Below, piece by piece: positions 1 to 46,431 of a stretch of 46,431 nucleotides of DNA. How positions within the stretch are numbered: the stretch's first letter is position 1; every line of letters begins with the position of its first letter. Made by a program: the position numbers and the translations under genes. The stretch lies in IMG/VR virus record IMGVR_UViG_3300044515_000009, positions 1 to 46,431 of that record. One strand, 5' to 3'. The stretch comes from a virus. The notes under the pieces were generated by a model that was not told where the DNA came from, searched no databases, and saw only the letters and a program-made list of their open reading frames with translations.

Positions 1-339
1 CCTGGCGTCCAGGGTGACCTGTCTGACCTATTCGACGACATGCTGGTGCGCCTGCTGGGCCGCACGCCGGACTTCCTTATCGTGCTCGATTACGAGTACT
101 GGACTGAAGCGACGCCGCTGCAGCGAGAGATCCTGGTGCACCACGAGCTCTTGCATGCGAGCCAGGCGAAAGACCTATTCGGCGCGCCGCGGTTCGATAG
201 GGACGGAAATCCGATGTGGGCATTGCGCCCGCATGACCTCGAGGAGTTCAACGACGTCGTGCGCCGCTATGGCGTTCACAGCGAGGACGTCGAGACGTTC
301 TTGAGGGCGATTACCGAGAATATGGAGGCGGGTACATGA
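1..339 (+). CDS. putative phage metallopeptidase (5' truncated)
   Basis: The frame is open from base 1, so the start lies outside the window; the first internal ATG is at 40. The zinc-protease signature HELLH (HExxH) is encoded at about 142-156, preceded by a hydrophobic strand ending in an acidic residue. This layout is typical of the small 'putative phage metallopeptidase' family often found near terminase genes. Known for the family: the two His residues bind zinc and the Glu is catalytic; its substrate in phages is not established. The stop overlaps the next start as ATGA, so translation is probably coupled. Family assignment is fairly sure, role unknown. Confidence 0.7.
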   Translation, partial: PGVQGDLSDLFDDMLVRLLGRTPDFLIVLDYEYWTEATPLQREILVHHELLHASQAKDLFGAPRFDRDGNPMWALRPHDLEEFNDVVRRYGVHSEDVETFLRAITENMEAGT

Positions 340-518
340 GCGAATTCGATACGATACGCGCTCAGATGGCCAAGCGTGTCACCGAGTTAGAGTGCGCTGG
401 CTTCGTGGTAACGCGTACGGAGATCAAGGCGCGTAACGGCCACGTGACGGCAGCTGACATATGGGTCGTCATGCCCAAGGTGTTGGACGGCCGCATAAAC
501 GTCAACGTCTCACAGTAG
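336..518 (+). CDS. small hypothetical protein
   Basis: A 60-residue protein whose ATG overlaps the metallopeptidase stop (ATGA), followed 8 bases later by the next gene. No recognised domain. The N-terminal half looks helical and charged, and the C-terminal half looks like beta strands. Coupling with its neighbours supports it as a real gene of the pre-terminase cluster. Confidence 0.55.
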   Translation: MSEFDTIRAQMAKRVTELECAGFVVTRTEIKARNGHVTAADIWVVMPKVLDGRINVNVSQ

Positions 519-526
519 GCGGTCGC

Positions 527-682
527 ATGAGAATCAAATCCATTGCCTTTATCTGCTGCCTGGTGACATGGGTTGTTGGGCTAGCCTATATCGCCATAAG
601 CAACCACCAAGACATGGGTTTCATGCTTGGGTTTTCGTCAGTGGTGGGTGCTCGGGCGATTCTTCACTTGTTTGACACGTGA
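527..682 (+). CDS. small two-segment membrane protein
   Basis: The ATG at 527 is preferred over an upstream GTG-type start at 461 because 461 would lie inside the previous gene. The 51-residue product begins with a basic residue pair and a hydrophobic stretch (about residues 4-24), followed by a second weaker hydrophobic stretch (about 30-48). It ends 3 bases before the next ATG. It is probably an inner-membrane protein; function unknown. Confidence 0.5.
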   Translation: MRIKSIAFICCLVTWVVGLAYIAISNHQDMGFMLGFSSVVGARAILHLFDT

Positions 683-685
683 TCC

Positions 686-1156
686 ATGCCTGACGTCTTC
701 GACCCCGACCGCATGTTCGACTTCAGCGAGGAACCAGGCTTCCCCGCTGAGCCGACGCCCGGGCCCGCTGTCGTCCCACAGGCGCCGCGCGCGCTCGAGG
801 CGCTGCCTGACTCAGATCAGCCTGTATCAGTCAATTACCTCGGCGAGGTCGCCGCGCTGCTGGCCGACTGCGAGCGGATCCGAAAGTACGCGATGCGGGT
901 CAATCGGAAGAGTGGCGAGACTGAAATATTCAACCCCATGTTATTCGAGAAGGCCGTCGCGCGGCGGCAGTCGATACTGGCGTCGGCGGTCAAACTGCAT
1001 CGGGATTTGATGAGCGACCACGCACAATCCGAGTTCTACCGGATAATGGTGCAGACGATCGCGCAGGAGAGTCCGTCGACAGCGCATCGGCTTATTTCGG
1101 CACTTAGATCAATAAATTCCCCGGTGTTGGAAGTAGTGGAGAGGGTAGCTGTATGA
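686..1156 (+). CDS. hypothetical protein, possible terminase small subunit
   Basis: A 156-residue protein. Residues 1-50 are acidic and proline-rich, probably disordered. Residues 55-150 are helical with many charged residues. The size, the helical core and the place a few small genes upstream of the large terminase fit a small terminase (DNA-recognition) subunit, but no helix-turn-helix signature was recognised, so this is inference from position. Its stop overlaps the next ATG (ATGA). Alternative: an unrelated conserved phage protein. Confidence 0.45.
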   Translation: MPDVFDPDRMFDFSEEPGFPAEPTPGPAVVPQAPRALEALPDSDQPVSVNYLGEVAALLADCERIRKYAMRVNRKSGETEIFNPMLFEKAVARRQSILASAVKLHRDLMSDHAQSEFYRIMVQTIAQESPSTAHRLISALRSINSPVLEVVERVAV

Positions 1157-1368
1157 CCTATTTTCACGCGCCCGCTACTCCGCTTGTACCGGATATCCGG
1201 GCATGGTCTAGATGCGCATACTGTGGCGCGGTGGATCGCATGTATTCGAGACAGGAACACCACAACAGGCCACTGCCAGGAGGGTTTACATGCGAGGGAG
1301 TGCTGAAGCCATGCGCGGCGCCGGCGGACGGAATACCAATCAGAAGCTTTGAAGGGGTAGCGGTATGA
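1153..1368 (+). CDS. small hypothetical protein with a CxxC motif
   Basis: A 71-residue protein overlapping the previous stop by ATGA and the next start likewise. It contains Cys-Ala-Tyr-Cys near residue 21 and further Cys and His residues downstream (QEHHNR, then two single Cys), compatible with a small zinc-binding fold. Function unknown. Confidence 0.5.
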   Translation: MTYFHAPATPLVPDIRAWSRCAYCGAVDRMYSRQEHHNRPLPGGFTCEGVLKPCAAPADGIPIRSFEGVAV

Positions 1369-1607
1369 GCAAGGCTGGAACTGCGCAGATCACCGAGGGC
1401 ACTGGTCCGCAATGGATCAAGTGTAGCGATGGTATGCCAAACGACTTAGAGCACGTATGGGCATACGATCCTACGGAGCCGGAAGGAAGCCGGGTTGTGC
1501 CAGCAAACCATTATCACGGTGATTGGACGCGTCTGTCGACGTGTACCGAGGGTACTCATGGATTGCATCCGACACATTGGATGCGAAAGCCGGAACCGCC
1601 GCGATGA
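1365..1607 (+). CDS. DUF551-like small protein
   Basis: An 80-residue protein with an N-terminal QWIKCSDGMP segment and a C-terminal THWMRKPEPP segment. This pairing (WIxCxDxxP near the start, HWMPLPEPP-like near the end) is the hallmark of the DUF551 family, common in phages and of unknown function. Start and stop overlap both neighbours as ATGA, so it is part of one translationally coupled string. Confidence 0.6.
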   Translation: MSKAGTAQITEGTGPQWIKCSDGMPNDLEHVWAYDPTEPEGSRVVPANHYHGDWTRLSTCTEGTHGLHPTHWMRKPEPPR

Positions 1608-1765
1608 ACTACGAACTGGCACTTGCCTCTCTGGTAGTGATCGTACTTCATTACCTGGGGATAGGCCGCGTGAGCGTCGGGGCAGTAATGTGGGCCACCT
1701 TCTGCGTGTTCATAGGCTATCTGGCTGGCGCGCTACGCGTCATTCACGTTGTGTTTCCGCCATGA
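1604..1765 (+). CDS. small membrane protein
   Basis: A 53-residue, strongly hydrophobic protein; two membrane segments are likely (about residues 4-20 and 25-47). The ATG at 1604 overlaps the previous stop and its own stop overlaps the ATG at 1762. An earlier in-frame start at 1523 would overlap the preceding gene heavily and is not preferred. It could be a small holin-like or other inner-membrane protein; nothing more can be said. Confidence 0.5.
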   Translation: MNYELALASLVVIVLHYLGIGRVSVGAVMWATFCVFIGYLAGALRVIHVVFPP

Positions 1766-2049
1766 ACGCTCAACCAACAACGATCGTGTACGAGGCGCTA
1801 CGGCAATACGAGGGGAGACCGTTTACTCCCGTGCTGGCAATTCTCATGACAGATGTGGCAAACAAGGCACTGCGAGACGCTGGGATAGATGTCATAGCGA
1901 CCGTTGGCGCTCGCCTGGCACCTAGCGGCACGGTGCAGGTTTCGTTCAAGAGGAAGGAGCGGGTGCCTGCATTCAGTGGGGGCACCGTAGAGATGATTAT
2001 GCCCGATGGCACTAAGGTGCCCATTGGGACCGTGGAGTCATTCGGCTAA
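1762..2049 (+). CDS. hypothetical protein upstream of terminase
   Basis: The ATG at 1762 overlaps the preceding stop (ATGA); one base separates its stop from the terminase ATG at 2051. It encodes 95 residues: an N-terminal helix followed by a strand-rich part (residues 40-90). No family recognised. Coupling to the terminase suggests co-expression in the packaging module. Confidence 0.55.
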   Translation: MNAQPTTIVYEALRQYEGRPFTPVLAILMTDVANKALRDAGIDVIATVGARLAPSGTVQVSFKRKERVPAFSGGTVEMIMPDGTKVPIGTVESFG

Positions 2050-2050
2050 T

Positions 2051-4123
2051 ATGGCATTCGGAGAATCAAACGCAGCCTTCGACTACCGCGGCGGGCTCGA
2101 CAACGCGATCGATAAGCTCGAGGTTCTGACCGGCTACCGAGTCGACATCAATGCGATCGGCAGCCAGACGTTCAGGCAGTGGTGTGAGGCTCTGGGTGCC
2201 GACGGCATGAAGATCGACGGCAAACCGTTTAGCCTGGCAGACCGGCCGGCGCTGATACCGCTATACGATGCGATCCCCTCAACGCCAGAAGAGGCGCGAC
2301 ACCTCACCATCATCTGCATGAAGGCAACGCAGCTCGGCATGACGGTTTGGGAAGTTCTGGCCACGGTGTACTGCGCAATCAAGTGGGCACCGGTCAATAT
2401 CGGCCTGTTCCTGCCAGATCAGGCCACGGCGAGTTTCAAATCGGAGCACCGGTTCATGCGCATCATGCGCAGTGTCCCGTCGCTGTATAGGCGCTTGGTA
2501 TCTCGCGCCGACGAGGATGGCAAGGAGCGTAAAATAGGCGAGGGTAACGTGCTGACGCGCGTGCTCGGCGATTCTCTGATGATGTTCCTATGGACGTCGG
2601 GTAAGGTGACCACCGAGAGTCGACCCATGGATATGGTCACGCTGGACGAGGTCCAGGAGATGACGCTAGACCAGATCGATAAAGCTAGCGCGCGCACCGG
2701 CGACAGTCATATCGACTTTCGGCTCATGCTATCCACAGCAAACATGCCGGACTTAGACATCGACTACCACTACACGATGGGAACTCAAGAGGTATGGCAC
2801 ACGCGCTGTTCGGCGTGCAATGAGCTATCGGACCTCTCGGACCCCATCGGCAACTTCCCCAAGCGGTCGATCACTTTCAACGAAGGGCAGATCGAAGGCG
2901 CGCCGCTGAATGACTACTGCTGGACGTGCCCCCTGTGCCGCGCGTGGATACCTGACCCGCAAGTCGGCGAGCTCGTTGTCAAGAATCCGGCCGCCGGCCC
3001 CAAACGCCGATCATTCCTCTACCCGCGCACGGTCAGTCCGCGTATCACGCCGCGCAAGGCAGCGGAAGGTTGGGCTCAGGCAAAGACCGGTGACCAGAAG
3101 AAATCCTTTTACAATCGCGTGCTCGCTCGCCCATACATCGATGCCGAGCAGCTGCCAGTCACCATGGCGCACTGCATGGCCGCAGTTGAGGCCGGCCGCC
3201 TAGCCGGCGTCGTGTGGAAAAAAGAGGCTAAATTCACGTTTGGCGGCATCGACCAGATGGGCTCTTTCAACGCGGTCATAATCAAGGAGCGTCTGCCCGA
3301 CGGGAGGCAGGCTGTCATCCACGTGGAAGCGGTATTTGATAACGACCCATTCGCGCGCTGCGGCGATCTGATGCGCATCTATGGCGTCCAGGTCATGGTT
3401 GTCGAGCAGTTGCCCAATGTGAACGACGCGCGGCGCTTCGCGAACAAATTTCCAGGTCGTGTATTCCTGGCCGGCTATGCGGATCTGCGGGACGATTTCA
3501 TGGTATGGGGCGACGACCTGACTAAGTCCGACCGTCGAACCGCCGAGAACGAGCGCACTCGCCATACCGTGACGCTGAACCAGTACAAGTGCATGCAGGC
3601 ATCCCTGTATCGAGTACGGGATTCGGTGTGCATCTTCCCCAATCCGGATGACCTCATTCAGGATGTAATCGCGGACGGCGCACCGCTGCGCCTCCCAATA
3701 TTGCGTGACTGGGTCTTCGTCCACTTTACCAAGACTGCGCTGGTGGTCGAGCAAAAGGATGATGAACGTAAACCGCGCGCACGCGTACTCAAGATCGGTA
3801 TAGACCCGCATTTCAGTTTTGCCAATATGTTGTGTGACGTAGCCTGGGCACGGTCCTATGGAACCGGCCAATTCATTTTACCATCGGGCGGCAACGACCA
3901 CGACGAGAAGAGAGCCGAGGCGGCCGCTCGAGACATGCCAGGCTTGCCCACTGGCGTCGTCAACATGTTCCACTCGAGCATACCGCCCGGTGACGTGTGT
4001 GGCCGATGCGAGGCATTCGAGGCGCTTACTGGCAGATGTAGGGAGCGAAACTTCATCGTTCAGGCTAAGGATCCGGGCTGCGAGATATTCGTGGCCAAGG
4101 CGGACGAATGGCCGCTGTCGTGA
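2051..4123 (+). CDS. terminase large subunit, GpA type
   Basis: This is the ATPase-nuclease that drives DNA into the prohead through the portal. The 690-residue length fits the lambda GpA-like family. Visible motifs: a deviant Walker A (K-A-T-Q-L-G-M-T, residues 91-98; the usual GKT/S is degenerate, as is common in GpA relatives); a Walker B M-V-T-L-D-E ending at residue 200; a zinc ribbon with C253/C256 and C290/C293/C296; and a C-terminal nuclease region with FGGIDQMGS (Asp strand) near residue 395. A Cys-rich tail (CGRCEAF...C...C) closes the protein. The ATG at 2051 is chosen over 2006, which would overlap the preceding gene. Confidence 0.88.
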   Translation: MAFGESNAAFDYRGGLDNAIDKLEVLTGYRVDINAIGSQTFRQWCEALGADGMKIDGKPFSLADRPALIPLYDAIPSTPEEARHLTIICMKATQLGMTVWEVLATVYCAIKWAPVNIGLFLPDQATASFKSEHRFMRIMRSVPSLYRRLVSRADEDGKERKIGEGNVLTRVLGDSLMMFLWTSGKVTTESRPMDMVTLDEVQEMTLDQIDKASARTGDSHIDFRLMLSTANMPDLDIDYHYTMGTQEVWHTRCSACNELSDLSDPIGNFPKRSITFNEGQIEGAPLNDYCWTCPLCRAWIPDPQVGELVVKNPAAGPKRRSFLYPRTVSPRITPRKAAEGWAQAKTGDQKKSFYNRVLARPYIDAEQLPVTMAHCMAAVEAGRLAGVVWKKEAKFTFGGIDQMGSFNAVIIKERLPDGRQAVIHVEAVFDNDPFARCGDLMRIYGVQVMVVEQLPNVNDARRFANKFPGRVFLAGYADLRDDFMVWGDDLTKSDRRTAENERTRHTVTLNQYKCMQASLYRVRDSVCIFPNPDDLIQDVIADGAPLRLPILRDWVFVHFTKTALVVEQKDDERKPRARVLKIGIDPHFSFANMLCDVAWARSYGTGQFILPSGGNDHDEKRAEAAARDMPGLPTGVVNMFHSSIPPGDVCGRCEAFEALTGRCRERNFIVQAKDPGCEIFVAKADEWPLS

Positions 4124-4623
4124 CTCGACAGTGCATCATGGCAGCCGACCCCGCAAGTGTCCCGCAAACCGTTTGGAACGCGCTCGCAGGCTTTATAGCG
4201 GGGATACTTGGGCTGCTCTACGCCTCGCTTGGGTGGTCCTATACCAGGCAGGTCAAGAAGAACGACGATGTGGCAAAAAAGCTAGAAGAGCTCGCGATAA
4301 AGGCGGAGTCGTTTGCATACGCTGAGGATGTGGCCAGTGACTACGTCCGCAAACAGGATTTCAATTCGATGGAAGTCAGGTTGGCATCCCTGGCATCGAG
4401 GCGTGAGCTGGTCGCTTACATGCGCGAGCACAAAGATCAGCAGCAGAGCCAGCATTTGGAGAACAAGGAAGTGATGAAGGCGTTGACCGCGGCATCCGAG
4501 CGGCGCGACGCACACGCTCAGGAGTTCAGGAAGGAGATGCGGGACAACCTACATCAACTCGCGCTCAAGGTCGAGTTTGTTTCGACGATTCAGAAGGCTC
4601 AAGGAGCTCCAGGTAGTTCGTGA
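4108..4623 (+). CDS. membrane-anchored coiled-coil protein
   Basis: A 171-residue protein (161 if the ATG at 4138 is used). The 4108 start has AAGG a few bases upstream but overlaps the terminase by 16 bases; 4138 avoids overlap but has no clear ribosome site. One transmembrane segment lies near residues 24-45, followed by a long, highly charged, probably coiled-coil region. This layout (one membrane anchor, soluble helix) occurs in some phage holin-associated or XhlA-like proteins. Its 3' end overlaps the end of the opposite-strand gene at 4565-5020 by 59 bases. Function unassigned. Confidence 0.55.
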   Translation: MAAVVTRQCIMAADPASVPQTVWNALAGFIAGILGLLYASLGWSYTRQVKKNDDVAKKLEELAIKAESFAYAEDVASDYVRKQDFNSMEVRLASLASRRELVAYMREHKDQQQSQHLENKEVMKALTAASERRDAHAQEFRKEMRDNLHQLALKVEFVSTIQKAQGAPGSS

Positions 4624-5020
4624 CGCCAGTCTGGCGGTGGCGGTGTCCCGTCTGCCGCATCGCATCGGTCGGTGACTCCCCCACCGAGACGGTATGCGGC
4701 GGCTGATGGGACACCCCAACCCGATCAACAGCCATCTTGGCGTCGTGCTCGGCAAGGATCTGCTGAATCCTGTTTCTAGCGTAACGGCTGCGCACCCGCC
4801 AAACCTTCGTCCTACCCCGGTTACCGCCGACGCTCTGAGCAGCGCGCGCCATAGCGCCGGGCCGGCCGTGGTGCTGTATAGACTCCATGCCTGATTGCAT
4901 GCCGGCCATCCACTGATCGCGCATGAGCTTGCTACCGGGAGTGTGGCCTGCATATGGGCATTCGTCAGCACTGCGCCCCTTGAGCGCAGTGGCGAACCCA
5001 TTGTCGTAGGCGATCGGCAT
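4565..5020 (-). CDS. Rmf/CrpP-like ribosome modulation factor domain protein
   Basis: Minus-strand gene, ATG at 5020, two bases after the stop of the upstream minus-strand gene. Residues 5-45 carry the pattern G-F..A..GRSADECPY (Cys21) followed about 13 residues later by QW..G, which matches the ribosome modulation factor pattern (GRS..CPY...QW..GW). Known for the family: RMF binds 16S rRNA and helps form inactive 100S ribosomes; the related CrpP fold is found on mobile elements. The remaining ~100 residues are Arg-rich and unrecognised, making it much longer than cellular RMF (about 55 residues). A role in host translation is inference. Confidence 0.55.
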   Translation of the reverse strand: MPIAYDNGFATALKGRSADECPYAGHTPGSKLMRDQWMAGMQSGMESIQHHGRPGAMARAAQSVGGNRGRTKVWRVRSRYARNRIQQILAEHDAKMAVDRVGVSHQPPHTVSVGESPTDAMRQTGHRHRQTGVTNYLELLEPSESSKQTRP

Positions 5021-5022
5021 AG

Positions 5023-5301
5023 TTACTGACTGCCATCCAGATGGAACGGGACTTGAAAGAAGCGTTCCCATGCCGCGCGGAATGTTTCGTCTGATCCGTG
5101 TCTTGTCCACATTGTCGTGTTCTGCAAATTACCGGCAATTATCATTTCACGAAGGCGGTCTCTGCGGATTTCCGGCGTCGTATCGCCTTGGGTCACGTAT
5201 CGGCCGGCGAAGCCAAGTCTCTTGATGAAGTGATGCTCACCGCTGGCATATTCAAGGCTGTGTACGGGGAATAGCACCGAGAGACGATAGCAAAGTGGCA
5301 A
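5023..5301 (-). CDS. hypothetical minus-strand protein
   Basis: A 92-residue reading frame immediately upstream of the Rmf-like gene on the same strand (two bases between stop and next ATG), so the two form a small operon running against the rest of the region. The start is uncertain: TTG at 5301 or GTG at 5277, neither with a clear ribosome site, and an in-frame stop (5314-5316) prevents extension. The C-terminal half is well formed (GDTTPEIRRDRL..., then TFRAAWERFF). No family recognised. Confidence 0.45.
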   Translation of the reverse strand: MPLCYRLSVLFPVHSLEYASGEHHFIKRLGFAGRYVTQGDTTPEIRRDRLREMIIAGNLQNTTMWTRHGSDETFRAAWERFFQVPFHLDGSQ

Positions 5302-5369
5302 TTTGGCGGCTACTCATTTATGATCAATAGGTAGGGTCAATAGATGCAGACACGGAGATGGGATAAATC
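5302..5369. promoter_or_regulatory. divergent intergenic region, candidate promoter
   Basis: This 68-base gap separates the minus-strand pair from the plus-strand genes beginning at 5370, so at least one promoter is expected here. A TATGAT hexamer at 5319-5324 resembles a -10 box for the plus strand, but no good -35 box lies at the usual distance. GGAGA near 5355 is the ribosome site for the gene at 5370. The promoter call rests mainly on gene orientation. Confidence 0.3.
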
Positions 5370-5567
5370 ATGAGATATATCGTTGTCGAAGGTTCACAAA
5401 CGGGACATTGCTGCTTTGGGGCGACAGTGGTCGATACGACCCGACCTGTCATGATGGGTCCCGAGGGAAAGGAGAAGCACTACAACAATGAATTCGAGCC
5501 GGTTTGTGAGTGCATGGAGGAAGACGACGCGAACATGATTGCGAAGGCACTCAACAAAGGGGAATGA
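5370..5567 (+). CDS. small hypothetical protein
   Basis: A 65-residue protein starting at an ATG behind GGAGATGGG. The N-terminal half is strand-like (RYIVVEG...CCFGATVVDT) and the C-terminal segment (CECMEEDDANMIAKALN) resembles the end of small phage proteins that close with an 'A..ia.aLN' helix. The stop overlaps the next ATG as ATGA. Function unknown. Confidence 0.55.
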   Translation: MRYIVVEGSQTGHCCFGATVVDTTRPVMMGPEGKEKHYNNEFEPVCECMEEDDANMIAKALNKGE

Positions 5568-5755
5568 CGATGTCCGCATCTAAGCGCCGGAGCGGCGGAA
5601 TAGAAATGGGTCGCACCAAGGTGCACGCTGTGCCCAATGGGTCGCCGATTGGAAAGCCCGTGGCGCGATGTAAACAGTCTGGGGCACGCATCGTAACCGC
5701 CGATGTGAACCTCGTCACGTGTAAGCGCTGCTTGAATCAACTTATGGGGAGATGA
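5564..5755 (+). CDS. small zinc-knuckle-like protein
   Basis: A 63-residue, basic protein with Cys pairs: CKQSG in the middle and VTCKRCLN at the C-terminus. The VTCKRCL ending is frequent in short phage proteins with a presumed zinc site. Start ATG 5564 (or 5570); start and stop overlap both neighbours (ATGA), so it is coupled to them. Function unknown. Confidence 0.5.
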   Translation: MTMSASKRRSGGIEMGRTKVHAVPNGSPIGKPVARCKQSGARIVTADVNLVTCKRCLNQLMGR

Positions 5756-5871
5756 CGATGGCCGGTAGTTACGAGCACATCAAGCGCGCCACGAAGCCGA
5801 CCGACAATACGGCGGAGTCGTATGGCGGGCGCCTACAAAGACATCGATACCGTAATGGCCAATCAATCTGA
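5752..5871 (+). CDS. tiny hypothetical protein overlapping the rtcB remnant
   Basis: A 39-codon frame starting MTMAGSYEH from an ATG that overlaps the previous stop (ATGA), with GGGGAGA just upstream. Its second half (from 5822) overlaps, in another frame, the rtcB-like remnant. The coupling and ribosome site argue it is translated, but the C-terminal half (rich in Arg and Tyr) looks like an accidental reading of the inserted rtcB DNA, so the present stop may be a by-product of that insertion. Confidence 0.35.
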   Translation: MTMAGSYEHIKRATKPTDNTAESYGGRLQRHRYRNGQSI

Positions 5872-5923
5872 CCTGGTCGACATCGTGGCCGATCTGCGGC
5901 AGATCGTTTGCGTCAAGGGATAG
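5822..5923 (+). pseudogene. rtcB: 3' remnant of rtcB (RNA ligase RtcB C-terminus)
   Basis: A 33-residue frame from ATG 5822 to TAG 5923 reads ...AYKDIDTVMANQSDLVDIV, then ends RQIVCVKG. This is the highly conserved C-terminal tail of the tRNA-splicing-type RNA ligase RtcB (typically AYKDIDxVMxxQxDLVexv..L.qVvCVKG). The catalytic ~370 residues are absent, and upstream codons in this frame do not resemble RtcB, so this is a fragment. It cannot be an active ligase. It is directly followed by tRNA-like sequence. Identification of the fragment is confident; how it came here is inference. Confidence 0.75.
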
Positions 5924-5924
5924 G

Positions 5925-6023
5925 ACAAGGCGCTTGAGCGCCGACCTAAAGTGCGGGTTCGACTCCCGCTCGCTTATCGAGGCTCGGAAGGACGGGAGGG
6001 TGGTTCGAATCCACGCATAAGTC
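5925..6023 (+). ncRNA. tRNA-like region with two T-arm motifs
   Basis: Just after the rtcB remnant lie a hairpin GGCGC-TTGA-GCGCC (5929-5942) and a perfect tRNA-type T-arm: 5-bp stem GCGGG/CCCGC around the loop TTCGACT (5953-5969). A second T-loop, TTCGAAT at 6004-6010, has a 4-bp stem. Flanking it, GCTTAT (5972-5977) can pair with ATAAGT (6017-6022), one pair being G-U, like a short acceptor helix. No full cloverleaf, anticodon arm or standard D-arm could be built, so these are tRNA fragments or tRNA-mimicking RNA rather than tRNA genes. Confidence 0.4.
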
Positions 6024-6041
6024 TCTGGTGAGACAAATGGT

Positions 6042-6146
6042 ACGGCTGGCCCGGCCGTCAACCCAAAGGCGGAATCCTTTGGAGGGCAACCTACCTAGAA
6101 TTTTCATCGTGACACGACGATGCGATCTCTCAATCGGGGAATCGCA
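6042..6146 (+). promoter_or_regulatory. hairpin-rich leader of the lysis-type genes
   Basis: Four perfect-stem hairpins follow one another: ACGGC/GCCGT (6042-6046 with 6054-6058, 7-base loop); CCAAAGG/CCTTTGG (6063-6069 with 6076-6082); CATCGT/ACGATG (6105-6110 with 6117-6122); TGCGAT/ATCGCA (6121-6126 with 6141-6146). The last holds the GGGGA ribosome site (6136-6140) in its loop and reaches the A of the start codon of the holin-like gene. This suggests translational control, but function is inferred. None has a T-tract, so they are not simple terminators. Confidence 0.4.
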
Positions 6147-6496
6147 TGGACAGTCACGCTCCTTGGTACAAATCCGCCACCTTTCAGGGTGTCATCGCAA
6201 TCCTCGTCGCGAGGATTCTTGCTCACTGCAATCTTTCTGGTGTCATCACCTCTGACCAGGGCGTTCAGCTAGTCAATGGTGTTCTCGACGCAGTGATACC
6301 CGTTGCATTGGCGTGGATTGCACATGGACGCGTCTCAAAACCCCTGCCGACTCTCACGCTCACCAAAGCAGCGGCCGATGCAGCCAATGCTGACACCAAA
6401 ACCGAGGGAAATCTTTATGCGCCTATCCAGCCGATCGCTCCGCCTGCTCCCATTGCTCCTGACAGCAGCGCTGGTGCTCCCGCTCCTAAGCCTTAG
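6146..6496 (+). CDS. holin-like membrane protein
   Basis: A 116-residue protein starting at ATG 6146 behind GGGGA. It has a WYKSATFQGVIA opening, a first hydrophobic helix (about residues 13-30), a second (about 44-60), then a basic turn (HGRVSK) and a long Ala/Pro-rich soluble tail. This architecture is common for phage holins that permeabilise the inner membrane at lysis. The following lipoprotein gene starts inside its 3' end in another frame (80-base overlap). Holin is the best guess; a different membrane protein is possible. Confidence 0.55.
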   Translation: MDSHAPWYKSATFQGVIAILVARILAHCNLSGVITSDQGVQLVNGVLDAVIPVALAWIAHGRVSKPLPTLTLTKAAADAANADTKTEGNLYAPIQPIAPPAPIAPDSSAGAPAPKP

Positions 6497-6899
6497 CGGC
6501 TGCGCGGAACTCACCAAACTCACGAATTCTCCTACGGTCCAGGTACTCGCACCCGATGTGGTCAACCTGGCGGTAGCTGCGACGGTCGGCACGAACAAGG
6601 CGACCGCCCAGGCGCGCGCCCAGAAGATCAAGGACGTCGCGACTAAGATTCTAGCCGACGAGACGGCACTCACGTCCATGGCGACACTGGAAGCCGATAT
6701 CAACGCGGAAATCGCCAAGGCTAATCTTCCCGGTCCCGATCTGATATTGGCTCAGGAGTTGGCAGCCGCTCTTGAGTTGTCGGCGAATGCGTACCTAAGC
6801 GCAACCGGCAAGGGTGTGGCCGTTTCCACTGTCGCGGTCGAGATATCGAACGTGCTCAATCAAGTGATCACCGAGGCAAAGGCGTTCGGAGCGGTATAG
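6417..6899 (+). CDS. lipoprotein, possible spanin-type
   Basis: ATG 6417 has GAGGGA upstream and begins MRLSSRSLRLLP, a signal peptide with lipobox LSGC near residue 28, so the mature protein should be acylated and membrane-anchored. The mature part (about 130 residues) is Ala-rich and almost wholly helical. The out-of-frame overlap with the holin-like gene recalls spanin arrangements, and one lipoprotein without a partner would fit a unimolecular spanin only if a C-terminal membrane segment existed; none is evident. It could instead be a superinfection-exclusion or other surface lipoprotein. An upstream start at 6303 is rejected because it would bury the signal peptide. Confidence 0.65.
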   Translation: MRLSSRSLRLLPLLLTAALVLPLLSLSGCAELTKLTNSPTVQVLAPDVVNLAVAATVGTNKATAQARAQKIKDVATKILADETALTSMATLEADINAEIAKANLPGPDLILAQELAAALELSANAYLSATGKGVAVSTVAVEISNVLNQVITEAKAFGAV

Positions 6900-6901
6900 C
6901 C

Positions 6902-7153
6902 ATGAGCACTATGCGCGCCAAGATGGTGGTCGAGTCGGTCAATCGCGTTGTTGACACGGCCGGACAAGTCTCTCAGGAAGAGATGAGATTGCGAGCGGTC
7001 TATGGGCCGGATGGGTCCGTAAATTCGTCGTGGTCTAAATGGACGCCGAACGGCTCTCTACAGCTTACCGTCAACAATCCGGCTGCCTTCGGCAAGGTGA
7101 TACCGGGGCAGTTCTACATAGTCGACCTGACGCTGACGGACAAAGACGGTTAG
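6902..7153 (+). CDS. conserved small phage protein
   Basis: An 83-residue protein starting two bases after the lipoprotein stop. The pattern RAKM.V.SV, then W-S-K-W-T-P-N-G, then N-N-P-A-A-F-G...PGQFYIVDLT, is one I recognise from many uncharacterised phage proteins with a small beta fold. Function unknown; it is often located near lysis or structural genes. Confidence 0.6.
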   Translation: MSTMRAKMVVESVNRVVDTAGQVSQEEMRLRAVYGPDGSVNSSWSKWTPNGSLQLTVNNPAAFGKVIPGQFYIVDLTLTDKDG

Positions 7154-7155
7154 CC

Positions 7156-7245
7156 ATGAGCTACGTCGTCACCATGTTGGTGAGTTTCGTGGCTGGCCAC
7201 GTCGTGGCGTGCGTGAGGGCATGGAGCCGGCAGGACATCCAGTGA
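7156..7245 (+). CDS. 29-residue membrane microprotein
   Basis: The ATG at 7156 lies two bases after the previous stop, in the same junction sequence (TAGCCATGAGC) seen at 6897-6907. It encodes one hydrophobic segment (about residues 3-20) and a short charged tail. Small size makes it uncertain; tight spacing is the main support. Confidence 0.35.
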   Translation: MSYVVTMLVSFVAGHVVACVRAWSRQDIQ

Positions 7246-7259
7246 TCCTACTGAAGGCC

Positions 7260-7790
7260 ATGTCCGTGGAAAATCCCACGCCCGTCCGCAAGATTGTCGT
7301 TCTGCCGCGAGGCAAGGACGGTCTTTTCGTACAGCCAAAGACGGTCGGCCCCGAGTACGAACTAGAGGAGGCTCATCGGCGACTTGGGTTTGCTAAAGCC
7401 CACTTCTATGCCGATAAGACATGTGGCGACCCGCGGTCGTTCGACCCGAAGGGCGATTACAACTGCGGGGGCTGCAACAAGGCGGATGCCAACAAGTGCG
7501 TGTTCGTCACGCCGGCCGGTATCAACCGCGAGGCGGGCAGCTGCAAGCACTGGGAGGATCTGTTCGCAGGAGATCCCGAGCTCAAGGCAAACCGCCAGAC
7601 GAAGGTCCATGCGAACTACGGCGTGCGCAAGGGCGGAAAGCTCGGCATGGTGTTTGGCTGCCACGAGTGCCCCTTCATGTCGGCGGCCTACGCGCCCGAC
7701 AGTCAGGGGAGAGCCGGGTTCTGCGGCATGGGCTGCTTTCGAGTCGATCCCATGGCGTGCTGCGAGCTCAACGGCGCGGAGACAGTCTGA
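7260..7790 (+). CDS. Cys-rich protein, metal- or Fe-S-binding candidate
   Basis: A 176-residue protein (ATG 7260; GTG at 7242 is an alternative). It contains at least a dozen cysteines, in patterns such as CGDP, CGGCNK...C, SCKHWE, GCHECPF, then CGMGC and a final CC. The NREAGSCKHWE segment resembles the 'GxC' end of high-potential iron-sulfur-like and related Cys-rich phage proteins. It could bind zinc or an Fe-S cluster; no enzyme motif is visible. Its TGA shares a base with the ATG of the SGNH hydrolase gene, so the two are probably coupled. Confidence 0.55.
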   Translation: MSVENPTPVRKIVVLPRGKDGLFVQPKTVGPEYELEEAHRRLGFAKAHFYADKTCGDPRSFDPKGDYNCGGCNKADANKCVFVTPAGINREAGSCKHWEDLFAGDPELKANRQTKVHANYGVRKGGKLGMVFGCHECPFMSAAYAPDSQGRAGFCGMGCFRVDPMACCELNGAETV

Positions 7791-8680
7791 TGTGGCCATT
7801 CAGCAAGCCGACCATGCCCGCGCTGCTGGCCAACCGTAACCAGCAGATCACCGACGAAATTGCCAAGCGCACCGTCGATCACAAGTTGGCGCTGATGACG
7901 CGCATGCCCGGTACCCATCTAAATCTTCTCGCCGACGGCGATTCGTGGTTCGACTACCCCCTCAATGGGTCGGTATTCGGGCCGCACACCGATGTGATTG
8001 CGCAGCTTCCCGGGGTCTGCGCGGTGCCGCCGACGATATTGAACCTGGCGCACTACGGATACACATCGACTCAAGAGATGGGCTACGGGCGCCAGCAGAT
8101 GATAGTCAAGGCGATCGAGGACAAGTCAAACGGCCATTTCGACGCGATATTGATGTCCGGCGGCGGAAACGACATCGCCGGAGACTCGCTGTGCATTTGG
8201 CTCAACGATGCCGCGGACGTCGGCAATGACCCGTGTAAGGCCATCAACCAGGCTCGGTTCGCCGATGCCGTGAGTATGGTGAAGGCGTCATACCTAGACC
8301 TGGTAGCGCTGCGAGACGACCTGTTGCCCGGCGCGCCGATCTTCGTGCACGATTATGACTTCGCTGTGCCGAGCGGGCGCGCGGCCAGCATCCTGGGCGT
8401 CTACAGCATGGGCCCATGGCTTAAGCCGTCGCTCGAGTACTGCGGCTGGACAGATCCCGTACATGGCGCGCTGATCGTCAAGAGCCTCATGATCAACTTC
8501 TCGAGCATGCTTGAGGACTTGGCCTCTCAACCAGAAAACAATCTGGTGCACGTGAGGACTCAGGGGACGACCGATGTCAGTACTTGGCCGAACGAGTTGC
8601 ATCCGGGGCCCGACGGGTTCCGCCAGGTAGCCACGATGTTTGCCGGTGCTCTCAGGGGTAAATTCCCGGGAATCGTCTGA
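7790..8680 (+). CDS. SGNH/GDSL-family hydrolase
   Basis: A 296-residue protein starting at ATG 7790 (1-base overlap with the previous stop). It shows the SGNH blocks: GDSW with nucleophile Ser52, G-G-G-N-D with Asn127 (oxyanion), and a C-terminal NELHP with His271. The position three before His, usually Asp, is Asn268. Known for the family: ester or acetyl-group hydrolysis, often on polysaccharides or peptidoglycan. There is no signal peptide. In a phage it may be a virion or intracellular esterase that modifies host surface glycans; this is inferred. A much longer upstream extension in the same frame is rejected because it overlaps the preceding gene. Confidence 0.75.
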   Translation: MWPFSKPTMPALLANRNQQITDEIAKRTVDHKLALMTRMPGTHLNLLADGDSWFDYPLNGSVFGPHTDVIAQLPGVCAVPPTILNLAHYGYTSTQEMGYGRQQMIVKAIEDKSNGHFDAILMSGGGNDIAGDSLCIWLNDAADVGNDPCKAINQARFADAVSMVKASYLDLVALRDDLLPGAPIFVHDYDFAVPSGRAASILGVYSMGPWLKPSLEYCGWTDPVHGALIVKSLMINFSSMLEDLASQPENNLVHVRTQGTTDVSTWPNELHPGPDGFRQVATMFAGALRGKFPGIV

Positions 8681-8717
8681 AGTCTTCCTGTCAGCCATCG
8701 TGATGCCAGGATGAACC

Positions 8718-10547
8718 GTGGAAAAAACTGCATTCAACGATTTCGCGCCTATAAATGAGCGCATAGATGCGCTAGGCGAGCTCCAAAAGGCGCATGCGCC
8801 GCAGGCGCTGTCGGACATGATCTCGGCCAGTGAACTGACTCCGGTAATCGACTGGATCAAGAACGACCTTGAGGAGCAGGCACTCAACAAGGCTCTGTCC
8901 AAGAAAAATATCATCCCGTTCCCGAGTGACCGCGTCAAAGGAAACGACCGCGGCATGCAGTCAGTCTACCTGGACGACTTCCAGGTTCACATCAACGGTG
9001 ACTACTACGAGAAGCCAGGCGTATTCACGTTCGACGCGATGCGCGATATGGTCGACCAGACCCCCATCCTGAGCGCGGTCATCATGACGCGCATCCGCCA
9101 AGTGCAGCGGTTCTGCCATGTCAGCACCCACGACATGCCCGGGTTCTCGATTCGCCTGAAGGATGACGATAGTCATCCCGGTAAGGACGAACAGAAGTCG
9201 ATCGAGTCATTGCAGAATTTCTTCATGAATTGCGGATGGGAGACGAACCCGCGCCGGCGTCAGCGGCTACGCCGCGATAACTTCTCCGGCTTCATGGCCA
9301 AGTTGGTGCGCGACACCCTCACGCTGGACTCCATGCCTATCGAGACCGAGTTCAAGCGCGACCGCAGCCTGGGAATTGACGGACTGTATGCAGTGGATGG
9401 TGGGACCATACGGCTATGCTCGGAGCAGGGGTACCAGGGGGACGATGAGATTTTCGCGCTGCAGGTTGTGCAGGGACGAATCCGGTCGGCGTACACGTAC
9501 GAAGATCTGATTTACGTGCCGCGCAACCCGCGTACAGACGTGCTGGTGGGCGGCTACGGACTAGCTGAGACCGAGCTCCTGATCCGCGTGGTGACGGGAT
9601 TCCTCAACGCCTTCAGCTATAACACCAAGTATTTCGACTCGAACGCGATACCGAAGGGGATGCTGCATCTGACCGGCAACTATGCCGAACAGGATATAGC
9701 TGCGTTCAAGCGCTACTGGAACGCCATGGTCAAGGGTGTGAGCAACGCATGGACGTTGCCGGTGATGATATCCAAGGATCAGGAGTCAAAGGCGGCGTTC
9801 GAGAAACTGGGCGTCGAAGAGAACGAGATGATGTTCTCCAAGTGGATGACGTTTCTGACGTCCATCATTTGTGCGATCTACGGCATCGGGCCGGAAGAGA
9901 TCAATTTCGAGAGCTTCACCGCGGGTCATTCTTCGCTGTCGGGGAGCGACACGGAAGAGAAATTGACTTCCTCCAAGGACAAGGGGCTATTGCCGCTGCT
10001 GTCCTATTTCTCCGATACGCTGACCGACTACGTCGTATCGGAATTCGGTGACAAGTACGTCCTGGCATTCAACGGGCTAGACGATCAGGACAAGAAGCAG
10101 TCGTTCGAAGAGGTCAAGCTATCCGGTACAGTGAATGAGCTGCGGGCGTCGCGCGGCGAGGAGAAGATCAAGGATGCTTGGGGAGATGCGCCGCTAAACC
10201 CGACGCTGATTGCCGTCTGGCAGGCAGGACAGCAGCAAGACTTTGGCGAGCCGGGAGAGGAGCCGACGGCGGACCAGCAAGAAGGCGCGCCGCCGGGGGA
10301 TGACTTCGGTTCGCCGCCGCCGGGTCCCGGCACCGATGGCCGGCCGATGCCACCCGGAGCCGGTCCCGCGGTCGCCGATCGATCGGGCGGCGGACCGCAG
10401 GCTGCCGGCGGCCAACCGGGTTCAAAGCCGGGGTTACCCGCCACCGGCGCCGGCACGCAGCCGCCACCGGCGGATGACGAAGAGGGGAATGACGAAGTCA
10501 TCGCCAAGTCGTTTGGTATGCCAGCCTATGTCGTCGACGAGTTCTAA
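8718..10547 (+). CDS. portal protein
   Basis: The start is GTG 8718 with AGGA six bases upstream. The 609-residue product has the sequence style of HK97-type portals: an N-terminal segment, a central region (V-D-Q-T-P-I-L-S-A-V near residue 115, then D-G-G-T-I-R and I-Y-V-P-R-N-P-R-T-D...G-Y-G near residue 275), and a GIGPEEINFES region near residue 400, typical of where portals mention the capsid-proximal stem. The last ~110 residues are Pro/Gly-rich and probably disordered. Portals form the dodecameric DNA gate at one capsid vertex. MuF-like and protease genes nearby support the call. Confidence 0.85.
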   Translation: MEKTAFNDFAPINERIDALGELQKAHAPQALSDMISASELTPVIDWIKNDLEEQALNKALSKKNIIPFPSDRVKGNDRGMQSVYLDDFQVHINGDYYEKPGVFTFDAMRDMVDQTPILSAVIMTRIRQVQRFCHVSTHDMPGFSIRLKDDDSHPGKDEQKSIESLQNFFMNCGWETNPRRRQRLRRDNFSGFMAKLVRDTLTLDSMPIETEFKRDRSLGIDGLYAVDGGTIRLCSEQGYQGDDEIFALQVVQGRIRSAYTYEDLIYVPRNPRTDVLVGGYGLAETELLIRVVTGFLNAFSYNTKYFDSNAIPKGMLHLTGNYAEQDIAAFKRYWNAMVKGVSNAWTLPVMISKDQESKAAFEKLGVEENEMMFSKWMTFLTSIICAIYGIGPEEINFESFTAGHSSLSGSDTEEKLTSSKDKGLLPLLSYFSDTLTDYVVSEFGDKYVLAFNGLDDQDKKQSFEEVKLSGTVNELRASRGEEKIKDAWGDAPLNPTLIAVWQAGQQQDFGEPGEEPTADQQEGAPPGDDFGSPPPGPGTDGRPMPPGAGPAVADRSGGGPQAAGGQPGSKPGLPATGAGTQPPPADDEEGNDEVIAKSFGMPAYVVDEF

Positions 10548-12099
10548 GTCTGTCGACGCTTCCGTCGACACTGCGGCGCCGCGGGCCGATGTCGTGGTGG
10601 GCGATGAGGTGTTCTTCAACCATCCGAGCGGACCGCTGGCCGGGAAGGTGGTCGCGCACGGCGCGCACGGCGCGACGCTGCGAACCGGCGACATCACGCA
10701 CAAAATCAAGTGGCCGCACATTCTCGGCCACAAGAAGCGAAATACACAGGCCTACCAGATAGCCGACACCGGTGAGGACGGTCACCTCGTCACCGACGCG
10801 GCGGGACGGCGCCGCTACCTGGCGATACCGAATGAGGCGCGTGAGGATCCGCTGGTCGTCAAGGCGGACAAGCCTGGCGGGCCGTTCTCCGGTCGCCCGG
10901 GTTTGCAGAAGAAGGTCGTTACCGAGAAAACAGGCAAGCAGAACACGCACTGGGTACGCACCAGCGCGGATCAGCCTAAAGGGCGTCGCCCGGCGATGGA
11001 TGAGTCGGCCGGCGCCGATCAGGGGTATGGCACCCATCACTTCGAATCGGGATCCAAGATCAAGTTCAAGCTGGGCGCGCTCGAGGGTGAGGGGACTGTC
11101 GTCGGCGAGCCCGGGAAGGATGGCGCGCACGTCGAGGACTCGAGCGGCCATGTTCACAAGGTGAAATGGGCCCAGGTCACCGGGCGCAGCGGCGTGGCGC
11201 AATCCAAGAAGGCCGGCGCCGCGCCTGATGATGAGCCGGCCATACCGGCCGACAAGTTCAATGCCGCAGACTTCGCGAAACAGCATGATCAGGCTGATGC
11301 CAGCGAGGACTCGATTCTCTCGCAGTTCCCTGACGATACGCGCGCGAAGATCGCAGGCGCTCAGGATCGCCTGAAGTCGATTGAGCAAACGATCGACGAA
11401 CACAAGCGAGAAGGTGAGTATTCGAGTGAGCGCCAGTCGGTCCACAACAAGATCTACACTGATCTCATGTCTCCCGACAAGATCATGGCGGCGACGCCGG
11501 CGTCGGGCGATAAGCCGACATTCACGATCCTGGGCGGCCGCGGCGGCAGCGGTAAGAGTGCGTTCAAGGGTAAGGTCTATGACCCCGGTAAGGCCATCGT
11601 TCTAGATGCCGACGAAATCAAGTCGAAGCTACCGGAATACGCCGGCTGGAATGCGCACCAAGTTAACGAGGAGTCGGGTGATATTCTGGAGACCATCATG
11701 ACCGTTGCGCGCGGCATGGGCCTGAATGTCGTGGTCGACGCCACCATGAAGACGGGCGCGAGCGCCATGGCGAAGGTCCATAGCTTCAAGGCGAGCGGCT
11801 ACCGGGTGGAAGCCCACTACATGCACCTCCCGCGGCAGGAAGCGGCGAAGCGCGCGGTGGGCAGGTTCATAGGAGGCGGGGAGAGCGGCCGCTACGTGCC
11901 TGTCAATGCCGTGCTCGCCAACAAGGACAATGAGGCAAGTTTCGACGAGGTGCGCCAGCACGCCGACAAGTGGTCGTTTCACGACAATAATGTGCCGCAG
12001 GGGACCCCGCCTAAGCTCATCGCGCGCAGCGAGGAGAAATTGACCAAATCCCTGCAAAAGCCTATAGTTATCCTATGTCGGCGGTTGTCAAATCGGTGA
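10528..12099 (+). CDS. zeta-toxin-family kinase fused to N-terminal SH3-like repeats
   Basis: A 523-residue protein from ATG 10528, overlapping the portal end by 20 bases; upstream in-frame ATGs at 10474 and 10489 (the latter next to GAGGGG) are alternatives. Two related segments at about residues 22-68 and 170-222 end in K-I-K-W-P-H-I-L-G-H-K and K-V-K-W-A-Q-V-T-G-R and look like small beta-barrels. The C-terminal half has a P-loop (GGRGGSGKS, about 336-344), a D-A-D-E-I-K segment, and LPRQEAAKRAVGRF, matching the zeta-toxin/UDP-GlcNAc-kinase-like fold. Zeta toxins phosphorylate UDP-GlcNAc; whether this one does is unknown. Position next to the portal suggests a virion-associated effector. 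Confidence 0.7.
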   Translation: MSSTSSKSVDASVDTAAPRADVVVGDEVFFNHPSGPLAGKVVAHGAHGATLRTGDITHKIKWPHILGHKKRNTQAYQIADTGEDGHLVTDAAGRRRYLAIPNEAREDPLVVKADKPGGPFSGRPGLQKKVVTEKTGKQNTHWVRTSADQPKGRRPAMDESAGADQGYGTHHFESGSKIKFKLGALEGEGTVVGEPGKDGAHVEDSSGHVHKVKWAQVTGRSGVAQSKKAGAAPDDEPAIPADKFNAADFAKQHDQADASEDSILSQFPDDTRAKIAGAQDRLKSIEQTIDEHKREGEYSSERQSVHNKIYTDLMSPDKIMAATPASGDKPTFTILGGRGGSGKSAFKGKVYDPGKAIVLDADEIKSKLPEYAGWNAHQVNEESGDILETIMTVARGMGLNVVVDATMKTGASAMAKVHSFKASGYRVEAHYMHLPRQEAAKRAVGRFIGGGESGRYVPVNAVLANKDNEASFDEVRQHADKWSFHDNNVPQGTPPKLIARSEEKLTKSLQKPIVILCRRLSNR

Positions 12100-12260
12100 G
12101 AGAAAAGAAAAGCATGCCCTCTCCAGAGGAGCGGCCTGACTTATACGACGCGTACGACTGTCAGGAACGGCCGCCTCCATCCCAGGAATATCTAGACGCT
12201 GTCCTACCTGAGCACGTAAAGACGGCGCTCGCTCTCCGAAAGGCCGCCAAGACTCAGTAG
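12075..12260 (+). CDS. small hypothetical protein
   Basis: A 61-residue, charged, proline-rich protein whose ATG lies inside the 3' end of the zeta-kinase gene (25-base overlap, different frame). Short size and coupling would suit an antitoxin-like partner, but there is no similarity to epsilon antitoxins that I can see, so that is speculation. Confidence 0.45.
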   Translation: MSAVVKSVREKKSMPSPEERPDLYDAYDCQERPPPSQEYLDAVLPEHVKTALALRKAAKTQ

Positions 12261-12266
12261 TTTCTC

Positions 12267-12291
12267 GGCTATCGGCCAATCTGCCGTAGCC
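12267..12291. other. stem-loop between genes
   Basis: GGCTA/TAGCC and CGGC/GCCG form a 9-bp stem with one bulged T and a 6-base loop, in the 90-base gap after the gene ending at 12260. No T-tract follows on either strand, so it is not a classical terminator; it may be an RNA processing or stability element. Confidence 0.35.
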
Positions 12292-12350
12292 CATACCCCT
12301 CAGCGTTCGTGACACCACGATGAGCATCCATATGCTTGTCGGGGCTTTTC

Positions 12351-12674
12351 ATGACGACACTCTACATTTCTGAGTTCCCTGACCTGGCTCAGGGGATCAA
12401 CCGCGGCGGCGTCAATCTGGTCGACCTGCCGCCCATCGCAAAACAGACCGTGTCTCTTGCCGGCGGAACACAGGCATCCGCGCCGTTCAGTGCGACGACC
12501 AAGGTAATCCGGCTGATGGCCGACTCAGTGTGCTCGATTGTCACGTCACACGGGCGGCCGCCCACCGGCGTAACTCCGTCCGCAACGACTGCGGACATGC
12601 GCTTGGCGGCAAACCAGGAATACTACTTCCGCGTCCAGCCGGGATCCGTGCTTGCCGCAATACCTAATACCTAA
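12351..12674 (+). CDS. small virion-type protein
   Basis: A 107-residue protein from ATG 12351 (a TTG at 12336 is a less likely start; GGGG lies upstream of the ATG). The core T-K-V-I-R-L-M-A-D-S-V-C-S-I followed by a Pro-rich turn and MRLAANQEYYFRV is the pattern of a widespread small beta-rich phage protein found beside structural genes, possibly a decoration or fibre-associated protein. Function not established. Confidence 0.5.
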   Translation: MTTLYISEFPDLAQGINRGGVNLVDLPPIAKQTVSLAGGTQASAPFSATTKVIRLMADSVCSIVTSHGRPPTGVTPSATTADMRLAANQEYYFRVQPGSVLAAIPNT

Positions 12675-12687
12675 CGTGGGTGACCGC

Positions 12688-14718
12688 ATGAATATCGTCA
12701 AGCGCATGGGCGCCATCAGCTTGTTTGTCGCGATCGCCGCGCTTCCGTCCATGGTCTACCCACAGACCACGATCAGCAATTTGCCGGTAGCGACCACGCT
12801 GACGGGAACGGAAGCCATTCTAGCCGACCAGGGAACATGCTCTACCTGCACCGTCAAGATCAGCCCTACGCAGATATCTAATTTCGTGCAGATCTCGAGC
12901 GGAATGACGTCTCGCAACGCCGGACAGGTATTCGTCGCGGCATCCGGAGACACATCGGGAGTAGCCGACCTGGCGAACATCCAGGCCGCTGCCGCGGCGC
13001 TCGCCTCTAGCGACCGTCTTCCTCCCCTTGCGTCCTCATTCTTCGCGACAGCCAAGATCATCTTGGGCCCGGGGACGTTCTACTTCGCGCAAAGCAATAT
13101 CGGACTCTTGCCGGCGACATCGCAAAAGACGGTGGGGTTTTGGCTTCAGGGATCAGGCCGCGGGCTGACATCGATCGACTACAACCCCATCACTAGCGGA
13201 CCGATGTTCACCAATAACCATTGGCTGGACGTGAAGATGACGGATATCACGTTCGTCGGCCACGACCCGAGCAGCGACTTTATGTGGAGCCAAGAGCAAG
13301 CGGGCCTCACCAACGTCCAGGATTACACATTCCAGGATGACGAATGGGCTGGAAGTTGGGGAACCCTGTTTCGGTTGACCGGCGGGAATAACAATAGCGA
13401 GTGGAAGTTCGAGCGCGCCACCGTTGCCGGCAGCATCGTCAACTGGATCTACACGCCGCCGGCGGTAGCTACGACGATAATCAGCGGATCAAACACGGTA
13501 TTCGCGACCAATACCGCGGGCCAGGTCAAGGCGGGCGATACCGGGTCATTCAGCGCAGCGGTGTCGCCGCTGTTGGCGAACACGCAGTACTACGTGGTAT
13601 CGGCCACACCGACTTCATTCCAGGTTGCTACGACTCCCGGCGGGACGCCAGTCGCGTTCACTGCTAACAGCACGCCGAATTTTTCCACGGCGAGCGACCA
13701 ATTCCTGAATTTCTGGTTCCACCAGTGCAAGTTCGATACGGGAACCTCGCTTGGCCAGTGGATAAACATGAGCTTCGGTGGAAGCATCAAGATCAAGGAC
13801 TGTGACATATCCGGGCACAACCCGGCTTCTGTCGCATACGTGTTCAATCTGCTCGGGAGCGCGCACGCCAATGGCGTGATGAATTTCGAGGTGGACGGGC
13901 TGCGCGTCGAGCACTCGGGCAATAACTCACGCCTCATTCACTCGCAATGGGGCGGCGGATCGATTATTTTTAGAAATCTAGACGAGAGTTCGCAGTCCGG
14001 GCTGAGGAATATCACTAATCCGTACGCCAACTACGAGATCATTAATTCGGCCGGCCCGCTGATAACCTATACCAATTCTCAGTTGATGGGGGTGCACGCC
14101 TACACCAACAACGTCAACAACTACAACCTACAGAACGACATCCTATATCAGCAGGTCACGCTGCTCGATAACCCGACAGCGGCGAACTTCGTCACCGTTG
14201 CGAGCGCGGGGAACAGCGGCGGCCTTCCCCGGATCCGATTTTCCAAGTGCAGAAACACCCTGAATTCAGCTACGGTCGGGTATCACGAAATATGCGACAC
14301 CGACCTCTATTGGAATCAGAGTCTCGGCGGCCAGACCGACACGAAGCAGATCTCGTGCGTCGGCGCAAACAGCGACTGGCCAACGGGCGGGGGTAGCTTC
14401 CAGTTTCGCCTGCCGCTCAATGCGATGATCACTCGAGTCCGGTTCTGGAATCCCGCGGGTAGCGGCGCCGGCGGAGCGTTCCAGTACATCATGCAGACGA
14501 CCGAGTCGATTCCAACCATATTGGCCGGCGGGCCCGCGACGCCCATGGCGGGAACCAATGCCAGCACGCCGATACCGGCGAGCTCCATGTATGTCACTAC
14601 GCCCAATTTCATGATGACCTCGGATGCCGCCCGGACGATCGTCATCCAGGACACGCAGAGTGGTGGACGGACCGGTGTTTATACGGGACTCGATTGCCTG
14701 ATCGACTACATCGGCTGA
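12688..14718 (+). CDS. tailspike-like beta-helix protein with N-terminal signal sequence
   Basis: A 676-residue protein. Residues 1-26 form a basic-then-hydrophobic signal-like sequence. Residues 28-75 (ISNLPVATTLTGTE...) match the short adaptor seen at the start of many phage tailspikes. From about 85 the repeated short-strand pattern with LGPGTFYF, GFWLQGSGRG and many Asn/Gly turns suggests a right-handed parallel beta-helix of the pectate-lyase type, which in phages binds or cleaves polysaccharide. No catalytic residues can be assigned. A signal sequence in front of a spike adaptor is unusual. The ATG at 12688 is preferred over TTG 12652, which would place extra residues before the signal. 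Confidence 0.65.
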   Translation: MNIVKRMGAISLFVAIAALPSMVYPQTTISNLPVATTLTGTEAILADQGTCSTCTVKISPTQISNFVQISSGMTSRNAGQVFVAASGDTSGVADLANIQAAAAALASSDRLPPLASSFFATAKIILGPGTFYFAQSNIGLLPATSQKTVGFWLQGSGRGLTSIDYNPITSGPMFTNNHWLDVKMTDITFVGHDPSSDFMWSQEQAGLTNVQDYTFQDDEWAGSWGTLFRLTGGNNNSEWKFERATVAGSIVNWIYTPPAVATTIISGSNTVFATNTAGQVKAGDTGSFSAAVSPLLANTQYYVVSATPTSFQVATTPGGTPVAFTANSTPNFSTASDQFLNFWFHQCKFDTGTSLGQWINMSFGGSIKIKDCDISGHNPASVAYVFNLLGSAHANGVMNFEVDGLRVEHSGNNSRLIHSQWGGGSIIFRNLDESSQSGLRNITNPYANYEIINSAGPLITYTNSQLMGVHAYTNNVNNYNLQNDILYQQVTLLDNPTAANFVTVASAGNSGGLPRIRFSKCRNTLNSATVGYHEICDTDLYWNQSLGGQTDTKQISCVGANSDWPTGGGSFQFRLPLNAMITRVRFWNPAGSGAGGAFQYIMQTTESIPTILAGGPATPMAGTNASTPIPASSMYVTTPNFMMTSDAARTIVIQDTQSGGRTGVYTGLDCLIDYIG

Positions 14719-14722
14719 GAAA

Positions 14723-15925
14723 ATGTCGCTTCTCATCGACATAGCAGGCCTCAACGACGGCCAGACCGACCAGGTGATGGAGTTCATCTGCAAGGCACAG
14801 CACGACGACGATCTATCTGACGCCATTTTCGACCAGCATCCATCGCCGTTTATCCGTAGGCTGGTCGAGCTATTCTATGATCGCGGATTGCTGAGGCTGA
14901 CGGACTTCCGCAATGACATCGAGAAGTGGCTAGAAGGCAAGCATTACCGTCCCGGGCCGATACCGCAAAGGCCCGACGGGGCCATGTCTAGATGGACGCC
15001 GGCCGAACTGCAGTTGGTCAAAATCTATCTGACGGCATTGCCGTCCGAGCAATTCGTGCTTGACGACTACATGCTGCTGATCGACTTCTTGTTTCAGCGG
15101 TACCTACCCGCCGAAGACATGCGCACCGAGGCGCAGTGGCTCGCGACTCGCGCGACACTCATGGGCCGCGTCCAGGCCAATATGGCGGATATCACGCCGC
15201 AGCAGGCCGACGTGCTTCTGGGTGCGCTGCCGCCGAGCATTCAGGCGGCCAAGCAGACGTTCACGATGTCAGCGATTCAGTCGGCCATCATCGACTACGC
15301 GGGCGCGCACACCGCGGAGAACGTCGTGTCCTTCACCGAGACTGCGCGCCACCGGTTGAAGCGCGCGATCCTCGCTGTCGAGGAGGCGCGGCTCACCGAG
15401 CGGCCCGGCACGATATCCTCGGCGCTACAAACACGCCTATTCGACGAATTCGGTGCGCTGAATCGCGACTGGCGAAGGGTGGCCGTTACCGAGGCGACTG
15501 AAAATATGTTGCAAGGTCAGATTTGCAGCATGCCGCTGGGTTCTCACGTCAAGCGCATCGAGCAATACCGCGGGGCATGCCCGTTTTGCAAGCGAATCGA
15601 CGGCAAGGTCATGGAAGTTGTAGCGGCCGATGCGACTGAGAAAGATGGGGCCACGCAAGTATGGCCAGGAAAAACCAATATTGGGCGCTCTGCCGCGCCT
15701 AGAAAGCGCGTGGGTTCAGATCTGGTTGAGCGTGATCCCGAGGAGCGCTGGTGGCTTCCCGCGGGGACCGCTCACCCACATTGCCGGGGCCGCTGGCTCC
15801 CTACTGTCGAGCCGCGGGCGGGCGACGATGTTGAATTTTCCGAATGGTTGAGCGTAACGCTTGGCGACAAGTCCACTGGAGAGAAATATGTTGGTACTCA
15901 CGAAGAAACCCGCCGCGTCGCCTAA
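14723..15925 (+). CDS. MuF-like minor head protein
   Basis: A 400-residue protein, 4 bases after the spike gene. The C-terminal third contains GACPFCKRIDGKV (C286, C289) and GTAHPHCRGRW, the Cys/His arrangement of the phage Mu F/SPP1 gp7 head morphogenesis family. Members sit on the portal and are thought to be ejected or to help packaging. The N-terminal two thirds are helical. The downstream gene starts within its 3' end (38-base overlap). Presence near the portal supports the assignment. Confidence 0.75.
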   Translation: MSLLIDIAGLNDGQTDQVMEFICKAQHDDDLSDAIFDQHPSPFIRRLVELFYDRGLLRLTDFRNDIEKWLEGKHYRPGPIPQRPDGAMSRWTPAELQLVKIYLTALPSEQFVLDDYMLLIDFLFQRYLPAEDMRTEAQWLATRATLMGRVQANMADITPQQADVLLGALPPSIQAAKQTFTMSAIQSAIIDYAGAHTAENVVSFTETARHRLKRAILAVEEARLTERPGTISSALQTRLFDEFGALNRDWRRVAVTEATENMLQGQICSMPLGSHVKRIEQYRGACPFCKRIDGKVMEVVAADATEKDGATQVWPGKTNIGRSAAPRKRVGSDLVERDPEERWWLPAGTAHPHCRGRWLPTVEPRAGDDVEFSEWLSVTLGDKSTGEKYVGTHEETRRVA

Positions 15926-16205
15926 GCGCGCATTGTTTTTGAAGTCAATGCCCCGTGGTCCGGTCGACACCGGGCCGGTATTCATGCTCACCGACGCAAT
16001 GGCGGCGCGCTATGACAAGGACCCCAGCGTACTCGCCGACCTGATGCGCGAGCTCGACGACCGAGACCTAGACAACATGGAGGGGAATATCGAGGTACGG
16101 CATCCCAAGGGGTACGTGCTAGGCCGATGGAACGGCGCTATGTCGACGCTGGATCCGGATCAGTCGATGCCTGACCTAGCGGGCGCCACAAAAGAAAACC
16201 CGTAG
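15888..16205 (+). CDS. small hypothetical protein after MuF
   Basis: A 105-residue protein from ATG 15888 (GGAGAG upstream), overlapping the MuF gene by 38 bases in another frame. A basic N-terminus is followed by an acidic helical middle (LADLMRELDDRDLDNME) and a small strand segment. No family recognised. It is 6 bases upstream of the giant polyvalent gene. Confidence 0.55.
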   Translation: MLVLTKKPAASPKRALFLKSMPRGPVDTGPVFMLTDAMAARYDKDPSVLADLMRELDDRDLDNMEGNIEVRHPKGYVLGRWNGAMSTLDPDQSMPDLAGATKENP

Positions 16206-16211
16206 ACCGCC

Positions 16212-19200
16212 ATGGGGATGGTGGCCTTCGTCAAGCACCCGCCGCTGCACGAGCCATCGGTGCCGCAGAAGCATGCCGGCAACTATCGAAAGCGGAAGAT
16301 TGCGTGGCGCGGCATGGAGATTTCGATCGAAAACGAGGCGGCCAGCATGCGCCGCGGCACGAACCGGGACGGCAAGTCGTGGGAACAGAGGATGTCTCAC
16401 CCCTACGGCTATTTCCGTGGGACTGAGGGCGTAGACGGCGACCACGTCGACTGCTTCGTGGGCCCTAACTTAGACGCGCCGACGGTGTTCGTCGTGCACG
16501 CGCGCAAGATCAACCGGTGGGACGAGTACGACGAAGACAAGGTAATGGTCGGATTCAACAGCGCGGCCGAAGCCAAACAGGCGTTCCTGGACAATTATAG
16601 CGATCCGCGCTTCTTCGGCGACATGGTAGAGATGCCGGCAGATGAGTTCCTGACCAAGGTCAAAGCGACCAAGGACGCGCCGGCGATGATCAAGGCTCAG
16701 CAGCTCAGCCTATTCGATGCGCCGGTCATGGTGCAGGCGTCCGTCAAGAAAGACGGCACCGTCGTAAAGCCGTACGTGCGCGTCCAGAAGAAGGCGCACA
16801 AGCCGCCGGCTGAAACCAAACAGACCAAAAGTGAAACGGAACAGCCGAAAGCGGTAACAAAACCGCCAGAAACTGAAACGATTCAGCCCAAACCTGAAAC
16901 GCCTCCCCCGCGTATCGCCGACAAGCACCCAGACGAACCCCATAAATTCGGCGCGCAGGGCCAAAGCAAGGCGGAGCGCCGCCGGATCAATGCCGAGGTC
17001 GTAGCCCTGGTTACTGGAGGAAAAACCGAGTTCACGCCGGCCGACAAGGCGCTGATGGCTAAGTACAGCGGCAACGGCGGATGCGCGGACAGCCTGAACG
17101 AGTATTACACCGATCCGGACGTCGCCGAAGCGATGTGGGGAGCGCTTCGAAACCTTGGCTTCCGGAGCGGTACCGCGCTCGAGCCGTCGGCCGGGACCGG
17201 CGTATTCCTCCAGACGGCGCCGGCGGGCGTCAAGGTGACTGGAGTCGAGATTGACCCGATCAGCGCGAAGGTCGCGCAGCATCTACACGGTGACACCCAT
17301 GAAATTCAGAATTCCAGCCTCGAGCGATTTGCGAATAACGACGATCGTCAGTTCGACGTGGTTATTGGCAATGCGCCATTTGGCGATCGCGGGGCGACAG
17401 TCCGGGATGACAAGCCCGATGTGGCGCGCGCCGACACATATTTCATCGACACGGCCCTAGACAAGACGGCGCCCGGCGGACTGGTGGCGATGATCGTCAA
17501 CCACGGCACCATGGACAGCGCGCGCGACGAGGCTATGCGGCTGCGATTCGCGACGAAAGGCGAGTTCCTAGGTGCGATCCGCATGCCCAACACCGCGTTC
17601 GAGCATTCGCACACCGACGTGACGGCGGATATCTGGTTCTTCCGCAAGCGAAGCAACGAGGTCGCGGGCGCACTGGGGACGCTGAAGCGTGACCAACTGA
17701 CCGCGCTGGGCGTCGCGACTCCGGAGTACTTGCGCGGCGATTACTTCGAGGATGCCGGCAAGCCTAACGTGCTTGGTTCGGTAGAACCCGGGTGGCGCGC
17801 GAAGGCCAATATGGGTAACGACATCACGGTGTCTGGCTCAATGCAGGGCGTTCCGGAGGCGATCGCGGGATTCGAGGCGGAGACGCCGGCGCCCGTGGAC
17901 ATGCACGCGATCCTGGCGGCGGTCGGCGGCGACGAGATCGCCAAGCGGCGTGCACTGGGCGCGTCCATGTCGCGGCCGTACGAGAAAAATAACCGCGGGG
18001 ACACTCGGACGGTGGACGGGATCCAGTACATCCTAGAAGGCGAGCCGCTGCGCTGGCACCGCGTCGACGAGTTCATGCAGCAGCAGTCTATCATCGACGC
18101 GACCCCGCTGGCCGAGGGCATCGAGAGGCTGTTCCGCGGCTCCGCGGTGGACCGGCCTGCGCTCGAGGCGGGGATCCGCGCGTACATCGAAAAGCATGGC
18201 CTGCCGTCCAAGAACAAGATGCTCGAGCAGGCGGCGCACCAGGACCGCATGCTCTACCGGTTGATCGGCGCCGTGAAGCCCGACGGCACTCTATCCGATG
18301 CTGTGCTCGGCAAGGCGGCGACCGCGGTCATGGGTTCGCTCGATACCGCGGCCCAGACGCTGGCGGCCGAACACGAGGACGGCCTATTCGGCGTCGATGA
18401 GATCGCCGAGCGGGCGGGCAAGTCGGCCGAGGACGTCGAGGACGCCATGATGGCGCAGTCCACCTATGCCTACGCGGGCAATGGCAAGTGGACGACGATG
18501 GCAAACTACCTGTCGGGCGAGCTCTGGCCGAAGTTGGACGCCGTCAAGGCGGATGCAGCGCGCACCGACCTGGCGGCGGGGTATGGCGCCAAGTACGCGC
18601 TGCAGGAGCGCAAGCTCGAAGAGGCGATCTCCCCGCTGTCGCTGGAAGACGTCGATATAGCCGTGAACTACGGGTTCATCCCGCTCGACGTGGTGGCCGC
18701 GTACTTCAACAATCTGAACGCCAAGTCCGATGCCTCGTACTATCGCGATCAGAAGCCCATCTCGCTGCGCTTTGCAAACGCGACCTTCTATGTGGAAGGC
18801 GGTTATTTCCCCGGCAAGCAGTTGCTCGATAAGTACCTGAATCGCGACGGCGTCAAAGAGGACGAGCAGCCGGCCATCGACCAGATGAATGCGGATTTCA
18901 AGGCGTGGCTCTTGAGTTCTCGCTACCGCGACCAGGTGGAGGATCTGTACAACCGCAAGTTCCGCGGCTTTGTGGCGCGCGAGTTTTCCGATGCTACGTT
19001 CGAGATCCCCGGGATGAACACCGAGGGCCTGAAGGACTACCAGTACGGCGGCGTGCGCTGGGCGCTCAATAACCGCGGCGGTATCATCGCGGCCGACGTG
19101 GGACTCGGCAAGACGGTGCGCGCGCTCATGCTCGCGCGGCTCGCTAAGATCAACGGCCAGGCCAAGCAGCCGGTCATTGTGGTGCCCAAGTCGGTGCTCT

Positions 19201-22200
19201 CCAACTGGGCGAAGGAAGCCGAGCGCTGGTTCCCGGGATCAAAGGTGCTCATGATCGGCGAGACGCTGGACGCTAAGGGTAAGCCGAAGGCAGACAGTGC
19301 GGCCGAGCGCAATCGCAAGCTGCACGACATGACGCAGAATGCGTACGATTTTGTGTTCATCTCGCAACCGGCCTGGAATACCATCGACATCGATCCGGAC
19401 CTCAAGGACCGCTATTCTAGTGAGGATTTCTGGGCGCAGCGCAAGGATCAGAAGGAAGGCGGCCGCGAGAGCCGCAAGCGCCTCGAGGCGGCGAAGATGC
19501 GCCACGAGCAGAACGTGGCCGGCAAAGACTTCCAGAATAGATCCGACGCGGCCGACTTCGACAAGCTCGGCATTGACATGCTGATTATGGACGAAGCTCA
19601 CGCCTACAAGAACCTGTTCGGCGCGCGCAACCGGTTTGGCGAGAAGCCTAAGTTCCTGGGCGGCGGCGCGATGTCCAAGCGGGCGCTAGACACGACCATG
19701 AAGGCGCGCTGGGTGCGCGACAATAATGGCGGCCGGAACGTCTATTTCCTGACGGCGACACCGAGCAAGAACAGCCCGCTCGAAATCTACTCGATGCTGT
19801 CGTACGTCGCTCCGGACTCACTTGAGCAACTGGGAATCCGCAACAGCGAGGAGTTCATTGATCGCTTCTGCGAGTTCAAGAACGGCCAGATCCTGGGCCT
19901 CGACGGCACGATCGAGGAGGCGCTGTACACGTCCGGATTCAAGAACATGGACGAGCTGCGCGAGATCATGCGGCGAAACATTGACCGCAAGACGGCGGCG
20001 GACGTCGGTCTCAAGCTTCCGGAGCGCGAGGACTTCGAGCATGTGTTGCCGATGACGGCCCAGCAGGCGGCGGTCTATACGACATTGCGCGAGCAGATCG
20101 AGAATGCGGACACCGAGGGCGGCGCCGAATCTCACATATTCTCTGTGATGAGCCGCATGGGGAAGGCATCGCTGGACCTCGAGTTGCTGGACCCCGCTGC
20201 ATACGCTGGCGCGGAGAGCCCGAAGTACAACGAGGTCTCGAAGATAGCCGCCGCAAACACCAAGGACGGGGGGCAGATTGTCTTTTGCGAGGCGATCCAG
20301 TCGCACGACAAGATCAGGGCGGCGCTGGTAAAGGCCGGCATCCCGGCGGAGCAGGTCGTCATTTTCAACGCGCAGACGGCCCCGACGTCCGAGGATCGGC
20401 AGCGAATACAGGACGACTTCAACGCCGGCAAGACCAAGGTCGTCATCGGCAACAAGACTATGGAGGAGGGGGTAAACCTCCAAATGTACACGGCCGACAT
20501 TCACCACATGGACACGCCGTGGGAGCCCGCTACGCTGCAGCAGCGAAACGGCCGCGGCTTGCGCCAGGGAAATACCAATGCGGCGATCCGCATCCACAGC
20601 TACCACTCGGCCGGAACGTTCGACGGCTACCGCTACCAGACGGTTATGGCGAAAAAGGACTGGCAGCAACTGCTATGGAACGGCGGCAATCGCATAGAGA
20701 ACCTGGCGACGCCTAACGTACCGAGCCGCGATGAGATGCTGATCATGCTGTCGGCCGATCCGGATGCCGAGCGCGTGAAAATGGCGACCAACAAGGCGGC
20801 CGCCGAAGCCACCTATAAGACAGCCAAAACGACCGATGCCAGCAACGACTTCATTCGATTCCAGTCTATGAAGATGAACCTGGCCGCGCTCAAGAACAAG
20901 GAAACGGCCGCCGGGCGCCGCCTCAAGCAGAACATGGGACTGCTCCACGCCAAACTGAAGGCCAACGAGCATTTCTCGCAAAAGGCCGCGCTCGACTCCG
21001 AGACGCCGGTGCTGATACACCCCTCGACGGGCGCCGTGGTGCGCGCCGGCCAGGGCGTCAAGATGAAGGGCGAACAGTTCGTCGTCACGGGCGTCGATAC
21101 GAAGGACAACGAGGTCACGTTGCGGCGCTGGGCCCAAGTATCGGGCCGCGGCGCGATGACCGTGAAGCTGTCCGACATGGGCGCCGAATCTAGCGTCCAC
21201 GAGCATGACGCGGCAGCCGAGGAGGCGGAGGTCAATCGCCAGGTGGAGGCTGATGCCGGCGCGCAGCTCGAGGCGGCCAAGGGTCTCAAGGATATCGCGG
21301 CGCTGCATTCCTCGGTGATCGCCAAGAACTACGCGCGGCTGCAGGAGCGCTTGCACGCGGGCGCGAAGGACTACACGGCCACGTTCCCCTACGGCGACGT
21401 TGCGATGATCCACCCGTCCGGCAAGGTTGTGACAGCGTCGAGTTACGCGCACAAGGATCTCCAGGACCACGATTACGTGCTGCCGACGCCTGAGCATCGC
21501 GAGAAGATGATCCGCGCCTATGGCGATATGGAGCGCTCTAAGAAGTTCCACATGAAGACCGACACGTATGGTCGCGGCCGCAACAAGTCGTACAAGACCA
21601 GCGAAACGATGGAAGCGCGCTACAACGACAGCTATAGCACGCATCACAATCCGATCGGCGCCGCAGGCAAGGAGATCATGGGGGCGAACTTCCAGGAGGA
21701 GGCGCACCAGGCGTTCGAGGCCGAGCAGTTCGAGAAGATGCAGCACGCCAAGAACATGGATGACGCGATGCGCGATGCAGCGCCCACGATCCAGGTGGAT
21801 TACAACGGCGTCAAGTGGCCGAAAAAGACGCTCGCGATTCTCTTCATCGTCGCCAAGCACACGGGGAAGCTCGACGCGCCAATCGCGAATCAGATACCGA
21901 ACGGCGAGACGGTATACGGCCGCGCATCGCCGCTGCTCGACCGGCGGCTGTTCAATGTGCGCAAGTTCCACCATAGCGAGTCAGTGCATGGCCTGAGAAC
22001 GCAGGACGCGCTGCAGAAGCTAGCCGAGGCCAACGGCCATTACGACCTGGCGGCCGCGATAGCCATTCAGGGGCGGCCGCCGGCGGAGGCAATGACCCAC
22101 ATCCTAGATATGCCGCTTGAGCGCGACGGCGTGATCGACGGCATCACGCACCTCGTCGAGAAGCATCCCGACATCGCGAGCAAGCCGGTGTCTGAGTTCA

Positions 22201-22298
22201 TCGACTCCTACGCGATCAAGCAAAAGTTTGGCCACGGCTACGAAACGCTTAAAATGAGCGAACTGCCCGACGCGCTGCGCCCGAAAGAGGCCGCATGA
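16212..22298 (+). CDS. giant polyvalent protein: InPase-like, adenine methylase, SNF2 helicase (DarB-like)
   Basis: A 2028-residue protein. Residues ~30-165 (HPYGYFRGTEGVDGDHVDC, then YDEDKVMVGF) match the inorganic-pyrophosphatase-like domain of phage and plasmid polyvalent proteins. A Pro/Lys/Glu-rich linker follows. Residues ~275-435 are an adenine-specific methylase: motif I EPSAGTG (323-329) and a NAPFG variant of NPPF/Y (about 386-390). Residues ~935-1480 are an SNF2-type helicase: ADVGLGKT (961-968), DEAH (1126-1129), and R-N-G-R-G-L-R-Q-G (motif VI, about 1445). P1 DarB, a virion antirestriction protein, has the same methylase-helicase logic. Packaging in the capsid and protection of incoming DNA are inferred. 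The remainder is unrecognised apart from an SH3-like segment near 1600. Confidence 0.85.
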   Translation: MGMVAFVKHPPLHEPSVPQKHAGNYRKRKIAWRGMEISIENEAASMRRGTNRDGKSWEQRMSHPYGYFRGTEGVDGDHVDCFVGPNLDAPTVFVVHARKINRWDEYDEDKVMVGFNSAAEAKQAFLDNYSDPRFFGDMVEMPADEFLTKVKATKDAPAMIKAQQLSLFDAPVMVQASVKKDGTVVKPYVRVQKKAHKPPAETKQTKSETEQPKAVTKPPETETIQPKPETPPPRIADKHPDEPHKFGAQGQSKAERRRINAEVVALVTGGKTEFTPADKALMAKYSGNGGCADSLNEYYTDPDVAEAMWGALRNLGFRSGTALEPSAGTGVFLQTAPAGVKVTGVEIDPISAKVAQHLHGDTHEIQNSSLERFANNDDRQFDVVIGNAPFGDRGATVRDDKPDVARADTYFIDTALDKTAPGGLVAMIVNHGTMDSARDEAMRLRFATKGEFLGAIRMPNTAFEHSHTDVTADIWFFRKRSNEVAGALGTLKRDQLTALGVATPEYLRGDYFEDAGKPNVLGSVEPGWRAKANMGNDITVSGSMQGVPEAIAGFEAETPAPVDMHAILAAVGGDEIAKRRALGASMSRPYEKNNRGDTRTVDGIQYILEGEPLRWHRVDEFMQQQSIIDATPLAEGIERLFRGSAVDRPALEAGIRAYIEKHGLPSKNKMLEQAAHQDRMLYRLIGAVKPDGTLSDAVLGKAATAVMGSLDTAAQTLAAEHEDGLFGVDEIAERAGKSAEDVEDAMMAQSTYAYAGNGKWTTMANYLSGELWPKLDAVKADAARTDLAAGYGAKYALQERKLEEAISPLSLEDVDIAVNYGFIPLDVVAAYFNNLNAKSDASYYRDQKPISLRFANATFYVEGGYFPGKQLLDKYLNRDGVKEDEQPAIDQMNADFKAWLLSSRYRDQVEDLYNRKFRGFVAREFSDATFEIPGMNTEGLKDYQYGGVRWALNNRGGIIAADVGLGKTVRALMLARLAKINGQAKQPVIVVPKSVLSNWAKEAERWFPGSKVLMIGETLDAKGKPKADSAAERNRKLHDMTQNAYDFVFISQPAWNTIDIDPDLKDRYSSEDFWAQRKDQKEGGRESRKRLEAAKMRHEQNVAGKDFQNRSDAADFDKLGIDMLIMDEAHAYKNLFGARNRFGEKPKFLGGGAMSKRALDTTMKARWVRDNNGGRNVYFLTATPSKNSPLEIYSMLSYVAPDSLEQLGIRNSEEFIDRFCEFKNGQILGLDGTIEEALYTSGFKNMDELREIMRRNIDRKTAADVGLKLPEREDFEHVLPMTAQQAAVYTTLREQIENADTEGGAESHIFSVMSRMGKASLDLELLDPAAYAGAESPKYNEVSKIAAANTKDGGQIVFCEAIQSHDKIRAALVKAGIPAEQVVIFNAQTAPTSEDRQRIQDDFNAGKTKVVIGNKTMEEGVNLQMYTADIHHMDTPWEPATLQQRNGRGLRQGNTNAAIRIHSYHSAGTFDGYRYQTVMAKKDWQQLLWNGGNRIENLATPNVPSRDEMLIMLSADPDAERVKMATNKAAAEATYKTAKTTDASNDFIRFQSMKMNLAALKNKETAAGRRLKQNMGLLHAKLKANEHFSQKAALDSETPVLIHPSTGAVVRAGQGVKMKGEQFVVTGVDTKDNEVTLRRWAQVSGRGAMTVKLSDMGAESSVHEHDAAAEEAEVNRQVEADAGAQLEAAKGLKDIAALHSSVIAKNYARLQERLHAGAKDYTATFPYGDVAMIHPSGKVVTASSYAHKDLQDHDYVLPTPEHREKMIRAYGDMERSKKFHMKTDTYGRGRNKSYKTSETMEARYNDSYSTHHNPIGAAGKEIMGANFQEEAHQAFEAEQFEKMQHAKNMDDAMRDAAPTIQVDYNGVKWPKKTLAILFIVAKHTGKLDAPIANQIPNGETVYGRASPLLDRRLFNVRKFHHSESVHGLRTQDALQKLAEANGHYDLAAAIAIQGRPPAEAMTHILDMPLERDGVIDGITHLVEKHPDIASKPVSEFIDSYAIKQKFGHGYETLKMSELPDALRPKEAA

Positions 22299-22621
22299 TC
22301 GATACCAATGTACTCGCCGCCAACACGCTGCAATTGCTGCAAGCCGATCCGTCGCGATATCGCAATTTCGGCGTGTACTGGTATCTGATCAAGGCGGTGC
22401 TAAAGAAGTACTACACCCAGGACAATCTGTTCCTGCTCGGCGACTACGTCGACAAGACGGTGACAGATCGGCTGCCGGCCGGCCAGTCGCTCGAGGAGGC
22501 GCTGAATGCGGCCGTGGTCGAGTACCAGCACAACGCTACCTATAACCTGGGCCGCGCAACCGTGACAGATCCCGATGGCGAGGAATTCATCATCATGGAT
22601 CAGGATGCGGGTGGCCTATGA
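22295..22621 (+). CDS. hypothetical protein between the two polyvalent genes
   Basis: A 108-residue protein overlapping both neighbours (ATGA at 22295 and at 22618), so the three are one coupled unit. It is mostly helical, with V-Y-W-Y-L-I-K-A-V-L-K-K-Y-Y near residue 27 and an acidic C-terminus. A small helical protein of this kind is often linked to large polyvalent genes; function unknown. Confidence 0.55.
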   Translation: MIDTNVLAANTLQLLQADPSRYRNFGVYWYLIKAVLKKYYTQDNLFLLGDYVDKTVTDRLPAGQSLEEALNAAVVEYQHNATYNLGRATVTDPDGEEFIIMDQDAGGL

Positions 22622-25600
22622 TTATCTTCCTCAAGGCTTCATCGATACCGGCCGGCGCCCGCTGGATCACCATCCACCCGCACGGGCCCGATGAAAAGGG
22701 ACAGCCGCTGCTGATCCAGCCTAATCCCGATGGGAGCGCGCACGTGGTCGGCGGCGCCGGTGGCAGCCTGAACTACCTCAAGCTCAAAAAGGTGCGGTCG
22801 GAGTCCGACTATCAGAAAGAGGCTGAGGAGAAGCGCCAGCAGAAGAGTACCGAGCGAAAAGAGCAGACCAAGCGCGACAAGGCGGCCGGCATTCACGAGT
22901 CTAAGCAGCAGGCCAAGGCGAACGTGCGAGTGCAACGGCTCAGCCACGAGAGCGATTTCGTCAAAACGGTGGCTGACAAACTTGGCTGGGACAAGGCGGC
23001 GACCGAGTTCCCAGAGGACAAGTACAAGGATTTGAGCGAGCCAGCGGTCAACAAGCTGCGCGAGCAGTTTCACCGCAACGTGCTGAAGCAGGCCAAGGAT
23101 GCTGTTGTCGAGGTGCGCCAGCACTTGCTGAAGGATGCCGATGCGCGCATGACCGCAGGCCTCGCGTCCGTGCCGGTCACCAGCACCAGCGATGACGTCG
23201 TGTCCGTACAGGACTTGGACCCGATCCCGACGAACACGACGGGGCTGGGGTTCTCGACCAAGTACGCGGCGCGCGCCGAGAAACAGGGTATGACGCCAGA
23301 AGCGGTCGGCGAGGAGAAGGCGGAGCGCCAGGCGAAGATGAGCGATCGCCAGCGCGAGTCCGTCATCAAGCGCGGCAAACTGGCGGATGCCATCGGCAAA
23401 GAGTTGGAGTCGGTCCGGGATCCGGCGCCCGATATAAAGTCGAACTTGGGCGACCTCAGCAAGGCTATGGAGTTGCTGAAGGCCGAGAAGAAGCTGAAAC
23501 AGGTGCACAAGAAGTCTCGCGATGCCATGGCGGAGATCAATGACGCCAAGGCCGAACCCAAGGCCTACGTGCTGGCAGCCGATGAGGAAGCCAGCGAGGA
23601 TGCTGTAAAAGAGGATTTGAGCAATGACCTGCGAACCATTAAGACACTGGCATTTCTGTCGGAGTTCCATAAAATTGGAGGCGCGGATAGCCTTGGTAAG
23701 TACGTTGGCATCGGTGCTTTCAATAGTGTCAATGCACTCGCGCTGGCCGTCAGCGGCGACGCACTGGTTGATCGCAGTGTCGTGGACGTGCTTGGGATTG
23801 CTGGTGCTGCGCAAGTTCTTGCCAGGCGCATCCATGCTGATCTTTCGGCCGCTAATGCGCAGCGGGTGTCGGAGGGCATGCAAGACTTCCACCTAAACGA
23901 GTACATGAAGACCAGCCAGGACGCCATGGACCGCGTCAAGGCTCTGACCGACCAGGCGAAGGCGATGGAGGTCACCGACCTCTCGACGGCGACCGATATC
24001 AAGGCGGCGCAGGAACTGAACCACCGGCATGCCGAATTGATCGGCGACGCACAGCGCATCATCGGCGAAGCCCTCGGCGAGCTCGAAGCCAACGCTGCGC
24101 TGACGCTGGCGCTCAAGCGGCCCGCAGACAAGCCGTTTCAGGTATCGCTCGGCAAGACGTCGTTTGAAACCGCGCTGACGCAGGCGCGTGCGATCGGCCT
24201 GCAGCGCGGCGACTACCAGATTGAGAACACCGCCGGCAACACATTCCTGACGGTGACGCCAGAAGGCATGTCGCGGCTCGCCAAGCCGGTCAACAAGGGC
24301 GATATCGAGCAGGTTCACCGCAACCTGTCCATCATCAATGGCGACCAGGACGAGGATGACTGGTTGCCGGAAGGGTTCGCGCGTCGTCCGGATCTCGTCA
24401 TGTCGGTGAAGCCGGGCGTTGCCGATCGGCTGGCCAAGCCATTCGCCGGCGGCGAGGACCTGGGGCAGTCTCTGCGCGACTACATCGGCGGCCGCGCGGC
24501 CGATGGCGACAACCCCGCCGACATCCTGGCGGACATCCAATCCGCTGATTTCGTGAACAAGGCCGGGCCTGGGCGCGCCGAGGCATACCGGGAGGCGCTC
24601 GACGCTGTCGCGCCGCTGCACGGCAAGGACGGCCAGATGCTGCGCGCCGCCGACATGGCGCCAGCCTTCGACCAATACGCGGATTCATTTGTCGACGGCC
24701 ACTACAAGGGTGAGCGGTCCGCCATCAACCGCCAGCAGTTCGCTGTCGATCAGAAGGCCGGCGATGCGCTGCACCGCGCGCTTGCTGCCACGCCGGCGGG
24801 CATCTCGGCCTACAAGCCCATTGGCGAGCTCGATCACCGCGACCAGCGCGCGCTGCGCCAGTTCTTTGCCGAGCACGTGGCCAAGGATAGTCCTGAGACG
24901 CAGGCGTTGCGCACCGACCTCGAGGAGCACGGCAAGAATGAGCCGGAGCGCAAGGTCGAGGATATGTTCGGCGACTCGACCGACAATCCCGACTGGACCG
25001 ATTGGCACAACCGCCGCGAGGAGATGGCGACCAAGGTCAACTCTGGCTCCCTGACCTGGGACAAATACATCGAGGCAATGCGCAGCCCAGAGAAGGCGTA
25101 CGAGTCGATGCAGGACCTGGTGCGATCGCACGTCAATGAGACCTTTGCGAAGACGTACAACACGCTCAACCCGGGGGCGCCGATCAAGACGGGGCGCGCG
25201 CCGATCCGCAATAACTTGGCGCATCTAGACATGATCGACCCCGCGGCGCGCGAGAAGCGCCAAGAGGCGGACCGCCAGCGTATCGATGCGCTGCGCGAGC
25301 GCGCGGCCGGCCGGTACGCCGCAGGCTCAGTATCAGACAAACTGGATGCGGCGCGCGCGCAAGAGGACGCATTCAATCAGTCGCAAATGGGCTTCTTTTC
25401 ATCCGAGGAATCTACGGAGACAAACGATAAGCCGCTGGGCGGCGATGAGCGGCATACGCTGGGTCACGTGGCGGAGCGCCAGATCTCCGGCATGATGGGC
25501 GTCTACGGCCGCGGGTTCGATGCCAAGAAGAAACTCGACATTTTCCAGCCGTCTATGAGCGGCGGCAAGAATGCGCCGCGCCAGCGCCTAATCAAGATGA

Positions 25601-27105
25601 TGGAGGCGAATAAGCGCGTCGTGGCGGCATTTGGTACCGGCGCCGGCAAGACTGCGATCTCATTGGGTGCATTCTCGCATCTGCACAGCAAGGGGAAGAT
25701 AAAGCGAGGCCTGTTTCTTGTGCCGTCCGTCGTCCAGGGCCAGTTCGGCGGCGCGGCGCTCCAATTCCTCGAGCCCGGCAAGTTCAATTGGCACATCAAG
25801 CCTGGCGCCAGCCAGGACGAGCGCATCGCCGCCTACAAGGACCCCCAGTACCATTTTTCTGCCATGACCCACGCGGCGTTCACCGCAGACATGCTGCACC
25901 TAGGCGCGAAGTCCGAAGGCATTCCAGAAGCCGATATGCGCGATCGTGTCAACGCCATGGACGCCACCGACAGGCGGGCGTGGATGCACGGCCTAATGGA
26001 GCGCGAGGGTATCAATTTCGACTATCTCAACGTCGACGAGGGTCAGGCTACGCTGAACAGGCAGGGCAAGCAGAACTCGTCCCTGGCCAACGTAGTCGAC
26101 GCGCTGTCCGCACACACCCCCTACTATATGATGGCGTCCGCAGACCCCGTCAAGAATGACACCAGCGAGATTTTCGACGTCATGTCGAAGATGGACCCCG
26201 AGCGCTACCGGGACCGCGATGCGTTCATGCGCCGCTATGGCGCCGACACGGTCGGCAGCAAGGACGCGCTCCGCCGCGAGATGGCGCGCTATCTCTACCC
26301 CTCCAAGATAGATCCGGACGTCAAGGTTGACCGACAGGTGAGCCGCACCAAGCTCTCCGAGGGACAAAAGCTATCCCTGAAGGAACTCGACAAGAACATG
26401 GGCGCCATGTCTATGGCCAAGATGGAGGGACGCGTCGACGTCGATGCGGCGCGCGCGGTATCGCCGGCTAGCTTCGATGGAGTGGCTGAGTCGGACCACG
26501 ATAAAATAGCTCGAGATCTGCAGAAAAACACCGGAATACTGAAGTCGGCGGCCATTCAGCGAGTCATCAATACGCATGCCGACAACCCGGGCGCCGACGA
26601 CGTTGTCAAGACGGCCGCGGCGCGCCAGGGGAAGCCCGGCATCGTCTTCGCGCACTCGCTGGCCGCCGTCAAGCTGCTCGGCGCTCGACTGGGAGCGGCA
26701 GGCCATAAGGTCATCACGATCACCGGCGCCGACTCAGCGGCCGACAAGGACCGAAAGCGCGATGAGTTTCAGCGGGGCGGTAGCATCCTTGTGGCAAGCG
26801 ATGCGGCCGCCGTCGGCATGAACGCTCAGGCCGGGCAATGGGCATATCAGTACGATACCCCTCAGACTGCGATGCTTCACGCGCAGCGCGAGGGGCGCAT
26901 CAACCGGACCGGCCAGCATAATAGCATCGAGTTGATCGACAACGTGCCGGACCATCCGGAGATCCACAAGGCGCGCGACCGGCTGAGCAAGAAGTACGGC
27001 CTGCGCGAGATCATGACGACGCCGCTAGACGCATTGGACGAGTCGGGAATTGCCTACTATTTGAAGCAGCGGGAGATAGCCGGTGAGCGAACAGCAGATC
27101 AATAA
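22618..27105 (+). CDS. giant polyvalent protein with SNF2-like helicase domain
   Basis: A 1495-residue protein. The N-terminal RWITIHPHGPDEKGQPLLI and VVGGAGGSLNYLKL stretch is a domain found at the start of many phage polyvalent and portal-linked proteins. A long charged helical region (about 60-950) follows. Residues ~970-1480 form a superfamily-2 helicase: Walker A GTGAGKT (1007-1013); Walker B with D-E-G-Q instead of DEAH (about 1140-1143); T-G-A-D-S-A-A-D-K; and QREGRINRTGQ (motif VI, from 1423). With the 2028-residue gene it probably acts on DNA or a complex injected with it; the actual job is not known. The final 23 bases overlap the next gene. Confidence 0.8.
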   Translation: MIIFLKASSIPAGARWITIHPHGPDEKGQPLLIQPNPDGSAHVVGGAGGSLNYLKLKKVRSESDYQKEAEEKRQQKSTERKEQTKRDKAAGIHESKQQAKANVRVQRLSHESDFVKTVADKLGWDKAATEFPEDKYKDLSEPAVNKLREQFHRNVLKQAKDAVVEVRQHLLKDADARMTAGLASVPVTSTSDDVVSVQDLDPIPTNTTGLGFSTKYAARAEKQGMTPEAVGEEKAERQAKMSDRQRESVIKRGKLADAIGKELESVRDPAPDIKSNLGDLSKAMELLKAEKKLKQVHKKSRDAMAEINDAKAEPKAYVLAADEEASEDAVKEDLSNDLRTIKTLAFLSEFHKIGGADSLGKYVGIGAFNSVNALALAVSGDALVDRSVVDVLGIAGAAQVLARRIHADLSAANAQRVSEGMQDFHLNEYMKTSQDAMDRVKALTDQAKAMEVTDLSTATDIKAAQELNHRHAELIGDAQRIIGEALGELEANAALTLALKRPADKPFQVSLGKTSFETALTQARAIGLQRGDYQIENTAGNTFLTVTPEGMSRLAKPVNKGDIEQVHRNLSIINGDQDEDDWLPEGFARRPDLVMSVKPGVADRLAKPFAGGEDLGQSLRDYIGGRAADGDNPADILADIQSADFVNKAGPGRAEAYREALDAVAPLHGKDGQMLRAADMAPAFDQYADSFVDGHYKGERSAINRQQFAVDQKAGDALHRALAATPAGISAYKPIGELDHRDQRALRQFFAEHVAKDSPETQALRTDLEEHGKNEPERKVEDMFGDSTDNPDWTDWHNRREEMATKVNSGSLTWDKYIEAMRSPEKAYESMQDLVRSHVNETFAKTYNTLNPGAPIKTGRAPIRNNLAHLDMIDPAAREKRQEADRQRIDALRERAAGRYAAGSVSDKLDAARAQEDAFNQSQMGFFSSEESTETNDKPLGGDERHTLGHVAERQISGMMGVYGRGFDAKKKLDIFQPSMSGGKNAPRQRLIKMMEANKRVVAAFGTGAGKTAISLGAFSHLHSKGKIKRGLFLVPSVVQGQFGGAALQFLEPGKFNWHIKPGASQDERIAAYKDPQYHFSAMTHAAFTADMLHLGAKSEGIPEADMRDRVNAMDATDRRAWMHGLMEREGINFDYLNVDEGQATLNRQGKQNSSLANVVDALSAHTPYYMMASADPVKNDTSEIFDVMSKMDPERYRDRDAFMRRYGADTVGSKDALRREMARYLYPSKIDPDVKVDRQVSRTKLSEGQKLSLKELDKNMGAMSMAKMEGRVDVDAARAVSPASFDGVAESDHDKIARDLQKNTGILKSAAIQRVINTHADNPGADDVVKTAAARQGKPGIVFAHSLAAVKLLGARLGAAGHKVITITGADSAADKDRKRDEFQRGGSILVASDAAAVGMNAQAGQWAYQYDTPQTAMLHAQREGRINRTGQHNSIELIDNVPDHPEIHKARDRLSKKYGLREIMTTPLDALDESGIAYYLKQREIAGERTADQ

Positions 27106-27340
27106 ACTGCACGCCTACCTGGCGACGCTCCAGGGCGAGACATCTCGCCAAAATAAGGCGTCAAAACACATCCTGGATTCAGCCGAGAAGATGCTGGCCG
27201 CCGTCGACAAGCGGCTATCGGAAATTAACGGAATGACCGATGCAGAAGAGTATCAGCGGCTGATTGAAGAGAAAGGCGTCCTGCATCAGGTTATAGAGAG
27301 CGCGCTTGCTCAAAAAAGATCAGGGGCTGCGAAAATTTGA
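27083..27340 (+). CDS. small coiled-coil protein
   Basis: An 85-residue protein from GTG 27083, behind GGGAGA, overlapping the helicase gene by 23 bases. It is nearly all helical, with heptad-like spacing (I-L-D-S-A-E-K-M-L-A-A-V-D-K), so a coiled coil or helical bundle is likely. Function unknown; coupling suggests it belongs with the polyvalent genes. Confidence 0.55.
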   Translation: MSEQQINKLHAYLATLQGETSRQNKASKHILDSAEKMLAAVDKRLSEINGMTDAEEYQRLIEEKGVLHQVIESALAQKRSGAAKI

Positions 27341-27343
27341 GCA

Positions 27344-27349
27344 TATAAT
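27344..27349 (+). promoter_or_regulatory. candidate -10 box directly before the HNH gene
   Basis: A perfect TATAAT hexamer ends 6 bases before the ATG at 27356, so transcription from it would start at or very near the ATG, giving a leaderless mRNA. No convincing -35 box lies 16-18 bases upstream. There is also no ribosome site in front of the ATG, which agrees with a leaderless message. Low-to-moderate confidence. Confidence 0.35.
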
Positions 27350-27355
27350 TACGGC

Positions 27356-28261
27356 ATGTCAGCGGCCGTAGATATAACCGGAAAGAAGTTTGGCCGTCTC
27401 ACGGCTTTAAAATTCACAGGCGAGATACGCAGAGGAAATCGCGTATGGATGTGCAAATGTGACTGCGGCACCTCAATCAAGGTGGTCGTGGCCAGCCTGA
27501 TCCGCAGTAATACCAAATCGTGCGGCTGTATTCATCGCGAGCACATAAAACGGCTGGGCCATAAAAATGCGGCAAACCTTGCAGGTAGTAAATTCGGCCG
27601 GCTCACGGCCGTCAAGTTTTCCGGGCGAAAGATAGGCACCTTTCGAGTGTGGGATTGCGTATGTGACTGCGGAAAGCAGACTGAAGTGCTATCCGCCAAT
27701 CTGACCAGCGGCAATTCTCAATCATGCGGCTGCCTGAATAAGGAACGGCTATCTCAATCGCGGCGAGTCGATATCGCCGGTCGTGTCTTCGGAAAACTGA
27801 CTGCCATTGAATGCGTAGCGGGAGACAAAAAAGGAGAGCGATTCTGGCGCGCCTCATGTTTGTGCGGTGGCGAGAAGGTAGTCCAAGCTTGTCGGCTAAC
27901 GACCGGCGCGATCATCTCCTGCGGATGCGCTACCGGAGGCCCGATTGCCAATCCCTACATGCCGGAACACGCGCTAGAAAAAGGCCGGATAGCAGCGAAC
28001 GAAAGGCGCGCCAGAAAGATGAAGGCAGGCGGCTCTTTCGACGAGTTTGATATTGATCTCTTGTACGAAGAGCAGGGTGGCCGCTGCCCGTACTGCCGCA
28101 CTGAACTCGGTGATCACTTTCAGCGAGATCACATAGTGGCGCTTATAAATGGCGGTTCAAACGATATTGGTAATATCCAACTTCTTGATCCGCGCTGCCA
28201 TTTCCTAAAGACAGCAATGGATCGACGGGAAGCCGCCGCGCGGAGGCGCAACACCCCGTAG
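27356..28261 (+). CDS. HNH homing-type endonuclease with three zinc-ribbon-like repeats
   Basis: A 301-residue protein. Three repeats of about 65 residues each start G-x-F-G-(R/K)-L-T-A and contain paired cysteines (CKCDCG...SCGC; CVCDCG...SCGC; CLCGG...SCGC). Such repeats are DNA-binding modules in phage-borne HNH enzymes. The C-terminus has CPYC, RDHIVAL and a GN-rich segment (about residues 244-295), the HNH nuclease: the first His and following Asn/His coordinate metal. It sits alone between the helicase and head genes, which fits an invading homing endonuclease. Codon use is less GC-biased than the flanking giant genes. Confidence 0.8.
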   Translation: MSAAVDITGKKFGRLTALKFTGEIRRGNRVWMCKCDCGTSIKVVVASLIRSNTKSCGCIHREHIKRLGHKNAANLAGSKFGRLTAVKFSGRKIGTFRVWDCVCDCGKQTEVLSANLTSGNSQSCGCLNKERLSQSRRVDIAGRVFGKLTAIECVAGDKKGERFWRASCLCGGEKVVQACRLTTGAIISCGCATGGPIANPYMPEHALEKGRIAANERRARKMKAGGSFDEFDIDLLYEEQGGRCPYCRTELGDHFQRDHIVALINGGSNDIGNIQLLDPRCHFLKTAMDRREAAARRRNTP

Positions 28262-28282
28262 TCGTGACATGACCATGGTGGC

Positions 28283-29167
28283 ATGAATGATGCCGCCCTT
28301 CTAGCCGACATCCCCGACTTCGTTTCGATCGGCGGACTCATGAAGGCAACGCCATCGACTGATGGCGAAAATCGGATTCTGTACTTGGAGGCCAGCAACG
28401 AGGGTGCTGACCACCAAGACGAGATGGTGCTTCAAAAAGCCCTTTCCGATAGCAGCGCGTACTTTTTGAGGCATGGGAACCTAGACCTCGAACATTTTTC
28501 GTTGCTCGGTCCCTCGCGCGGCATTCCCGATTACTTGACCTACGAAATTGGTAAGCCCATCGAAGTCTCGATGAGCGGCAAGACCACATTCGTTAAGTCA
28601 GAACTTTATAAGGGCGAGTCCCCCATGGCGAAAAACGCCAACATGGTGTGGGACTCGCTTACCAAACAAACGCCCCCGTGTCGTTGGTACCCGTCAGTTG
28701 GCGGCTCGGTCCTTGCTAAATCAATCCGCGTCGATCCGCAGACGCAGCGAAAGCACGCCGTCATCGAGAAAGTCCGATGGAACAACATCGGACTCACGCG
28801 CACTCCGGTCAACAAGACCGTACCCGAAGCCTCTCTCATGCCCCTCGGCGTGTTCGCCAAATCCCTCAACGGATTCGTCATGGCGAAGACGCTTACCGCG
28901 GGATACGGCACAGATTCCGCAACGCTCACCGGCGGCTCATCGATGCGCGAGCAGTCGCTGTATGGCACTCCCGCGAACTACTGGGAGTTCCGAGAACGTA
29001 TCTCAAAAAGCATTCGTGACGGCAGTGTTGGCTCGCGGCCTGGTGCCAGAGAGTTGGTCGATTTCAGCATGAAGAAATTCAACATGTCTGCGAGTGACGC
29101 CTCCGAGCACGTCGAACATTTTTTACATGACCTGCATGCAGGTCTGAAACGGAGCAAGAGTAAATGA
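28283..29167 (+). CDS. capsid maturation (prohead) protease candidate
   Basis: A 294-residue protein, followed with a 4-base overlap by the scaffold gene and then the capsid gene; this order is standard for protease-scaffold-capsid modules. N-terminal ADHQDEMVLQKAL, then HGNLDLEHFS with His71 as the likely catalytic His, then a strand-rich stretch G-K-T-T-F-V-K-S-E-L-Y and R-W-Y-P-S-V-G-G-S with candidate serines, fit the S78-like herpes/HK97 protease fold. It would cleave the scaffold and capsid N-terminus during maturation. The exact catalytic serine cannot be fixed by eye. Confidence 0.65.
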   Translation: MNDAALLADIPDFVSIGGLMKATPSTDGENRILYLEASNEGADHQDEMVLQKALSDSSAYFLRHGNLDLEHFSLLGPSRGIPDYLTYEIGKPIEVSMSGKTTFVKSELYKGESPMAKNANMVWDSLTKQTPPCRWYPSVGGSVLAKSIRVDPQTQRKHAVIEKVRWNNIGLTRTPVNKTVPEASLMPLGVFAKSLNGFVMAKTLTAGYGTDSATLTGGSSMREQSLYGTPANYWEFRERISKSIRDGSVGSRPGARELVDFSMKKFNMSASDASEHVEHFLHDLHAGLKRSKSK

Positions 29168-29820
29168 GCACCCAATTTGACGCACTCGTCGGCGATCTGG
29201 ATCTCCTGCACAAGGCGCTTGAAAAAGGCGATGAGGAAGAAGACGAGAAGATCGAAGCCGCCAAGAAGGGCGGAGCCGAGAGCTACGAAGAGGGTGAGGA
29301 GCACGAGGAAGAGGACGTCAACAAGGACGTGAAGTCCGGCAAGGCTTCCGGCAAGAAGAAGCCGCTGGCCAAGTCTCTCACCGTAACTCTAGAGGATGGC
29401 ACGAAGATCGAAGCCGAGGACGGCACGGAACTCGTCAAGGCGCTCACTGAAAACCTGGGCGCGCTGACGAATCGCTTCGACTCGAGCGAGTCGGTGATGG
29501 TCAAGGCGCTCGGTCAGACCGTTTCCCTGCTCAAGGCTCAGTCCGCGCTGATCACCGGCTTGCAGGCTCAAGTGAAGGCCATGGCCGGCGAGGGTCGCGG
29601 TCGTAAGGCGGTCGTCAGCTTGGTTGAAAAGCCGGCCGGCGGAACTCTCGCCAAGGGCGGCGACGGCGGCATCAGTCCCGATGACTTCATGGCCAAGGCG
29701 GAAAGCCAATGGAAGGCGGGAAAGATCAGCGGACAGGAAATTGCCTTCATCGAATCCGCTTTCAATCGCGGCCAGTTTACGTTGCCGCCGGCATTGATTT
29801 CCAAGGTATCCGCGGCCTAA
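29164..29820 (+). CDS. scaffold-type protein
   Basis: A 218-residue protein with a very acidic segment (residues 20-50, repeated Glu/Asp/Lys), a Lys/Gly-rich linker, a central helix (about 80-125) and a Ser/Ala-poor tail. Its place between protease and major capsid genes, acidic composition and predicted coiled-coil shape suit a scaffold that is removed by the protease. The starting ATG overlaps the protease stop. Assignment is by position and composition. Confidence 0.6.
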   Translation: MSTQFDALVGDLDLLHKALEKGDEEEDEKIEAAKKGGAESYEEGEEHEEEDVNKDVKSGKASGKKKPLAKSLTVTLEDGTKIEAEDGTELVKALTENLGALTNRFDSSESVMVKALGQTVSLLKAQSALITGLQAQVKAMAGEGRGRKAVVSLVEKPAGGTLAKGGDGGISPDDFMAKAESQWKAGKISGQEIAFIESAFNRGQFTLPPALISKVSAA

Positions 29821-29868
29821 CGGCACGTTTTACGGCAGCCCCGACGAAAATTTAACGAGGACAAAGAC

Positions 29869-31356
29869 ATGTTGAACGAAGCAATCCTTCCCGCCATTGG
29901 TCGCGGTGCATCCGTCACCGGCCAGATGCAGATGGAGGAAATCGCCGAGCTACAGAAGGCGTTGACGGTAGGCTACGGCACGGACGTCTCCACGTTCAGC
30001 GGCGGCACGGCGTTCCGCATTCAGTCGCTCGACAAGACCATGATGGCGACGATTCAGGAGAACAAGCACTTCCGCCTGTTCAACGAACTCGCCAAGTCCA
30101 ATGCGACGGCGACGGTCGACGAATGGACCGAAATGTCTCAGGTCGGTGGATTCCCCGGCGGAAGCACCAACTCGGAAACCGGCAACATCAATGCCGCACA
30201 GGGTACCTACAATCGGCGCGTCGGGTTCGTTAAGTACCTGATGACGCGACGCGAAGTGAGCTTCGTGTCGACCCTCGGGAACAACATCGTATCGGCCGAG
30301 GCGATCGAAGCTCAGGCCGGCGCCAAGCAACTTCTGACCGACGCCGAGTATCTGTCGTTCGAAGGAAATTCGGCCATCGTGCCGACAGAGTTCGACGGCA
30401 TCTTCGCGCAGATCGCGGCCGGCGTCGCCACCGGCGCGGTGGACCCCGCGAACATCATCGATGCGCGCGGCCAGACTCTCGCGAGCATCAATTTCGTGAA
30501 CCAGGCGGCCGCTCAGGTCTCCGCGTTCAACAACTTCGGGCAGCCCACGCATCTGTTTTGCTCGCAGTTGACCCAGGCAGACTTCGATACCAACTTGGAC
30601 CCGGCGTTCCGCGTGCCGCTGACGGACGTGAATGGAGGCGGTCTCCAGCTCGGATCCCCGGTCAAGGGAATCCGCACCAGTTGGGGTGACGTCGCCAACA
30701 TGCCGGACGTGTTCATTCGCGACTCTAACCAGCAGATCGCGTTCGAGTTGCTGTATCCCGCCGTCGCGGCCGCCCAGGCATCGATCGCGCCGAGTATCGC
30801 GCCGACGGCGGCCGTTGCATCCAATACGGCTTCGAATTTCACCGGTATCGCGGTGGGTCACTACTACTACTTTGTCACCGGAATCAATGCCGCTGGCCAG
30901 TCGATCGGCGTCGCCACCGCGGACGTCAATGTCGGTAGCGGCCAGGGCGTGACGCTGACGATCACGCGTTCCGCCGGCGCGCAGGAGACCGGATACGTCA
31001 TCTACCGGTCAAACGTCAACCCGGCCAACGGGGCATGGACCACGTTCCTCAACAGCGGCGTTCGCTACATGGATCGCGTGGCAGTGGCCGGTGCGACCAC
31101 CACGTACCTGGATCTCAACAACAATATCCCGGGCACGACCAACGCGTACATCCTGAATATGACGCCGGGAGACATGGCGATCTCCTGGCGGCAGTTGTTG
31201 CCGATGCTCAAGTTCCCTCTCTACCCGACTGCGGCCGCGACCATTCCTTGGGCGCAGTTGCTGTTCGGCTACCTGCGGATCACGAAGCGTCGTCACCACG
31301 CAATCATCAAGAACGTGCTGCCGAATGGCGCCGCGTTCCGGCCGTTCAACGTCTAA
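29869..31356 (+). CDS. major capsid protein with Ig/FN3-like insertion
   Basis: A 495-residue protein behind GAGG at 29857-29860. The N-terminal 300 residues have the style of HK97-fold capsid proteins (TAFRIQSLDKT, then F-V-K-Y-L-M-T-R-R-E-V-S, T-E-F-D-G-I near 165). Residues ~304-418 (Y-Y-Y-F-V-T-G-I-N-A-A-G-Q-S, then TGYVIYRS) are a fibronectin-III/Ig-like domain. The fold returns with MAISWRQLLPML and ends G-A-A-F-R-P-F-N-V. The strong ribosome site, the size and the dedicated terminator downstream fit a heavily expressed coat protein. The insertion probably decorates the capsid surface. Confidence 0.82.
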   Translation: MLNEAILPAIGRGASVTGQMQMEEIAELQKALTVGYGTDVSTFSGGTAFRIQSLDKTMMATIQENKHFRLFNELAKSNATATVDEWTEMSQVGGFPGGSTNSETGNINAAQGTYNRRVGFVKYLMTRREVSFVSTLGNNIVSAEAIEAQAGAKQLLTDAEYLSFEGNSAIVPTEFDGIFAQIAAGVATGAVDPANIIDARGQTLASINFVNQAAAQVSAFNNFGQPTHLFCSQLTQADFDTNLDPAFRVPLTDVNGGGLQLGSPVKGIRTSWGDVANMPDVFIRDSNQQIAFELLYPAVAAAQASIAPSIAPTAAVASNTASNFTGIAVGHYYYFVTGINAAGQSIGVATADVNVGSGQGVTLTITRSAGAQETGYVIYRSNVNPANGAWTTFLNSGVRYMDRVAVAGATTTYLDLNNNIPGTTNAYILNMTPGDMAISWRQLLPMLKFPLYPTAAATIPWAQLLFGYLRITKRRHHAIIKNVLPNGAAFRPFNV

Positions 31357-31364
31357 ACAGCGGG

Positions 31365-31395
31365 GGCGGATCGGCTTTGGCCGACCGCCTCTTTT
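31365..31395 (+). terminator. strong intrinsic terminator after major capsid gene
   Basis: Nine bases after the capsid stop, GGCGGATCGGC (31365-31375) pairs with GCCGACCGCC (31380-31389): 10 base pairs with one bulged A and a TTTG loop, directly followed by TCTTTT. This is a textbook Rho-independent terminator, so transcript levels probably drop after the capsid gene and the following genes are read by run-through or their own promoter. Confidence 0.75.
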
Positions 31396-31416
31396 AACGG
31401 GTAAGGGGGAAGGTTT

Positions 31417-31674
31417 ATGGCACAGGTAATTTGCACATCGAAGCACGCGAAGTTTAGCAAGCAGATCGGCGGCGTGAAGTTTTTCAACAGCGATGCGGGG
31501 CTGATTTCCGAGGAAATCACCAACGACCAGGCGGTGGAGTTTTGCAAAACGCCGACGTTCTTTCGGCTGCATGAGGGCGATCCCATCGAGAACGTTAAGA
31601 AGGCCGCTGCAAAGCGCTCGTCGCCTCCCAGCGCGAACGAGTCGGGAGCCGCAGCGCCGTCACCGGGATTCTGA
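31417..31674 (+). CDS. small hypothetical head-region protein
   Basis: An 85-residue protein behind AAGGGGGAAGG. An N-terminal strand segment (VICTSKHAKFSKQIGGVKF) and DQAVEFCKTPTFFRLHEGD precede a low-complexity Lys/Ala/Ser/Pro tail. In this position (directly after the capsid gene) such a protein is often a head decoration or connector protein; no family could be fixed. Confidence 0.5.
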   Translation: MAQVICTSKHAKFSKQIGGVKFFNSDAGLISEEITNDQAVEFCKTPTFFRLHEGDPIENVKKAAAKRSSPPSANESGAAAPSPGF

Positions 31675-31708
31675 TTTCAAGAGTCTGACCTAATTTTGGA
31701 GAAATGAG

Positions 31709-31981
31709 ATGTCGGTATCCAAAGGCAGCGGCAACCCGCAGCGAGATCTGAACCACAGCAGCCCGGCGGCAAACGTCGCCAAGCTCGGCGATCGACTGTT
31801 TGATCTTATCGCCAATGTGAATTTGCTGACGGCAAAGGTGAACGCGCTGACTACGGCGCTAAATGCAGCATCCGGCGCCGTCATCCCGTCACTGGCGGCA
31901 GTGACCGCGCTCGTGTCGCCAGCGGCCATCCCGACCATGGCTAGCTCGCCTGCACCCGAAATCAAGGGCGACCTTCCGTAA
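31709..31981 (+). CDS. small helical protein
   Basis: A 90-residue protein behind TTGGAGAAATGAG. A helical middle (AKLGDRLFDLIANVNLLTAKV) with heptad-like leucines suggests oligomerisation. No known family. Neighbouring genes are short virion-type proteins. Confidence 0.5.
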   Translation: MSVSKGSGNPQRDLNHSSPAANVAKLGDRLFDLIANVNLLTAKVNALTTALNAASGAVIPSLAAVTALVSPAAIPTMASSPAPEIKGDLP

Positions 31982-32038
31982 GCGGACCAGTCGTTACAGC
32001 ACATTCCGATCACAGCGTACTCATCTGAGGCTTGAAAC

Positions 32039-32440
32039 ATGACGATTCAATATTCCGTGACCCACCAGAACAACAACGTGGCCGATATCGTCACTCAGGC
32101 CGGCGCAACAGCAAACTTGCTGATCTATAGCGGCGCGCCACCGGCTCACTGCTCCGTGGCGCCTACCGGAACCCTGCTGGCGACGCTGCCATGCTCCGCC
32201 ACGCTGGGAACGGTGGTCAACGGGTTGTTGACATTCAACGCAATAACGGCGGAAGCCGCGGCGGCAAACGGAACGGCCGGCTACTGGCGTCTCGCCACCA
32301 CGTCAGCCGGGACAACCGTGGTTGCGCAGGGAACCGTGGGCGTCAGCGGAGCCGACCTGAACTTCAACGGCGGCGTCAATTTCACCGCGGGCGAAACCAT
32401 CAGCGTGTCTGGCTTCACGATTACGGCCAACGGGGCGTAA
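32039..32440 (+). CDS. beta-rich virion-type protein
   Basis: A 133-residue protein: N-NNVADIVTQAGATANLLIYSG, then GYWRLATTSAGT and a C-terminal G-E-T-I-S-V-S-G-F-T-I-T. This composition (Ala/Thr/Gly/Ser-rich, strand-forming) and NLLIYSGAPP occur in small phage structural proteins resembling head decoration or fibre-tip domains. No known enzyme function. Confidence 0.5.
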   Translation: MTIQYSVTHQNNNVADIVTQAGATANLLIYSGAPPAHCSVAPTGTLLATLPCSATLGTVVNGLLTFNAITAEAAAANGTAGYWRLATTSAGTTVVAQGTVGVSGADLNFNGGVNFTAGETISVSGFTITANGA

Positions 32441-32480
32441 GAGCGGTCGGTTGATTTAGGGTCTGTTTCGGAGAAAACCC

Positions 32481-33005
32481 ATGTTGTCGATATTTCGCAA
32501 GTCACTTATCAGCGTCGCTGCCGGCCTACTGATAGCGTCGGCGTCTTTGGTGCCTCAGTCGGCGCACGCCGGTGCGGCGTCGAATTTCTTGGTCAACAAG
32601 ATGCTCGACTTTGTCTTGCGCGGACAGGCCTATACGCCGCCGACGACGGTATTCGTAGGGCTAGCCACTACCACGGGAAGCCAGGCGTCTTGTGGAACGG
32701 AGGTCACAGGCGGCTCGTATGCGCGTGTAGCCGTCACCTCTAGCCTGACCAACTGGGCCGGAACCCAAGGCGCTACTACCACGGCTATATCGAGCGGCAC
32801 CAGCGGCGCCACGTCGAATAACGCGACGATCACGTTTCCGGCGCCAACAGCTAATTGGGGAACGGTCACTGAGTTCTGCGTGTTCGACGCATCTACCGCA
32901 GGTAATCTGCTTTTTCGTGCTGTCTTGTCCTCTGGTCAGACGATAAATAATGGTGCCGCCGCCCCGAGTTTTTCTATATCTGCGATGACGTGGACGATTA
33001 ACTAG
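32481..33005 (+). CDS. fibre-type protein with a Sec-type signal peptide
   Basis: A 174-residue protein. Residues 1-30 (MLSIFRKSLISVAAGLLIAS...AHA) are a clear signal peptide with AHA as the cleavage site. The mature part (VFVGLATTTG, GTEVTGGSYARV, WGTVTEFCVFDA) follows a widespread short phage fibre/baseplate-type domain that usually begins without a signal. Ribosome site GGAGA. The signal and leader resemble those of the gene at 35039-36265 at the DNA level, suggesting duplication of that cassette. Confidence 0.65.
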   Translation: MLSIFRKSLISVAAGLLIASASLVPQSAHAGAASNFLVNKMLDFVLRGQAYTPPTTVFVGLATTTGSQASCGTEVTGGSYARVAVTSSLTNWAGTQGATTTAISSGTSGATSNNATITFPAPTANWGTVTEFCVFDASTAGNLLFRAVLSSGQTINNGAAAPSFSISAMTWTIN

Positions 33006-33026
33006 GCTATTGCCTGGCGATCATGC

Positions 33027-35027
33027 ATGAGACCACCGTCACGGTTCGAGATATCGATCCAGACGCCGTCAAATGACTTGCTATTCCATGGGCGGTATCC
33101 ACACGGTGATGCTCCGGTAAATGCCCTATCGGGAGCAGCATTAGATAACACGTCATCTTCTGGATCGCTAAGCGTCGGAGGAGGCGGTGCTCTTGCAGTA
33201 GCAACCTCATCTGCTGCACCCCTACCAAGGGCGACTAACGGTGGAATGTTCTTTTTCAAGATGCAGTCCGCCGGCGGCACAGGTATAGGAGAGGTTTGGT
33301 CGTTGGTGTCTAGCACAGGGTCGTCTCCGTATCAGATGACCACCGACGGATGGCTATACGTAGCGCCAACGGTTAATGAAGGACCCAATACGCTAATAGT
33401 CCAGGTAAAGGATTCGGCTAACGCCGTAGCCCAGGCGACATTCACGCATACGATTGACTCCGTGTTGGCAATCATGGGCACGGCCATTAGCGCATCGTCT
33501 CAGCCTCTACCCGCCGCGATGGTCGGTAACAAGTACTTCCATCAGATGAGCGGCGCAGGCGGGTCCGGCGCGGGATTCGCATGGGCAGATCCAGCCGTGA
33601 CGCTACCGCCTGGATTGGCCATATCGAACTCCGGCGCGATCACCGGCACGCCGACAGGAACGGCTGGAAACGTGACTGGTATCTCCCTACACCTCGCTGA
33701 TAACGGAGGCCACGCGGCCTTGGCGACGTTCAGCATGCAGGTCATGGCGAACGCCAATGTCGCGCGCCCATCGTACAATTCAATCACCGCCAATGGCTTC
33801 TTCGTCCTCAACGGCAAGCTGTACGACCCAAATGGGGCGCCGTTCTACATGCGGGGATTTAACCGCAATCATTTCGATAATTCATCTCAGCCTGGACTGA
33901 GTCTGTCGGGGGCGAACACCTGCCGTTTCTTCATGTTCACCATGGGGGCAGGGGGAACCGCAGCTTCTGTTTACGCCAACGTCGCCAGCACGCAGCACAT
34001 CGCGTTCAAAGAGTTGCCCATCATCACGGCAGCGCTGTTTCCTGGCGGCACGGTGGCGACTAGCGGTAGCGCAGACACGACTCAGTTCAGCAATCTAGTC
34101 AATTGGTGGGTATCTAACGTTTCTGCTTTCGCGTCTATCATGAATTCGATCTCAGTAAATATTGCGAACGAGTGGGGTCCGTCGAACAGCACTATATGGC
34201 GCGATTCGTATATCAGCGCCATTTCGTCAATGCGAACGGCTGGGTACACGTGCCCTATAGTCATCGATGCTGGCGGATTTGGGCAGGACGAAGCAGATCT
34301 GACGAACTTCGCCCCCGCAGTGTTTGCTAGCGACCCGCTGAAGAATATCGTCTTCTCGTTTCATGCCTATGGTGGCACGACGACATTCGCGGGCACGATA
34401 GCGAGTATTGCCAAGGGCACTTCGACCACGATTACGCTGAATAGCGGCGCGGCAACACATCCGTTTGCGCCAACATTCAACGGTAGTAACAACAGCTTCT
34501 CCGGAATTCCCGAGATGTCCATCGTCGGCGCCCAGGGCATGACGCAGATTAACGGCAACATACCGACTAGCCAGAACGTTGGTGGGTCGCCTGGCGCATG
34601 GACGATCACGGCTAACGTCAACAGCACAGGGTTTGGGTCCTATACCGGTGGCGGCACCATATTCGACTTTAATCATTACTCGCAGCGCATCCCGCGTCTC
34701 GCCTCGCTGGCGTCTAGTACTGGCGCCGTTGTCATGGTTGGGGAGTTTGGCCCCGGAAAGAACATAGGTCCTAGCCCGACGCTAGTAAGTCCGGGAGAGA
34801 TAGTTGTTGCTTGCGAGGCAAGCGGCGTACCGTGGCTAGCTTGGGCCTGGGACGACAACGACATGTCCGGCGGCATGACATCAGAGAACTGGTTCGGAGC
34901 GACGCTGACGGCTGGCGTCTACACAAAGCCATCGGACCTAACATTCAACGGACAAGAAGAGACATTGAATCCCGAACATGGCGTGACCTCACTATCGGCT
35001 CCTGCATCTTTCTTTTTGGGTCCGTAA
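33027..35027 (+). CDS. GH5-like glycosidase tail fibre with putative-Ig domains
   Basis: A 666-residue protein. Residues ~70-235 contain two strand-rich modules, the second with LPPGLAISNSGAITGTPTG, the mark of the He_PIG putative-Ig domain. Residues ~255-620 resemble glycoside hydrolase family 5: GKLYDPNGAPFYMRGFNRN opens the barrel; NIANEWGPS provides the acid/base Glu382; S-F-H-A-Y-G lies near 446; VGEFGPG gives nucleophile Glu573. Trp after the first Glu is a known variation of the NEP motif. GH5 enzymes cleave beta-glucans or mannans, so this fibre may digest a surface polysaccharide. There is no signal peptide here, unlike the flanking genes. Confidence 0.7.
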   Translation: MRPPSRFEISIQTPSNDLLFHGRYPHGDAPVNALSGAALDNTSSSGSLSVGGGGALAVATSSAAPLPRATNGGMFFFKMQSAGGTGIGEVWSLVSSTGSSPYQMTTDGWLYVAPTVNEGPNTLIVQVKDSANAVAQATFTHTIDSVLAIMGTAISASSQPLPAAMVGNKYFHQMSGAGGSGAGFAWADPAVTLPPGLAISNSGAITGTPTGTAGNVTGISLHLADNGGHAALATFSMQVMANANVARPSYNSITANGFFVLNGKLYDPNGAPFYMRGFNRNHFDNSSQPGLSLSGANTCRFFMFTMGAGGTAASVYANVASTQHIAFKELPIITAALFPGGTVATSGSADTTQFSNLVNWWVSNVSAFASIMNSISVNIANEWGPSNSTIWRDSYISAISSMRTAGYTCPIVIDAGGFGQDEADLTNFAPAVFASDPLKNIVFSFHAYGGTTTFAGTIASIAKGTSTTITLNSGAATHPFAPTFNGSNNSFSGIPEMSIVGAQGMTQINGNIPTSQNVGGSPGAWTITANVNSTGFGSYTGGGTIFDFNHYSQRIPRLASLASSTGAVVMVGEFGPGKNIGPSPTLVSPGEIVVACEASGVPWLAWAWDDNDMSGGMTSENWFGATLTAGVYTKPSDLTFNGQEETLNPEHGVTSLSAPASFFLGP

Positions 35028-35038
35028 CGGAGAACCCC

Positions 35039-36265
35039 ATGTTTTCTATACGTAAGTCATTTATCAGCGTAGCTGTCGGTCTACTGATCGCGCTGGACGG
35101 TTTGGTACCTACGGCGGCAATAGCTTCGATTGCACTAGTTCAGGCGGAAGGCTCATCTAACGGCACTAACCCGTCGGTGACGTTCACGTCAGCATGCGCA
35201 ATTGGTCAGCCAATAATTGCTATTCTTGGCCAGGTTGGAGATTCTCCAACGATCACCGTATCCGATAACCTAAACACGGGTAACTATACTCTGCTAGGCA
35301 CGTTTTTCGATTCCACTAATCATGTAACCCAGGCGGTTTTCATGATTAAGTGTAATGCGGCTGGCGTACCTACCGTCTCTACATCCATAGGCAATGGCGA
35401 TACAGGTAAGCTAATAGCCGGAATATTCAATGGTTTCCTTGGAACTCCGACATTAGACGCGTCTATCGTCACCGACTTCGGTCCTATCACGGGTAGCGTT
35501 AATACGTTCAGTCCAATTACTAGCAATTTCACCAATGAACTTATGCTACTAGCCTCCAGTAACGGAGATTTTATTTCAACCATCAGTGGTGGGTGGACAG
35601 ACTTAACGGGATCATCTGGTGCTGCATTTTTCAAATTGGTTACCTCGGCAGGAAGTTCCGCAAATTTCACCGCAAACATGGGAGCATCGACTTGGATCGA
35701 TGGAGTCCTGGTCGGGATACATGATGTCGTGTCTGGTGCCGCGCTTGCGGGATCAGCCTCCGACTCAACTTCGGCCACTGCCGCACTTTCTACAACTGCA
35801 GCGCCATTTGCGCCGATCTTTCTAGACAATGCCACGCACGTCAATGGATCCGATCAGATCGGCATGGGAAATGGCATCCAGGGCAGCAACACAGGCGATT
35901 TGGCGCCAGTGGCCTTCCAGAAGATAAAGCAGTGGGCAATCGATGCAAATACCAATTTCTCGAAGATCTTCCGAGTGAGAAGCGTTATGACTCCGCTCAC
36001 CGGGTTCTCTATCTCTGTGGTTGGCGGAATCACAGACCAGGTGCTAAATCCCGCTGGTACGCTAGCCACTGGGGCCATCGTGTTTCCGCCAAACCCAGGC
36101 GACCAACAGCCATTTATTCTAAAATCTTCGCAGACGGTAACTGCCTTCTCGGCTACCACTTCTGACGGGACATCCGCGAATGGCGTTCCGGGAACATTGC
36201 CCGCGAACGTCGCTCTGAAATGGATATTCGTGGCACCGCTTAATACCTGGTTCCGCGAGCAGTAG
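35039..36265 (+). CDS. secreted or virion beta-rich protein with signal peptide
   Basis: A 408-residue protein. ATG 35039 is chosen because residues 1-29 (MFSIRKSFISVAVGLLIALD...AIA) form a signal peptide almost the same as that at 32481; a longer in-frame start at 34811 lies inside the GH5 gene. The mature protein is Thr/Ser/Gly/Asn-rich with many strand segments, including a central I-D-G-V-L-V-G-I-H-D-V. A short SDSTSATAALSTTAA segment recalls the repeats in the next gene. No catalytic motif seen. Confidence 0.6.
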   Translation: MFSIRKSFISVAVGLLIALDGLVPTAAIASIALVQAEGSSNGTNPSVTFTSACAIGQPIIAILGQVGDSPTITVSDNLNTGNYTLLGTFFDSTNHVTQAVFMIKCNAAGVPTVSTSIGNGDTGKLIAGIFNGFLGTPTLDASIVTDFGPITGSVNTFSPITSNFTNELMLLASSNGDFISTISGGWTDLTGSSGAAFFKLVTSAGSSANFTANMGASTWIDGVLVGIHDVVSGAALAGSASDSTSATAALSTTAAPFAPIFLDNATHVNGSDQIGMGNGIQGSNTGDLAPVAFQKIKQWAIDANTNFSKIFRVRSVMTPLTGFSISVVGGITDQVLNPAGTLATGAIVFPPNPGDQQPFILKSSQTVTAFSATTSDGTSANGVPGTLPANVALKWIFVAPLNTWFREQ

Positions 36266-36273
36266 GCGCCCTC

Positions 36274-37905
36274 ATGGCTTTATGGACGGTCGATTCAACA
36301 TCCGTAACCACGGACTCAACCGTTGCGACGACTGACGGGTTTAATTCGTCTGGCACTTCCCTATCCGGCGCAGCCGCCGACTCGACAAGTGCCACTGGCA
36401 CGCTGATCAATTTCTCCAGCGTCGTGCTAACCGCGCCGCTATATACGGGGCCCGGCGGTCTATTCGATCCTAACCTCGTGTGGCCATTTTCGACGCCTAC
36501 GGTCGGTAGCCGTATCGACTTCGATCCGACGATTATCACGGTATTGCCGAATGGCGAGATAAACGCTACCAGCAACGTCAACGTTAAGGCTGAGATTCAG
36601 TTCAACGATGGCACTAATGTCAATGAAGTAGACATTTTTATAACCGGAGGACTCGTCGGGTATGCCAGTGATACGACGTCTGCAACGGGAACATTGTCAT
36701 CTCAGCCGGGGATCGCGTCTGTTGGTGAGTCTCACGACACTGCGTCAGGAACCGGCGTCCCAAGCAATCCAGCCATCGCGTCTATCGTAGAATCAAGTGA
36801 TACGGTATCGGCAAGCGGCTCTACGTCGACGGCCGGCGCTGGGTCACCAACTGAATCGACTGATATCGTTGCCGGGTCAGGCGTCAGCCAATTAGTTGGC
36901 TCATCGTCTATTGCAGAGTCTTCTGACCACGTGTTGTCCGTAGGGTCCGCTATCAATGTGGGCACCTCGTCTATCGCCGAAGGAAGCGACTCGGCATTAG
37001 CCTCTGGATCTACGTCAGCCGGTGGCTCTGCCTCCATAGCTGAGTCCGCTGACACGGCATCTGGATCTGGATCTGTATCTCTGCACGGGATAGGGTCCGC
37101 CATAGAGGTACCCGACCAGTCGTCGGCAACCGGGGCAACGTCTACGTCCGGGTCCGCCGCCCTTATCGAGTCTTCCGACGTGGTTTCTGGCGGAATATTG
37201 ACGGCCGTCTCCGGTGTCCTATCGGTCGTTGAGTCCGTGGATTCCGTCGTGGCTTCTGGATCGTCGGTAAATTCAGGATCATCGGGAGTCACGGAATCGG
37301 CGGATACTACGGTGGCCATGGGCTCGATAACGATCGTGGGCGTATCCACTATTGTCGAGTCGTCGGATTCGACGTCGGCCGCTGGCAGCGCGTCTACCTC
37401 CGGGTCGGCTGCCGTGACTGAGAGTCCAGATGTGGCGACGTCGCATGGATTTTCAAGCACGTCAGGATCGGCGGTAATTGCGGAGGGATCAGACCAAGTA
37501 TCGGCGATCGCATCGCTTTCAACTACCGGTAGCGGCGGCGTTACTGAGTCCGCGGACATATCGTCAGGACTTGGATTGGTTTTCCTTCGGGGCATTTCCC
37601 TTATCGTGGAAGGCAATGATGCGGTGACCGCCACTGGAGGCGTCAAGACATCGGGAAATTCGTCTATAGTCGAATCAGCCGACTTGGTTATGGCGTCCGC
37701 CGGTGAGTTTGGGTTCGGATCTGCGTCGATCCTTGAGAAGGCCGACTTAGCTATGGCGACAGGTACCATGCCATTACCTGTCGGGCGCACGGTTGTGGCT
37801 CAATCATTCTCCAGATACGTCGGCGCCGATTTCCAGAGGGGCATTGATTGCGACTCATTCAACCGAGTCGATGTCGTGCCTAAGACCTCCAATCAGCTTT
37901 TCTGA
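36274..37905 (+). CDS. repeat protein with tandem 21-residue units
   Basis: A 543-residue protein. An N-terminal globular part (about 1-145) is followed by 17 consecutive 21-residue units (residues ~147-503) of the type xSxIxESxDxxxAxGSxxxxG, and a short C-terminal segment (VGRTVVAQSFSRYVG...). Similar ESADxxSASG-type units occur in phage fibre/adhesin-like proteins. The tandem geometry suggests an extended stalk of stacked strands. The Ser/Thr/Gly richness and absence of Cys fit a rigid virion filament. Function unknown beyond a structural role. Confidence 0.65.
   Translation: MALWTVDSTSVTTDSTVATTDGFNSSGTSLSGAAADSTSATGTLINFSSVVLTAPLYTGPGGLFDPNLVWPFSTPTVGSRIDFDPTIITVLPNGEINATSNVNVKAEIQFNDGTNVNEVDIFITGGLVGYASDTTSATGTLSSQPGIASVGESHDTASGTGVPSNPAIASIVESSDTVSASGSTSTAGAGSPTESTDIVAGSGVSQLVGSSSIAESSDHVLSVGSAINVGTSSIAEGSDSALASGSTSAGGSASIAESADTASGSGSVSLHGIGSAIEVPDQSSATGATSTSGSAALIESSDVVSGGILTAVSGVLSVVESVDSVVASGSSVNSGSSGVTESADTTVAMGSITIVGVSTIVESSDSTSAAGSASTSGSAAVTESPDVATSHGFSSTSGSAVIAEGSDQVSAIASLSTTGSGGVTESADISSGLGLVFLRGISLIVEGNDAVTATGGVKTSGNSSIVESADLVMASAGEFGFGSASILEKADLAMATGTMPLPVGRTVVAQSFSRYVGADFQRGIDCDSFNRVDVVPKTSNQLF
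36712..37782 (+). repeat. 17 tandem 63-bp units (21-residue protein repeat)
   Basis: The repeat period is exactly 63 bp throughout, starting at the codon for Ile in I-A-S-V-G-E-S. Each unit keeps E at position 6, D at position 9 and mostly Gly at the end. At DNA level the copies differ widely by synonymous and conservative changes, so they are old and not currently identical copies. A partial unit precedes the array, around 36660. Confidence 0.75.
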
Positions 37906-37917
37906 CATGGAATACTT

Positions 37918-38271
37918 ATGACCTCAGTTGCCGTTATCAGCCAAACCGGAGATAGGTTTTCGCCACTTGACCCTGCTGGGATGGAGTTCTTCTATTGGGA
38001 CTTCACGCGGGAATTGAAACCCGGAGAAACCATAGTGTCTGCCGTGGTTGTGTCCAATAGTGCTATCGATGGATCGGACAATTCGGCCGCAATGGTGTCT
38101 GGATCGTCTATCGTTATGAATGGTAACGTAGTCAAGCAGATGATTTCCGGGGCAGGCGGGGCATCTGGTGTTCCCTATGTACTAAAGGCTAAGGCGACGA
38201 CAAACATTGGTCAGGTACTGCCGCTGAGCGGGATACTAAACATAGGGCCCGAGTTCGGGGTAGTTACGTGA
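37918..38271 (+). CDS. small head-tail or fibre-linked beta protein
   Basis: A 117-residue protein starting at ATG 37918, which overlaps the next gene (GTGA at 38268). The pattern F-F-Y-W-D-F-T-R-E-L-K-P-G-E-T-I-V-S-A and G-A-G-G-A-S-G-V-P-Y-V-L-K-A-K-A is found in small Ig-like proteins common in phage structural operons (often next to connectors). Function not established. Confidence 0.55.
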   Translation: MTSVAVISQTGDRFSPLDPAGMEFFYWDFTRELKPGETIVSAVVVSNSAIDGSDNSAAMVSGSSIVMNGNVVKQMISGAGGASGVPYVLKAKATTNIGQVLPLSGILNIGPEFGVVT

Positions 38272-39350
38272 CATCGGCGACGTTCACCGTCATGCAGGAC
38301 GGAGTACCGGTAGCCATCGATCCGGCGACGGCGGTCAATGTTCAGCTTTTCAGCTTGAGCACTATGACGCCTATTTCACAGGCTCGCGCCGTTGCTAGCA
38401 ACGAAGGCGATGCAGACTGGTCTGCAGGAGTTGTAGGCGTAGTGCTGCTGACGTCAGAACAACAGGCGCTTACGCCTCCTGCCGTCATGGTGGTCATCAG
38501 CAGTAACTCATTCGTCAAGCGGTTCAAGCTCGAGGTTAAGTCACCATCGAAAATCGACAAGTCCCTACTGTTTATCAAGGACTTCATCGTCGACGAGTTG
38601 CGCGCGGACCGGCTTATGGTGCTCGCTCAGACTTTCTTCCCGGGAATCACATTTTCAGACGATTTCCTTTGGGAAAAGGTCATATCATCCGAGAACGAGA
38701 CCGCGTTCGATCTACGCGTCCCGCTTGTGCCAACTCAGTTCTTTGGAACCGATCCGACTCCGGCTCAGGTAGCCGCGCTGCCGCGGGGTATGCCCTTTGA
38801 TGTGGATCCTGCCCAAGACTACGAACCTGACTTCTTCCAGGGAGAGAAGTGGGGATTCATGGTTTTGCGCAACAAGCCGGTGATCGACGTCCAGAGGGTG
38901 ACATTCGTCTATCCGGCTCCCACGACAGGTTTTTTCGACTTTCCGCAGGACTGGCTGCGTATCGACAAGAAGTACGGGCAGATTCGCTTCGTGCCGGCGA
39001 GCTCGACGTTCGTGGCGCCGCTCAATGCGTTCCTTCTCCAGGCGCTAGGCGGCGGACGCACTATCCCGTTCGCCTTCGAGGTCATGTACACGGCGGGCAT
39101 AACCAATGTTCGCCAGCAATACCCGCAGCTCGTCGACGTGATCAAGAGGCGCGCCGTCATGAAGGTAATTGAGGACGGGTTCATTCCGTCGTCCGGTTCG
39201 ATCAGCGCCGACGGATTGAGCCAGTCTCTCAGCGTCGACCTAGAGAAATACCGGGATACGATCAACACCACGCTATTCGGGCCGAAGGGAGTCAATGGCG
39301 GACTGCTGACTGCCATTCATGGCATCAAAGTTTCCATGCTGGGGATGTAA
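38268..39350 (+). CDS. head-tail connector / adaptor-type protein
   Basis: A 360-residue protein from GTG 38268, coupled to the previous stop (GTGA). Residues 1-90 are strand-rich; residues ~110-310 contain V-D-E-L-R-A-D-R-L, FFPGITFSDDF, and a G-F-F-D-F-P-Q-D-W-L-R-I-D segment that I recognise from large phage proteins in the connector position. The C-terminal helical part (R-R-A-V-M-K-V-I-E-D-G) is charged. Location upstream of neck and tail genes suits an adaptor between portal and tail. Specific family uncertain. Confidence 0.55.
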   Translation: MTSATFTVMQDGVPVAIDPATAVNVQLFSLSTMTPISQARAVASNEGDADWSAGVVGVVLLTSEQQALTPPAVMVVISSNSFVKRFKLEVKSPSKIDKSLLFIKDFIVDELRADRLMVLAQTFFPGITFSDDFLWEKVISSENETAFDLRVPLVPTQFFGTDPTPAQVAALPRGMPFDVDPAQDYEPDFFQGEKWGFMVLRNKPVIDVQRVTFVYPAPTTGFFDFPQDWLRIDKKYGQIRFVPASSTFVAPLNAFLLQALGGGRTIPFAFEVMYTAGITNVRQQYPQLVDVIKRRAVMKVIEDGFIPSSGSISADGLSQSLSVDLEKYRDTINTTLFGPKGVNGGLLTAIHGIKVSMLGM

Positions 39351-39512
39351 ATGAGGGAACACGCGCATTTGAAGGTCGGCGAGATGATGCAAATCAACGG
39401 GCAGTGGATGCGCCACCTGGGCAGCGGCCTGTTCGAGCCAGCCACACCTCAGCCGCTTGAGAAGCGATTCGACACGTCCGACAGCGGGCCGCTAATTCGT
39501 CGCGATGCCTAG
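39351..39512 (+). CDS. small hypothetical protein in the neck region
   Basis: A 53-residue frame (MREHAHLKVGEMMQING...) starting one base after the connector stop and overlapping the next ATG by 8 bases. It is rather polar, with a central W-M-R-H-L-G-S-G-L. Placement between two structural genes and tight packing support it as a real gene. Confidence 0.5.
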   Translation: MREHAHLKVGEMMQINGQWMRHLGSGLFEPATPQPLEKRFDTSDSGPLIRRDA

Positions 39513-40137
39513 GCTAAATCCCGCTGCGTTCAACGCGCATTTGTCCAACATGGGCCAGCGGTTCATGTGGGCCAAGGCATTCGCGTGCCCAAACGTCAAT
39601 CCGGACTCAGGGGCAGCCATTCCAGATTGCCCGATATGCTCAGGCCGCGGCTGGTTTTGGCCAAACTCGATCGCCGCGATAGCGGGCGTTGCCTCCCAGA
39701 AGGTGCAGCAGTCATGGGCTCAGTTAGGCGTATACGAGGCTGGCGATACCGTTCTGAGCGTGCCAGAGAACAGTCCTATTTACGATGCCGGGCAGTTCGA
39801 CCGGCTGCTAGCGCTCAACACTGTCGAGCAGTTCTCGGTGACATTGCTTCCGGGCGACCGTCTTTTCGGAACAGTAATCGCGATCTCTCGCGTGTTTTGG
39901 CTCAGCCTGGACGACACTACGATAATCGAGGGCGCTATCCCGGTTTTTGATTCCAACGGCAATCTGACGTGGCCGAATGGCGGCGGGCCGCCGCAAGGCA
40001 CTTCCTACTCCGTGTCGGGATCTAGACGGCAAGAATTTTTTGTCTTCATGGACTACCCAGCCAATCGCATGGAGCACATGGGAGCGCGGTTACCGAAGCG
40101 AATTGTGGCCAGACGATTCGACCTATTCGGCCGCTAG
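39505..40137 (+). CDS. neck / head-completion protein candidate
   Basis: A 210-residue protein. The C-P-N near residue 28 and CPICSGRGWFW at residues 42-52 form a zinc-type Cys cluster typical of a conserved phage structural protein placed between connector and tail genes. The remainder is beta-rich (S-V-T-L-L-P-G-D-R-L-F-G-T near 113). Its stop shares the palindromic CTAG (40134-40137) with the stop of the minus-strand gene that follows. Confidence 0.55.
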   Translation: MPRLNPAAFNAHLSNMGQRFMWAKAFACPNVNPDSGAAIPDCPICSGRGWFWPNSIAAIAGVASQKVQQSWAQLGVYEAGDTVLSVPENSPIYDAGQFDRLLALNTVEQFSVTLLPGDRLFGTVIAISRVFWLSLDDTTIIEGAIPVFDSNGNLTWPNGGGPPQGTSYSVSGSRRQEFFVFMDYPANRMEHMGARLPKRIVARRFDLFGR

Positions 40138-40871
40138 GCGGCTACGCGCGTCAGCGCCGCGGCGAACGACTTCTCGGCGAGCGGCCGCAACTTATCGACC
40201 ACTCCCTTGACGATGTTCTGCCCGGGCTGCGCCGGGATGATCCAGCCGCTTGAGGTCTCCGACATCACGCGAAAGGTCATGTAGCTCGAGCGCGGCGCAC
40301 CCTTGTTGCCGACGTCGAATCGCACCATTCCAGCGTGCTTGCGCAGCATCCCGGGAACCGATCCGGCCTTGAGCCTGCCGCCCCACGAGTAGGTTCGCTG
40401 AGCTACCGTGGCGCCGGTGGCCGAGACGCGGGTCCCCATGCCGGTAACGCGCGACGGTGTGAGCAACTTCGCTATGTACGCTACCGGCTTCGGCATGCTG
40501 CTTACGTTGTGGCGGAACGGGATGATCAGGTACTTGTGCCCGCTCTTTGACATCCTCGTCTTCGCGCTCGTGCGCAACATGAATTTCAGGTCATACGCGG
40601 GGCGGCCGGTTTCGATCTGTTCGGCGTGCTTGTAATCGGATTCGACCATGGCGGAGAACGGCCCGGTCATCTGGATATCGATGCTCGACGAATAGTTATC
40701 CTTTTCCCCGCTCCACAGCTTCGCGTGGCCGATGGCGGTCATCCAGTCAATTTGCGCCTGCTGCGCGACCGCCCACACGGCCTGTCGCAGATGCGGGAGA
40801 ACGGTCTCGTTGATTACGCTGTTCACGCCGTCGATGACCGGCGATAGGTCTATTTGGATAGCGAACTCCAT
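40134..40871 (-). CDS. inverted tail-completion (HK97 gp10-like) candidate
   Basis: A 245-residue minus-strand protein within an otherwise plus-strand structural block. It has helical start (residues 8-45), then YKHAEQIETGRPAYDLKFML and S-K-S-G-H-K-Y-L-I-I-P-F-R-H-N, then G-W-I-I-P-A-Q-P-G-Q-N-I near residue 215. This looks like a phage tail-completion or neck protein, for which a gene would be expected here, but on the plus strand. A frame of this length with clear protein character supports a real gene that was inverted or is expressed separately. Confidence 0.6.
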   Translation of the reverse strand: MEFAIQIDLSPVIDGVNSVINETVLPHLRQAVWAVAQQAQIDWMTAIGHAKLWSGEKDNYSSSIDIQMTGPFSAMVESDYKHAEQIETGRPAYDLKFMLRTSAKTRMSKSGHKYLIIPFRHNVSSMPKPVAYIAKLLTPSRVTGMGTRVSATGATVAQRTYSWGGRLKAGSVPGMLRKHAGMVRFDVGNKGAPRSSYMTFRVMSETSSGWIIPAQPGQNIVKGVVDKLRPLAEKSFAAALTRVAA

Positions 40872-40884
40872 GTATGCCAGCGTA

Positions 40885-40909
40885 GCGTCACGGCTTCGGG
40901 TCGTGACGC
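40885..40909. promoter_or_regulatory. inverted repeat between divergent genes
   Basis: In the 50-base gap between the minus-strand start at 40871 and the plus-strand ATG at 40922, GCGTCACG (40885-40892) pairs perfectly with CGTGACGC (40902-40909) around a 9-base spacer containing CTTCGG. It could be an operator or a transcript hairpin for either gene. Function inferred only from position. Confidence 0.45.
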
Positions 40910-40921
40910 CATATTGCGTTT

Positions 40922-41809
40922 ATGGTCGTCGCAGTCACCCCCTTATTCATTGGAAATGCCTTGCGCATCCAATTAGCGCCCCCAGCGGGCTCCATATTGT
41001 GGAATCTGCTGCGCAATACGACCGGCGTTTTCGCGGGTCCGACTGACCCATCGGCGACCCTGGTGTCGCAGTCAACCGAGACCACGCTCTACGATTCCGT
41101 GGGTCTTGTCAACGGAACCGAGTATTTCTACCAAGCGTTCTACTGGGACGGCGCTGAGTTCATTGCCGACGCCAACGTGGGCAGCGGCACGCCCGCGGCG
41201 ACGTATTTCGATGACAGCACGGATGCGCTAAGCCTGCTCCGAGATCGCCTCGACGTCGGAATGCAGAACGAGGTCGCGGCCGGGCGGTTGACTCCTGGCC
41301 AGAACGCCAATGGCGTCATCAAAGTGATGACGGCACCTCCGGTATTCGAGCAGACGCAGTTCCCCATCGTAGTCGTTCACTTGACGAGCGAATCGCCGTC
41401 AGAGCATGGCATCGGCGAGATGGACGCCACGAACACCGTGGGCGTAGGCGGCCAATGGAATGAGACCGAGGGATGGCTGGCTAAAACCTCTATCTCGGTA
41501 GTCGGCTGGACCCTAAACCCTGACGCGCGCATTGCGCTTAGAAAGGCGCTGCGCCGCATCGTGATCGGCAACCTCCAGGTGTTGTACGCCGCAGGACTTC
41601 GAGAAATCGACTTCTCTCAGGAAGATACCGAGGACCTGGCCGGCACATATGGCGCCCCCGTTTATTGGGCTCAAAGCACTTTCGAATGCCTGTCGCCGCT
41701 CGCCGTTGGCGGTCAGCGCGCGCCGATCGCCGGCGTCACGCTCGGCGTCAACGCCGCATCGCCTCCAAGCAATGGTTCAATTTTTTCCGCCGGGAGTAGC
41801 TTGCAATGA
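40922..41809 (+). CDS. tail terminator / completion-type protein with FN3-like start
   Basis: A 295-residue protein. Residues ~1-90 resemble an FN3-like beta domain (Y-F-Y-Q-A-F-Y-W-D-G). Residues ~100-245 read as a small tail-completion fold (FPIVVVHLTSESPSEHG, then VVGWTLNPDARIALRKALRRIVIGN). The stop overlaps the next ATG. Position directly before the small gene and sheath suggests the protein that caps the tail tube. The family is not certain. Confidence 0.55.
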   Translation: MVVAVTPLFIGNALRIQLAPPAGSILWNLLRNTTGVFAGPTDPSATLVSQSTETTLYDSVGLVNGTEYFYQAFYWDGAEFIADANVGSGTPAATYFDDSTDALSLLRDRLDVGMQNEVAAGRLTPGQNANGVIKVMTAPPVFEQTQFPIVVVHLTSESPSEHGIGEMDATNTVGVGGQWNETEGWLAKTSISVVGWTLNPDARIALRKALRRIVIGNLQVLYAAGLREIDFSQEDTEDLAGTYGAPVYWAQSTFECLSPLAVGGQRAPIAGVTLGVNAASPPSNGSIFSAGSSLQ

Positions 41810-41988
41810 CCGATACCACTGACGTCAACGTGACGCTAGACAATTTTTGCGTGGCGCTATCCGCGCGCGACAAGCGCCCGCACATGGTTGGCGCATTCCA
41901 CCACTCGCAACGCGTGGCAAATAAGGTGTTCGACACCTCCGCGAATTACCAAGCCCGTTACGACGCCTTCGTCATTCAGCCGGCCTAA
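41806..41988 (+). CDS. small hypothetical tail-region protein
   Basis: A 60-residue protein starting within the last codons of the previous gene (ATGA) and ending 10 bases before the sheath ATG. It is polar and probably folded only loosely (N-V-T-L-D-N-F-C-V-A-L-S). Coupling with both neighbours supports translation. Function unknown. Confidence 0.5.
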   Translation: MTDTTDVNVTLDNFCVALSARDKRPHMVGAFHHSQRVANKVFDTSANYQARYDAFVIQPA

Positions 41989-41998
41989 AGGAATCACC

Positions 41999-43714
41999 AT
42001 GTCAGTTTTTTTCAATGGTCGACTCTTCACCACGCCGACGACCGCATCAGCCGTAAATGACTCGGCTCTAGCAAACCAGGCTATCTCTCAGGGTAACGCG
42101 GTAGCCATTCTAGGACAGTCCGCCGGCGGCGCGCCAAACACGCCCATAATATTTGGTAGTCCGAGCGAGGCAGACGCGACGCTTCTGAGCGGCGACGGAC
42201 TCATCGCTGTGAAGAATGCGTTCAATCCGAGTAAGCAGACTGGCGGTCCGGCAAGCGTCACGTTCATCCGCGTCAACCCCGCGCTACCGTCGTCTATCGT
42301 GTTGCTGGACGCCAACTCAGCTCCTGCGATCAATATTCAGTCCGTCGACTTCGGGCAGTACACGGTCGGTGAAAACGTCACCATATCTCCCGGAAGCGTT
42401 ACCGGGGTCATGGCCACGGTAAGCCTGGGGAACAACTTCTACACCCAGGACAACCTCACTCGCACGCTGATGCAGGTCCAGTACAGCGGACCCCAGGCGT
42501 CTGCGACCATCAGCATATCGGACAGCACGATCACTCTGGATGCTCCGGCCGGTACGCCGGTGGCGACGATCAACCTGGCGTTGTTCCCTACCGTACAATC
42601 GGTTGTCGGAGCGATCAGTGCGGTTTCCGGTTTCTCCGCGAGCGTGCAGGGTGGCAACGGCGTACTCGCCTCGGCGAACTCGTTTGACGCCGTCACGGCC
42701 GCCAACGTCAAGACTGCGCCGTACCAGGCGCTTGCAGTGCTGCAGGCGGTCATAGACTGGATAAACAGCGGCGCTCAGCCTTTGGTCACGGCAACTAGAT
42801 CGGCCAATGCCGCCTTGCCGCCGGCTCCGGTTGGCCCCGTATTCCTGTCGGGCGGCACGGACGGAACGACCACCAACACCAATTGGGCTAACGCCTACAC
42901 GGTGCTTCAGTCGGTCGACGTGCAATGGGTTACGCCAGCGACACCGCTTGCTGCCATCCACGCCATGAACGACGCTCACTGCCAGTTTATGTCCATGGTC
43001 GGAAACTCGGAGCGCCGCGGCATCGTCGGCATGGCTCTTGGCTCGTCTGATGCCGCGGCCACCGCCGAGGCTCTTAGCCTGAACAGCGATCGCACCGGGC
43101 TCGTGCACATCGGCTACTTCGACTTCAATGCGGCCGGCGCGTCTACGCTGTACGGCGCCTACTTGCTGGCTGCCAAGATTGCCGGTGGGTTTGCCGGGCT
43201 CCCGCCTGGAACTCCGATGACCAATAAGTCGCTGAGCGTCCAAGGCCTCGAGCGCGTGCTCCAGGTGCCGACGGAAACCGACGTGTTGATCAACGCTGGC
43301 GTCATGCCGATCGAGAGCACGTCGACCGGGTTCAAGGTCGTGCAGTCGATAAGCACATGGCTTGCGAACAACAACTTTGACAAGGTCGAACTGTCGACCG
43401 GCGCGGCCGTCGATTTCATGGTGCGCACTGTGCGCTCGGCGACAGACGTACTGCGCGGTAGCGCTGGAAGCCCAATCGTACTTTCTCAGGCGGCCAGCAT
43501 TACGAGCACCGCGCTCACTAAGTTGGCAGTGCCGCCGCCGACCGGCCCTGGCGTCATCGTGGGTAATGATACGAATCCGGCGTTCAAGAACATCACGGCC
43601 ACGCTGAACGGCGATGTCATCCAGATCCAGTGGCAGGCGTCACCGGTCATACCCGTGAACTTCATCACCAGCACGATCTTCTTGGTGCCGTTCAGCGGCT
43701 CCATCAGCGTCTAA
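41999..43714 (+). CDS. tail sheath protein
   Basis: A 571-residue protein from ATG 41999 (AAAGGA upstream). The N-terminal P-T-T-A-S-A-V-N-D-S...A-V-A-I-L-G and VTFIRVNPA, and the C-terminal region (GLERVLQVPTETDVLINAGV, STGFKVVQSIST, then D-F-M-V-R-T-V-R) match phage sheath proteins. A middle part (about 110-270, Ser/Thr/Gly-rich) looks like an extra surface domain. A sheath defines a contractile tail, so the phage is myovirus-like. The next gene (tube) is what is expected. Confidence 0.82.
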   Translation: MSVFFNGRLFTTPTTASAVNDSALANQAISQGNAVAILGQSAGGAPNTPIIFGSPSEADATLLSGDGLIAVKNAFNPSKQTGGPASVTFIRVNPALPSSIVLLDANSAPAINIQSVDFGQYTVGENVTISPGSVTGVMATVSLGNNFYTQDNLTRTLMQVQYSGPQASATISISDSTITLDAPAGTPVATINLALFPTVQSVVGAISAVSGFSASVQGGNGVLASANSFDAVTAANVKTAPYQALAVLQAVIDWINSGAQPLVTATRSANAALPPAPVGPVFLSGGTDGTTTNTNWANAYTVLQSVDVQWVTPATPLAAIHAMNDAHCQFMSMVGNSERRGIVGMALGSSDAAATAEALSLNSDRTGLVHIGYFDFNAAGASTLYGAYLLAAKIAGGFAGLPPGTPMTNKSLSVQGLERVLQVPTETDVLINAGVMPIESTSTGFKVVQSISTWLANNNFDKVELSTGAAVDFMVRTVRSATDVLRGSAGSPIVLSQAASITSTALTKLAVPPPTGPGVIVGNDTNPAFKNITATLNGDVIQIQWQASPVIPVNFITSTIFLVPFSGSISV

Positions 43715-43727
43715 AGGATATTGACTC

Positions 43728-44156
43728 ATGGCAGCCACAAATCTTCAAACGCGTTCGGGTAACCGAATCATCGTACTGCTCAGCGGCCAGAAGGTCGGCC
43801 TGCTGCAATCGGTGCGCATGAATGACGACTACTCGCCGGAGCCGTCGTCGGGTATTGGCGATATCCATGCGGTCGAGTGGGTTCCCGGCATGGCCCGGCA
43901 CACGCTCAACGTGTCCGCCATGGTGCTCAATAAGGGCGCTCTACTGGATCAGGGCATTGTCCCTGACAACGCGAATATCGTGCTCGCCGGGATCGTGTTC
44001 GAAATAGAGGCGTTCTCGCGCGACGACGGCACGCTGATCCGCAAGTACTTGGGATGCTCGTACGCGAGCGGCGACATCGAAATCACCAAGCACGCGATCG
44101 TCATGCAGTCGGCGGTCTTCAACTGCTTGGATACTACGAGTGTTGGCAGCCCTTAA
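43728..44156 (+). CDS. tail tube protein
   Basis: A 142-residue protein with AAAGGA before its ATG. Directly after the sheath, with G-Q-K-V-G-L-L-Q-S-V and a strand-rich middle (H-T-L-N-V-S-A-M-V-L; F-E-I-E-A-F-S-R-D-D-G-T), it fits the contractile-tail inner tube protein that stacks inside the sheath. The Y-A-S-G-D-I-E-I-T-K-H-A-I segment is in line with that fold. The family is inferred mostly from gene order. Confidence 0.7.
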   Translation: MAATNLQTRSGNRIIVLLSGQKVGLLQSVRMNDDYSPEPSSGIGDIHAVEWVPGMARHTLNVSAMVLNKGALLDQGIVPDNANIVLAGIVFEIEAFSRDDGTLIRKYLGCSYASGDIEITKHAIVMQSAVFNCLDTTSVGSP

Positions 44157-44182
44157 TTTTCTGAATCATCTGGGGAGATGAG

Positions 44183-44623
44183 ATGCGTAAAGGTAATGGT
44201 ACTGATTTTCATGTCGATGTGGAGTGGAAGCCTGCGACAGGTGCGGCTGAGAATATAGGTCGGTTTACTTTCGGTCGGCGCACGATGCGCGATACTTTCC
44301 TCATCCGTAGCGAATACAACCGGCTTAGCAATGGAAATTACGGACATAACGGCCTACCAGTCGATATTGGTGCGTGGGCTGTTGCGACGCTATCGGTACT
44401 CATGGTGGAGGCCCCTGCGTCATTCGATTTGGACAAGGTCGATCCGCTGATGGACGACACGTGGGAAGACAAGACGGCCGCCGTCTTTGACGCGCTTCGC
44501 GCCATGGAGTTGTCTTTTCGTCCAAAGCGCGGAGCGGAGGTGCAAGCAGCAAGCCCGCCAACTAGCGACAAGCTACCAACTGGCGTTCCGGCGCAGGTAC
44601 AACCTGCCGCCAACGGATTCTAG
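44183..44623 (+). CDS. tail assembly chaperone (upstream frame)
   Basis: A 146-residue protein behind GGGGAG, between tube and tape measure, where tail chaperones are expected. N-terminal strands (F-H-V-D-V-E-W-K-P), an R-T-M-R-D-T-F-L-I-R middle, and an acidic helical region (D-K-V-D-P-L-M-D-D-T-W-E-D-K) precede a Pro/Ala-rich tail. A second frame overlaps its last 137 bases and continues to the tape measure gene, as in the G/GT pair of lambda and in other phages. Confidence 0.6.
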   Translation: MRKGNGTDFHVDVEWKPATGAAENIGRFTFGRRTMRDTFLIRSEYNRLSNGNYGHNGLPVDIGAWAVATLSVLMVEAPASFDLDKVDPLMDDTWEDKTAAVFDALRAMELSFRPKRGAEVQAASPPTSDKLPTGVPAQVQPAANGF

Positions 44624-44774
44624 GTTCCTCGACGCGACGACCGAAGACATCCTTACCGACTACTGGGCCAACTTCTACAGGGACAATGGTCAGGAAGAAG
44701 TAGAGGACGAAGGTTTCGATCTAGATGCCGTTGTCAAGTCGATGGATGACGGCGACTGGGAAGAGGTGACGTAG
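44487..44774 (+). CDS. tail chaperone frameshift extension
   Basis: This frame opens within the chaperone gene and has no ATG near its beginning (only a weak TTG at 44487), so independent translation is unlikely. After the overlap it reads FLDATTEDILTDYWANFYRD, then a very acidic tail, resembling known T-type chaperone ends. From the upstream frame a +1 (or -2) shift is needed somewhere in 44487-44623; I could not point to a certain slippery site. The fused chaperone would bind the tape measure protein, whose GTG start overlaps the stop by one base. Confidence 0.55.
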   Translation: MTRFAPWSCLFVQSAERRCKQQARQLATSYQLAFRRRYNLPPTDSRFLDATTEDILTDYWANFYRDNGQEEVEDEGFDLDAVVKSMDDGDWEEVT

Positions 44775-46431
44775 TGTCCGGCATTAAAATCCCAGTCGAT
44801 GCGAATATAGATGCGCTCACCAAGAAGATTGAGGCGCTTGGACAGAAGATAGATTCGATCAACCGAAAGAAGTGGTCGCCGGTCGACCCGGCGGCCGTTG
44901 AGCGAGATGCCAACAAGGTCGAGCGCACCCTCACCAATGCAAAGAAGCGTGCGTCCCGCGGCGGTCCTGTCCCTGCGGGCGCCGGCGACACCCCGGCAGA
45001 AGAGGCGCGCCGCGAGCGCTACGGCATCCGGAAACGGTACACGTACGCGCCTGAAATAGCTGACGTCGGCCGCTCGGCCGTCGGCGGGTTTGGCGGAGGG
45101 TTGGCTCAGGTAGCGAATGCGGGAAGCCGCGGAGCTATTGCCGGCGCGCAGGGAGGCGGCGGGGTGGGTGGAGGAATCCTGGGGCTACTCAGGGGCACGG
45201 CGATAGGTGCGCTGGCCTTCGGAGCCTTCAAGGCTGGATCCGCGGTGTCGGAAGGTATCGACATGGCGCGCGAGCGCGCGGGCACGCTCGACCAGTTGAA
45301 GCGCCAGATGGGCGATGTCGGCATATCCTTCGAGCGGCTGAAGGTGGCGAGCGACTCGGCGGCATACGGCCTTGGCATCAACTCCAAGGACTTCGCGGCG
45401 CTCGAGCAGCAGATGAACGTGGCGAGCCGCGGCGCCGACAAGGATCCGCTCGCGCTCCAGAACGCGACCAGCGTAGCCGCCGGGTTCGGCCGGTCGTACG
45501 GCATCGAGCCGGGCGCGGCCGCCAACATGTTCGGCAGCGCGCGCAACATCGACCAGCGGCAGAACTACCGGCAGTTCGCCCTAATCCTGGCCGAGACCAT
45601 TGAGAAGACAGGGATGTCGTCGCGCGCCGAAGAGGTCATGCAGGCGGTGCTATCGTTTTCGTCGCTGGCCTCTCGTCTCAGCCTGTCGACACCAAACGTC
45701 GCGGGGTTCACTGGCGCGTATTCTGGACTGGTCAATTCCGGTATCACCGGCATGACCCCGGAACTGGCGGCCAGCATTCTAGGTCAAGCGAACAACGCGA
45801 CCACTAATATGGGGGCCGCAGGAGAGGCGGGGCAGGCGTTCACGTTCGCCGCACTTCAGCATGCCGGACGCTCGTTGAACCCATTGGAAGCAAGCGCGCA
45901 GGCCAGCGGCGGGTTGTTTGGCAGTCGGGCCAGCGTATTCGGCGACGGCACGGCCATGCAAAAGTTGCTCGGCAAGGATGCCGCCGACAAACTCGCAGGC
46001 GGACCCGGAGGGGACAAGACAAACTTCGATTTGATCCTAGCGCAGGCGCGCCGTCTCACCGGGAGCGGCACTCAAGGCAAGGAACTTCAGGCCGAGATGC
46101 TGCAGCGGTACTTCGGACTGCAATCCATCCAACAGTCGGCCAGCCTGATTACCCTACAGGACAGCGGACAACTTGGTGGCCTAAACAAGCAGATTCAGGC
46201 GGCCGGAATAGATCCAAACAAGATCAATTTAGGCAACGTCCAAACGTTGGCGAAGATAGGCAATGCCACAGATACCAACGGACTGGACGCAATCTACGCT
46301 GATCTGAAGGCGCGCAAGGGGACATCAGCACTTACCAAGGAAGACACAGATAACATTGATGCGGCTCGCGGCAATGGAACAGATGCGTTCCGAAACGCGT
46401 TGTTCACAGCAGCCAATGGCAAGGATGCCGC
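44774..46431 (+). CDS. tape measure protein (3' truncated)
   Basis: The frame runs from GTG 44774 to the window end (552 codons visible). N-terminal helices (DANIDALTKKIEALGQKIDSI) are followed by a Gly/Ala-rich hydrophobic region (about residues 95-150), a mark of the membrane-active part of tape measure proteins, then Ser/Ala/Gln-rich helices. Gene order after sheath, tube and chaperones confirms the role: it fixes tail length and helps DNA pass the inner membrane. The remainder, possibly with a peptidoglycan hydrolase domain, lies outside the window. Confidence 0.82.
   Translation, partial: MSGIKIPVDANIDALTKKIEALGQKIDSINRKKWSPVDPAAVERDANKVERTLTNAKKRASRGGPVPAGAGDTPAEEARRERYGIRKRYTYAPEIADVGRSAVGGFGGGLAQVANAGSRGAIAGAQGGGGVGGGILGLLRGTAIGALAFGAFKAGSAVSEGIDMARERAGTLDQLKRQMGDVGISFERLKVASDSAAYGLGINSKDFAALEQQMNVASRGADKDPLALQNATSVAAGFGRSYGIEPGAAANMFGSARNIDQRQNYRQFALILAETIEKTGMSSRAEEVMQAVLSFSSLASRLSLSTPNVAGFTGAYSGLVNSGITGMTPELAASILGQANNATTNMGAAGEAGQAFTFAALQHAGRSLNPLEASAQASGGLFGSRASVFGDGTAMQKLLGKDAADKLAGGPGGDKTNFDLILAQARRLTGSGTQGKELQAEMLQRYFGLQSIQQSASLITLQDSGQLGGLNKQIQAAGIDPNKINLGNVQTLAKIGNATDTNGLDAIYADLKARKGTSALTKEDTDNIDAARGNGTDAFRNALFTAANGKDA

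Follow-up and report, generated by a model that had tools for sequence, protein, structure and literature searches.

The cytoplasm is assumed to be the place where tailed phages synthesise, fold and assemble their virion proteins. No earlier description of an exported virion fibre of a tailed phage was found in the open-access literature, and in a survey of phage DGR target proteins the absence of signal peptides was counted as support for a phage origin (PMC6199706). Several described systems resemble parts of the locus analysed here. Fiber I (gp80) of Ralstonia phage GP4 (PF23140; PDB 8JOU) has the same domain as the fibre gene termed gene A below and belongs to a similar module with a gp77-type adaptor, but GP4 gp80 starts directly at the domain, whereas the gene A product is distinguished by its predicted signal peptide and its pair of cysteines. 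Phage proteins that leave the cytoplasm are represented by Llp of phage T5, which also contains a disulfide, and by the T1-type Cor (PMC9586334); these are small lipoproteins with a cysteine at position +1, while the products of gene A and of a second gene, C, are fibre domains with no cysteine at +1. An export signal precedes a fold of the phage-fibre or tailspike type in the MAT fibres of Bdellovibrio (PMC10769870) and in WceF of Pantoea (PMC7949094), but both are encoded by bacterial genes outside a phage virion cluster, their domains are unrelated, and WceF is exported via Tat. Disulfides in structural proteins of a tailed phage are known from Agrobacterium phage Milano (PMC10491603), where the accessible part of the report describes many bonds, largely inter-chain, and mentions no export signal.

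The DNA studied (hereafter the window) is a 46431-bp IMG/VR virus record that contains terminase, portal, major head protein and tail sheath genes. Its head protein is ~45% identical to those of Bordetella phage PHB04 and similar 90-95 kb phages, the annotations of which include tail sheath and baseplate genes. Two very large genes (16212-22298 and 22618-27105) are located upstream of the head genes, and the PHB04 genes in their place are annotated as a DNA methyltransferase and a helicase. The stretch 27356-28261, which lies after the large helicase-like gene and ahead of the head genes, encodes Cys-rich repeats followed by an HNH-like motif and looks like a homing endonuclease insertion. In the early part, 6417-6899 encodes a predicted lipoprotein (LSGC lipobox), perhaps related to lysis. 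All the genes and leader features of the window described in the following section lie on the + strand.

A duplicated leader in the fibre module

Two stretches of the window, 32455-32563 at gene A (32481-33005) and 35014-35118 at gene C (35039-36265), were found by blastn to be 75.2% identical over 109 nt (E 6.8e-15). Each comprises a ribosome site and most of the signal-peptide codons; the copied unit consists of ~25 nt upstream of the start, including the Shine-Dalgarno site (CGGAG), plus ~29 codons. No third copy was found in the window, the next best match having an E value of 0.26. The local score of 55 compares with a mean of 13.5 (SD 2.7) and a maximum of 26 in 2000 first-order (dinucleotide-based) randomisations, which rules out a chance likeness. 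The relatedness of the two leaders at the DNA level, proposed in the initial annotation, is therefore confirmed (75%, E 7e-15). The leader peptides are MLSIFRKSLISVAAGLLIASASLVPQSAHA, followed by G, in gene A and MFSIRKSFISVAVGLLIALDGLVPTAAIA, followed by S, in gene C. The aligned codons comprise 11 that are unchanged between the copies, 8 with synonymous and 10 with non-synonymous differences, which gives dN 0.29 and dS 0.61 (0.12 and 0.54 in the first 19 codons); within this small sample, the peptide is thus more conserved than the DNA. The second copy spans the end and the stop codon of the intervening gene B and supplies the last residues of its product, an overlap from which it probably arrived after the module was in place.

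Both leaders were scored with a simple rule set of this analysis rather than with SignalP, on mechanically assigned gene starts. The predicted Sec signal peptide of gene A covers residues 1-30 (32481-32570; AHA/G, score 8.45) and that of gene C residues 1-29 (35039-35125; AIA/S, score 7.75). Under these rules each has an n-region with a charge of +2, a hydrophobic core and an AxA motif, as in substrates of Sec and signal peptidase I, so the signal peptides suspected earlier were borne out by the prediction. The lipobox cysteine at +1 that marks lipoproteins of the Llp/Cor type was not found, since this position is Gly31 in A and Ser30 in C.

Mature gene A (32571-33005) was assigned to the Gp80 family of fibres by its match to PF23140, its AlphaFold model and Foldseek. 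The PF23140 match of the gene product (E 2.9e-38; 131.6 bits against a cut-off of 27) covers positions 1-127 of the 128 in the profile, and the domain starts at residue 31-32, directly after the predicted cleavage site. The AlphaFold model of the mature protein has a pLDDT of 95, and its best solved match (Foldseek rank 1, E 5e-7, TM 0.75/0.79) was 8JOU, 'Fiber I and fiber-tail-adaptor of phage GP4', residue 2 of which aligns to residue 31 of the gene A product. These comparisons demonstrate that the leader was duplicated, that it has the character of a predicted signal peptide and that it is joined exactly to the fibre domain. Only one Gp80 gene was detected in the window by HMM search; hence, the form with the leader (hereafter leadered) seems to replace the cytoplasmic form there. 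No enzymatic domain was found in A or C by domain and family searches, and the earlier suggestion of soluble enzymes or decoys received no support: gene A encodes a structural fibre domain at the position customary for a virion gene, and in several leadered modules the fibre-tail adaptor gene is its neighbour.

Gene B (33027-35027) encodes a fibre of the GH5 (cellulase) family (PF00150, E 2e-11) and, as the initial annotation had stated, lacks a signal peptide. The mature proteins behind the common leader do differ, A and C being unrelated. Mature C (35126-36265) is fibre-like and contains exactly two cysteines (53 and 105). The gene had no confident Pfam or PHROGs family and matched no solved structure, and its AlphaFold model is poor (pLDDT 45). 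When searched against IMG/VR as a single sequence it gave no relative, and with an alignment only one locus, L002, was retrieved, where the gene at the same place is 39% identical. L002 is another phage contig with the same gene order: A, B (with the same N-terminus and a different body), C and D. Gene D (36274-37905), a repeat-rich protein of the fibre module, has no signal peptide; its N-terminal part is 61% identical in L002. Its conserved N-terminal domain is followed by a short Ser/Asp-rich unit repeated many times in degenerate form. The module continues with a fibre-tail adaptor of the GP4 gp77 family (37918-38271; PF23148, E 8.5e-7), also without a signal peptide. As for gene B, its 55 N-terminal amino acids are 64% identical to those of the L002 fibre gene at 6548-8125 and the remainder has been exchanged, the body being GH5 in the window and another domain in L002.

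Leaders and cysteine pairs among the relatives

In 16 of the first 17 relatives of gene A, the Gp80 domain begins within a few residues of the start codon and no signal peptide is present; the other one (L017) has Gp80 copies in tandem, and the match falls on an internal copy. The annotated starts of BcepMigl, ACP17, MEP401 and cta39025 lie 4-5 codons before the match. Some apparent extensions were discarded: in CRP-4 the match apparently reaching into the leader proved to be read-through of an intergenic region containing stops, and the proteins of Stenotrophomonas phages Marzo and Yut3, which looked extended, are annotated from near the domain start and fail the signal-peptide rules. In L002 the leader of gene A is related to that of the window (AEA/G) and the signal peptide of gene C is unrelated to it. 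Leaders of the signal-peptide type were also found in 17 of 79 further IMG/VR loci, mostly with no visible similarity to one another, and their cleavage motif adjoins the point at which leaderless relatives begin. In GTDB genomes the rule set detected a leader on 25 of 68 unique Gp80 domains, and a 26th case (L147) had been missed by it owing to a GTG start and a long core. As background, 10 of the 921 genes examined in the surroundings of leaderless loci had such a leader.

The hosts were Betaproteobacteria in 21 of the 26 leadered genome loci. Leadered Gp80 genes are found in normal virion regions (e.g. L045, L117, L130 and L053), the L045 cluster comprising portal, protease, head protein, Gp80, fibres and tail, and also in apparently Mu-like prophages (L109, L132 and L025); the gene names at these loci were read from the sequences in this analysis. 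The cluster containing the adaptor family occurs beside 8 leadered and 6 leaderless loci. Among the neighbours of leadered loci, there was no clear enrichment of Sec signals beyond gene C (window and L002) and lipoproteins. Small predicted lipoproteins are encoded directly or shortly downstream of the leadered Gp80 gene in L059 (3327-3719), L143 (7172-7543), L147 (8424-8798) and L070 (6688-7062); they might be functional partners or lipoproteins of the lysis region.

In gene A the cysteines are even in number and positionally paired, as looked for in a periplasmic disulfide: Cys71 (codon 32691-32693) and Cys133 (codon 32877-32879). Exactly one of three alternative cysteine pairs was present in 44 of 45 unique leadered Gp80 proteins and in 0 of 89 leaderless ones. 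The pairs are 66-146 (31 proteins), 71-133 (8, including the window and L002) and 65-131 (5), and an unpaired cysteine at any of these six positions was seen in none of the leadered and leaderless proteins. The association was obtained both in IMG/VR and phage records (18/19 leadered versus 0/66 leaderless; Fisher 1.6e-17) and in GTDB genomes (26/26 versus 0/23; Fisher 1.7e-14), with p-values that ignore relatedness and are inflated by the clustering in Betaproteobacteria. The one exception is L034, which has a leader and no pair; gene C of L002, too, has a leader and no cysteine. The coupling between the predicted leader and a cysteine pair is thus established statistically. That three geometries lead to the same outcome is hard to explain without a disulfide acquired in an oxidising compartment.

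On a tree built without the Cys columns, in which 22 of 130 branches are strongly supported, the signal peptide changed at least 10 times and the cysteine pair at least 9 times. The strongly supported branches force only 3 switches, and these are concordant (3/3) in most pairings, which is below significance. Overall, the comparison of more than 130 relatives shows that the fibre proteins repeatedly gained or lost the predicted export signal together with the cysteine pair.

In a locus without leaders, L024, the counterpart of gene A is 77% identical to it, which no relative but that of L002 approaches, and has neither leader nor cysteine. The gene C of L024 is leaderless as well: its first residue corresponds in the alignment to the first mature residue of the window's gene C, and it has one cysteine against two in the latter. 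Since A and C are both leaderless in L024 and both leadered in L002, the two genes appear to switch jointly. The A-C pair of L024 is flanked by resolvase-like genes (351-1532 and 7117-7878) on a 9.6-kb contig, the viral nature of which is uncertain.

The window contains an additional leadered gene of this kind at 12688-14718 (+ strand). Its product resembles a tailspike and, according to the rule set, begins with a signal peptide unrelated to those of A and C; the start codon is not certain, there being no clear ribosome site at 12688. A phage-type N-terminal motif (TTISNLPVATTLTGTE) is located behind the signal peptide. A relative in L185 (2710-4857) is 67% identical over residues 79-676 and has a different N-terminal region, again behind another unrelated signal peptide. 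The protein is probably likewise a fibre or spike protein that acquired a Sec signal peptide.

Probable export and possible role of the leadered fibres

We favour, with a probability of about 0.6, the interpretation that A and C are genuine fibre proteins rerouted via Sec that dock on the virion at lysis. Their precursors would be made late in infection and exported by Sec to the periplasm, where signal peptidase I would cut exactly at the N-terminus with which the cytoplasmic relatives start. Gene A and its leadered relatives would then be locked by a disulfide that would form reliably only in the oxidising periplasm. At lysis, the exported fibres would meet the particle assembled in the cytoplasm and dock via the gp77-type adaptor, yielding a virion with its outermost fibre parts finished outside the cytoplasm.

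As judged from sequence comparison, the leadered fibre proteins are probably exported from the cytoplasm and oxidised. Disulfides alone do not prove export, since the Milano virion has many of them and such bonds can also arise in virions once the cell has lysed, with no export involved (PMC10491603); the argument for export comes from the coupling of the cysteine pair with the leader. The initial annotation had left two options, export or the use of the leader as a modular expression unit. The former is well supported by leaders that are cleanly prepended at the mature start and replaced by unrelated signal peptides, and by the coupling with cysteine pairs. As to the latter, ribosome site and signal peptide were indeed copied as one piece, which would suit a pure expression element whose peptide stays in place or is trimmed in the cytoplasm with no role in export. 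The leaders of the relatives, however, share little or no sequence and yet keep the charge, the hydrophobic core and the AxA motif at the domain border, and they are tightly coupled to cysteine pairs; such persistence of signal-peptide character through drift, together with this coupling, indicates an export signal rather than an expression aid alone, and makes the pure expression element very improbable. We give hardly any credence to an uncleaved anchor in the virion or membrane either: a hydrophobic N-terminus ahead of a fibre domain is what it predicts, but the AxA motif coincides with the start of the leaderless relatives in nearly all leadered cases, and both these relatives and GP4 fibre I exist without a hydrophobic leader.

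The main rival accepts the same evidence of export and disulfides and differs in the destination: the exported proteins would have no virion role and would attach, in the periplasm or at the outer membrane, to the receptor that the phage itself uses or to newly made surface polysaccharide, resulting in superinfection exclusion or in progeny escaping entrapment. It has precedents in T5 Llp, an exported, disulfide-bonded exclusion protein (PMC9586334), and in WceF, which is an exported tailspike-like polysaccharide hydrolase of bacteria (PMC7949094), and it agrees with the core fibre partners not being exported. Nevertheless, we consider it unlikely: the leadered Gp80 occupies the slot of the virion copy and no further copy was seen in its vicinity, several modules keep their adaptor genes, and domain and family searches gave no enzymatic domain in A or C. 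For the fibre proteins to dock at lysis, as we prefer, the complex would have to join after lysis, because signal peptides are absent from B, D and the adaptor. We infer this docking from gene position and the kept adaptor gene, as the leadered form takes the place of the ordinary fibre among the virion genes and the adaptor genes remain.

For annotation and expression work, the cytoplasmic production of leadered fibres may yield mis-processed, reduced protein. We tentatively propose that tailed phages, mainly of Betaproteobacteria, may have repeatedly evolved a two-compartment assembly in which Sec-exported outer fibres oxidised in the periplasm are attached at lysis. If the export is real, either fibres can be completed in the periplasm and added to the particle at lysis, or the fibre fold has found a second use in proteins that act on the envelope during infection.
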